Part shown: positions 1-37,801 of the stretch, one piece after another
Position numbering within the stretch: the first letter of the stretch is position 1
Layout: each line of letters starts with the position of its first letter
Origin: a virus
DNA: 37,801 nucleotides
IMG/VR virus record: IMGVR_UViG_3300007960_000063
Location: 1-37,801 of that record
Reading direction: 5' to 3' (one strand)
Notes under the pieces: model-generated
Seen by the model: the letters and a program-made list of their open reading frames with translations, nothing else
Database searches by the model: none
What the model was told of the DNA's origin: nothing
Translations under genes and position numbers: made by a program

Positions 1-1
1 A

Positions 2-880
2 TGGACAGCCAAGGCGAACATGGGCATGCTGGCAATGCGCGAGATGTTTTATCGCGGCATCAGCGACGGCCAGCGCCGCTCCGGCGACTACCAGTTCTGC
101 CATGACGCCCGCGAGGCCGGGTTCCCGATCTTCGTTCGCCCCAATCTGCGCTTCGGCCACACCGGGTCGCAGACGTGGTCCGGGACCCTGCAGCGCCACT
201 GGCTGGAGCGCAGCGGCGAACTGGAGGACATCGCGGTCGGCGCGTTCCGGCGCATCATGTATCCGGGTGCCGACAAGCCTCGCCTCGCCGATTTCGACGC
301 CATGTCGAAGGCGTTCGACAATGAGCCGTTTTCCATCGACCCGACCTCGCTCTTCCACTTGTGGACACTGACGCGCGAACTGGGTCCGAAGTGCAATGTC
401 CTCGAGACTGGCTCCGGCCTCTCGACGGCGGCGTTCCTCGCGGCGACCGGAGGCGACATCGTCTCGCTGGAGGGTGAGCCGATCTGGGGCGCGAAGCTGG
501 AGCGCATGCTCAGCAAGGCGACCGGCTACCCGCAGAGCGTCCAGTATGCGCCCATCGTCAAGCACCCCTTCGGCATGTGGTACGACTGGCCGAAGGAGAT
601 CGAGGACATGACGTTCGATCTGGTCCTCGTCGATGGCCCGCGCCGCGACGAGTTCGGCATGCGCGCCCGCATCGTCGATGCGCTGCCGGATGTGCTGAAA
701 AAGGCGAGGGTCATCGTCGTCGATGATGCCGACGACAAGGACGGCGCGGCGACGGTCGAGCGCATCCGCGACCTCCTCGGCGATTGCGAGGTGACGCTCT
801 TCGACAATGCGCGTGGCCGCACCTATGCGGTCCTGAAAAACCGTGCCGCGCTGCCTCAGGCGCAGGAGGCGGCGGAATGA
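2..880 (+). CDS. Glycosyltransferase-methyltransferase fusion, 3' part
   Basis: This is the C-terminal part of the gene that starts at 37263 and runs off the right end; the frame is open from base 2, so the first ATG at 20 is internal. Residues encoded up to about base 190 (motifs YQFCHDAREAGFP and LRFGHTGS) look like the end of a GT-A glycosyltransferase domain. From about base 300 a class I SAM-dependent methyltransferase follows: motif I is NVLETGSGLS near 397-426, then FDLVLVDGP near 613-640 and VIVVDD near 709-727. Joined across the ends the protein would be about 455 residues. It lies between head and tail-adaptor genes. Target unknown: a virion protein or a surface glycan are both possible. 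The fusion is seen in the sequence; the acceptor is not. Confidence 0.8.
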   Translation, partial: WTAKANMGMLAMREMFYRGISDGQRRSGDYQFCHDAREAGFPIFVRPNLRFGHTGSQTWSGTLQRHWLERSGELEDIAVGAFRRIMYPGADKPRLADFDAMSKAFDNEPFSIDPTSLFHLWTLTRELGPKCNVLETGSGLSTAAFLAATGGDIVSLEGEPIWGAKLERMLSKATGYPQSVQYAPIVKHPFGMWYDWPKEIEDMTFDLVLVDGPRRDEFGMRARIVDALPDVLKKARVIVVDDADDKDGAATVERIRDLLGDCEVTLFDNARGRTYAVLKNRAALPQAQEAAE

Positions 881-1080
881 TGCGGCGTCGGCAGATCAAT
901 CGGCTTCGGCGGCAGCAGGCTGGGGGTGAGCGCCCCCGGCCTGTCGTGCAGGCTGGCGACGACGCGGTCGTGTTCACCGGCACCCGCAGCGCGAAGGGCA
1001 TCTGCCGACACTGTGGCGTCTATATCGGCAAGGGGCGCGCCTTCCACGAGCGCACCTGTTCCAAGGAGGCGAGGACATGA
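877..1080 (+). CDS. Small zinc-finger-like protein
   Basis: A 67-residue basic protein. The start ATG overlaps the stop of the GT-methyltransferase (ATGA) and has an AGGAGG site upstream; a second ATG at 880 is equally usable. The N-terminal 20 residues are rich in Arg. Residues 43-61 hold C-x2-C, then H57 and C61 (C43, C46, H57, C61), a plausible single zinc site. Its own stop overlaps the start of the next gene by four bases, so it sits in a coupled cassette with the head-tail adaptor. Function unknown; a structural or nucleic-acid-binding role is a guess from composition. Confidence 0.65.
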   Translation: MMRRRQINRLRRQQAGGERPRPVVQAGDDAVVFTGTRSAKGICRHCGVYIGKGRAFHERTCSKEART

Positions 1081-1709
1081 CGACGCTGGGGGCCATGAAG
1101 GCGGACCTTGTGGAGATCATAGGAGATGGCGGCAAGACGACGGAGATCGCCGCCGCCATCAATCGCGCCATCGCCGAGACGCAGCACCGGGGCTACTGGT
1201 TCTCGCGCAGCCGGGAGGAGACGTTCGTCACCGTCGCGGGTCAGGTCTGGTATCCGGCATCGCACGACACCAGCATCCCGAAAATCATCCGCCTCGACGA
1301 GGCATTCGTGATCGACACCGACCACAACTGGTGCCTCGAGCGCATCAGCGCCGGGGAGATCGAGGCCGACACCGGCGGGACGCCCAGCCGCACCCGGCCA
1401 TCCTGCTACGCGCTCCTCGGCGAGCAGATCGGCCTCTACCCGATGCCGGATGCGGTCTACACGATCCGCCTGCACGGCCTGTTTCAGGTGGCCGCTCCGG
1501 CCAGCGATGGCGAGACTGGCAATCCTTGGATGGAAGAGGGCTACTCGCTGATACGGGCGATGGCCGCATTCGATCTCATTTTCAACCTTCATCAGGACCC
1601 GGAGCGCGCCGCGCCGCATGCTGCGGTCGTCGAGCGCCGCCTCTCAGAACTGCGGGTCCAGTCCAATCGTCACTCCCTGCCGCGCAGGCTGACACCAGCG
1701 AGGTTCTGA
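1077..1709 (+). CDS. Putative head-tail adaptor protein
   Basis: A 210-residue protein placed directly before the tail fibre and tail hub genes, where podoviruses carry the ring protein joining portal to tail. The N-terminal half has an AINRAIAETQ helix followed by an aromatic stretch (RGYWFSRSR) and a TVAGQVWY strand, the pattern I associate with SU10-type adaptor proteins; the helical C-terminal end (ERRLSELR) also fits. It overlaps the preceding small gene by ATGA. The assignment rests on position, size and this recalled pattern; other small tail proteins of this size cannot be excluded. Confidence 0.6.
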   Translation: MTTLGAMKADLVEIIGDGGKTTEIAAAINRAIAETQHRGYWFSRSREETFVTVAGQVWYPASHDTSIPKIIRLDEAFVIDTDHNWCLERISAGEIEADTGGTPSRTRPSCYALLGEQIGLYPMPDAVYTIRLHGLFQVAAPASDGETGNPWMEEGYSLIRAMAAFDLIFNLHQDPERAAPHAAVVERRLSELRVQSNRHSLPRRLTPARF

Positions 1710-1710
1710 C

Positions 1711-2559
1711 ATGACCGCCCCCAGCATCAAGCATAAGTTCCAGTCTGCTCTCGCCGATGGCGGCGACAACAGCCTCCTCCAGCCCAGCAACTGGAACGAC
1801 GATCACGACCTGACCGTCAGTGCGGCGTCGATCCTTGGCAAGACCTCCGGTGCCGGAGCGGTCGAGGAACTCGACGCGGCGAGCGTCAAGACCTTCCTCG
1901 CTCCGGTGGCGGCGGATGTCGCCTTCACTGACACCGCCCTTGTCCTCGGTCGCAAATCAGCAGGCGCTGGCGCTGGCGAGGAAATGACGGCGACGGACAT
2001 CGCAAACCTTCTCGCCGACATTGTCTGCCCGATTGGTACGATCCTCCATTGGGTGGGTGATGCGGTCCCATCCCGGCATCTGCTTTTGAATGGGCAGGCC
2101 GTATCGCGGGCGACCTACTCCGCCCTGTTCGCCCTGTGGGGGACGCGCTTCGGCGCTGGAGACGGCAGCACGACCTTCAACGTCATGGACGCGAGAGGCT
2201 ACGTCCTGCGCGGTCTGGACCGCAGTGCGGGCGTCGATCCTGATGCCGCCTCGCGCACGGATCGCGGGGATGGAACGACCGGCGACAACCTCGGCACCAA
2301 GCAAGCCGACGAACTTGCCTCGCACAACCACACGGCATCATCCGCGTCTGCCGGTAATCACTCGCACACCTTTAACGCCAGAAACGGCACCGCCATCGGT
2401 ACCGGCCTGCCGCTGACCGCAAACGCAGTTGGCTCCGTTGTCAGCAAGGGGACGGACGCAGCAGGCGCACACACGCACACCATTACCGTCAATGCGAATG
2501 GTGGCAACGAGACGCGCATGAAGAACATCGCCGTCGATTTCATCGTGAGAGCGCTGTGA
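1711..2559 (+). CDS. Tail fibre protein with phage tail collar domain
   Basis: A 282-residue protein. Residues 1-105 are a low-complexity, Ala/Gly/Thr-rich stem. From about residue 108 the sequence CPIGTILHW, then LLLNGQAVSRATY and FNVMDARGYVLRGLD, is the signature of the phage tail collar domain. The C-terminal third is Gly/His/Ser-rich (ASHNHTAS, GNHSHTF), a pattern of trimeric fibre tips that bind metal through alternating His. The last residues (KNIAVDFIVRAL) resemble the ends of known collar fibres. It probably contacts the host receptor. It starts two bases after the adaptor stop and is followed immediately by the tail hub gene. Confidence 0.85.
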   Translation: MTAPSIKHKFQSALADGGDNSLLQPSNWNDDHDLTVSAASILGKTSGAGAVEELDAASVKTFLAPVAADVAFTDTALVLGRKSAGAGAGEEMTATDIANLLADIVCPIGTILHWVGDAVPSRHLLLNGQAVSRATYSALFALWGTRFGAGDGSTTFNVMDARGYVLRGLDRSAGVDPDAASRTDRGDGTTGDNLGTKQADELASHNHTASSASAGNHSHTFNARNGTAIGTGLPLTANAVGSVVSKGTDAAGAHTHTITVNANGGNETRMKNIAVDFIVRAL

Positions 2560-2560
2560 G

Positions 2561-4198
2561 ATGCCCGCTGAGCCGCCGCTGATCCCGATACCGGAGTATC
2601 TGCCAGACGCGCCGCGCCCGGTGACGAGGCTTGTCTCCCTGTCGGGCCTCATCCCGCAGGGTGAGGGCCTTCACAACGGCGTGTTCCTCGACAAGCAGCC
2701 CGCGCGCTGGGGCGACACGGCGCTCAACACTCCAAACACCGACCTTTTCAGCGGCGGCATCTGCGTTCGCGGCAGCGGCCTCAATGCGATCTGGACCGCC
2801 TTTGTCGGCGGTCAGTCGAAGCTGTGGAAGCGCGCCACAGGCTGGGGCGACAGCCTCGCGGACGATGTGACGAGGACGGTCGGAGGCGGTTACGGGACGC
2901 TTCCCGGCAACAGGTGGCAGTTCGCCAAGTTCGGCGACTATGTGTTCGCCGTGAACGGCTCCGACGAGGCGCAGATATTCAAGTTGGGGACCAGCACCAA
3001 TTTCGAGGACCTCACCAGCTACAGCGGCTACTCAGGCCCTGCCTCCCTGACCCCGAAATATGTGACCGTCTGGGGCAGCTTCGTGTTCTTCGCCGACGAC
3101 ACCAGCGTCTACTGGTGCGGCGTCGAGAACCCCCTGCAATGGGAACCCGGCTTCGAGGGTGCCGACAAGCAGGACATCCCGGACAGCGGCGGCGTCCGTG
3201 GTCTGGTGTCATCCCTGCAGGGCGTTATCGTCGGCACCCGCGACAATCTGCAGTTGTTTCGCTTCACCGGCGACGAGGACGTGTTCCGCCGCGATGTCGC
3301 GAATGAAAGCGTCGGCGTCGCAGCGGCCTACAGCATGGTGCAGGCCGAGAACACCTTCTTCTTCCTGAGCCGGAGCGGCTTCCGCGAGGGGCTGCAGGCG
3401 ACGCCGGTCGGTCGCGACAAGGTGGACAGAACCTTCACGCGAAAGCTGGTCGCCGCCGCCTTCGCCCTGCAGAACTACTTCGTCCAGAAAAATTTCGTCG
3501 CGTGGACCGGGAACGACGCGACATACGACAGCAACAACGGCGGCGCGGAGTGGGTGCAGATCGAGGACCCCTCCTCACAGGTCTACGACTGGGTCGGCGG
3601 CTGGTGGGACGACAGTCTGGGCCTCGTCATCTGGACGGCAGACCCGCGCTACTACAGCGGCGCGGGGGTGGACGAAAACCCCTCGGTCGCCGCACTCGCC
3701 TATTCGCCGGTCTATCGGCGCTGGGTGGTCAGCCCGCTGGGCGTCCTCGCCGCCGGTGGCTGGCGCTCGGTGCGCGGGGAGCGCGACGACTACCCGGTCA
3801 GCAGCTACATCTACTACAGCAACGGCGACACCGAGGCCAACGTCGGCGTGTTTCAGGGCACCAGCCCGTGGTCATTCGTCATGGAATGGCACCCCGGCGC
3901 GCCCGTGATGCTGCGCCGCCTGCGCCTCGTCGGCCAGTTCGGCGGCAACACCAAGCTGACCAAGGTGGAAATCTACAAGAACCGCTGGGACGGCAGCATG
4001 GTCAGCAGCCCGTATGAGACGCTGACGCCCGACGCCGCGCAGGACGAGGTGGACGAGGTTTCAATCGGCTGGCACCGGATCAACCGGCGCGGTCTGTGGT
4101 TCCGCTTCCACTTCGCGCAGGCCGATGACCCGACGACCTACACGGAGCAGATCATGGGCCTGCAAGTGGACGCGATCCCGGCGGGAGGGGGTGCCTGA
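2561..4198 (+). CDS. Putative tail hub/nozzle protein (P22 gp10-like role)
   Basis: A 545-residue protein rich in beta strands, Trp and Tyr, with repeated short blocks (KLWKRATGWGD, YVTVWGSFVFFADD, YWCGVENPLQWEPG, VRGLVSSLQGVIVGT) that look like propeller blades. Podoviruses of the P22 and T7 types carry a protein of this kind in the tail stem, plugging and extending the portal. Position after the adaptor and fibre genes fits. The start ATG lies two bases after the fibre stop; the TGA stop overlaps the next ATG. Assignment is by architecture and context, not by a diagnostic motif. Confidence 0.6.
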   Translation: MPAEPPLIPIPEYLPDAPRPVTRLVSLSGLIPQGEGLHNGVFLDKQPARWGDTALNTPNTDLFSGGICVRGSGLNAIWTAFVGGQSKLWKRATGWGDSLADDVTRTVGGGYGTLPGNRWQFAKFGDYVFAVNGSDEAQIFKLGTSTNFEDLTSYSGYSGPASLTPKYVTVWGSFVFFADDTSVYWCGVENPLQWEPGFEGADKQDIPDSGGVRGLVSSLQGVIVGTRDNLQLFRFTGDEDVFRRDVANESVGVAAAYSMVQAENTFFFLSRSGFREGLQATPVGRDKVDRTFTRKLVAAAFALQNYFVQKNFVAWTGNDATYDSNNGGAEWVQIEDPSSQVYDWVGGWWDDSLGLVIWTADPRYYSGAGVDENPSVAALAYSPVYRRWVVSPLGVLAAGGWRSVRGERDDYPVSSYIYYSNGDTEANVGVFQGTSPWSFVMEWHPGAPVMLRRLRLVGQFGGNTKLTKVEIYKNRWDGSMVSSPYETLTPDAAQDEVDEVSIGWHRINRRGLWFRFHFAQADDPTTYTEQIMGLQVDAIPAGGGA

Positions 4199-4560
4199 TG
4201 CCCGACCTTTCCGGCAACTCACCGCTCCGCTTCGGCCAGCCGGTCCTCGCCCTCATCAAGCCGGGCGACACCGCCTACCACCAGATATACCCGCTCGGCG
4301 GCGCGGCGAGCGTGAAGGGGCGCACATGGCTCCTGACCGTCTCGATCACATGGCACGGCACTGCCGACGCATTCGTCGCCATCAATGACGGCACGACTGA
4401 TTTCGTGCTGGTGGACGCCAAGAGCGGCGCGGTCGGCGATGACCCCTACCTGTGGCAACCCGAGGGTGTTATTCTCCCCGGAACGCATCTGCTCAAGGTC
4501 AAGAGTTCGTCGGCCAACCAGATCACCTTCGCAGCGGCGCTGCAATTCTCGACGGGGTAA
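4198..4560 (+). CDS. Small structural protein, unknown
   Basis: A 120-residue, mostly beta-rich protein with no motif I recognise. The start is coupled to the tail hub stop (TGATG, one-base overlap). It contains GRTWLLTVSITWHG and FVAINDGTTDFVLV strands, compatible with a small beta-sandwich such as a tail accessory or fibre-attachment protein. It lies inside the tail gene cluster, so a virion role is likely, but this is inferred from position only. Confidence 0.6.
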   Translation: MPDLSGNSPLRFGQPVLALIKPGDTAYHQIYPLGGAASVKGRTWLLTVSITWHGTADAFVAINDGTTDFVLVDAKSGAVGDDPYLWQPEGVILPGTHLLKVKSSSANQITFAAALQFSTG

Positions 4561-4565
4561 GGCTC

Positions 4566-5546
4566 ATGGAACTTCCTTTCGGTTTCGGCATGGGGCCGAC
4601 CAGCAACACGGAGAGCAGCGGCTCGAACTGGGCGAACCAGAACACCACGTCGGCTGGGCAGACCGCGTCCAATACGGACACGCGGAACCGCATCCGCAAC
4701 AACCAGACGCAGACCTACAACACCGGCCCGTGGGGGCCGATGCAGCAGTACCTGATGAGCGGCGCGCAGAACGCGGCGGCGCTGTTCAATGCTGGCGTCG
4801 GTGGCGGCGTCAACACCATGTCGATGGTGTCGCCCTTCGCACAGCAGACGCAGCAGGGCATGGGCATGATGGGCGATGTCAGCAATGGCTTTGCCCAGCA
4901 GATGCAGCAGCCACTGACCGCCTACGGCACCGCCATGAATGCGATGCTGCCGATGGCGCTGGGCGATTTCAGCAATGACCCTGCCTTCCAGCAGTCGCTG
5001 GCGCGCTCTCAGCGCGACATCGGCGAGCGCATCGACATGCAGAAGGCGGCGAGCGGTCGCTACGGCGGCGCATCGCACCAGAGGGCGGTCGCCGACGCCC
5101 TGTCGGGTAATCGCCTGAATGCGGAACTGCAGCGCCAGCAGATGGGCCTCGGCCAGTTGCAGTCCCTCGGCAACAACATGGCGGGCGGCTACAACATGGC
5201 GCTCATGCCGGGCCAGACGCAAATGGGCATCGGCGGCATGTACGAGGACCTCCAGAACCGCTTCATGCAGGATCAGGCGCGCATTTTCGAGGACTACCAG
5301 CGCAGCCCGTGGGAGATGCAGGGCCTCTATCAGGGCGCGATCAATCCGATGGCAGGCATGGGCCAGAGCGGCACCGTTCGCTCGACCGGAAACCAGACGG
5401 AGCGCGGCAACACGGACAGCATGGTGCGCGCTCTCAGCGAAATGTTCTCGCGCTCGAGGGGCGGCTCCTCGTCGAGCAGCGAGAGCGGCTCAAACCCCGG
5501 TGCGGCGCAGTGGCTGGGCCTCATCGGCTCGATGTTTGGAGGATAA
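4566..5546 (+). CDS. Gln/Met/Asn-rich structural protein
   Basis: A 326-residue protein. The open frame extends upstream, but the ATG at 4566 (MELPFGFGMG) starts six bases after the previous stop and is preceded by GGTAAGG. Residues 10-50 are Asn/Ser/Thr-rich and low complexity; the middle is helical and rich in Met, Gln and Ala (NAMLPMALGDF, SLARSQRDIGER); the C-terminal end is Ser/Gly-rich before a short hydrophobic tail. Such composition is common in ejection or tail-tip proteins of short-tailed phages. It is the first of a run of low-complexity genes leading to the giant internal protein. Function not recognised. Confidence 0.65.
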   Translation: MELPFGFGMGPTSNTESSGSNWANQNTTSAGQTASNTDTRNRIRNNQTQTYNTGPWGPMQQYLMSGAQNAAALFNAGVGGGVNTMSMVSPFAQQTQQGMGMMGDVSNGFAQQMQQPLTAYGTAMNAMLPMALGDFSNDPAFQQSLARSQRDIGERIDMQKAASGRYGGASHQRAVADALSGNRLNAELQRQQMGLGQLQSLGNNMAGGYNMALMPGQTQMGIGGMYEDLQNRFMQDQARIFEDYQRSPWEMQGLYQGAINPMAGMGQSGTVRSTGNQTERGNTDSMVRALSEMFSRSRGGSSSSSESGSNPGAAQWLGLIGSMFGG

Positions 5547-5549
5547 GCG

Positions 5550-6158
5550 ATGCAGTACAAGCAGCCCGGTTTCGCCTCGAGCGCGGTCGCGAATGGCCCA
5601 GCCGGTGGCGGCTATCAGCAACCCGGCTTCGCCTCAGGGCGCATCCCCGGACAACCCGCTCCGGGGCCGACGCCGGTCGGCCAGAACTTCAACCCGCAGA
5701 TGATGCCTCAGGTCGCCAATGGCCCGGCGCAGCCCGGCGCTCCGCAGATGCCGCAGGCTCCCGCGCAATTCCAGCAGATGACCATGCCCGGTATGATGGG
5801 CAACAGCCTGCAGATGCTGGCTCAGCAGCTTGGGCGCGGCTTCGGCGGCGACCCGGCGCAGATGATGCAGCAACTGCAGGGCTTGTACCGTCCCCCGCAG
5901 TTCAACACGACCGGGCAGCAAGGCATCCCGCCGACCGTCGCGCAGGGTCCGAGGCCTCCCGCTCCGCCGAACCCCCGGCAGCAGATGCTCAACAAGCTGG
6001 TGGATCGCCGTCAGGCCCGCATCGACCGGACGGGCGAGTTGCGCAAGATGATGGGCGGCGACATCAGCCCGAACAGGCGCGACGCACTGCGCGAGGCGCT
6101 TGACAAAAACCGCGACGCGCGCCTCGGCCTGACGAAGCGCATCAAGTCCCTCCGTTAG
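5550..6158 (+). CDS. Pro/Gln-rich structural protein
   Basis: A 202-residue protein with a strong GGAGG site before ATG 5550. Residues 1-145 are Pro, Gln, Gly and Met-rich, with two related N-terminal blocks (KQPGFASS and QQPGFASG). The last 55 residues are charged and helical (KLVDRRQARIDRTGELRKMM, then DALREALDKNRD) and end in a basic tail. It resembles linker or chaperone-like proteins in ejection cassettes. No catalytic motif is seen. Neighbours on both sides are probable virion proteins. Confidence 0.6.
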   Translation: MQYKQPGFASSAVANGPAGGGYQQPGFASGRIPGQPAPGPTPVGQNFNPQMMPQVANGPAQPGAPQMPQAPAQFQQMTMPGMMGNSLQMLAQQLGRGFGGDPAQMMQQLQGLYRPPQFNTTGQQGIPPTVAQGPRPPAPPNPRQQMLNKLVDRRQARIDRTGELRKMMGGDISPNRRDALREALDKNRDARLGLTKRIKSLR

Positions 6159-6173
6159 GAGTTAATTCCTATG
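6159..6173 (+). promoter_or_regulatory. RBS inside a small hairpin
   Basis: The AGGAG ribosome binding site of the 6171 gene can pair with TTCCT across a TTAA loop (with one G-T pair), ending just before the ATG. The short stem could lower initiation of the largest gene of the phage. Seen in the sequence; the effect is inferred and the stem is weak. Confidence 0.3.
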
Positions 6174-9100
6174 GCTGATCCTCGCGAAATCTGGGAAGTC
6201 GATCCCGCATCCTACATGGAGGAACCGGCGACGACGCCGAAAAAGTCGCGCATCCAGAGGTTGCGGGAGATGATACCAACCCCGTTGGAAGCCCTCGAGA
6301 TGACGGGCCTCATCAACAAAGGCTCCGGCGAGGTGGTCGGAGAGTTGACGGAGGCGGCTGCTCGCACTGCGCCCTACTGGACACCCGGTGCCGGTTACAT
6401 CCTCGGGCCGCAGCAGTTCTCTCATGGCTGGGACCAGATCACTGAGCCAAGGGAAAGGTCCAGCCTCGGCCCGGTTCCGCTCCCCGACGCGCAGGACGCC
6501 GTCGGCGCTCTGAATATGCTGGGCGGCACCCTCGATGTCGGCTTCGAGGCGCTGGACACCTATCTGCCGGGGGAGTGGCCAGCGCTCGCCATCCTCTGGG
6601 GCCTGCCCGCGCACAGGGTAAAGAACGTCGATGACGCGATTGATGCGGCGAGGATGGCTGGCAGGGTTGCCGACATGCGCCACGCCGACAACATGGCCGA
6701 CGCGGTGACCGATGTCGCGAGGGTCGCCGACGACATCCCTGCGCACCTCGACGACACGGACAAGGCGCTGTTCCGCGCGAAGCGCATGATGCAGGACGCC
6801 GGTCTGACGCCGGAGGATTTCATCGGCGACCGCCGCACCCAGAGAGCCACCGAGATCGCGAAAAACATCGCCGAGGAGACTGGCCTCTACCCGGACGTGA
6901 CGGGTCACTGGATGCAGGGGGTGTCGGACGCCGACATGAGGCTCCTCACGCCAAAGGAAAGGAGCGCTCGCCGTAGTGAGGCCATCGCCCGCTGGAAGAA
7001 GTTGAAGGACGAGAGCACTTCCTTCGTCGATATCTACAACGACCGCCCATACAGGGAGATGGACTTCGGCGATCAGTACGAGATGCCGTTCCGCTTTCCG
7101 GGAGCAAAGGAAACCGACCAGTTTGGCAGGCCAGCCAGCGAACTGGTGGACTTCCGCGCCGCCCTCAAGAGGCAAGCGAAAGAGGCTGAGAGCGTCGCGG
7201 ACGCATATGGCAGAAGCACTTCTGCCTACGGCAGCGGTGAGGGCGTCCCCCTGTGGTCGGTGCTCGAGCATGACGAGGCCTACAAGGCGATCCCGGAACT
7301 GCGGAACATCGACTTCGCCTATGATCCCGGCCTCCCCGACAGCACGATGGGGAGTTTCGACGACAGTCTGAACAGGCTTCGCCTCAATCCGGCCTATTCC
7401 GGGGATGAGTTGAAGATGGTCCTCGGCCATGAGTTGAACCATGCCGCAGCCAAGTTCACTGGAGCGCCGCAGGGGACTTTCGTCGGAGGCTTCGTCAACA
7501 AGGCAGAAATGGACAAGGTGCGCAGCGCGCGGTCTATGCTGATCCAGCAGATGAAGGCTGACGGCTTCGATGATAAAAAGATCGAGGCCGCAAAAATCCT
7601 TCTCGACGACCTCTCTGCAACCCGCAACTCAAGAGACGTTCTCGACGTCGTGGCGAGAGTGACTTCCGGCAATCCAGACTGGGTGAACAATAATGCGGAA
7701 CTGATTGCTCAGGCTTCTCCATACACGAAGCGCGCCGTCGAGAATGTGCTCACAGGACAGGCGGTCGCGCCAGACTGGGCCAATGAGCGGAGAAGGCTGC
7801 TTTTCGACGACTACACCAACAGGGTCGGAGAGGCGAACTCCGACGCTGTCGGGGCGGTAATCAAGAGCGATTTGAGCGGTCGCCCGCGCAACCCGGATGG
7901 CGGCGATCTGCAATACATCTGGGACAATTCCCGGAAATCGACATCGAAATTCGTGGATCGCGGCACTCCGTCGAGGAAGCAGTACATCACCCGCGTGATG
8001 GATGCCCGCGAGGCGCAGCACGGCGCGGAGCGCGACCTCATCGTGGGAACTCCAGAGGAGCGGTTCCTCGCCTCGAAGGGTGACACCGCCGGGTATGCTT
8101 CCCTCTCGGAGGACTTTGTGCCGGAGCGCGCCCCGAGGGAACCCGTCCTCCCGGACGAGGAACTCTATGCCGAGCCGCATTCGAGGCCGGAGTGGAACGG
8201 CCTGCCTCCAGACCGCAGCGGCGGCGCGCAGCCGATCTACCAGCCGAAGAAATCGACGGCGCGTATGCAGGCGCTCAAGGACCGCCTCAAGTCCAGCGTC
8301 GCGGCGATCAAGGGGCTGGACGATGACCTCTATCGAGGCGTTACGGACTTCAAGGGGGCCGACTGGTACAACACCGAGCAGGCCTACCAGATCGCCCTGA
8401 AAGTGGCCAATGGCGACCCTGTTCTGGCGCAGCGCATGCTGGACGAGAAGATGCTGTTTGAGGCGGCGTCGTCCTCGGGTGCAAACGTCGAGGCGCAGGG
8501 CTTCACCGCTGCCGCCATGCAGCGTCTCTACAGGGACGAGGCCGATGTCCCCGGCTCGCTGAGAAACTTCAAGGAACACCTCCTCGCGACCAATTCTCAG
8601 GCCGACAACAAGACGCTCGGCCAGATGCTGCCGAAGGGGGCTGGTCACAAGAACAGCTACCACCATATCGGCACGGCGAACGCCATGCTGCGGGAGCGCG
8701 ATCTGGGTATCCCGATCCCGCCCGACAGCTACCAGAAGCCGCGCTCCTTCAAGGGCGCGCTCATGGGAAACCCGGAGGACGTGGCGGTCGATCTCCACGC
8801 CTTCCGCCGTCTCGGTCAGGCCTCGGGGGACCCCGCGTTCCTGAATACCGGCGCAACGGTGTCCAAGGCGTTCCGCGACGAGATCGTCGCCCAGTACCCG
8901 GATGCGGCGCGGTTCTTCACGGACAACCCGAAAAGCAGTGATGTCGTGTTCAAGGCGCGCGACGCCTACGACAGCGGCGTCGTCCCCTTCGAGGCAATGA
9001 GCGGCTACCGTCGCGTGTTCTCGGAGATGCCGACCGAGGCAGAGTACGCCGACGCCAAGGGCATCTTCGCTGACCTGAAAAACCGCTTCAACAGGTCGAA

Positions 9101-10391
9101 GGCCAAGCGATCCGGGAAGCCTCCGCTTCGCGCGAACTCTCAGGCGCAGGCCGGTGTCTGGGTGGGCGCGGGCGACGAGACTGGCGTGTCGGCGCGCAGT
9201 GACGGGACATTCATGGAGAACCGTTTCCGCCTCGCCAAGGCTCGCGCGGAAAAGACTGGTCGCCCAGTGTCTGAGGTACTGGACGACTGGATGGCCGGTA
9301 AGCAGACCCTCGGCAACGTGGCGGAGAACCCGACCCTCAAGGGCGACTGGTCGGAGTTGAACCGCAAGAATGCAGGCTTCCCCGGTGAGAGCGTGTTCCT
9401 GACGCATGAGGATGTCGTCAGCGGCGACAGGCTCCACGGGACGAGGATGGGCGACTGGTCGGGCGAGGGGTACGACGATGTGTGGACGCATGAGATTGCC
9501 AAGGCGCTCGGTCCTCGCCGCGCAATGGAGGCTGGCGTTTCCGAGGGGCAGGGCATCTTCAATGGCCAGATAAGTGGCCCGAACCGCGTCCCGGACCTTC
9601 GCGTTCGCAAGGAGTTCGGCCCACTCGGCAATGAAATCGGGTTCCCGGCAGACGTGAAGGACGCGCTCGACGCGACAAACATGGGGCGCGCACTGGGAGA
9701 CATACAGCAGGCCGAGGCCTACACGGTCCCCTTCCGCAGCGACAACATGGTGCCGGGGCAGAACTCGGTGCTGGGCCGGTGGTTCCCCGGATCGGAAGGG
9801 CCGCTGTCCCCGGACGAGGTTGCCCGCCTCTCCGAGGTCGGCAGGAAATACGGTCGCCCGGACATCAACGACCTCGGCTCCGGCTTCGTCGCCACGAATT
9901 ACGGCGGCGACATGCCGAAACTGCCGGTCGCAAAGGAAAGCGCGATGCGGACAGAGATGCGTCGCGCTCTCGCCGCAAACCGCAAAGCGAACCTCTACGA
10001 GACGGAACTGCTGCCAGACACCTATATCTCGGCATTCGAGCGCGACGACTACGTGCCGGGCAAGGGCGTCCTCACCCGCGACTTCCTCGACCGCATGAAC
10101 AGGCTCAACCCGCAGATAAGGGACGCGCTCAACAGCAGCGTGGAAATCCCGAAGCAGTTCGCGAAGAAGGCGGCGATTGCAGAGGCTGCGGCGGCGCAAA
10201 CCGGCGTCGATGCCGAGGACATCCTCAACCTGATGAAAACCATCGGGGAAGGCCCCGATTGGATTGAAAGGCTGGAGGACGCAGTCAAGCGCGGCGTCGC
10301 CCTTCCTGCCGTCGCGGCGGCGATCCTCGGCGCTGCAGCAATGCAGTCGCAGGGGATGCGAGGCGACGACGAAACTGCTATTCAAGGCTGA
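6171..10391 (+). CDS. Giant internal virion protein with HExxH metallopeptidase motif
   Basis: A 1406-residue protein, the largest in the genome. Residues 420-424 read HELNH inside VLGHELNHAA, the zinc-binding signature of zincin metallopeptidases. The region near residues 690-900 is a separate compact domain (motifs ADWYNTEQAYQIALKV and NPEDVAVDLHAFRRLG) resembling enzyme-like domains seen in phage DNA-transfer proteins. The far C-terminal end is helical with an Ala-rich hydrophobic segment near 1377-1396 that could cross a membrane. Position after tail genes and before further large internal proteins fits an ejection protein carried in the capsid. The peptidase could act on itself, on other ejection proteins or on host envelope; this is inference. 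Confidence 0.65.
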   Translation: MADPREIWEVDPASYMEEPATTPKKSRIQRLREMIPTPLEALEMTGLINKGSGEVVGELTEAAARTAPYWTPGAGYILGPQQFSHGWDQITEPRERSSLGPVPLPDAQDAVGALNMLGGTLDVGFEALDTYLPGEWPALAILWGLPAHRVKNVDDAIDAARMAGRVADMRHADNMADAVTDVARVADDIPAHLDDTDKALFRAKRMMQDAGLTPEDFIGDRRTQRATEIAKNIAEETGLYPDVTGHWMQGVSDADMRLLTPKERSARRSEAIARWKKLKDESTSFVDIYNDRPYREMDFGDQYEMPFRFPGAKETDQFGRPASELVDFRAALKRQAKEAESVADAYGRSTSAYGSGEGVPLWSVLEHDEAYKAIPELRNIDFAYDPGLPDSTMGSFDDSLNRLRLNPAYSGDELKMVLGHELNHAAAKFTGAPQGTFVGGFVNKAEMDKVRSARSMLIQQMKADGFDDKKIEAAKILLDDLSATRNSRDVLDVVARVTSGNPDWVNNNAELIAQASPYTKRAVENVLTGQAVAPDWANERRRLLFDDYTNRVGEANSDAVGAVIKSDLSGRPRNPDGGDLQYIWDNSRKSTSKFVDRGTPSRKQYITRVMDAREAQHGAERDLIVGTPEERFLASKGDTAGYASLSEDFVPERAPREPVLPDEELYAEPHSRPEWNGLPPDRSGGAQPIYQPKKSTARMQALKDRLKSSVAAIKGLDDDLYRGVTDFKGADWYNTEQAYQIALKVANGDPVLAQRMLDEKMLFEAASSSGANVEAQGFTAAAMQRLYRDEADVPGSLRNFKEHLLATNSQADNKTLGQMLPKGAGHKNSYHHIGTANAMLRERDLGIPIPPDSYQKPRSFKGALMGNPEDVAVDLHAFRRLGQASGDPAFLNTGATVSKAFRDEIVAQYPDAARFFTDNPKSSDVVFKARDAYDSGVVPFEAMSGYRRVFSEMPTEAEYADAKGIFADLKNRFNRSKAKRSGKPPLRANSQAQAGVWVGAGDETGVSARSDGTFMENRFRLAKARAEKTGRPVSEVLDDWMAGKQTLGNVAENPTLKGDWSELNRKNAGFPGESVFLTHEDVVSGDRLHGTRMGDWSGEGYDDVWTHEIAKALGPRRAMEAGVSEGQGIFNGQISGPNRVPDLRVRKEFGPLGNEIGFPADVKDALDATNMGRALGDIQQAEAYTVPFRSDNMVPGQNSVLGRWFPGSEGPLSPDEVARLSEVGRKYGRPDINDLGSGFVATNYGGDMPKLPVAKESAMRTEMRRALAANRKANLYETELLPDTYISAFERDDYVPGKGVLTRDFLDRMNRLNPQIRDALNSSVEIPKQFAKKAAIAEAAAAQTGVDAEDILNLMKTIGEGPDWIERLEDAVKRGVALPAVAAAILGAAAMQSQGMRGDDETAIQG

Positions 10392-10403
10392 GAGGTGAGC
10401 GCC

Positions 10404-11609
10404 ATGTTTCCAGACCCCTTCGCACCCCAGATTGATCCGATGAGCGGCATGCCGATCTCGCCGTCGCTGATGGGCAATGGCGTCGCACCGGCACCGAACC
10501 CGTTCATGCCTGCGCCGCCTGTCCCGGCACCTCCACAGAACATGATGAACCCCGCTCCGCTCGGGGGGCAACCGCCTGCGCCTTTCTCCTCCTCTGGTGG
10601 CGCGGGTGGTGGTGCCGGTGCCGGGTCGGTTCCCTCGGCACCGGCACCGGCGTCTGCTGGCCTGTTCTCCGGCCTCGGCTCGATGCTGGGCGGCGACCGC
10701 GCTCAGGCGCTGTTTCGCGCGCTGGCGAGCAACAACCCGGCTGCAGGCGTCGAGTACCTGAGCGGTCGTCGCGAAACTGCCAAGACCGAGCGGCAGAGGC
10801 TGGACCTCAAGCGCTGGCTTGAGACGCCGAAAGAGCAGCGCGGCGCTGGCAGGCCCGATCTCGCGGCAATGGTCGGCGTGGTTGACAATGCCACGCTGTT
10901 CAAGATGGCGACCGAGAAGCCAACCCCGCACAGCGAGCAGGGCAAGTACTGGGCGGATGTCAACAGCGGCCTCATCCCGAAGGACATGCTGGGCCAGAAT
11001 GGGGCAATGCCGATCAGCGACAAGGATCGCGTGGACCGCCTCAACACGCTGGGCGACGACTATCGCCAAGACGATGCCGTGAAGAGTTTCCAGACCATCC
11101 GCAGTTCCTATCAGACAATGCGGGCCGGGGCGCAGCAGCGCAGCGGCATCGGCGACATGGCTATCGTCTACGGCTACATGAAGATGCTCGACCCGACCTC
11201 GGTCGTCCGCGAGACGGAATATGCGAACGCCGAGAACGCGGGCGGCGTCCCGGAGACGATCCGCAATATGTGGAACCGGGTCCTCGCTGGCGACAAGCTG
11301 TCCGACGAAATGAGGGCAAAGTTCGTCACCTCGGGCGAGAGCATCTACAACGAGCGCGCTGGCAATCTGGGGCGCACCAACAGCCGCTTCGCCAGATTGG
11401 CGAAAGTCTACGGAGTGGACCCCAGCCTCATCCTCGAGGACCCGCAGCAGTTCGACAACGTGGACCTGTTCAAGCTGTTCTCGCGTCGCGCCATGACGCA
11501 TCCGGCGAAGGGCAGCATCTCCCCGGAGAAGATTGCCGAGATGGCTCAGAAGCACGGGACGACGGAAGAGGCAGTCCGCGCGAGGCTCCAGAAGGAGGGC
11601 TTTGAGTAA
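10404..11609 (+). CDS. Putative internal/ejection protein
   Basis: A 401-residue protein. I place the start at ATG 10404, with AGAGG upstream, rather than the in-frame GTG at 10395. Residues 1-100 are Pro/Ala/Gly/Ser-rich (PAPPVPAPPQ, SAPAPASAG). Residues 105-400 are helical and charged. The last 40 residues read SPEKIAEMAQKHGTTEEAV, a small helical module. It lies between the giant zincin protein and another large internal protein, so it is likely part of the ejected set. No enzyme motif is seen. Confidence 0.6.
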   Translation: MFPDPFAPQIDPMSGMPISPSLMGNGVAPAPNPFMPAPPVPAPPQNMMNPAPLGGQPPAPFSSSGGAGGGAGAGSVPSAPAPASAGLFSGLGSMLGGDRAQALFRALASNNPAAGVEYLSGRRETAKTERQRLDLKRWLETPKEQRGAGRPDLAAMVGVVDNATLFKMATEKPTPHSEQGKYWADVNSGLIPKDMLGQNGAMPISDKDRVDRLNTLGDDYRQDDAVKSFQTIRSSYQTMRAGAQQRSGIGDMAIVYGYMKMLDPTSVVRETEYANAENAGGVPETIRNMWNRVLAGDKLSDEMRAKFVTSGESIYNERAGNLGRTNSRFARLAKVYGVDPSLILEDPQQFDNVDLFKLFSRRAMTHPAKGSISPEKIAEMAQKHGTTEEAVRARLQKEGFE

Positions 11610-13372
11610 TGGACCCAGCAGAACTCGCTGTGCAGGAATTGCTTGGCGGCTTGCCATCCAGCGGCCAGCAGGCCTCGTCGGCTCCAGCCAGCGGGGCCGA
11701 TGCTGCTGTGCAGGAACTTCTCTCCGCCCAGCCGCAGGGCCGCTCCGCTCTGGAGGACTATGCGATGGCCACCACGGCAGGCCTCGGTCGAGGTGCTGCG
11801 ATGGTCGCTGGAGCACCCGGCACCATCCTCGACATGGGAGCGAAGGGCTTGGAGTGGCTTGCCCGCAAGGGCTACTCGGCGATCACCGGCGACGACACCG
11901 ACGACTGGGACAACACCTTTCTTGATGCTCGCGGCGACAATCCGCTGTCGGCTGCGGCCATGCTCGAGACGCAGCGACAGCAGACTGGCGGCGCGTCAGA
12001 CTACAAGGGCGAGCGCCTCGGCGCGCAGTATGCCGGAACCATCGCCGAGTTCCTCCCTGCTGCCACGATTGGCGGCGGTGGCCTGAAAGCGGCCCTGCAG
12101 TATGGCGTTGCCCCGGCGATCACCAGCGAGACGGCTGGCCAGATCGCCCGCAAGGTCGCGCCCGACTATGAGCCTGCCGCTCGTGCTGTGACTGCGCTTG
12201 CCGCGCCATTCGCCATCGAGGGGGCGAAGCGTCTCATCACGCCGTCACCGGCGCGGTCGAAGGAATATCTCCAGTTCGCCGACGACCTCGAGGCGGAAGG
12301 GGTTCCGGTTTCAGCCGGTCAGCGCACCGGAAACCGGGACCTGATGCGCCGCGAGGGGATGCACAACCCGGAGGCTGCTCAGCACTTTCAGGAGGTGCAG
12401 GATCGCGCCTTCACCCGCGCCGTCTTGAAGCGTATCGGTGTCAATGCAGATGCAGCGTCCCCCGACGTTCTCGAGGGCGCGGCCAAGGCCATCGGGCAGC
12501 AGTTCGACGACCTCACCGCCCGCAACTCCCTGCCGGTGACGCGCGATCTGGTGAAGGACCTGCGCAACCTGCAACTGGAGTACGCTTCGACGAGTGCGGC
12601 GAACGACCGCATCGGAGCGGTCAACAATGTCATCAATGAGGTCATTGCGCGCGGCAAGAAAGTCGGCGCTCTTGATGGCCGCTATTTCCAGAACACGCTG
12701 TCGCAACTGCGTCGGCAGGCTCGCAACCTGACGTACTCGAACCCGAACGCGAGCCATGCGCTGGACGAGATCGCAACAACCCTCGACGAGGCGATGCAGC
12801 AGTCCCTCGTCAATGCCGGATCAGCGGACGCGGAGAAGTGGACCGCAGCCCGCGAGGCATGGAAGAACCTGCGCGTGATCGAGAATGCGGTAGTGCGCCC
12901 CGGCCAGCGAAACCAGTTCGGGACCATCACGCCGCAGGCTCTGCGCTCCGCGCTGACGCGCACCATGCGCGACAAGACGAAATACGCTCGAGGTAATGCC
13001 GGAGGTCTGGAAAACCTCGCCCGCGCTGGCAATGGCGTCCTGTACCCGATCAACTCCTCGGGGACAGCCGAGAACCTGCGGCAGTCTTTCTCCATGCTCA
13101 AGCGCATGGCGAGCGGCAGCAATGTTGCTGGAACGGGCGTTGGCGGCGCTGCTGGCAGCTACATCGGGGGACCGATTGGCGGCGGTATCGGGGCAATTGC
13201 TGGCAACGTCCTCGGCGGCATGACTGACGACGCCCTCGGCTCTTTCCGCTTCTCCGATACGGGCCGCAGGCTTATCGGCAACCAGCTTTTCCCGGACGCC
13301 TCGCTGTCGGCCCCGCTCAGGAACCCATTCTACGCGGCACCGGCCTACGGCCAGCTTGAGGAGCAATACTGA
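11609..13372 (+). CDS. Putative DNA-ejection protein with glycine-zipper tail
   Basis: A 587-residue Ala-rich helical protein. Its start overlaps the previous stop (TAATG) with AAGGAGG upstream. Two related N-terminal segments (AVQELLGG and AVQELLSA) are followed by hydrophobic stretches near residues 50-75 and 140-165. Near residues 505-540 a Gly-rich segment (AAGSYIGGPIGGGIGAIAG) is a typical glycine zipper that can insert into membranes. This combination fits a pore-forming ejection protein that carries DNA through the envelope. Assignment is inferred from composition and position. Confidence 0.55.
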   Translation: MDPAELAVQELLGGLPSSGQQASSAPASGADAAVQELLSAQPQGRSALEDYAMATTAGLGRGAAMVAGAPGTILDMGAKGLEWLARKGYSAITGDDTDDWDNTFLDARGDNPLSAAAMLETQRQQTGGASDYKGERLGAQYAGTIAEFLPAATIGGGGLKAALQYGVAPAITSETAGQIARKVAPDYEPAARAVTALAAPFAIEGAKRLITPSPARSKEYLQFADDLEAEGVPVSAGQRTGNRDLMRREGMHNPEAAQHFQEVQDRAFTRAVLKRIGVNADAASPDVLEGAAKAIGQQFDDLTARNSLPVTRDLVKDLRNLQLEYASTSAANDRIGAVNNVINEVIARGKKVGALDGRYFQNTLSQLRRQARNLTYSNPNASHALDEIATTLDEAMQQSLVNAGSADAEKWTAAREAWKNLRVIENAVVRPGQRNQFGTITPQALRSALTRTMRDKTKYARGNAGGLENLARAGNGVLYPINSSGTAENLRQSFSMLKRMASGSNVAGTGVGGAAGSYIGGPIGGGIGAIAGNVLGGMTDDALGSFRFSDTGRRLIGNQLFPDASLSAPLRNPFYAAPAYGQLEEQY

Positions 13373-15993
13373 TGGCGCGCCCGTCTAATGCAGTGATCGA
13401 GACCTACATCCGCGAGGCGGCTATCGCGCGCGGCATCAATCCCGATGTCGCCGTCGCCGTCGCCAAGAGCGAGGGCCTCAACTCCAGCGCGGTCGGCGAC
13501 GCGATGAAGGCTGCTGGCTCCGAGAAATCCTACGGCCCGTTCCAATTGTATACCGGCGGCGGTCTGGGCAACGTGTTCCAGAACAAGACTGGCATGAAAT
13601 TGACCGACCCCAAGTCGATCTTCGCCCAGATCGACTTCGCCCTCGACGAGGCCGCGAAAGACGGCTGGGGCGCATGGAACGGCAGCAAGAAGATCGGCAT
13701 AGGAGCGCGGCAGGGCCTCGCCAACGCGAAGCCGCTCGGCATCACGGAGCAGGCTCGCGTCGCCTACCAGACCGGCATGATGCCGGAGGTCGGAGACATT
13801 GCGAGCGCCCCGACACCCTCGCCGCGCCCCGACGTTGCATCAGCAGACGCAAGGACGCCTTTCGACGACTACCTCCAGCCTGCGAACTTCGTGGACGTGG
13901 GGACGCAGCGTCAGGCTTCCCCGGCGTCGGCGAGCGGCTCAATCTCCTACGACCACCCGGATCGTGGCGCGTGGGACAAGAACCTTGATCCTCGCATCGT
14001 CGAAGCTGCGCAGCGCATGTCAGGTACTCTCGGCGGCATGCAAGTCAACAGCGCCTACCGCGACTTCGTCCCGCCCGGTGGTGCGAAGAACAGCCGCCAC
14101 ATGCAGGGGATGGCGCTCGACATCAATATCGCCGGGATGACGGATCAGCAGAAGGCTGCGGTCGTGCAGGCGGCGCGCGAGGCAGGCTTCAATTCCATCA
14201 TCGGCTACGACAGCGACAAGCACATTCACGTCGAAATGGTGCCAGACGGGTATGGTCGCCCGGAGGGCTGGAACAACGGCACCTACGGCATGTGGAACGG
14301 CTCGGCGGGCAACATTGGCAACGCTCCGGGATGGTTCCGCGAGGCCGTGTCATCGCCTGTCGGCGCGCAGCCGCAGACCATGATGGCGCAGACAGAGCCG
14401 ACCGGCCTCGGCATTCCGGCCAATCCGTTTGCGACTGAGCAGGACGCGACCCCGTTTTCATGGACATCACCACAATTGGCGGCAGCGGTTGGCAACGACA
14501 CGCTGACCGGCGGCGTTTTCGGCGACATGCTCAGCGGAGCAAGGGACCGTGTCCTCGACGCATTCGGCTTCGAGCGGACGCAGATCGACGCTCCGGCGAT
14601 GCCGGTGCCGACGCCGCGCCCGGATTACACGACACCCGACGAGACGCTGACCGACCAGTCTGCCATCGACCGCGCGCCGGGTCGCGGCTGGGAGCAGCAG
14701 GCATTCGGCGGTAGGATGGCGGGCAGCGACTGGGCGCGGGCTGCGGCTGCGGCGAACGAGCGCGAACGTCCGCTCGGCGCGACCGATTTCGCAGGCCTCG
14801 ACATGCACGGCGGCACCCTCCCGCCCGACATGCAGATGACCGCCCTCGATCATCCCCAGAGTGACTGGAGCGGCTTCAACGTCCGCGCCAATCTCGACGA
14901 GATGGAGCGACAGATCGCGGCGGAGGATCGCGCGAGAAGTGAGCCGATGATGGCGGGCATATTCGACTGGTTCTCCGGCACCGACACCCCGGCCCCTGTT
15001 TCGAGCGGGTGGCAGGACATGGCGATCGCCGAGGCCTACATCGACACCCTGCCGACATCGACTGAAAGCTGGGCAGCGGCAGCGCAGCAGGCAAACGCCG
15101 CCCAGCCGCAGCAGCAGCAACCCCCGACGCAGCAGCAGCAACCCCCGACGCAGCAGCCGGTCGGCACTCCATACGGGACGCCGGGAAACATGCCGGGCGC
15201 TGCCGGGTATGGCGTGACGCCTTCGCCGGCTGGCGATATGGACGAGTGGACCTCGATCATGGGTGACGACTGGCGAGCGACTGTCCCCGGAGTCCCTCAG
15301 TCGTATTTCGAGGTGAACCCGATCACGCCGAGCGCGCCGCCGGTCGCCGGTGTCGAGAATGGCTTCCAGACCATCCAGAACCTACAGGCCGAGCAGCCCG
15401 CGCCGTTCCCGCCGACATACGATGCGCTGAGCGCGCCCTCCGGCGCTGACGTGCGCCCGAACGGCTTCCAAGTCGCCCCGGCTCCGTCCTTCACGCCCTC
15501 GGCACCAGCGACGGACAATATGCCAGCGCCGAACCCCTTCCCGCAGGCGGCTCATGCCTACGGGCCGAATAAGCACGGCGTGACGACCTACTCCGGCTTC
15601 CGGGGCATCCCGGACCTCAATATCGCGGTCAATCGCGAGGGCAAGCAGATCACGCCGCTCGGCGCGCTGGGGGCGGTCAATCCCTTCGCCAGCCTGACCG
15701 GGGCCGAGAACCCATTCTCCGGCATCGCGGGCAAGATTGGCGGCGCGCTGGGCAACTTCTCGATGCCGGGCGCAATGGCTGGCGGCATGATGGGCGGCTT
15801 GCCGGGCTTCGGCCTCGGTGGTCTGCTCGGTGGCCTCTTCGGCGGCAATCGCGAGGCATCAACCGGAACAAGTGGAAATCCGTTCGGGGACTTTTTCGGT
15901 GGCCTCTTTGGTGGTATTTTCGACCGCGACAAGGCCGACTACGGCGGCTACGGCCCGTCGGGCGGTGGCGGTGGCGGAGCAACCCCGGTCTAG
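13372..15993 (+). CDS. Virion peptidoglycan hydrolase: lysozyme-like plus M15 peptidase
   Basis: An 873-residue protein with a coupled start (TGATG) after GAGGAG. Residues 1-115 look like a lytic-transglycosylase fold (VAVAKSEGL, E34 a candidate catalytic Glu; SYGPFQLY). Residues 205-290 carry a D-Ala-D-Ala carboxypeptidase-type domain: NSAYRDF, H243 and D250 in SRHMQGMALDIN, and H286 in HIHVEM, the full H-x6-D...H zinc triad of the M15 family. A Pro/Gln-rich linker follows (near 575-600), then a Gly-rich tail with LGGLFGG repeats. Both glycan and peptide bonds of the wall could be cut during genome entry. Position in the internal-protein block rather than the lysis block supports an entry role. 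Confidence 0.75.
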   Translation: MARPSNAVIETYIREAAIARGINPDVAVAVAKSEGLNSSAVGDAMKAAGSEKSYGPFQLYTGGGLGNVFQNKTGMKLTDPKSIFAQIDFALDEAAKDGWGAWNGSKKIGIGARQGLANAKPLGITEQARVAYQTGMMPEVGDIASAPTPSPRPDVASADARTPFDDYLQPANFVDVGTQRQASPASASGSISYDHPDRGAWDKNLDPRIVEAAQRMSGTLGGMQVNSAYRDFVPPGGAKNSRHMQGMALDINIAGMTDQQKAAVVQAAREAGFNSIIGYDSDKHIHVEMVPDGYGRPEGWNNGTYGMWNGSAGNIGNAPGWFREAVSSPVGAQPQTMMAQTEPTGLGIPANPFATEQDATPFSWTSPQLAAAVGNDTLTGGVFGDMLSGARDRVLDAFGFERTQIDAPAMPVPTPRPDYTTPDETLTDQSAIDRAPGRGWEQQAFGGRMAGSDWARAAAAANERERPLGATDFAGLDMHGGTLPPDMQMTALDHPQSDWSGFNVRANLDEMERQIAAEDRARSEPMMAGIFDWFSGTDTPAPVSSGWQDMAIAEAYIDTLPTSTESWAAAAQQANAAQPQQQQPPTQQQQPPTQQPVGTPYGTPGNMPGAAGYGVTPSPAGDMDEWTSIMGDDWRATVPGVPQSYFEVNPITPSAPPVAGVENGFQTIQNLQAEQPAPFPPTYDALSAPSGADVRPNGFQVAPAPSFTPSAPATDNMPAPNPFPQAAHAYGPNKHGVTTYSGFRGIPDLNIAVNREGKQITPLGALGAVNPFASLTGAENPFSGIAGKIGGALGNFSMPGAMAGGMMGGLPGFGLGGLLGGLFGGNREASTGTSGNPFGDFFGGLFGGIFDRDKADYGGYGPSGGGGGGATPV
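15107..15155 (+). repeat. Short tandem repeat encoding Gln/Pro linker
   Basis: A unit of about 21 bases (CAGCAGCAGCAA followed by CCCCCGACG) occurs twice in tandem and continues into a partial copy. It encodes repeated QQQQPPT in the linker of the virion hydrolase. Such repeats can change copy number by slippage and alter linker length. Confidence 0.6.
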
Positions 15994-16004
15994 AGGAAAG
16001 GATC

Positions 16005-16649
16005 ATGCCAGCAAGAAAGTTCAAGCGCGCCAAAATCCCGGTCCTGCGCACCGAAATCCACCTTTTTTCCGGCCTCGGCGACGGCCTCTTCGGCATCGAC
16101 CGGGGCGTCCGCGAACTGGAAAAACTCATCGACGACATGCCCTATGTCGCCGACGCGCGGATGTGGCGATACCGGCAGTGGGAGAAGGTCAGCGACGACA
16201 TCATCCAGCGCCACCTGACGCAGCCGCAGCGCGACGATCCAATCGTCATCTTCATCGGCCACTCCAAGGGCGCTCAGGCTGCTGTGAACGCAGCCCAGCG
16301 GCTGGAGGCGTTCGGCATCGAAACGGACCTCCTCGTCGGCATCGACCCGACCGCGCTCCTCCCCGGCGAACCTCCGATGAAGGTCCCAGCCTCGACGCGC
16401 GAGGCGATGGAGTTCTGGTCGGATCGCGGCCTCCTCAACTGGCCGCTCCGCATGCGCAAGAAGTTCCCGGACGGGCAGTTCGGCGGTAAGTTCACCTACG
16501 GCTCGACACCCTCGCCGGTGAGGGTCGTCGTTCCGGCTGGGCATATCCCGGTTGCCTCGCATGAGGTGACGAGAAACCGCATCACGGCGAGGGTGCGCGC
16601 CATCCTCCGCGATGCAGAGCGAGAGACGGAGAAGGAGAAAAGCCAGTGA
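16005..16649 (+). CDS. Alpha/beta hydrolase (lipase/esterase-like) in the lysis block
   Basis: A 214-residue protein with a clear AGAGGAAAGG site before ATG 16005. Residues 80-91 read IVIFIGHSKGAQ: a nucleophile elbow GHSKG with S87 after a hydrophobic strand. D114 in VGIDPTAL and H180 in PAGHIPVAS stand where the acid and base of the triad belong. The order strand-Ser, Asp, His and the length fit a compact alpha/beta hydrolase. It lies directly upstream of, and overlaps by GTGA, the endolysin gene. A role in breaking outer-envelope lipids or esters at lysis, analogous to mycobacteriophage LysB, is inference; thioesterase or cutinase activity is also possible. Confidence 0.65.
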   Translation: MPARKFKRAKIPVLRTEIHLFSGLGDGLFGIDRGVRELEKLIDDMPYVADARMWRYRQWEKVSDDIIQRHLTQPQRDDPIVIFIGHSKGAQAAVNAAQRLEAFGIETDLLVGIDPTALLPGEPPMKVPASTREAMEFWSDRGLLNWPLRMRKKFPDGQFGGKFTYGSTPSPVRVVVPAGHIPVASHEVTRNRITARVRAILRDAERETEKEKSQ

Positions 16650-17446
16650 ACAGGAACCGAGCAGCAGCAGTCGATTTCGTCCTCCGCGAGGAGGGCGGCT
16701 ACGTCGATCATCCGAAGGACCCGGGCGGTGCCACCAACATGGGCGTCACCCTGTCCACCTATCGCCGCTACGTGAACCCAAGCGGCACCAAGGACGATCT
16801 GCGCCAGATGCCGCGCAGCGAGGCTGAGACGGTCTACGTCAAGCAATACTGGCACCCGGTGATGGGCGACGACCTCCCGGCTGGCCTCGATCTGGCGGTG
16901 TTCGATTTCGCCATCAATTCCGGGCCGAAGCGCGCCATTCGCTATCTGCAGGAGGTCCTCGGCAATGTGGAGGTGGACGGCGTTGTCGGCCCGCAGGCGC
17001 TGGGCGAGATCGCCAAGCGCAACATCCCGGACCTGATCGTCGCCTACATGGCGCGCCGCGAGCGTTTCCTGCAGGCCCTCAAGACGTGGTCGACTTTCGG
17101 CAAGGGCTGGGGTCGCCGCGTCAATCGCATTCGCGCCGAGGCGCTGCGCATGCACGAAGCGGCGCAGAAGGCGCGCGAGGCCGAGATCGCCATGATCGAG
17201 CAGGCGAGCAAGATCGCCTCGACCGGCGGAGGTCTGGCGCAGGCAAAGCCTGCGCTCAAGTCTGTCACTGTCTGGGGAAGCAGCGGAGCGATCCTCGCCG
17301 CTCTGAATGCGATGGCGCAGCGCGGCATCGACCCCCTCAGTAATCCTTTCGGGTTTGCGACGACCAATGCCAATGAATTGGCGATTGTCGGCGCGTCTCT
17401 GCTGGCAATCTGGGGTCGCCTGCGCGCCCGCTACATCATCGGGTGA
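16646..17446 (+). CDS. Endolysin, GH108 muramidase with C-terminal membrane segment
   Basis: A 266-residue protein starting at GTG 16646, coupled to the hydrolase stop (GTGA) with AAGGAG upstream. Residues 10-34 carry the GH108 signature VLREEGGYVDHPKDPGGATN with catalytic Glu at 15/16. Residues 60-130 (QYWHPVMGDDLP, VFDFAINSGPKRA, DGVVGPQAL) match the rest of the catalytic and peptidoglycan-binding region. The C-terminal 60 residues add two hydrophobic stretches (near 211-227 and 243-262), unlike minimal GH108 lysozymes, so the enzyme is probably membrane-tethered. It cleaves the glycan backbone to release progeny. Confidence 0.9.
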   Translation: MNRNRAAAVDFVLREEGGYVDHPKDPGGATNMGVTLSTYRRYVNPSGTKDDLRQMPRSEAETVYVKQYWHPVMGDDLPAGLDLAVFDFAINSGPKRAIRYLQEVLGNVEVDGVVGPQALGEIAKRNIPDLIVAYMARRERFLQALKTWSTFGKGWGRRVNRIRAEALRMHEAAQKAREAEIAMIEQASKIASTGGGLAQAKPALKSVTVWGSSGAILAALNAMAQRGIDPLSNPFGFATTNANELAIVGASLLAIWGRLRARYIIG

Positions 17447-17450
17447 GGAC

Positions 17451-17753
17451 ATGGAAAAGGATGGCGGAGCCGCGTGGCACCTAGACAAGAGGGTCAACAT
17501 CTCCCTCATTTTCGGCCTGATTGCTCAGGCTGTTGCCGTCGGCTGGTGGGGGTCGGGCATCACGGTGCGCGTGGCGCGGAACGAGGTCGAGATTGCGGCG
17601 CTTGACCGGCAAATGGAAATCTCGAAGCAGGCTGCTCAGCTCGTCTCCGAGCGCATGGCCCGCCTCGAGGAACAGATGCGCGGCCAGACGGTCATTCTCG
17701 AGAGGATCGAACACCTGCTCTCGGAGCAGTACGATCAGCGCAGAAATCCATAA
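17451..17753 (+). CDS. Small TM plus coiled-coil protein (holin or inner spanin candidate)
   Basis: A 100-residue protein starting at ATG 17451 after GTGAGG, five bases past the endolysin stop. Residues 17-37 form one transmembrane segment (ISLIFGLIAQAVAVGWWG). Residues 42-95 form an amphipathic coiled coil (RNEVEIAALDRQMEISKQ, then RMARLEEQM). A single N-terminal TM followed by a coiled coil fits an inner-membrane spanin (Rz-like) or a single-TM holin; it is the last rightward gene before the terminators. No separate outer-membrane spanin lipoprotein was found nearby. Confidence 0.65.
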   Translation: MEKDGGAAWHLDKRVNISLIFGLIAQAVAVGWWGSGITVRVARNEVEIAALDRQMEISKQAAQLVSERMARLEEQMRGQTVILERIEHLLSEQYDQRRNP

Positions 17754-17794
17754 TCGCCGCGCGAGGCGGTGATCCGTGCTGGCGGTGTCCAGCG

Positions 17795-17826
17795 AGGTCC
17801 GCGCCCTCCCTTCGCGGACCTCTGTT
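17795..17826 (+). terminator. Rho-independent terminator of the late operon (first)
   Basis: A perfect 9-bp stem AGGTCCGCG/CGCGGACCT with a 9-base loop, followed by CTGTTT, lies 42 bases after the last late gene. It ends rightward transcription where the two transcription units converge. Confidence 0.7.
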
Positions 17827-17832
17827 TGCCAG

Positions 17833-17877
17833 CCCCGACCGGGTTCCCCTTCAACCCCCCCCGGTCGGGGTTCTCTT
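17833..17877 (+). terminator. Second convergent terminator
   Basis: A perfect 11-bp stem CCCCGACCGGG/CCCGGTCGGGG with a 16-base loop is followed by TTCTCTT on the plus strand. It abuts the stop of the leftmost minus-strand gene, so it can act for the rightward transcripts and perhaps also slow leftward ones. The T-run is only on the plus-strand side. Confidence 0.65.
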
Positions 17878-18131
17878 CACAGGTAGAGGCTGAAACCCTT
17901 ACAAATCTCCATCTTGATGCCGGTTGCCTTCGCCACCTCGGCGACAAAGGCCTTCGCCTGCTTCTCTTGGCTCAAGGGGAAATTGCGCCGCACGGGGAAC
18001 CCTGCGGCCTTGACCTTCTCTTGGGCCTCCCTCTGCATCCGGTACATTTCGGCGACCGGCCTGTAGCCGCGACCCTTCTTGTTTTAGGTCGGTAGGCTGA
18101 CGACAAAGAACTCGTCACTCATTTTCAGCAT
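17877..18131 (-). pseudogene. Small early gene interrupted by an in-frame ochre codon
   Basis: Starting from ATG at 18131, with an AGAGGAG site in the usual place, the frame reads MLKMSDEFFVVSLPT and then TAA (18084-18086, codon 16). The same frame then continues for 68 more codons (NKKGRGYRPVAEMYRMQ...) to TGA at 17877, with normal charged, helical composition and a Tyr-Leu end. The stretch after the stop looks coding. It may be a nonsense mutation, an assembly or sequencing error, or a site of reinitiation at a downstream ATG. The gene is the only one driven by the leftmost copy of the repeated promoter module. Function unknown. Confidence 0.6.
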
Positions 18132-18150
18132 GACATACTCCTCTGGAAGC

Positions 18151-18196
18151 GGGGCGACCATCGCCCCGCCCCATGTATATAGTCACGCACCGTGGC
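18151..18196 (-). repeat. 46-bp inverted repeat, left copy
   Basis: Exact reverse complement of 26387-26432. Both copies cover the operator, -10 box and leader hairpin of modules P1 and P5. The copies are 8.2 kb apart and both promoters point away from the segment between them. Confidence 0.85.
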
Positions 18197-18204
18197 GATT
18201 TCAA
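18151..18204 (-). promoter_or_regulatory. Promoter/operator/hairpin module P1
   Basis: Read leftward: -35 TTGAAA (18199-18204), 17-bp spacer holding the operator GCCACGGTGCGTGAC (18182-18196), -10 TATATA (18176-18181), then leader hairpin GGGGCGATGGTCGCCCC (18151-18167) and AGAGGAG. The -35 contains the TGA stop of the 67-residue gene. Bases 18151-18196 are an exact inverted copy of 26387-26432. Confidence 0.8.
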
Positions 18205-18404
18205 CCGCCATCCTCCTCCGACCGCTCTTCCTGCTCCGAGAGCCAATCGGCGAACCCGGCGAGGCCCCTGAGGTCCTCGAGGTCTGCCCGGTCCTCGGCG
18301 ATGAGGCGCGCCTTGAAGGCGACGAAGCGGAACGCGGCAGCTTCGATGCGCTGCGTGAGTTCGGCCAGCGCGACGTGCGATTTGTTGGGCGGGATTGATG
18401 TCAT
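18201..18404 (-). CDS. Small helical early protein
   Basis: A 67-residue protein with AGGAGG upstream of its ATG. It is rich in Ala, Glu and Arg and probably wholly helical (LAELTQRIEAAAFRFVAFKAR); the C-terminal end is very acidic. It follows the HNH gene by one base and its TGA stop is part of the -35 box of module P1. Function not recognised. The helix-rich acidic character would fit a small partner or chaperone protein, but nothing specific supports that. Confidence 0.6.
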   Translation of the reverse strand: MTSIPPNKSHVALAELTQRIEAAAFRFVAFKARLIAEDRADLEDLRGLAGFADWLSEQEERSEEDGG

Positions 18405-18405
18405 T

Positions 18406-18807
18406 TCAGTCTTTCCTCCTGTATCGCCGGGCCAGTCCCGGCATTCCGATCCCCGTGACCTTCTCCGGGACGAGCGGCTTTCGCGGCTTCTCCTCCCTCG
18501 GCTTGTCGCGGGCCTTCATCTGCTTGTCGGCGAGGCGCTTCGCCTTCGCCAGTGCGGGCTGTCGAGCGGTCGTCCGATAGCGATGGCAGGACGGACAGAC
18601 GGCGAGGCAGTTGTCCAGATCGGCGCTGCCTCCCAGAGCCGCCTCGACCCGGCTGTGATCGTACTCGACGCCCAGCGCCAGCGAGGTCGTGCAGCGGACG
18701 CCGGGCGGCATGCCGTAATCCTCGCCGATAGCCTCGCAGATGCCGCCGGAGCGCATGTGCGCCTGCCTCTTCGTCTCGGCCCGGAACTCGGCCCTCTTCG
18801 ATTTCAT
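18406..18807 (-). CDS. HNH endonuclease
   Basis: A 133-residue protein. The core reads EYDHSRVEAALGG (D50, H51), then LDNCLAVCPSCHRYRT (N66, C71, C74, H75), the order of an HNH nuclease with a structural zinc site; C24 and C39 may supply the other zinc ligands. The basic ends suit DNA binding. It is the last of the coupled recombination genes (ATGA overlap at 18804-18807 with the DUF1367-like gene), so a role in recombination-associated cleavage is more likely than a homing role. A packaging-associated HNH is usually beside the terminase, which this is not. Confidence 0.85.
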   Translation of the reverse strand: MKSKRAEFRAETKRQAHMRSGGICEAIGEDYGMPPGVRCTTSLALGVEYDHSRVEAALGGSADLDNCLAVCPSCHRYRTTARQPALAKAKRLADKQMKARDKPREEKPRKPLVPEKVTGIGMPGLARRYRRKD

Positions 18808-19577
18808 CTCAGGCCCTCACCGCTCGCCACCTTCGGCATTGCCTTCTCCGTCAGATCGGAGCGCAACCGCTTCCCTTGAGCAATCTCCATCGCCCAGACC
18901 CAGATGATTTTTGCCGTCATCCGCCCCAACTCGGACATCTCGCGGATGACATCTGCGTAGGCGACGTTCACCTTGCGCGCCTTCTCGAACATCCGGTTGT
19001 CCACCGAGCGGACGCGCTCTTTTCGGAACTGCTTCTCGCGCTCGTCGTGCCACGCCTCCATCGCCGCGTCGAGGTCGAGAACGTACTGGATGAGCGCCGC
19101 CACCTCGTCGGGCGGCAGGATCGTCGGCTCAGGCCTCGAGGATGCCTCCACAGAGGCAAGGTGCTGCCGGTGCTCCTCGCCAGTCCAGCCATAGGTTTCT
19201 GCCAGCCATCGCTCAGCCTCGGCGAAATAGCGCACCATTTCCGCCTCCGGCAGGGCTTCGATGGCAATTGATGACGGCACTGTGAGGGTGACGCCGTTCG
19301 GAAGGCGCGCCTCCTCGGTGAGGCCGACGCCCATCTTAACGACGTTGTGCATGCACCCTGCGGTCGGAGCGCCGCCGGTCGCCTCAAGCACCTCAAATAT
19401 CATCGCCCAGTAGGCGCGCAGCCGGGCGCGATTTCGGAAATGCCCGATGCTGATTGCCACCCTGTCGCCTTCCTTGTAGCCCTCAAGCGCGCGGGCGTCG
19501 TAGTCCATCTCCGGCACCAGATTTCCTCCGCGCACGATCCATGCGTAGACCGGCCTGTCCTTTCGCTTGGCGCTCAT
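18804..19577 (-). CDS. DUF1367/NinB-like recombination-associated protein
   Basis: A 257-residue protein. The N-terminal half (MDYDARALEGYKEGD, then GHFRNRARLRAYWAMIFEVLE) has the pattern of phage proteins of the DUF1367 kind, which sit in recombination modules: conserved RN..R..YW. The C-terminal half (REKQFRKERVRSVDN, then MFEKARKVNVAYADVIREM) is helical and basic. It overlaps the HicA-like gene upstream and the HNH gene downstream by ATGA, so it is co-translated with RecT. The family match is from memory of the pattern and the function of the family is poorly known. Confidence 0.55.
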   Translation of the reverse strand: MSAKRKDRPVYAWIVRGGNLVPEMDYDARALEGYKEGDRVAISIGHFRNRARLRAYWAMIFEVLEATGGAPTAGCMHNVVKMGVGLTEEARLPNGVTLTVPSSIAIEALPEAEMVRYFAEAERWLAETYGWTGEEHRQHLASVEASSRPEPTILPPDEVAALIQYVLDLDAAMEAWHDEREKQFRKERVRSVDNRMFEKARKVNVAYADVIREMSELGRMTAKIIWVWAMEIAQGKRLRSDLTEKAMPKVASGEGLR

Positions 19578-19807
19578 TGGTGCTGGTCCCTCCTTGAGGC
19601 ATAGAAACCGCCAGCCCGCACAGCAGCGCGGACAGTCGTCCGAAAATTCAGGAAGGCGCGCGGGTCGCGTTTCTTCGTCGCGCTGATCGGGACTTTGCCT
19701 AGATCGGTTTCCGCGATGATGTGCGGCCCGCCGCCGGTGACGGAGAGGATTTTAACCCCCTCCGTCTCCAGTATCGCGAGAAACTCTCTTGCTGCGCGCG
19801 TCGTCAT
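19574..19807 (-). CDS. HicA-like small protein in the recombination block
   Basis: A 77-residue protein. The frame is open further upstream, but the ATG at 19807 overlaps the RecT stop by ATGA, matching the coupling used by all neighbours, and gives a sensible fold. Strand-helix pattern FLAILETEGVKILSVTGGGPHIIAE, then SATKKRDPRAFLNFRTTVR, resembles small phage proteins of the HicA/dsRBD fold, with the GxHxx strand and the S..(D)xR...N helix. In HicA toxins the His is catalytic on RNA; here there is no HicB next to it. A nucleic-acid-binding helper of RecT is possible. Confidence 0.55.
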   Translation of the reverse strand: MTTRAAREFLAILETEGVKILSVTGGGPHIIAETDLGKVPISATKKRDPRAFLNFRTTVRAAVRAGGFYASRRDQHQ

Positions 19808-20679
19808 TTCAGCGCCTCCCGGATGCGGGCCTTGGCGCTCTGGTAGGCTTCGTGGGCGACTGCCATCATATCCTCGTTCCAGTCGTCCATCTGCGCCTGC
19901 GACCAGAGCCAGTCCACCTCGTCGAACTCCTCGGCCCTGTACAGGTGCTCCATCATTTCCGGGTGGTCTGCCGGGTTCTCGATTTTCGGCCACTCATGCT
20001 TTGCCTCCGGCTCCGGCTCCGGCGGCGGCGTGAACAACTGCGGCTGCGGCTGGTGTTCGATCACCTCGCCGACCGGGGTGTCCTCCAGTTCGTCGGCGCT
20101 GATCGCGCCGCCCAGAATATCGGCGAACAGATCGCGGAGGCACCAGCCGGTGGCGCGCCATTTCGCCATCCGCTCGCGGTAGAGGAACCACGGCGAGTTG
20201 TTCGCGACCTTCCTTCCGGACCTGTCTTGGACGTACTCGCTGTCCACCAGCAGCTTGGCGTGGCGAGCCTGCTGGAGAGAGAACTCGACGCGGCTCTCCT
20301 CGCCCGTGTCGCTGCGCTTCGCCTCGCACCAGCCGATCTCGCGCTCGGCGTCGTAGCCGGTGCGGATGTAGGCGGCGCGACCGGAGCGGCGGCACACTGA
20401 AATGAGGCCGTCAGCGTACAGGGCAGGCCGACCATTGACGACGGCGATGGAGCGCAGGCTCGCCATCGGAGGCAGGCCCAGTTCCGCGCCGAACAGGATG
20501 GCGGTGGCAATCGCCGACTTGGCGGTGTCGCCGTCCTTGTCTCCGGTGAGCGATTTCGGCGCGAGGCCTGCCAGATGCACCATCTGGGCGATCCGGTAGA
20601 CCTCCTCGATGGTGTGCGGGATGATGGCAGAAACGCTGCCACCGGCTACCAGTGCGGTCTTTACTGCGGGGACGTTCAT
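19804..20679 (-). CDS. recT: RecT-family single-strand annealing protein
   Basis: A 291-residue protein with family hallmarks: an N-terminal TIEEVYRIAQMVHLAGLAP helix, KSAIATAILFGAELGLPPMASL, then IAVVNGRPALYADGL, and the long central beta region ending in KWRATGWCLRDLFADIL. These match the core of RecT-type annealases that coat single-stranded DNA and pair it with complementary strands, usually at replication forks. The length fits the family. It overlaps the 306-residue gene upstream and the HicA-like gene downstream by ATGA. The expected partner exonuclease is not adjacent; the PD-(D/E)XK protein at 24831 could fill that role. The C-terminal 70 residues are acidic and variable. Confidence 0.85.
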   Translation of the reverse strand: MNVPAVKTALVAGGSVSAIIPHTIEEVYRIAQMVHLAGLAPKSLTGDKDGDTAKSAIATAILFGAELGLPPMASLRSIAVVNGRPALYADGLISVCRRSGRAAYIRTGYDAEREIGWCEAKRSDTGEESRVEFSLQQARHAKLLVDSEYVQDRSGRKVANNSPWFLYRERMAKWRATGWCLRDLFADILGGAISADELEDTPVGEVIEHQPQPQLFTPPPEPEPEAKHEWPKIENPADHPEMMEHLYRAEEFDEVDWLWSQAQMDDWNEDMMAVAHEAYQSAKARIREALK

Positions 20680-21596
20680 ACGACCTGCTCCTTCTCTTCG
20701 ATCCTCATGCCGGGCAGGGCGATGCCTGCGCGGGCTGATGCGTTTGCAACCTTGCTCACTGCGGTCCGCACCTCAGCATGATCGCTGACGGCTGCGAGCA
20801 GCGCCGCGTAGTCGGTGATGACTGCCTCCTTCGTCTTGCGGACGACAACCTTCTCGCCGACCTTGCCGACCGCGACCGGCGGCGCGGTCGGGTCATTCGG
20901 TTTCTGCGACGCCATCCAGTCGGCGATCTGCAGGCGGGCGTCGGCGATCACCTCGCGGCAGGCGTCGGTGACGGCGCGCCAGCGAGCGTCGATCTCGCGG
21001 CCAAGCTGCAGGACAGGCTTTTTCTCGCCTTCGTGGAGATTTTTCGCCTCCTTCTCGAGTGCGAGGGCAAAGGTCCTGATGCTGGCGGCTTCGTCTGCCG
21101 CCTCCTGCGAGCGGATCGGGAAGCCCACCTCTTTCAGGCGCGCCGCCGCATCACCCGCCGCATTGGCGAGGCGCTCGGCTTCGGTCTGGGCATCGTCTCC
21201 GGTGCCCCGCTTGAAACCGCGTTTCTCGAGCGTGTCCATCGGTCGAGCGGGGCGACCATCGGCCCAGAAACCGCCCTGCACGGCAGACTGGTGTTCCTCG
21301 TAGGTGACAGCGGAGCAGCCCAGCCACGACCCGCCGCCGAGGAACTCATCCCATTCGGGCGTTCCCTCGACGATGTAGGTCGCCTTGATGCCTGCTCCGA
21401 AAATCGCGAGGAGGCGGTCGCCATGCTCAGGGCTGGGCAGGATTGCCAGCGGCCAGTCGCATTTCGTGGCCGCTCCGGCGGTGCGCCAGTAGCCTGCGAT
21501 CAGGCCCTCGGCAGCGGCGACGCAATCGCGCTCCTGCCTGACGCCCGCGAGTTCCTGACGCCAATAGCGCCACGGGTCTTTCTTGGTGTTTGCCAT
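20676..21596 (-). CDS. RecT-partner coiled-coil protein, unknown
   Basis: A 306-residue protein with the usual CCAGAGGAGACTGAA leader before ATG 21596. Residues 1-130 form a compact domain (WRYWRQELAGVRQERDCV, then GSWLGCSAVTYEEH). Residues 145-235 form a long charged coiled coil (LEKEAKNLHEGEKKPV). Residues 240-306 form a basic Ala-rich tail with KVANASARAGIALPGMRI. Proteins with this coiled coil and Ala-rich end are often found next to recT in phages of alphaproteobacteria, by my recollection; no catalytic motif is visible. Coupled to RecT by ATGA, so they should be made in equal amounts. Confidence 0.6.
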   Translation of the reverse strand: MANTKKDPWRYWRQELAGVRQERDCVAAAEGLIAGYWRTAGAATKCDWPLAILPSPEHGDRLLAIFGAGIKATYIVEGTPEWDEFLGGGSWLGCSAVTYEEHQSAVQGGFWADGRPARPMDTLEKRGFKRGTGDDAQTEAERLANAAGDAAARLKEVGFPIRSQEAADEAASIRTFALALEKEAKNLHEGEKKPVLQLGREIDARWRAVTDACREVIADARLQIADWMASQKPNDPTAPPVAVGKVGEKVVVRKTKEAVITDYAALLAAVSDHAEVRTAVSKVANASARAGIALPGMRIEEKEQVV

Positions 21597-21624
21597 TTCA
21601 GTCTCCTCTGGTTGGCAGTGATAC

Positions 21625-21660
21625 AGTATAGCGGATCGGGGCGAGGGTCAAACCCTCGCC
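21625..21660 (-). promoter_or_regulatory. Promoter-like site and hairpin before the RecT operon
   Basis: Read leftward: -35 TTGACC (21646-21651) and -10 TATACT (21625-21630) with a short 15-bp spacer. The TGA in the -35 is the stop codon of the 171-residue gene. A perfect 9-bp inverted repeat GGCGAGGGT/ACCCTCGCC (21640-21660) straddles the stop. The palindromic operator of the P1-P5 modules is absent here, so control may differ. Confidence 0.45.
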
Positions 21661-22163
21661 TCCTCCTCGGCAACGGCGCGCTGTGCGTCGGCGACCTCGA
21701 TCTGGGCGCGCTGCAGTTCGGCGAGGTGCAGATAGTCGCGGTTCTCCTCGCAGAGCAGCGCCGTCTCGGCCTTCATCAGGCGACGCTTCGCGGCGGTCTC
21801 TTCGGCGTATTCGCGGTTCTGCCGAGCGGCCCACTCTTCATTGCTCTCGGCACTGACATAGCGCAAGGCGCACTTCCACGCCTCGAGGAAGTCGCGTTCG
21901 TTGTAGCTGCCCTCCTTCCGGCTGCTCAGCCAGTTCGGGCCACGGAACCAGTTCTTGACGACCTCGACATCATAGCGATGGCCGATGCCCGCGTTAGAGG
22001 CAATCGGTGCGCTGCTGATCTCGGCGACGACCGCGCCGAGGACGCCTTCGCCGAAGCGACGCGACAGGATCACGCGGCAGTCGGTGACGACGACAGTGAC
22101 ATCCTTCGGCACCGGCAGGCTGTGGACGAAATTCAGGACGAGGGGGGAGTTGGTGATCTGCAT
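21648..22163 (-). CDS. Early protein with C-terminal coiled coil, unknown
   Basis: A 171-residue protein starting at ATG 22163 behind CCAGAGGAGCCTGAAA. Residues 1-75 are beta-rich (LVLNFVHSLPVPKDVTVVVTD, split by short turns) and residues 95-171 are a charged helix rich in Glu, Ala and Arg (AETALLCEENRDYLHLAELQ). It is driven by module P2 and its TGA lies in the -35-like box of the next operon. No recognisable family. The helix could make it a scaffold or DNA-binding partner of the recombination proteins, but this is not shown. Confidence 0.6.
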   Translation of the reverse strand: MQITNSPLVLNFVHSLPVPKDVTVVVTDCRVILSRRFGEGVLGAVVAEISSAPIASNAGIGHRYDVEVVKNWFRGPNWLSSRKEGSYNERDFLEAWKCALRYVSAESNEEWAARQNREYAEETAAKRRLMKAETALLCEENRDYLHLAELQRAQIEVADAQRAVAEEEARV

Positions 22164-22551
22164 TTTCAGGCTCCTCTGGGTCTGGGCCGGGGCGACTGCC
22201 GCCCCGACCCCTCTTATATAGTCTCGCTGCGTGACGAGGTAAAGGGAAGCGGAGGCGATATTCGGCGACCGCGCTCCTCACCGCCGCTTCCGCAAGTTCC
22301 TTTGCGATGGCGTAAGGCATGCCCCGGTTATTGGCGTAGTCCCGAAAACAATGTCTCTCCCAAAAATCCACCGCCTCATCAAGGGTCTCGAATACCATAT
22401 GCCCATAGCCGAAGATGGCAGACATCGCCCGCACCTTCTCCGGCGACGTGCCATAGGAGTGCGCCGCGAGGGCGCACTCCTCGGACCAGCTTTCGACACG
22501 ACGGCGAGCCTGACGGGCCAATTCGAGGGTCTCGTCGTCGTCACTCAGCAT
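21994..22551 (-). CDS. Early protein with apparently lost stop codon (103 or 185 aa)
   Basis: Starts at ATG 22551 behind AAGGA. The first 103 residues (MLSDDDETLELARQARRRVES, with FGYGHMVFETLDEAVDFW) look like a normal helical protein. Codon 104 is TTA (22240-22242), in the -35 of module P2 where sister modules have the TGA stop. Without it the frame runs 82 more codons through the promoter, hairpin and the start of the next gene to 21994; that extension is Arg/Pro-rich and does not look selected. The ancestral gene was probably 22240-22551. Whether the long form is made is unknown. Confidence 0.55.
   Translation of the reverse strand: MLSDDDETLELARQARRRVESWSEECALAAHSYGTSPEKVRAMSAIFGYGHMVFETLDEAVDFWERHCFRDYANNRGMPYAIAKELAEAAVRSAVAEYRLRFPLPRHAARLYKRGRGGSRPGPDPEEPENADHQLPPRPEFRPQPAGAEGCHCRRHRLPRDPVASLRRRRPRRGRRRDQQRTDCL
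22189..22243 (-). promoter_or_regulatory. Promoter/operator/hairpin module P2 with degenerate -35
   Basis: Read leftward: -35 TTTACC (22238-22243), operator GTCACGCAGCGAGAC (22221-22235), -10 TATATA (22215-22220), then a hairpin GGGGCG-loop-CGCCCC (22189-22205) and CCAGAGGAG. In the sister modules positions 2-4 of the -35 are TGA, the upstream stop; here they are TTA in frame with the upstream gene. Confidence 0.75.
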
Positions 22552-22577
22552 CGAGGAGGTCCTTTCTCTTGTGGTTG

Positions 22578-22601
22578 GGGCTGGGCGTCATTGCCCAGCC
22601 C
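22578..22601 (-). promoter_or_regulatory. Intergenic leader hairpin
   Basis: A perfect 9-bp stem GGGCTGGGC/GCCCAGCCC with a 6-base loop lies between the 93-residue and the 103/185-residue genes. No T-run follows on either strand, so it is not a classic terminator; it resembles the hairpins before other early genes. Confidence 0.6.
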
Positions 22602-22613
22602 GCTGGTTGAAGG

Positions 22614-22895
22614 TCAGGCGCGAAGCCGCTCGACATCGGCGACCAGCTTCTCGTAGCGGTCGCTGAGAGGCTTGCCGAGGGTGAAGTGTTCGTACAACTC
22701 ACCGGCGACGAGGATCGCCAGCGTCACCTCGGCCTTGTGCGGGTGCTTGATGAGTTCGGCCTCGAGCGCGCTGCACATTACCTCGTCTCCGGCTTTGCTC
22801 ATCTCCGGCGGAACGCCTGCGCCGGAGATGGCTCCGATCAGGTGCAGCTTGAAGCGCGCCTTGCTGACCGGCTGGGTTTTCTGTTCTTTCGTTAT
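22614..22895 (-). CDS. Early protein with apparent ATA start codon
   Basis: The shortest ATG reading begins at 22802 (62 residues), but that ATG has no spaced binding site. The frame is open upstream to ATA at 22895, which stands exactly six bases after AGAGGAG, the spacing used for the ATG starts at 23637 and 24014. From ATA the protein has 93 residues: a basic N-terminal part (KEQKTQPVSKARFKLHLIG) and a helical remainder (ALEAELIKHPHKAEVTLAIL). AUA is a rare near-cognate start; a point change from ATG or a sequence error would explain it equally. Function unknown. Confidence 0.55.
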   Translation of the reverse strand: MTKEQKTQPVSKARFKLHLIGAISGAGVPPEMSKAGDEVMCSALEAELIKHPHKAEVTLAILVAGELYEHFTLGKPLSDRYEKLVADVERLRA

Positions 22896-22913
22896 TTCAC
22901 TCTCCTCTGGTTT

Positions 22914-22925
22914 GGGCCTCGGCCC
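22914..22925 (-). promoter_or_regulatory. Intergenic leader hairpin
   Basis: A 5-bp GC stem GGGCC/GGCCC with a 2-base gap in its centre sits between the stop of the 70-residue gene and the CCAGAGGAG site of the ATA-start gene, in the position used by the other leader hairpins. It is short and may only form transiently. Confidence 0.4.
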
Positions 22926-22927
22926 GG

Positions 22928-23140
22928 TTATAGCAACACCGATACGGTGAAGCCCTCGCTGGACACCATCTGCTCGACAAAGCCTGCGGCGACGCGGTGG
23001 TCCATTGCGAACCCCTTGCCAATCCGCTGCCAGCCCTCGAGGCTCACATTCTCCTCGAGGAACGTCTTGAAGGCCTCGCTCTGAGGCGTGACAATCCAGA
23101 CGCTGCCGTTATTGCTGACGCTGAAATCTGCAGTGACCAT
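22928..23140 (-). CDS. Small early protein, unknown
   Basis: A 70-residue protein with AGGAGG eight bases before ATG 23140. It alternates strands and one helix (GSVWIVTPQSEAFKTFLEEN, then GFAMDHRVAAGFVEQM) and ends in a hydrophobic strand (TVSVLL). It is separated from the gene before it by nine bases and from the next by a short hairpin. The alpha/beta pattern is that of a small soluble protein; no family is recognised. Small early proteins of this kind in phages often block host functions, but nothing here shows a target. Confidence 0.65.
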   Translation of the reverse strand: MVTADFSVSNNGSVWIVTPQSEAFKTFLEENVSLEGWQRIGKGFAMDHRVAAGFVEQMVSSEGFTVSVLL

Positions 23141-23149
23141 TGTTGCCTC

Positions 23150-23398
23150 CTACTTTGCGTAGATCATGTTGCGGTCGCCGTAGAGGTCCCGCCAGTTGGA
23201 GATGACGTGTCGCGGGGCAGGCGGGAAGGGGTTGACCTTCCCTTTGACGCCGTATGCGACCGCTGCCTTATCCAGCTTGAGGTAGGCTCCGTCGAATGCG
23301 TCAGCCCATGCACCGCTACAAGTTACGTGGTGAGCCACCACGCTTGCGATTGCGACGAGTTCGTCGAGGGTGAGTTCAATTTTCACGGGGGCGTCCAT
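23150..23398 (-). CDS. Small early protein, unknown
   Basis: An 82-residue protein. An earlier in-frame ATG exists, but ATG 23398 shares its A with the stop of the upstream gene (TGATG), the coupling seen elsewhere, and has GGAG upstream. The N-terminal half is a helix (KIELTLDELVAIASVVAHH), the rest carries GVKGKVNPFPPAPRH and an aromatic C-terminal end. The single Cys at about residue 27 and two adjacent His could bind metal but no motif is complete. Function unknown. Confidence 0.6.
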   Translation of the reverse strand: MDAPVKIELTLDELVAIASVVAHHVTCSGAWADAFDGAYLKLDKAAVAYGVKGKVNPFPPAPRHVISNWRDLYGDRNMIYAK

Positions 23399-23637
23399 CA
23401 CTTGTCTCCGCATGCCTGTTTCAGTTCGGCCTTGATGCGGCGGGCGGCTTCACCGCGCCACGTCGAGGCGTTGGCGAGGAAATAGCGGACGACCGACCGC
23501 GCGCTGTCCTCATAGAAGCGGTCCTCGATGGACCGGATCACGCGCATGGCGTTGAGGTACGGCACTGCGCCGAAATAGGGCTTCGGCCACTCGCGGACGA
23601 TCTCGTTGGCGATCTCTCTGATTTCACGGTTCTGCAT
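23398..23637 (-). CDS. Small helical early protein, unknown
   Basis: A 79-residue protein starting at ATG 23637 behind CCAGAGGAGAGTGAC. It is predicted wholly helical (REIREIANEIVREWPKPYFG, then VVRYFLANASTWRGEAARR) with a basic C-terminal end. A frame open further upstream passes through the leader hairpin and is not used. It is coupled to the 82-residue gene by TGATG. No family recognised. Confidence 0.6.
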   Translation of the reverse strand: MQNREIREIANEIVREWPKPYFGAVPYLNAMRVIRSIEDRFYEDSARSVVRYFLANASTWRGEAARRIKAELKQACGDK

Positions 23638-23659
23638 GTCACTCTCCTCTGGGTTGGGT

Positions 23660-23679
23660 GGAGGGGCTGATGCCCCTCC
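23660..23679 (-). promoter_or_regulatory. Intergenic leader hairpin
   Basis: A perfect 8-bp stem GGAGGGGC/GCCCCTCC with loop ATCA lies between the 110-residue and 79-residue genes, about a dozen bases before CCAGAGGAG. No promoter boxes precede it, so it must be copied from module P3 as an internal mRNA hairpin. Confidence 0.6.
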
Positions 23680-23681
23680 GG

Positions 23682-24014
23682 TCAGAAATTGTAGTCGTAA
23701 TGATAGTCGGCGCGACCCTCGACATAGCACACACCCTTGTGCGTAAGGCCTCGCTTGCCCCAGCGCAGGGTCCGGGGGCTGCTCTCGTCGATCCCCGCGT
23801 AGAGCCACGTCTGCTGCCTCTGGTTCGTGCAGTGGCCCGCGAAGCCGCCGGGGATGATTTCTGGCTTCCACTCCGGGTCCCGTGCATAAAGGACCGGCAC
23901 GACCGTGACGGTATGCGCCGTGCGCTTGATGACCTTCCACGGGTAGGACTGCGAGTAGCCGATCTCGGTGACGTATTCGCCCTCGGGTAGGCCCTTGAGA
24001 TTGGTGTCGGTCAT
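23682..24014 (-). CDS. Early beta-rich protein, unknown
   Basis: A 110-residue protein starting at ATG 24014 behind CCAGAGGAGACTGAC. It is rich in strands and aromatic residues (GEYVTEIGYSQSYPWKVI, TVTVVPVLYARDPEW, then VEGRADYHYDYNF), like a small SH3-type or OB-type barrel. It is the first gene after module P3. Two Cys residues are present but no metal motif. Function not recognised. Confidence 0.65.
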   Translation of the reverse strand: MTDTNLKGLPEGEYVTEIGYSQSYPWKVIKRTAHTVTVVPVLYARDPEWKPEIIPGGFAGHCTNQRQQTWLYAGIDESSPRTLRWGKRGLTHKGVCYVEGRADYHYDYNF

Positions 24015-24038
24015 GTCAGTCTCCTCTGGTTCGGTGCC

Positions 24039-24093
24039 GGGGCGACCGCCGCCCCGACCATCCTCATATAGGCACGATGCGTGACAGTGTCAA
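24039..24093 (-). promoter_or_regulatory. Promoter/operator/hairpin module P3
   Basis: Read leftward: consensus -35 TTGACA (24088-24093), operator GTCACGCATCGTGCC (24071-24085), -10 TATATG (24065-24070), hairpin GGGGCG-loop-CGCCCC (24039-24055), then CCAGAGGAG. The TGA in the -35 is the stop codon (24090-24092) of the 135-residue gene. Confidence 0.85.
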
Positions 24094-24497
24094 GAGGCCT
24101 TAGAGCCTGCGCTCCTGTCCACTGCAGACACAAATCCCAGCACTTCCGTTCCAGCCTGCACCAGATCGTCGAGATACTGCTGCCTCACCGAAACCTTCCC
24201 CTCGGCAATCCGCACGGCCTTTACAGCAGTGCAGGCATCGACGACCTCGTCCAGCTTCTGCGCGACCGCGTAAGCATTCTCGGGGTGCGTGTTGCCGAAC
24301 TCCTCTGGGAGGTCGATGCCTATTTCACCCGCGACCTCGCGAATGGCACTCTCCATCCAGTCGAAATGCAGTCGGCACCGGCCCTCCTTGTCGTAGTCGT
24401 CGGTGATGAAAACACGATAGCCGATGATGGCGTCGCGAGAGGCCATCCGAGCGCGAGCCTTGATGAGGCTAAGGTTCATGTTTTTCGGGTCTCTCAT
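24090..24497 (-). CDS. Early helical protein, unknown
   Basis: A 135-residue protein. The frame is open upstream, but ATG 24497 (MRDPKNMNLSL) follows AGAGGAG by eight bases; ATG 24479 is an alternative. The central part (RDAIIGYRVFITDDYDKEG) looks like a strand-loop-strand unit and the rest is helical (MESAIREVAGEIGIDLPEEF, then AYAVAQKLDEVVDACTAVKA). Driven by module P4; its TGA is inside the -35 of module P3. No family recognised. Confidence 0.6.
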   Translation of the reverse strand: MRDPKNMNLSLIKARARMASRDAIIGYRVFITDDYDKEGRCRLHFDWMESAIREVAGEIGIDLPEEFGNTHPENAYAVAQKLDEVVDACTAVKAVRIAEGKVSVRQQYLDDLVQAGTEVLGFVSAVDRSAGSKAS

Positions 24498-24521
24498 GGG
24501 GCAGGCTCCTCTGTGCTGGCC

Positions 24522-24577
24522 GGGGCGACCATCGCCTCCGATGTCCCCCATGTAGTCCCGTACCGTGACAATGTCAA
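24522..24577 (-). promoter_or_regulatory. Promoter/operator/hairpin module P4
   Basis: Read leftward: consensus -35 TTGACA (24572-24577), operator GTCACGGTACGGGAC (24555-24569), -10 TACATG (24549-24554), then an imperfect hairpin ending in TCGCCCC (24522-24539) and AGAGGAG. The TGA in the -35 is the stop (24574-24576) of the 86-residue gene. Confidence 0.8.
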
Positions 24578-24834
24578 CGGGGATAAATCCACCCGTCGCG
24601 CCAGAGCCTGAGAAAGTTGCCGTGATAGATATTGCCGAGATAGTTCTGCGCGTGGCCACCCCATATCCAGAACGTGGGGGGATTGAGGAGGCCGTCCTGC
24701 AGCGCCTGCTGGTAGGCCTCGCGCGGGACATTCTCGACGATCATCTCGGCTGGCGCGCCGTGCCTGAGCCGATAGATCGGGGGATTGATGCGCCACTTCT
24801 CCATGCTCCACCATGTCGGTGTCGTCGTGGTCAT
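24574..24834 (-). CDS. Small Trp-rich early protein
   Basis: An 86-residue protein starting at ATG 24834, which overlaps the nuclease stop (ATGA). It has seven Trp and many aromatic residues (TWWSMEKWRINPPIYRLRHG, then PPTFWIWGG), unusual for its size, and a central helix (REAYQQALQDGLL). Coupled to the nuclease gene, it may be its partner. Its stop lies in the -35 of module P4. No family recognised. Confidence 0.6.
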   Translation of the reverse strand: MTTTTPTWWSMEKWRINPPIYRLRHGAPAEMIVENVPREAYQQALQDGLLNPPTFWIWGGHAQNYLGNIYHGNFLRLWRDGWIYPR

Positions 24835-25343
24835 TTCTCGTCCTCCGCATCGCGCAGCAGCCTGCCACCCAGCAGGGGGATGTAGCAATTCAGCCTGTGC
24901 GCCTCGCCGCCATTGACCGTCGCCCGAGTTTTCGTTCGCTCCCAGCGGATGCCGGGGAGCAGGCCGCGCTGCTGGTTGTAAACGTCGATCAACACAACGC
25001 GGTGCGCATCTGGCTCGTCGCGCAGATAGACCAACACCCAGAAAGCGCAGCCCAGAAGGTCCGCACCGACGATCCCGCTGCGCACCTTGTCGGCGCTCAG
25101 GATCAGAGTGCCGCCGTGGACGCTCTTCATCCTCTCGACCGTCTCGCTGCGAGTTTTCTGCTCGACGACGGCGACAAGGTCCCCGGAAACAGGGTCCGCG
25201 ACGACCGCGTCGAGCGGCCATGCAGACCCGGCCTTCGACCCGGCAAAATACCTATGGCCGGTCGCCCTTTCCAGAGCGCGGGCCGCTCGACGCTCATACT
25301 CCAGCGTCTCGCGACCGCGCTCGGTGTCGATGTCGAGGCTCAC
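24831..25343 (-). CDS. PD-(D/E)XK-type nuclease
   Basis: From GTG 25343, which overlaps the GcrA stop by GTGA, the protein has 170 residues; TTG 25364 is a possible earlier start without a binding site. The core is SAWPLDAVVADPV (D45) followed by DLVAVVEQKTRS with E61-x-K63, the catalytic D...ExK of this nuclease superfamily; E17 in the first helix may complete the site. The size suits a stand-alone exonuclease or structure-specific nuclease. As the phage encodes RecT elsewhere without a partner exonuclease, this protein could make the single strands RecT needs. Interaction is inferred. Confidence 0.65.
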   Translation of the reverse strand: MSLDIDTERGRETLEYERRAARALERATGHRYFAGSKAGSAWPLDAVVADPVSGDLVAVVEQKTRSETVERMKSVHGGTLILSADKVRSGIVGADLLGCAFWVLVYLRDEPDAHRVVLIDVYNQQRGLLPGIRWERTKTRATVNGGEAHRLNCYIPLLGGRLLRDAEDEK

Positions 25344-25870
25344 GCCGCCCTGCCCGGTTGCCAAGCGTCATGGCAGATGCGGTGGTGCGCGGCGCAGTAT
25401 GGACTGCCCTCGCGCTTGGGGTGGCCGCAGAAACCGTAGTCGCTGCGCTTCGGGTCGCCATAGATATAGCGGCAGGAGTTGCGCTCGAGGTCCTCCAGCG
25501 CCAGCATCAGCGGAGGCTCGGCCTCCTCGATCACTTGTGACACCGTGGACACGCGCTGCGCCTCCCTCGCCAATCGGCTGGCGATGACGGGGTTCCGGCG
25601 CTCAGCCTTCGGCCTCGGCCTCTCCTCGGCCTCCCGGCTCATCGCCTTCGCCCTCCGCGCCAGCATATCATTTTTCTGCCGGGGCGACATTTTCCAATGA
25701 GGTATCCAGCGATGGGCGTGGCCGATTACGACGTTCTTGGAGACGCCCTCGACGCCGGAGGCGGCGATTGCTGCGGCGATGTCACCCCTCGGCATCTCGC
25801 GCGTCCCGTGCGACAGGATCAGCGCGGTTTTCTGGTCCCGGCTCAGGGACCTCCAGTGGATAGTCGGCAA
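25340..25870 (-). CDS. gcrA-like: GcrA-family cell-cycle regulator homologue
   Basis: A 176-residue protein from TTG 25870, with AGAGGAG eight bases upstream; the next ATG would delete the first HTH helix. Residues 5-55 (HWRSLSRDQKTAL, IAAAIAASG, VSKNVVIGHAHR) match the GcrA N-terminal winged HTH, which in Caulobacter recognises GANTC methylated by CcrM. The C-terminal end (C133, C148, C159 and following His) carries the typical CRYIYGDP...FCGHP...GSPYC block of the sigma-70-interacting domain. The length equals cellular GcrA (about 173 residues). It overlaps the XRE gene by 89 bases. GcrA is confined to alphaproteobacteria and their phages. It probably redirects host RNA polymerase or mimics GcrA. 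Confidence 0.85.
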   Translation of the reverse strand: MPTIHWRSLSRDQKTALILSHGTREMPRGDIAAAIAASGVEGVSKNVVIGHAHRWIPHWKMSPRQKNDMLARRAKAMSREAEERPRPKAERRNPVIASRLAREAQRVSTVSQVIEEAEPPLMLALEDLERNSCRYIYGDPKRSDYGFCGHPKREGSPYCAAHHRICHDAWQPGRAA

Positions 25871-26294
25871 AGTAGCTTCTCCTCTGTCTCTGCTTCCTCG
25901 GTTCCGAAAATGCGTGGCGCACGGTGCGCCAGCCATATCTCGCTCGCTCCTGCTCGGTCGGCATTCTGAAAATCCACTCGTCGCGCCAGTGGTCCATCAT
26001 CACGCAGCGCGCGAAATCTCGCAGCCTGCGGATGTACCACCACGGCAACTGCCGGAAGCCGCGCTCGTACTCGGACAGGCGCGACTGGCGGATGCGCAGC
26101 ATGGCGGAAATGTCCCGCTGCGACCGGCCCAGCATCTCGGAGCGAATGTAGGCGACGCGCAGGGCAAGGTCCGTGTCCACCTCGCGCTGGTGTCGCATTG
26201 TCGATGCGTCCCAGCCCGGCGGCGTGTCGAGGCCCTGCTCAACGGTCGCCGCCTGAAAGCGGCGGCGCACCTCTCTCTCTGTTCTCTCTGTCAT
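25782..26294 (-). CDS. XRE-type HTH regulator, likely early repressor
   Basis: A 170-residue protein. Residues 46-95 form a helix-turn-helix: RVAYIRSEML, GRSQRDISAMLRIRQSRLSE, YERGFRQLPWWYIRRL. The spacing (SQRDISAML, then RQSRLSEYERG) is that of Cro/CI-type domains. The N-terminal 40 residues and the basic C-terminal tail lie outside the domain. It is the first gene of the leftward region, facing the divergent rightward module P5, the classical position for a switch repressor. Its ATG lacks a binding site and the message may be leaderless. It is the best candidate to bind the GTCACGNNNCGTGAC palindromes. Confidence 0.75.
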   Translation of the reverse strand: MTERTEREVRRRFQAATVEQGLDTPPGWDASTMRHQREVDTDLALRVAYIRSEMLGRSQRDISAMLRIRQSRLSEYERGFRQLPWWYIRRLRDFARCVMMDHWRDEWIFRMPTEQERARYGWRTVRHAFSEPRKQRQRRSYFADYPLEVPEPGPENRADPVARDARDAEG

Positions 26295-26302
26295 GTGAGC
26301 CG

Positions 26303-26330
26303 CTTTAACGGATCAGCGAGCGAGATGCAA
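26303..26330 (-). promoter_or_regulatory. Candidate promoter of the XRE regulator, near-leaderless
   Basis: Read leftward: TTGCAT (26325-26330), 16-bp spacer, TTAAAG (26303-26308). The predicted transcription start is about two bases before the ATG at 26294, so the mRNA would have almost no leader. The boxes are only moderately close to consensus. Confidence 0.4.
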
Positions 26331-26342
26331 GCGCCGGGCCTC

Positions 26343-26376
26343 CGTGGTCAGAAAATGGATTGATTTTCTGACCACG
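26343..26376. repeat. Perfect 14-bp inverted repeat between divergent promoters
   Basis: CGTGGTCAGAAAAT (26343-26356) and its exact complement (26363-26376) flank a 6-base centre. It ends two bases before the -35 of module P5 and lies 13 bases upstream of the regulator promoter, so a protein bound here would touch both. It is unrelated to the 15-bp operator sequence. Confidence 0.8.
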
Positions 26377-26378
26377 CC

Positions 26379-26432
26379 TTGTACCTGCCACGGTGCGTGA
26401 CTATATACATGGGGCGGGGCGATGGTCGCCCC
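26379..26432 (+). promoter_or_regulatory. Promoter/operator/hairpin module P5
   Basis: -35 TTGTAC (26379-26384), operator GCCACGGTGCGTGAC (26387-26401), -10 TATATA (26402-26407), hairpin GGGGCGATGGTCGCCCC (26416-26432), whose last two bases begin the CCAGAGGAG site. Bases 26387-26432 are the exact inverted copy of module P1. The predicted start near 26414 puts the hairpin at the 5' end of the RNA. Confidence 0.8.
26387..26432 (+). repeat. 46-bp inverted repeat, right copy
   Basis: Exact reverse complement of 18151-18196; see that entry. Together they bracket the leftward early region. Confidence 0.85.
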
Positions 26433-26446
26433 AGAGGAGACAAGTG

Positions 26447-26689
26447 ATGTCATACACCACCCGCACCCGAGAGTTCGGCGAGGTCACCTTCCGCGCGCCA
26501 GCCGCGACGGACACTTATTCCGGGTATGTCTGGATCGAGGGCGAGGCCTTCCCGCAGCGCCAGCAGATTTGCTACGGCGGCAACTTCATGGGCGGCACCG
26601 TCACGGCGACGGACAGAAACCTCAAGGAAGTCGCCCAGAAGTGGCTGCGCGACCGGAGGCGCGGCCAGCGCAAGTGGGGTAACTTTTGA
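26447..26689 (+). CDS. Small rightward protein, unknown
   Basis: An 80-residue protein starting at ATG 26447, eight bases after AGAGGAG; an upstream in-frame ATG lies inside the promoter and cannot be used. The first 50 residues are beta-rich (FGEVTFRAPAATDTYSGYVW, then QICYGGNFMGGTVTA) and the end is strongly basic (EVAQKWLRDRRRGQRKW). Its own promoter, module P5, is the only rightward copy, so it should be made early and under the same control as the leftward genes. Function not recognised. Confidence 0.65.
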   Translation: MSYTTRTREFGEVTFRAPAATDTYSGYVWIEGEAFPQRQQICYGGNFMGGTVTATDRNLKEVAQKWLRDRRRGQRKWGNF

Positions 26690-26729
26690 TTGCACCCAGC
26701 GAATAACCACACCCCAGAGGAGACTGACA

Positions 26730-26966
26730 ATGACCACCTACAAGCACCCGAAGCGGTTCACGATCCGACCGATTGCCGACGAATATCTGGAGGCCGTCGA
26801 GGAGGATGTGATCCTCGCGGAGTACGACGACTACGACGACGCCAAGGCGGGCGCAGGGAGGCTCTCAGGAGGCTACCACTACGGCGTCGCCATCGTGGAC
26901 GAGCGGCAGCAGCTACTCGATGTCGGGTTCGGTCTGGGCGTGAAATGCCCCGAACTGCCAGAGTGA
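26730..26966 (+). CDS. Small acidic protein, unknown
   Basis: A 78-residue protein starting at ATG 26730 behind CCAGAGGAGACTGACA. It opens with a basic strand (YKHPKRFTIRPIADEYLEA) and then becomes acidic (EEDVILAEYDDYDDAKAG), ending in VDERQQLLDVGFGLG. The acidic surface suggests a protein- or DNA-mimic partner, but that is speculation. It is the second and last gene of the P5 transcript and is followed by a strong terminator hairpin. Confidence 0.6.
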   Translation: MTTYKHPKRFTIRPIADEYLEAVEEDVILAEYDDYDDAKAGAGRLSGGYHYGVAIVDERQQLLDVGFGLGVKCPELPE

Positions 26967-26979
26967 GGTAACAGAGTAC

Positions 26980-27022
26980 CGCATCCCATAGGGCGAAACG
27001 CTCTGTGGGATGCGCGCGTTTT
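26980..27022 (+). terminator. Terminator after the P5 transcript
   Basis: CGCATCCCA/TGGGATGCG (9 bp) encloses AGGGCG/CGCTCT (6 bp with one G-T pair) and an AAA loop, with one mismatch between the two stems; TTTT follows at 27019-27022. It starts 13 bases after the last P5 gene. Confidence 0.7.
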
Positions 27023-27029
27023 GCGGCAT

Positions 27030-27390
27030 TGCATCCGGGGCTGGGGCTGGCGTATGTTCGCCGCCACCGACATAGCCAGCCCACCGACTGGGCCGAACCT
27101 TGGGAAACATGACCGAGGGGAATTAGGGAAGGGCATCCCGCACACAAGCGACCCCAGCCTGAGAGGACTGGGAGCCTCCCCCCGGTTGCCGAACTAGCCG
27201 GAGGGAGGTGCCGTCAGAATGACTGCCGTTGTCAGGGTGTACCGGCTGACCGCCACCTGACCCCGCCCAGTGTGGTTTCAATACCGCACCTGTTGCCGGG
27301 AAGCAACGAGTTCGGTGCCTCGGCTCCACGCCTTCGTCTCAAGTGGACAGAGCACACACGTTTCCCCTGCAAGGGCGACGTGTGCCTTCA
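27030..27390 (+). ncRNA. Candidate structured RNA
   Basis: Stems read on the plus strand include GGGCTGGC-g-TATGT paired with ACATA-GCCAGCCC (27044-27082, 13 bp with one bulge), CCCAG/CTGGG (27153-27172), a 10-of-11-bp stem CCTCCCCCCGG/CCGGAGGGAGG (27175-27208), GTTGC/GCAAC (27292-27307) and a GCACA/TGTGC stem near 27352-27385. GC-rich DNA forms stems by chance, so conservation is needed. No known RNA class (tRNA, tmRNA, RNase P, SRP) was recognised. Confidence 0.3.
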
Positions 27391-27430
27391 CCACAACCTT
27401 GAACTCAGTAGACAGAAGCAGAGCGGTCGC

Positions 27431-27600
27431 CAAAAACTCCCCCTTAAAATCAATTCAAGATCAAAACATACATAGTTTATTATTCCCTGATCCCAGAGCG
27501 TCGGTTGCAGGCAACGAGAGCCTCGAAACACTCCACTTCTCCACTGCCCCTGTGGATAACTTGTGGACAATACTGAATAACTTAGTGGAACTGTGAATAA
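27431..27600. other. Probable replication origin with DnaA boxes
   Basis: Plus-strand 9-mers TGTGGATAA (27551; complement of the perfect box TTATCCACA), TGTGGACAA (27562), a weak ACTGAATAA (27572) and TGTGAATAA (27592) are spaced 11, 10 and 20 bases, i.e. whole helical turns. The most AT-rich stretch I see in the genome (27431-27487) lies just beside them and could unwind. No phage initiator, helicase or polymerase gene was found, so use of host DnaA is likely. Confidence 0.65.
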
Positions 27601-27632
27601 CCCCTCGATCAGCACCGGGGGGGGCCGGGGGG

Positions 27633-27654
27633 GTCGCGTCCCGTGACTTTTTTT
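27633..27654. promoter_or_regulatory. Orphan operator-like palindrome with T7 tract
   Basis: GTCGCGTCCCGTGAC (27633-27647) differs from the ideal operator GTCACGNNNCGTGAC at one position, like the five module operators, but has no -35 or -10 box around it. Seven T residues follow directly. It could be a sixth binding site near the origin or chance. Confidence 0.35.
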
Positions 27655-27737
27655 CGCGCCGCCCTTGCATCCTGCGTCCATCCGCGCCACTCTTCGGGAC
27701 AGCGGGCAATCACGCCTGCCAACCAGAGGAAGAAGAA

Positions 27738-28094
27738 ATGAACACCAACACGAAGGACGAAATCCGCAAGCTGCGGAAGGTGCTGGTCGATGTCGCCAGT
27801 GAGGCGATGCTCAAGGCGGGGCATGAGTACGGCGCAGGCTATGCCAAGGAAGGCGGTGGCCACATGACACATGCGCAGTTCACGCACTGCACGACCGTCA
27901 TGCTCAATGCCACCACGAACGCGCTGATTGCGCTGCTGGCCAACAACATCTCGAACTCGGTCGCAGCCCTCGAGGCGCTGTCCGAGCCGGGCAGCTTCCC
28001 CACCCTCGAGGCCCTGATCGAGCGCGCCACGAAGGACGTGGCGGATATCGCTCGCGAGGTCCACGAAACCCGCAACAATGGGGGCGCAGCATGA
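27738..28094 (+). CDS. Small helical protein A of a paralogous pair
   Basis: A 118-residue protein with CCAGAGGAAGAAGAA before ATG 27738. It is nearly all helix (DEIRKLRKVLVDVASEAMLK, then LEALIERATKDVADIAREV). The segment LNATTNALIALLANNISN-SVA aligns with LTNAMVLALADNIRN-GVA of the next gene, with about half identical residues, so the two arose by duplication. It is the first gene of the rightward late unit, just after the origin. No known family; a small regulatory or assembly protein is possible. Confidence 0.65.
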   Translation: MNTNTKDEIRKLRKVLVDVASEAMLKAGHEYGAGYAKEGGGHMTHAQFTHCTTVMLNATTNALIALLANNISNSVAALEALSEPGSFPTLEALIERATKDVADIAREVHETRNNGGAA

Positions 28095-28429
28095 GCATCA
28101 AGGCGTCGAAAGAGGACAAGCGCACGGTCGATGCAATCGAGCGGCTGCGCGATGTCACGAGAGCCGCGCAGGCGGAGGAGATGATGACGCTGATGGAGAA
28201 GGGCTACAGCATGCCCCAACTGATGAACTGCCTGACGAATGCTATGGTCCTCGCGCTCGCGGACAATATCCGCAATGGTGTGGCCATGTCCAACGACAGG
28301 AAGTTCCGTCAGTTCGAGGGTATCACTGCCGCGCCGATGGTGGACGAGACGAGGGTGCTGGAGGATGTCATCGACGCGCTTCGCCGCCTCATCTCAATCG
28401 AACCCGGAAAGGAGGGTGTCAATGACTGA
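28091..28429 (+). CDS. Small helical protein B of a paralogous pair
   Basis: A 112-residue protein coupled to the previous gene by ATGA. It is helical throughout (DKRTVDAIERLRDVTRAAQ, then TRVLEDVIDALRRLIS). The N-x2-TNA-x3-LA-x-NI-x-N-x-VA pattern is shared with its upstream neighbour. The gene at 28628 has a similar helical outline and size and may be a distant third member. Function unknown. Confidence 0.6.
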   Translation: MSIKASKEDKRTVDAIERLRDVTRAAQAEEMMTLMEKGYSMPQLMNCLTNAMVLALADNIRNGVAMSNDRKFRQFEGITAAPMVDETRVLEDVIDALRRLISIEPGKEGVND

Positions 28430-28631
28430 CCGCAGCACCCGTGGCGAACTCACCGAGGCCGACGTGCAGGCAATCCGGCTCCGCTGGATGACGACTGCCG
28501 ACCCGATCTCCGTCATTGCCCGTGATTACAGGGTGGACCGCTCGACCATCAGCCACATGCTGCATGGTCGCCGCTGGCAGAGCCTGCCGTGGCCAAAGAC
28601 CCGCATCCGCACAGTGAGGAACCCGAAATGA
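28422..28631 (+). CDS. Small HTH DNA-binding protein
   Basis: A 69-residue protein with GGAGG before ATG 28422, overlapping the previous stop by eight bases. Residues 10-50 form a helix-turn-helix of the resolvase/homeodomain-like kind: LTEADVQAIRLRW, DPISVIARDYRVDRSTISHML, HGRRWQSL. The pattern IA..Y.VDRSTIS..L..RRW is typical of sequence-specific DNA-binding modules in phages. It may control late genes or help the terminase recognise DNA. The basic tail extends DNA contact. Confidence 0.7.
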   Translation: MTDRSTRGELTEADVQAIRLRWMTTADPISVIARDYRVDRSTISHMLHGRRWQSLPWPKTRIRTVRNPK

Positions 28632-29011
28632 AAAGGTCGAAAACCAAGCCCATCGGCGAGGGCTATTTGTTCCACCTCGAGGAGAAGTCAAAGGACGAGG
28701 TGCTGCAGCACCCGCTCCACTTCGTCATCATGCAGCAAGTTGACAGCATGCTCAGCGAATTGCTGCAGTCGGCAGACGAGCGGCAGGAGGTCCACACTGC
28801 GGAGGATCATCTCGTCTACCTGACCTCAGTCATCGCCAACATGGTGAGCCGCCTCGTCGCGGTCATCTCCATCAACGATGCCTTCGACCCGCCGCCTCCG
28901 CACACCCAGTTGCTGGACAGCATCATCGAGGGCATTCGGGCAATCTCGGACCAGAACCTCAAGGACATCAGCGAGGCAAAGGCGCGTTTCAAGCAGGCGC
29001 AAATGAACTGA
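28628..29011 (+). CDS. Helical protein, unknown
   Basis: A 127-residue protein starting at ATG 28628, coupled to the HTH gene by ATGA; an upstream in-frame ATG lies inside that gene and has no binding site. It is acidic and helical (HFVIMQQVDSMLSELLQSAD, then LTSVIANMVSRLVAVISIND), with a PPPPH turn near the middle, and its outline resembles the two paralogous proteins upstream. Function not recognised. Confidence 0.6.
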   Translation: MKRSKTKPIGEGYLFHLEEKSKDEVLQHPLHFVIMQQVDSMLSELLQSADERQEVHTAEDHLVYLTSVIANMVSRLVAVISINDAFDPPPPHTQLLDSIIEGIRAISDQNLKDISEAKARFKQAQMN

Positions 29012-29017
29012 GGAAAC

Positions 29018-29062
29018 TGGACTGCAGGACCCCCGTGGAGTATGATCCGCTTCACGGGGGTC
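29018..29062 (+). promoter_or_regulatory. Promoter-like site with -10 box in an inverted repeat loop
   Basis: TGGACT (29018-29023), 17 bases, TATGAT (29041-29046). The -10 box lies inside the 15-base loop of a perfect 10-bp inverted repeat GACCCCCGTG/CACGGGGGTC (29028-29037, 29053-29062). The repeat could be an operator or an RNA hairpin before the putative small terminase gene. Confidence 0.45.
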
Positions 29063-29086
29063 ACAGCACCTGAGCAGGGGAAAATA

Positions 29087-29449
29087 ATGGTAGGACGAGG
29101 AATAGTTGTAGGGCGCAGGAACGTCGAGCGATTGTTCGACGCCGAACTGCGCCGCATGCTCCTCGCCGACGTGCCGGGATATACTGACGAGCGCGGACTG
29201 CCTGTCCGATATTTGTCGGTCATCTCCGAGCGCCTCATCACGATGGCCGCTGGAGGGAACCTCGACGCCATCAAGTATCTCATGGACCGCATAGACGGCA
29301 GGCCGACCCAGACGACCGAGAACACCAACACTGAGGAGGTCGGCGACACGCTGGCCGCAGTGCTGAAAGAGGTGGCCGAGCGCCGCCGCAAGATTATCGA
29401 CCTGACGGCAGAGGAACGCCGCAGGCCACCAGAGGAGAATGAGCAATGA
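29087..29449 (+). CDS. Putative terminase small subunit
   Basis: A 120-residue protein. I choose ATG 29087 (MVGRGIVVGRRN) behind AGGGGA; ATG 29042 lies in the inverted-repeat loop. The basic N-terminal end precedes a helical body (ERLFDAELRRMLLADVPGY, then SVISERLITMAAGGNLDAIK) and YLMDRIDGRPTQTTE, a phrase common in small phage proteins before terminase genes that read ...AIK.L.DRIDGRP.Q. The C-terminal end is charged. It would recognise phage DNA for packaging, but several small genes separate it from the large subunit and the assignment is not certain. Confidence 0.5.
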   Translation: MVGRGIVVGRRNVERLFDAELRRMLLADVPGYTDERGLPVRYLSVISERLITMAAGGNLDAIKYLMDRIDGRPTQTTENTNTEEVGDTLAAVLKEVAERRRKIIDLTAEERRRPPEENEQ

Positions 29450-29643
29450 CCATCATCGACGCACCCTACCGGGACCAGCCCGATCAGCTTGCCGACCGCC
29501 GCGAGAGGATCGCGACTGCGATAGCGGCGGCGCTGATGTCCAATCCCGCAATGGTAGGCGAGGACTGGGAGGACCATGAAATAGTGAGTTGGTCTATCCA
29601 CGTCACCGACCTCCTGATCGCGGGACTGGCAGAGAGTGCATAA
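29446..29643 (+). CDS. Small protein, unknown
   Basis: A 65-residue protein coupled to the previous gene by ATGA, with CCAGAGGAG upstream. It is acidic with a helical core (RRERIATAIAAALMSNPAMV) and a C-terminal helix (HVTDLLIAGLAESA). No motif is seen. It lies between the putative small terminase and genes leading to the large terminase. Confidence 0.55.
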   Translation: MTIIDAPYRDQPDQLADRRERIATAIAAALMSNPAMVGEDWEDHEIVSWSIHVTDLLIAGLAESA

Positions 29644-29666
29644 GGAGAAGCCCGAGGAGGGCGAGG

Positions 29667-30035
29667 ATGGAGGTTCTGATGATGGCAAAGCAGTTCAATC
29701 ATGGCGACAAGGTCGAGGTGAGGGCGCAAGGGGTGTGGCTGGGTCGTCACGCATATCTCTGCCAAGACCCTGACCGCCCGAAGTTTCATTACGTGAAGGC
29801 CCCAAGCGGCAGCGTCCTCCGCGTGTCCGACGCGGCCATCCGCTCCGATGTCCCAAACGTCGTTGTCAGCGTCTACATCGACAGGGACAACAACCTCATT
29901 GCGGCAGACGTGCGCACTACCGGAAACAACCCGCGCTTTTTGTCTCCATCCGGCGAACTCAAGCCCGCGCTGTTGGACAACGCGCTGGTCGTGCGCAAGT
30001 CCGTGCGCGTTACCAGAGAGGAGGGCGAGGAATGA
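29667..30035 (+). CDS. Beta-rich protein, unknown
   Basis: A 122-residue protein. ATG 29667 follows GAGGAGG; ATGs at 29679 and 29682 are close alternatives behind GGAGG. The body is strand-rich (DKVEVRAQGVWLGRHAYLC, FHYVKAPSGSVLRVSD, VVVSVYIDRDNN), like a small barrel. Its stop overlaps the next ATG (ATGA). No family recognised. Confidence 0.6.
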   Translation: MEVLMMAKQFNHGDKVEVRAQGVWLGRHAYLCQDPDRPKFHYVKAPSGSVLRVSDAAIRSDVPNVVVSVYIDRDNNLIAADVRTTGNNPRFLSPSGELKPALLDNALVVRKSVRVTREEGEE

Positions 30036-30457
30036 CCAACCTCCTCATCGGTCTGGCCTGCGCGTGGAGCGCGGGCTACAGCCTCGGCAGGGCGATCATC
30101 CCCCGGCAGGGTGACGACACGCGGATGCGCGGCCTCTGGCTCTTCGTCGCCTTTTTCGCGTGGGTGATGGCAACGCTGCATGCCGCCCTGCCAGCAGATG
30201 CCCACTGGCTCTATTCGCGCGCCTGCTGCGACGAGCATGACTGCCGCCCGGCCAAGCCGGGAGAAGTCACGCGCACCGCCACCGGCTACATCGTGCGCGT
30301 CGATGGTCAGGCTCCGGTCGTCATCGAGGAGGGCAGCGCCAAGCTGCAGCACTCGCCCGATGGCCAGTATCATCTCTGCACCTACACGACCTACTCCCCG
30401 GATCAGGGGAGCGTGTTCGTGGTGCGCTGCCTGTATCGTACACCAGAGGGTTTCTGA
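30032..30457 (+). CDS. Membrane-anchored Cys-rich protein of alphaproteobacterial type
   Basis: A 141-residue protein. Residues 5-24 are hydrophobic and residues 34-52 (LWLFVAFFAWVMATLHA) form a clear membrane or signal segment. The outer part has C65, C66 and C71 in SRACCDEHDCRPA, then TATGYIVRVDG, SPDGQYHLC and VVRCLYR. This arrangement (CC..xDC, GY, SPDG..H.C, CLY) matches small exported proteins I know from Rhizobiales and relatives. In the phage it may change the envelope or block superinfection. The resemblance is recalled, the role is inferred. Confidence 0.6.
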   Translation: MTNLLIGLACAWSAGYSLGRAIIPRQGDDTRMRGLWLFVAFFAWVMATLHAALPADAHWLYSRACCDEHDCRPAKPGEVTRTATGYIVRVDGQAPVVIEEGSAKLQHSPDGQYHLCTYTTYSPDQGSVFVVRCLYRTPEGF

Positions 30458-30460
30458 GCC

Positions 30461-30670
30461 ATGCGTGAGTACAAGAAAGGGGAGTTCGTCTACTGCCGGG
30501 TCCGCGACGAGGCCGAGGAAATGTGGACGATGCGGCGCTACTATGCGAAAAGCCGGGTCTACGGGAAGGAGCGGCACGTCGTCGAGAAGCCTGACGGCAG
30601 CGGCGCGCTCGACTACTATCCCGACAAGTTCGTGAGGCCGATGATTGATGACAGCGGCGGTCAGGATTAA
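30461..30670 (+). CDS. Small protein, unknown
   Basis: A 69-residue protein with AGAGG before ATG 30461. It is charged and rich in Tyr and Arg (YKKGEFVYCRVRDEAEEMW, then MRRYYAKSRVYGKERHVV), beta-rich in outline, and overlaps the start of the terminase gene by 23 bases. Position suggests a packaging or assembly accessory; there is no direct evidence. Confidence 0.55.
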   Translation: MREYKKGEFVYCRVRDEAEEMWTMRRYYAKSRVYGKERHVVEKPDGSGALDYYPDKFVRPMIDDSGGQD

Positions 30671-32183
30671 CCAGTTCGACAACCCAATCTGGAGGCTCCA
30701 CAACCTCTACACGATTGTGGACAAGGACGGGAAGCGCGTCCCCTTCCGCCCGAACGCCGCGCAGCAGCAGTTCCTCGAGGGCATGGGGCGGCGCAATGTG
30801 ATCCTCAAGGCCCGGCAGCTTGGTTTCACGACCCTGTGCTGCCTCCTCTATCTCGACGACTGCCTGTTCAACAAAGACGTCCGCGCCAGCCTGATCGCGC
30901 ACCGGCTGGGCGATGCCAAGGCGATCTTCCGCGACAAGGTCAAGCTGCCCTACGACGTCCTCCCGGAGGGCATCCGCAACATGGTCGGCACCGTCGCCGA
31001 CAGCGCCGACACGCTCACATTCAGCAACAACTCCAGCTTCTCGGTCAGCACCTCGACACGCGGCGGCACCGTGAATTGGCTGCACATCTCGGAGCACGGC
31101 AAGATCGCCGCCCAGTACCCGGAGAAGGCGCGCGAGATAAAGACCGGCGCATTCCCCTCCGCCGAGCGCGGCGTCATCACCATCGAGAGCACCGCCGAGG
31201 GCGACGCCGGAGATTTCTTCGACATCTGCCAAGAGGCTCAGGAGGTCGAGCGCCAAGGCCGAGAGCCGCACCCGACCGACTGGCGGTTCTTTTTCTTCCC
31301 GTGGCTCGCTGAGCCGACCTATCGCCTGCCGCAGACCGTGGTGCCGATCACGCCGGAGGATGAGAGGTACTTCCTCAAGATCGAGGCAGAGACGGGCCGC
31401 ATCCTCGACGAGGCGCAGCGCAACTGGTACGTGCGCGAGCAGAAGCGCCTCGGCGGCGACATGAAGCGCGAGTACCCGGCGACGCCGCGCGAGGCCTTCG
31501 AGCAGGCTCTGGAGGGCGCGTATTTCGCAGACCAGCTTGCCTTCGCCGAGCGGCATGAGCGCATCACCGATCTGCCGATCCGCCCGGAGCGCCTCGTCCA
31601 CACCGCATGGGACCTTGGCCGCAACGACCTGACGAGCATCTGGCTCTGGCAGGACGGCGACGGAGGCCTGAGCGACTTCGTCGGCTACTATGAGGCCAGC
31701 GGCGAGTACATCGCGCACTATGCCGACTGGCTCCGGGGCTGGGCGGTCGAGCATGGCGTCATGTTCGGCAACCACTACATGCCCCACGACGCCAAGCGGG
31801 ACCTCCTCTGGCTCGAGGGAGGGACGCAGGACGTGCTGAAAAAGGTTGGCTTGAGGGTCAGCGTGGTGCCGGTCACGCCGAACAAAATTGAGGCGATACA
31901 GGTGGCGAGGCGGCACCTGATGATGGCGCGCTTCGACCGCGCCCGCTGCGCTCAGGGCCTGAAACGCCTGCGCGCCTACCGCAAAAAGTGGAATGATGTG
32001 CTTGGCACATGGAGCAATGAGCCGCTCCACGACGACAACTCGAACGCGGCTGACGGCTTTATGACCTACGCCCAGTCCGGGCATAAGCCGGTTCAGGTTC
32101 CGTTGCCGGGACAAGCCCGAGGTGATAGGTATTCGCGAGGCAAGGGCCGCAGATCAGGCGGTCGGAGTGCATGGAGCGCGTGA
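30648..32183 (+). CDS. terL: Terminase large subunit
   Basis: A 511-residue protein; I use ATG 30648, since the TTG three bases earlier adds nothing. Residues 52-62 (ILKARQLGFTT) are the terminase-type Walker A, residues 143-151 (NWLHISEHG) Walker B with catalytic E149, and residues 180-186 (ESTAEGD) the coupling motif. The C-terminal nuclease is marked by AWDLGRND (D322) and HDDNSNAADGF near 461-470. It drives DNA into the prohead and cuts it. It overlaps the portal gene (TGATG). The circularly permuted contig would fit headful packaging, but that is not proven. Confidence 0.93.
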   Translation: MTAAVRINQFDNPIWRLHNLYTIVDKDGKRVPFRPNAAQQQFLEGMGRRNVILKARQLGFTTLCCLLYLDDCLFNKDVRASLIAHRLGDAKAIFRDKVKLPYDVLPEGIRNMVGTVADSADTLTFSNNSSFSVSTSTRGGTVNWLHISEHGKIAAQYPEKAREIKTGAFPSAERGVITIESTAEGDAGDFFDICQEAQEVERQGREPHPTDWRFFFFPWLAEPTYRLPQTVVPITPEDERYFLKIEAETGRILDEAQRNWYVREQKRLGGDMKREYPATPREAFEQALEGAYFADQLAFAERHERITDLPIRPERLVHTAWDLGRNDLTSIWLWQDGDGGLSDFVGYYEASGEYIAHYADWLRGWAVEHGVMFGNHYMPHDAKRDLLWLEGGTQDVLKKVGLRVSVVPVTPNKIEAIQVARRHLMMARFDRARCAQGLKRLRAYRKKWNDVLGTWSNEPLHDDNSNAADGFMTYAQSGHKPVQVPLPGQARGDRYSRGKGRRSGGRSAWSA

Positions 32184-34207
32184 TGGCCAGACCAGTCCAG
32201 AATACAGAGCCGAACACCTACGAGGTCACCGACGACGACCTCGCGACCGTCGAGGCGGAGCAGCTTCGCGTCGAGGCCCTGAAAGAAATCCCGCGACCGT
32301 GGAAGCGGTGGTGGCATCTGGACAAGACGCACTCATCCGACTGGCGCAGCGAGGCGCGAGAGGATTACGCCTTCGAGGCCGGGAAACAGTGGAGCGAACA
32401 GGACAAGCAGTTCCTCGAGGAGCAGCTTCGCCCGGTCATCACCTTCAACCGCGTCTCCGTGATCGTGGACACGGTGGCGGGCCACGAAATCCAGAACCGC
32501 AATGAAGTCCGCTTCATGCCGCGCGAGGAGGGCGACGCGCAGGCCAATGAGATATTCACCGAGGCGGCGCGCTGGTTCGACGACGAGGCCGAGGCCGAGG
32601 ACGAGGATAGCGAGGCGTTCCGCGATTGCGCCATCTGCGGCATGGGCTGGACCGAGACGCGCCTCAGCTTCGACGACGACCCGGAGGGCATCCCCGAGGT
32701 CGAGCGCATCGACCCCCTGCAGATGGTCTGGGACCACGCCGCGAGGAAACAGAATTTGAAGGACGCGCGCCGCGTCTGGCGCATGCTGGAACTCGACTGG
32801 GACGTGGTCGAGGATCGCTGGCCGGGCTTCTCGCGATACGAACTCGATGCCAGCATGTGGGCGAACGCCGATCACCCGGACGACCCGCACCGCAACGACC
32901 CGGAGCATTACTACGAAAGCTGGTCTGAGGACGATGAGTTCCCGGTCGAGCGCAAGTGCCGCATCCTTCAGTTGCAGTACTGGGTGTGGGAGTTCTTCGT
33001 TCGCGTCGCCGACCCGTTCCAGCCGGGCAACATCGTCAGCATGTCGATGGAGGAATATCAGCGCCTGCAGACCATCATGGCCCAGCAATTTCCGGGCGTC
33101 CCGATCAAGGGCGTTGTGCAGCGCCGGAAGCAATACAGGCAGGCCTTCCTCGGCAATGTCGTGCTGCAGGACGAGATTGCCCCCTGCAAGAGCGCCTTTT
33201 CATTCAACTGCATCACGGGCAAGTTCGACCGCAATGATGGGACGTGGTACGGCCTCGTCAGGGCGATGAAGGACCCGCAACGCTGGGCCAACAAATGGCT
33301 CAGCCAGATGTTGCACATAATGAACAGCAACTCGCAGGGCGGCATCATCATCGAGGAGGGGGCGATCCCGGAGGGCATGGAGGAAGAGTTCGCCGATAGC
33401 TGGGCGCGCCCGGATGGCGTCTCCATCGTCGCCAATGGCACGATTTCCGGCAGTCGCCTGCGCGACAAGCCCCAGCCGACGTTCCCGCAGGGCTTCCAGA
33501 TACTCACCCAGTTCGCCGTCGATGCGATCCGCGAGGTGGTCGGCGTCTCTCTTGAAATGATGGGCATGCGCGAGCAGGATCAGCCCGGCATCCTCGAGTA
33601 TCAGCGCAAGCAGGCCGGGATGGCGGTGCTGGCCGGGATTTTCAATTCCCTGCGGCGCTACCGCAAGCGGCGCGGTCGCCTGATGCTGCACTACATCACC
33701 AGCTACCTCAGCGACGGTCGCCTCGTCCGCATTGTCGGCGAGGGGCGGCAGCAATACGTGCCGCTCATGCGTCGCGGCGATGTGACATACGACGTGATCG
33801 TGGACGAGAGCGCGTCGAGTGTGAACCAGAAGGAGATGGTCTGGACGGGCCTCATGCAAATCTTGCCCGGCATCAAGGACGTGCTGCCGCCGCAGGCCTT
33901 CGTCGAACTTCTCAGCTACTCGCCCTTCCCGACGAGCGTCGTCGAGAAAGTGAAGCAGATCATCAACGCCCCGAACCCGCAGGCGGAGGAGCAGGCGAAG
34001 AATGAAGCGGCGAAGCTGTTGGCCGAGGTCAACAAGACGCAGGCCGAGGGCCAGAGAGCACAGGTCGAGGGCCAGAAGGCGCAGGCCGAGATCGGCAAGG
34101 TCCAGTCCGAGATCGTCGAAAATCAGGCCGACACCCTGCTGAAACAGGCACGGGCGGCGAACGAACTGAGGAGCGGGGAGCGCCCCGGCCTCGATACCCC
34201 CGCATAG
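32183..34207 (+). CDS. Portal protein, P22 type
   Basis: A 674-residue protein from ATG 32183, sharing its A with the terminase stop; an in-frame ATG at 32171 is an alternative. The N-terminal part (KRWWHLDKTHSSDWR, then QLRPVITFNRVSVIVDTVAG, HEIQNRNEVRFMPREEGD) is characteristic of P22-like portals. The middle contains PITK-type clip and stem elements and REVVGVSLEMMGMREQDQPG. The last 100 residues are a long Gln/Ala/Glu helix (QAEEQAKNEAAKLLAEVNK), the barrel that extends into the capsid. It forms the dodecameric DNA channel. Confidence 0.88.
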   Translation: MARPVQNTEPNTYEVTDDDLATVEAEQLRVEALKEIPRPWKRWWHLDKTHSSDWRSEAREDYAFEAGKQWSEQDKQFLEEQLRPVITFNRVSVIVDTVAGHEIQNRNEVRFMPREEGDAQANEIFTEAARWFDDEAEAEDEDSEAFRDCAICGMGWTETRLSFDDDPEGIPEVERIDPLQMVWDHAARKQNLKDARRVWRMLELDWDVVEDRWPGFSRYELDASMWANADHPDDPHRNDPEHYYESWSEDDEFPVERKCRILQLQYWVWEFFVRVADPFQPGNIVSMSMEEYQRLQTIMAQQFPGVPIKGVVQRRKQYRQAFLGNVVLQDEIAPCKSAFSFNCITGKFDRNDGTWYGLVRAMKDPQRWANKWLSQMLHIMNSNSQGGIIIEEGAIPEGMEEEFADSWARPDGVSIVANGTISGSRLRDKPQPTFPQGFQILTQFAVDAIREVVGVSLEMMGMREQDQPGILEYQRKQAGMAVLAGIFNSLRRYRKRRGRLMLHYITSYLSDGRLVRIVGEGRQQYVPLMRRGDVTYDVIVDESASSVNQKEMVWTGLMQILPGIKDVLPPQAFVELLSYSPFPTSVVEKVKQIINAPNPQAEEQAKNEAAKLLAEVNKTQAEGQRAQVEGQKAQAEIGKVQSEIVENQADTLLKQARAANELRSGERPGLDTPA

Positions 34208-34219
34208 TGGAGAACCGAC

Positions 34220-35380
34220 ATGGCGGATAACACCCAGCAGACCGCGCCCGACAACGGCGCGGAGATCACGGCACCGCAGCCCGGCCAGCAGGCCGCTCCG
34301 GCGCAGCAGCAGGCCCCGGCCCCTCAGGAGGACGAGGTCGAGGAGATTGCCGACGACGACGGCGACATCTCTGGCAGCGACATTGAGAGCCTGTCCGAGG
34401 AGCAGATCAACGAACTCCTCGCCATGCCGGAGGACGACGACACCGAGGAGGAGGTCACCGAGGCCCGCCCGCGCGACGAGCAGGGCCGCTTCGCTCCGAG
34501 GAACCCGCAGCAGGCCCAGCAGCAGCGCCAGCAGCAGATGCCTCCGCAGGAGCAGCAGTTCGATCCGGCGAACGATCCTCGCCGTCCTCCCGGCTACGTG
34601 CCGAGCGCGGCGCTGATACAGGAGCGGCAGGCGGCGCGTGAGGCAACCCGGCGCGCCCGTGAACTGGAAGGCGTCCTCCTCGAACTGAGCCAGCGCCTGA
34701 TGCCGCAGCCGCAGCAGCAGGCACCGCAGCAGCCCGGCCAGACGCAGGTATTTGACCCCATCGAGAGCATCCAGCGCATCGAGGAGCGTCTCGCTGCCGA
34801 GGATGCCCGCAAGGCGCAGGCGGCGCAGCAGGCCGAGGTCGTCGCGAAGGCCGAGAAACAGGTCGCCGATTTCGCGAAGGAGTTCGACGAGGACGCCCGC
34901 GACAACCCGGTTCTGGGCAATGCGTGGTCCTACCTCCAGTCGAGCCTCGCAGCGGAGTGGCGCGCATTCCATTCCGACCGCGTCCCCCTCGACCGCTTCA
35001 TCAAGGCGGCGATCTGGGAACACGGCGTCACGGCGCAGCGGAAGGGCCAGCCCTTCTCGCACCGCGTGGCCGCTCTGGCCGCGACGCGCGGATGGAACCC
35101 GCAGCAGGCTCGGGCGCGCCCGCAGCAGCAACAGCAGCCGCAGCCTCAGCAGCGGCAGCAGTTCGACCCGAATGCCTACCAGCAGGCAACGCAGCGCCTG
35201 TCGGCCATCGAGGAGCAGCAGCGCCGCAATCCCAGCCTCGCCGGGTCCGCAGGAGGCGACACCGAGGCCCTGAGCATAAAGGCGATCCTCTCGATGCCAG
35301 CCGAGCAGCTTGAGGCCTTCGCTCGCGCCAATCCCAAGACGGTGGAGCGCATCCACCAGCTTGCAAACGGCATCCGCTAA
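34220..35380 (+). CDS. Scaffolding protein
   Basis: A 386-residue protein between portal and capsid genes, the usual place of the scaffold. Residues 1-85 are Gln/Ala/Pro-rich and then very acidic (EDEVEEIADDDGDISGSD); the middle is a helical, charged, Gln-rich region (EERLAAEDARKAQAAQQAEV); the C-terminal end is helical (SIKAILSMPAEQLEAFAR). Acidic low-complexity start, long helices and position are typical of scaffolding proteins that guide capsid assembly and then leave. Confidence 0.8.
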   Translation: MADNTQQTAPDNGAEITAPQPGQQAAPAQQQAPAPQEDEVEEIADDDGDISGSDIESLSEEQINELLAMPEDDDTEEEVTEARPRDEQGRFAPRNPQQAQQQRQQQMPPQEQQFDPANDPRRPPGYVPSAALIQERQAAREATRRARELEGVLLELSQRLMPQPQQQAPQQPGQTQVFDPIESIQRIEERLAAEDARKAQAAQQAEVVAKAEKQVADFAKEFDEDARDNPVLGNAWSYLQSSLAAEWRAFHSDRVPLDRFIKAAIWEHGVTAQRKGQPFSHRVAALAATRGWNPQQARARPQQQQQPQPQQRQQFDPNAYQQATQRLSAIEEQQRRNPSLAGSAGGDTEALSIKAILSMPAEQLEAFARANPKTVERIHQLANGIR

Positions 35381-35388
35381 CCGGGGGC

Positions 35389-35417
35389 TTGCAGCAACCC
35401 AAAGGAAGCGGTATTTA
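35389..35417 (+). promoter_or_regulatory. Candidate capsid-gene promoter
   Basis: TTGCAG (35389-35394), 17-bp spacer, TATTTA (35412-35417), just after the scaffold stop. It would give the major capsid gene its own long leader. The -10 box overlaps the first leader hairpin (CGGTAT-TTAG-ATACCG, 35409-35424). Confidence 0.45.
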
Positions 35418-35480
35418 GATACCGTCTGTTTCCTCCCGGCAATGGACACCTCCGCCCCCTGCGGCGATTGCGGAGGTCCT

Positions 35481-35526
35481 GCGGGGATCGGCCCGTCTCC
35501 TCTGGTGGTCGATCCCCGCCTTTCTC
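35481..35526 (+). terminator. Possible terminator or attenuator in the capsid leader
   Basis: A perfect 10-bp stem GCGGGGATCG/CGATCCCCGC with a 19-base loop is followed by CTTTCT. The loop contains TCTCCTCTGG, the exact complement of the phage ribosome binding consensus CCAGAGGAGA. Confidence 0.45.
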
Positions 35527-35567
35527 GCCCAGACCGGCGTCAAGGGTCAGACCGGAGGACCTTCGCG

Positions 35568-35590
35568 ACAGCCCGCGTAACGGCTGTTTT
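35568..35590 (+). terminator. Possible terminator in the capsid leader
   Basis: A 6-bp stem ACAGCC/GGCTGT with an 8-base loop runs into TTTT (35587-35590). It lies 65 bases before the capsid start, so it would act as a partial terminator or processing site rather than a full stop. Confidence 0.4.
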
Positions 35591-35654
35591 CGCCCGTGCG
35601 GCGTAACGCACAAGCAGCACCAAGTATTGTTCAACCCCTGAAAGGAGATTGGTC

Positions 35655-36767
35655 ATGGCGACCAAGTCTTTCGCGACGGGTGATGCACTTACGAACAAAC
35701 TTTGGTCGGCGAAACTGCTTCGCGAGGTGGAGAAGAAAACCTACTTCAAGAAGTTTGTCGGCGAAGGTGACGACAGCATCATCCAGATCAAGACCGAAAC
35801 CGGCAAGAATGCCGGTGACAAGGTCACTTTCGGCCTCGTGATGTCGCTGACCGGCGACGGCGTGACCGAAAATCAGGCCCTCGAAGGCAACGAAGAGGAC
35901 CTGACCACGTATGACGAGAGCCTGCTGGTGAACGAGTTGTTCCACGCAGCGCGGTTCAAGTCGAAGCGCAGCGTCTCCAACCAACGCACCCCCTACAACC
36001 TCCGCGAGGTGGCTAAGGATCGTTTGGCGTTGTGGTGGGCCGACCGTATGGACAGCACGATGTTCCTGCATCTGGCTGGCTACACCGGCGACGCCTTCAC
36101 CCGTGACGGGCGCACCGTGGACCCCGACAAAGCCCAGTACAATGGCATGAACACCATTGTCGCGCCGACCGCCGGTCGCCGCGTGTGGGCTGACAACAAC
36201 ACTGCAGACGAAGGCCTGACCAGCGCGACGGACGACAAGTTTGCCCTCGAGTTGATCGACGAGGCTCTTCTCATCGCCAAGACCGCCCAGCCGCTGGTAC
36301 AGCCGCTGATGATCGACGGCGACGAGAAGTATATCTGCATTCTTCACCCTTCTCAGGTGAAGGATTTGCGCACCGCCGTAAGTACAACGAAGATTACGTG
36401 GTACGACACACAGAAGGCGCGTGTGCAGGGTGGCGAGATGAAGAACGGCATCTTCACCGGCGCGCTCGGCGAATACAATGGTGTTGTTCTTCACGAAGCC
36501 TTCCGTATTCCGAACGGGGTGAACTCCTCGACCGGCGCAACGGTGGCCAACACGAAGCGCGCGCTCCTGCTTGGTCGGCAGGCTGGCGTAATCGGTTATG
36601 GTCGCGAGAATGCAAACTCCATGACCTTCGACTGGCGCGACGAGGAGTTCGACTACGGTCGTTCTGTCGGCGTCTCCATCGGTGCTGTATTCGGGATGAA
36701 GAAAACGCAGTTCAACTCAAAGGACTACGGCGTCATCACCATCTCGACCTACGGCAAGGACCTGTAA
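35655..36767 (+). CDS. Major capsid protein, N4-gp56 family
   Basis: A 370-residue protein from ATG 35655 behind AAAGGAG. Motifs of the N4-gp56 capsid family are clear: ATGDALTNKLWSAKLLREV at the start, then KTYFKKFVGEGDDSIIQIKT, KAGDKVTFGL-type strand, VNELFHAARFKSKRSVS and RLALWWADRMD, and the C-terminal QAGVIGYGRENAN. It adopts the HK97 fold and forms the icosahedral shell. It has its own leader and candidate promoter, as expected for the most abundant protein. Confidence 0.92.
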   Translation: MATKSFATGDALTNKLWSAKLLREVEKKTYFKKFVGEGDDSIIQIKTETGKNAGDKVTFGLVMSLTGDGVTENQALEGNEEDLTTYDESLLVNELFHAARFKSKRSVSNQRTPYNLREVAKDRLALWWADRMDSTMFLHLAGYTGDAFTRDGRTVDPDKAQYNGMNTIVAPTAGRRVWADNNTADEGLTSATDDKFALELIDEALLIAKTAQPLVQPLMIDGDEKYICILHPSQVKDLRTAVSTTKITWYDTQKARVQGGEMKNGIFTGALGEYNGVVLHEAFRIPNGVNSSTGATVANTKRALLLGRQAGVIGYGRENANSMTFDWRDEEFDYGRSVGVSIGAVFGMKKTQFNSKDYGVITISTYGKDL

Positions 36768-36777
36768 GGAGGGCGCG

Positions 36778-37185
36778 ATGAGCAACACTGGTCGCGAATA
36801 CCACCAGCAGATGGTCCACTACCTCCGCAAGCGCATCACCTATGCCAATGACGGCGAGGAGGTGCTTGTGGGCGTGGTTCCGGCGGGTTCCATCATTCAC
36901 AAGGCCGCGTCTGGCGTATTCGTCCATGAGGTGTTCAACGCCGGATCGACGAACCAGTTGGACATCGGCACGAATGGTGGCGACACCTCGGCGAGCGACG
37001 ATCCCGACCTGTACGGCACCAATCTGGCGCTCGGTACGCTCGGCTTCGTCCCCCTCGACGAGGCGGTCAGCTACAAGCTGGACAAGTGGACCAAGATCAC
37101 GGCGTCGGTCGATCTGACCGGGACTGCAGCGACGACCGGCATCGCGGATGTCGTCATCGCCTACATCCCGAACAACGACGGCTGA
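36778..37185 (+). CDS. Putative head decoration or capsid-associated protein
   Basis: A 135-residue protein with AAGGAGG before ATG 36778. It is strand-rich (EEVLVGVVPAGSIIHKA, SGVFVHEVFNAGSTNQLDIG, KITASVDLTGTAATTGIAD) and directly follows the capsid gene, the usual place of a cement or decoration protein in phages with this capsid type. It ends before a terminator hairpin, making capsid plus decoration one transcript. Function is inferred from position and composition. Confidence 0.6.
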   Translation: MSNTGREYHQQMVHYLRKRITYANDGEEVLVGVVPAGSIIHKAASGVFVHEVFNAGSTNQLDIGTNGGDTSASDDPDLYGTNLALGTLGFVPLDEAVSYKLDKWTKITASVDLTGTAATTGIADVVIAYIPNNDG

Positions 37186-37217
37186 GGCTGCAGATCGGGT
37201 TCTGCTCTGCTATAGGG

Positions 37218-37242
37218 ATGGGGGGCTTCGGCTCCCCATTTC
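37218..37242 (+). terminator. Terminator with TTCG tetraloop
   Basis: ATGGGGGGC/GCTCCCCAT (9 bp, one G-T pair) closes on a TTCG tetraloop and is followed by TTT. It separates the capsid-decoration transcript from the GT-methyltransferase gene, and also stands before that gene's AGAGGAG site like the early leader hairpins. Confidence 0.6.
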
Positions 37243-37262
37243 AGCAAGAGGAGAAATACCAC

Positions 37263-37801
37263 ATGCCCACCTACCACCAGACCGGATGGCGCGCCGCCCA
37301 GCCCAAGGGCCACGTCCTGATCGCCATTCCGACCTATGGCGACATCGTCGCCAATTGCGTTCACTCCCTCATCTCCACCACCGCCGACCTCATGGGGAAC
37401 GGCTGGGCTGGTGACGTGCTTATCAAGACGGGCGACTGCCACGTCGATGACGCGCGCAACGATCTCCTGCGCCTGTTCCTCGAGAGCGAGGCCGGGTTCC
37501 TTTTCTTCGTCGATGCCGACGTTTCCTTTTCCCCGCAGGCTGTCCGCTCTCTGCTCGAGGCCAATCGGCCCATCGCCTGCGGCGTCTACCCGCGCAAGAA
37601 CGATGCCGACACCTACCCGGTCGTCGCCCTCGAGGGGGCTGAGCCTGACGGCGACGGATTGATCGAGGTCAAGGCGGCTCCGACCGGGTTCATGTGCATC
37701 CGCCGCGACGTTGCCGAGGCAATGTACGAGCGCGCCGGTGAGCGCGGCGCATGGCCAGCCAAGGCGAACATGGGCATGCTGGCAATGCGCGAGGTGTTTT
37801 A
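37263..37801 (+). CDS. Glycosyltransferase-methyltransferase fusion, 5' part
   Basis: The first 179 codons of the gene continued at bases 2-880. ATG 37263 follows AGAGGAG. Residues 17-25 (HVLIAIPTY) are the nucleotide-binding start of a GT-A fold, residues 81-88 (FFVDADVS) contain the D84-x-D86 metal site of family 2-like glycosyltransferases, and residues 105-145 (ACGVYPRKND, APTGFMCIRRDV) match the acceptor half. The reading frame is open to the end of the window and joins the left end in frame. Glycan transfer followed by methylation of the sugar is a plausible coupled reaction. Confidence 0.85.
   Translation, partial: MPTYHQTGWRAAQPKGHVLIAIPTYGDIVANCVHSLISTTADLMGNGWAGDVLIKTGDCHVDDARNDLLRLFLESEAGFLFFVDADVSFSPQAVRSLLEANRPIACGVYPRKNDADTYPVVALEGAEPDGDGLIEVKAAPTGFMCIRRDVAEAMYERAGERGAWPAKANMGMLAMREVF
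37751..37801 (+). repeat. Contig-end overlap with bases 1-51
   Basis: These 51 bases match bases 1-51 at 49 positions; differences are at repeat positions 5 (C here, A at the start) and 44 (G here, A at the start). The reading frame continues across the join. This is an assembly overlap of a circular or circularly permuted molecule, with variation between reads or copies, rather than a biological repeat. Confidence 0.75.

Follow-up and report, generated by a model that had tools for sequence, protein, structure and literature searches.

How does a tailed phage begin to copy its genome when no gene for doing so can be recognised in it, and might a few DnaA boxes in a non-coding gap provide the answer? 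The DNA analysed here (the window) is an entire uncultured virus record of 37,801 bases, in which an earlier note had pointed to DnaA boxes beside an AT-rich block and proposed that host DnaA starts replication there, making the phage dependent on the host replication cycle.

Gene content and the search for replication genes

The two ends of the record overlap imperfectly (49 of 51 bases), and collapsing the overlap closes a reading frame; the genome is thus circular or circularly permuted, about 37.75 kb long and near-complete. Judged by its gene families, the phage is podovirus-like, with a P22-type portal, terminase, capsid (PF13252), ejection and lysis genes. Gene direction switches at about 26.3 kb, between a leftward early operon, which also holds an HNH nuclease, and a rightward operon leading into the terminase and capsid genes (Table 1). 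An open reading frame of 1406 residues within the virion gene block (6171-10391, plus strand) has no PHROGs match. No near DNA relatives among phages were found for the right-hand 22.8 kb, and a single-protein scan with RecT returned no relatives.

Table 1. Positions of the features discussed, numbered along the window
Feature	Position	Strand	Basis
NinB/Orf-like recombination mediator	18804..19577	-	phrog_319, 1.5e-10
RecT-like single-strand annealing protein	19804..20679	-	phrog_561, 3.5e-17
RecT neighbour, C-terminus matching a phage exonuclease family	20676..21596	-	phrog_10477, 3.9e-05
GcrA-family cell-cycle regulator, phage-encoded	25340..25936	-	PF07750, 2.3e-19
Helix-turn-helix protein, encoded first in the leftward early operon	25782..26294	-	weak HTH matches
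Non-coding gap, 771 bp, holding the array and the AT block	26967..27737		second largest gap of the genome
Stretch rich in AT with the least stable helix; candidate DNA-unwinding element	27435..27492		AT content and nearest-neighbour energy
DnaA box, exact, TTATCCACA	27551..27559	-	the genome has no other exact match
DnaA box TTGTCCACA, single mismatch, 11 bp along from the exact box	27562..27570	-	box scan
Weak element TTATTCAGT resembling a box, with three mismatches; unit 2 of the 21-bp array	27572..27580	-	sequence
DnaA box TTATTCACA, one mismatch	27592..27600	-	box scan
First gene of the rightward operon leading into the terminase and capsid genes	27738..28094	+	without family match
Terminase large subunit	30645..32183	+	phrog_2, 4.5e-29; 61% identity to Pseudohoeflea contig
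Portal protein, P22-type	32171..34207	+	PF16510, 1.4e-112

As far as Pfam and PHROGs can show, the evidence supports the claim that an initiator, a helicase, a primase and a polymerase are all missing from the phage. The complete list of 14 Pfam families matched by 48 open reading frames contains none of replication, and no replication family occurred among the best 25 of 70 PHROGs families or in the proteins scanned directly. DnaA domain IV, AAA_25 and DNA_pol_A (DNA polymerase A) were all absent from the record, the early open reading frames matched no replication family, and a Walker-A search of the long frames gave nothing convincing, its two matches being chance-like and outside the early genes. 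A replication module of the lambda/P22 O-P type was rejected because genes for an O-like initiator and a helicase loader were not found among the Pfam matches or the best 25 PHROGs families, and a plasmid-type Rep/iteron origin because neither an initiator gene (Pfam, PHROGs) nor iterons beside the boxes were detected. A small, diverged initiator may be present among the early proteins; it could escape detection because about 87% of PHROGs have no assigned function and the AlphaFold models of two early proteins of no known family were unusable (pLDDT of 43 and 35).

A phased array of DnaA boxes beside easily melted DNA

The four elements of the earlier note all lie where it had placed them, including the one it had called weak, which carries three mismatches. 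A 21-bp tandem array describes the stretch more precisely than separate boxes do: a repeat of 20-21 bp fills the 52 bp from 27550 to 27601 two and a half times (CTGTGGATAACTTGTGGACAA / TACTGAATAACTTAGTGGAA / CTGTGAATAAC), and Tandem Repeats Finder independently marks the same interval as tandem, with a 21-bp period and 2.5 copies. The spacing along the array is consequently about 2 x 10.5 bp, and the three boxes all have one orientation. Lone boxes with at most one mismatch occur at chance frequency over the whole genome (4 sites versus 2.2 expected), one further one-mismatch box lying at 30716. Three boxes within 50 bp were found in none of 300 whole-genome order-2 Markov sequences and in none of 20,000 local order-1 simulated sequences. 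The cluster is non-random, far beyond chance, and the predicted DnaA array is probably functional. A G-rich tract (27617-27633) lies directly to its right.

The earlier note was also correct in placing the most AT-rich stretch beside the boxes, since the 50-mer 27435-27484 (74% AT) tops all 50-mers of the genome. In nearest-neighbour energy, the least stable 50-mer of the genome is 27443-27492 (z = 5.8), located 58 bp upstream of the box array, and the array itself is the second least stable 50-mer region. Easily melted DNA thus adjoins a DnaA-box cluster that includes a high-affinity consensus box, two of the marks of an oriC-type origin. Neither 13-mers nor a DnaA-trio were recognised by eye in the candidate unwinding region.

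The largest non-coding gap of the genome (17447-18405) contains no DnaA box. Within the gap that holds the array, there are no iterons beside the array and, apart from the array itself, only two-copy short repeats; plasmids and phages searched for DNA distantly similar to the gap gave none. A structured RNA was rejected, as 27096-27430 showed no unusual fold (z of -1.4 and -0.8) and an Rfam search of the gap gave no match. The exact CtrA site TTAA-N7-TTAA is absent; a near-match at 27444 was discarded, its one mismatch being expected by chance in AT-rich DNA. A CtrA-controlled phage of the LPEG type was likewise rejected because the gap lacks dense TTAA-N7-TTAA sites. A hairpin with 16-nt arms, 88% complementary, lies at 26980-27014, after small rightward genes and before the array.

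A turning point of the GC skew had been expected near 27.5 kb. The detrended minimum falls near the expected place, at 28,030 (within 0.5 kb); the amplitude of the skew, however, is not significant (p = 0.20), and the signal is confounded by gene strand, as transcription diverges where the gene direction changes. For these two reasons, the skew is only consistent with an origin.

In layout, the region is similar to the left half of oriC in E. coli (DUE, R1, R5M), where an AT-rich stretch is likewise followed by the high-affinity TGTGGATAA reading away from it. The flank CACTGCCC precedes the box in both, giving CACTGCCC-TGTGGATAAC as at DUE-R1, and the weaker boxes share one orientation; the match of CACTGCCC before TGTGGATAAC is short and may be due to chance. 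Unlike E. coli oriC, the candidate phage origin has fewer boxes, an AT block 58 bp away and no recognised 13-mers or methylation sites. DnaA boxes also occur on the phage or plasmid replicons with Rep/DnaA origins, such as P1 oriR and pSC101. Such plasmid origins need a Rep protein, and P1 and pSC101 also have iterons, whereas neither Rep nor iterons were found here. A PM2-like prophage combines RepA with a TTATCCACA site (PMC1950889). In the alphaproteobacterial LPEG phages, sites for a cell-cycle regulator of the host are concentrated in a non-coding gap, as they are here, but they are CtrA rather than DnaA sites (PMC9437464).

The two-box sequence in other phages, relatives and the host

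The 20-mer that spans the first two boxes, TGTGGATAACTTGTGGACAA, occurs exactly in 59 other viral contigs representing 21 independent, unrelated contexts, whereas the reversed 20-mer used as a control occurs in none, and such box pairs therefore appear to be selected in phages. In 11 of the 21 contexts, at least three boxes lie within 150 bp on either side. Identical copies, often within multi-box arrays, are carried by the uncultured phages L016, L035, L037, L043, L062 and others. Unlike the phage studied here, at least seven of the 21 groups have a replicative helicase or primase-helicase of their own, with matches to DnaB_C (L016, L037, L062/L018, L043/L044 and L030) or to AAA_25 or primase families (L035 and L032/L033); several other contigs with the 20-mer also have no helicase match and may be incomplete. 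As judged from these contigs, DnaA-box arrays are a recurrent phage feature. Because so many of the groups bring their own helicase, the boxes by themselves are no proof of missing replication genes or of host dependence. Among the carriers of the 20-mer, the present phage stands out in that no helicase-type gene was found in it.

Several of these contigs have features of their own. In L005, L042, L043 and L050, a stretch of about 600 bp contains 10-12 exact DnaA boxes; in L043, genes for a primase-helicase and a DNA polymerase lie nearby. A common flank surrounds the 20-mer in L010, L013, L034, L060 and 15 more contigs, several of which are about 14 kb long; L010 carries terminase, portal, capsid and tape-measure genes, and L060 has an exact end repeat of 123 bp. 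The boxes of L035 and L062 precede terminase and portal genes, as they do here.

The portal proteins of the relatives are 37-51% identical, and the terminase is up to 61% identical, in a contig of the alphaproteobacterium Pseudohoeflea. In 3.85 Mb from 239 relatives by portal or terminase, which are loci of phages or prophages, not one cluster of at least three boxes in 60 bp occurred, and no relative was found to be close enough for comparing the non-coding array. Annotated relatives carry other replication genes. Paracoccus phage KLEP18-1 has a primase-polymerase and a helicase, Rhizobium phage RHph_Y1_10 has a 'DNA replication protein' and a GcrA, and phage Mae-JY35 encodes DnaA domain IV as a protein on its own (PF08299, 4.1e-21). 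The lack of clusters and these other genes suggest that the array belongs to the phage's own replication solution and not to its structural family. The small stand-alone phage proteins at L065 (40385-40870) and L308 (489-947) either have a DnaA domain IV, as in Mae-JY35, or are labelled DnaA-like by their annotation, as in RHph_TM3_3_3.

The 20-mer is absent from 385 genomes of the class to which the Pseudohoeflea genome belongs; in the latter genome, exact boxes number only four and do not cluster. The phage genome contains a single GANTC, the CcrM site (at 15290), against about 125 expected from base composition and 195 from dinucleotides. This is the strongest depletion among 48 short palindromic patterns tested, and GANTC is likewise depleted in Paracoccus phage KLEP18-1 (3 versus 131). 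CTAG occurs four times, with about 125 expected. Together, the phage-encoded GcrA and the loss of GANTC point to a CcrM-bearing alphaproteobacterium as the host. The phage encodes a GcrA-family protein, yet its genome is almost devoid of the sites that a methylation-dependent GcrA would use. Since binding of host GcrA is described as dependent on GANTC methylation (PMC3667746), the phage protein presumably works at promoters of the host or recognises a different site.

A candidate host-type origin and its rivals

We lean, by a little, towards the interpretation that 27435-27601 is a theta-type origin opened by host DnaA. DnaA would first occupy the two boxes at 27551 (exact) and 27562 and from there spread over the weaker elements of the array with its 20-21 bp period, in helical phase and in one orientation, and the resulting strain would open the AT-rich block on the left. 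The host helicase, primase and polymerase would be loaded next, as the phage supplies none of the three. At a later stage, the RecT, exonuclease-like and NinB proteins of the phage would convert the circles to concatemers that can be packaged. We infer all these steps, from DnaA binding and opening through initiation to recombination, from the sequence features. Against this origin stand the 58 bp between the AT block and the first box, a distance greater than that of DUE-R1 in E. coli, the lack of any three-box cluster among the 239 relatives, the non-significant skew amplitude and the many phages with the 20-mer that possess their own helicase.

DnaA might instead act here as a transcription factor that times or restrains the rightward operon leading to the genes for terminase, portal and capsid, a role that CtrA has in other alphaproteobacterial phages. 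The array lies 138-187 bp upstream of the first gene of that operon, the boxes of L035 and L062 are also found ahead of terminase and portal genes, and there is a precedent in the control of alphaphage promoters by CtrA, a host cell-cycle regulator (PMC9437464). We regard this role as unlikely, as no sigma-70-like promoter was detected in 26200-28000 (alphaproteobacterial promoters deviate from that consensus), and as it would leave both the extreme helix instability by the boxes and the replication of the phage unexplained. The boxes might also serve to titrate host DnaA, soaking it up at high copy number and thereby stopping host initiation in the manner of datA, or to count copies. Other phages do have 11-12 exact boxes in 600 bp (L043, L005, L050), and in one of them, L043, which encodes a primase-helicase and a polymerase close to the boxes, host DnaA is less needed at an origin. 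The present phage has only three good boxes, and titration gives no reason for the adjoining AT-rich block or the helical phasing, which makes this function very improbable.

At P1 oriR and pSC101, Rep and DnaA act together, and an initiator or helicase loader encoded among the small early genes of no known function might similarly be assisted by DnaA at the array. Many early proteins have no family, helicases of their own occur in other phages that share the 20-mer, and in one relative DnaA domain IV forms a protein by itself. We nevertheless consider such an assisted origin quite improbable, given that there are no iterons near the array, no convincing Walker-A protein and no early open reading frame that matches a replication family. 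That the cluster arose by chance, or is a functionless remnant, is scarcely credible: the array is not conserved in relatives, as this explanation would predict, but neither the 20,000 local nor the 300 genome-wide simulations reproduced it, and no such cluster occurred in the 3.85 Mb of related phage DNA.

Returning to the origin opened by host DnaA, the earlier proposal thus holds in part. The array, the weakest helix of the genome and the lack of a detectable replication protein all fit a DnaA-driven start, whereas the argument that the boxes are there because the genes are missing is weakened by the helicase-bearing phages. Dependence on the host replication cycle was itself deduced rather than seen, and the GcrA gene and the purge of GANTC independently tie the phage to the alphaproteobacterial cell-cycle circuit. 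A bolder version, which we put forward tentatively and as rather less than probable, is that of an autonomous tailed phage without initiator, loader, helicase, primase or polymerase, replicating from a miniature host-type oriC through host DnaA alone. Such a phage would be locked to the alphaproteobacterial cell cycle, with a GcrA of its own, and freed from CcrM control by the near-total loss of GANTC.

Phages usually bring at least an initiator. A DnaA-dependent origin is a known kind of origin, and its setting here is rarely described in the literature searched, where one predicted phage origin with DnaA boxes was found (PMC11512268). A survey of 499 phage genomes reported clustering of CtrA sites and no asymmetric clustering of DnaA sites (PMC9437464), in contrast to the DnaA-box pair that recurs in 21 contexts among uncultured phages. 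If the proposed origin is real, a phage that borrows DnaA and the whole replisome would start replication only when its host can, and such a host-tied start would bear on the timing of infection, latency and host range.
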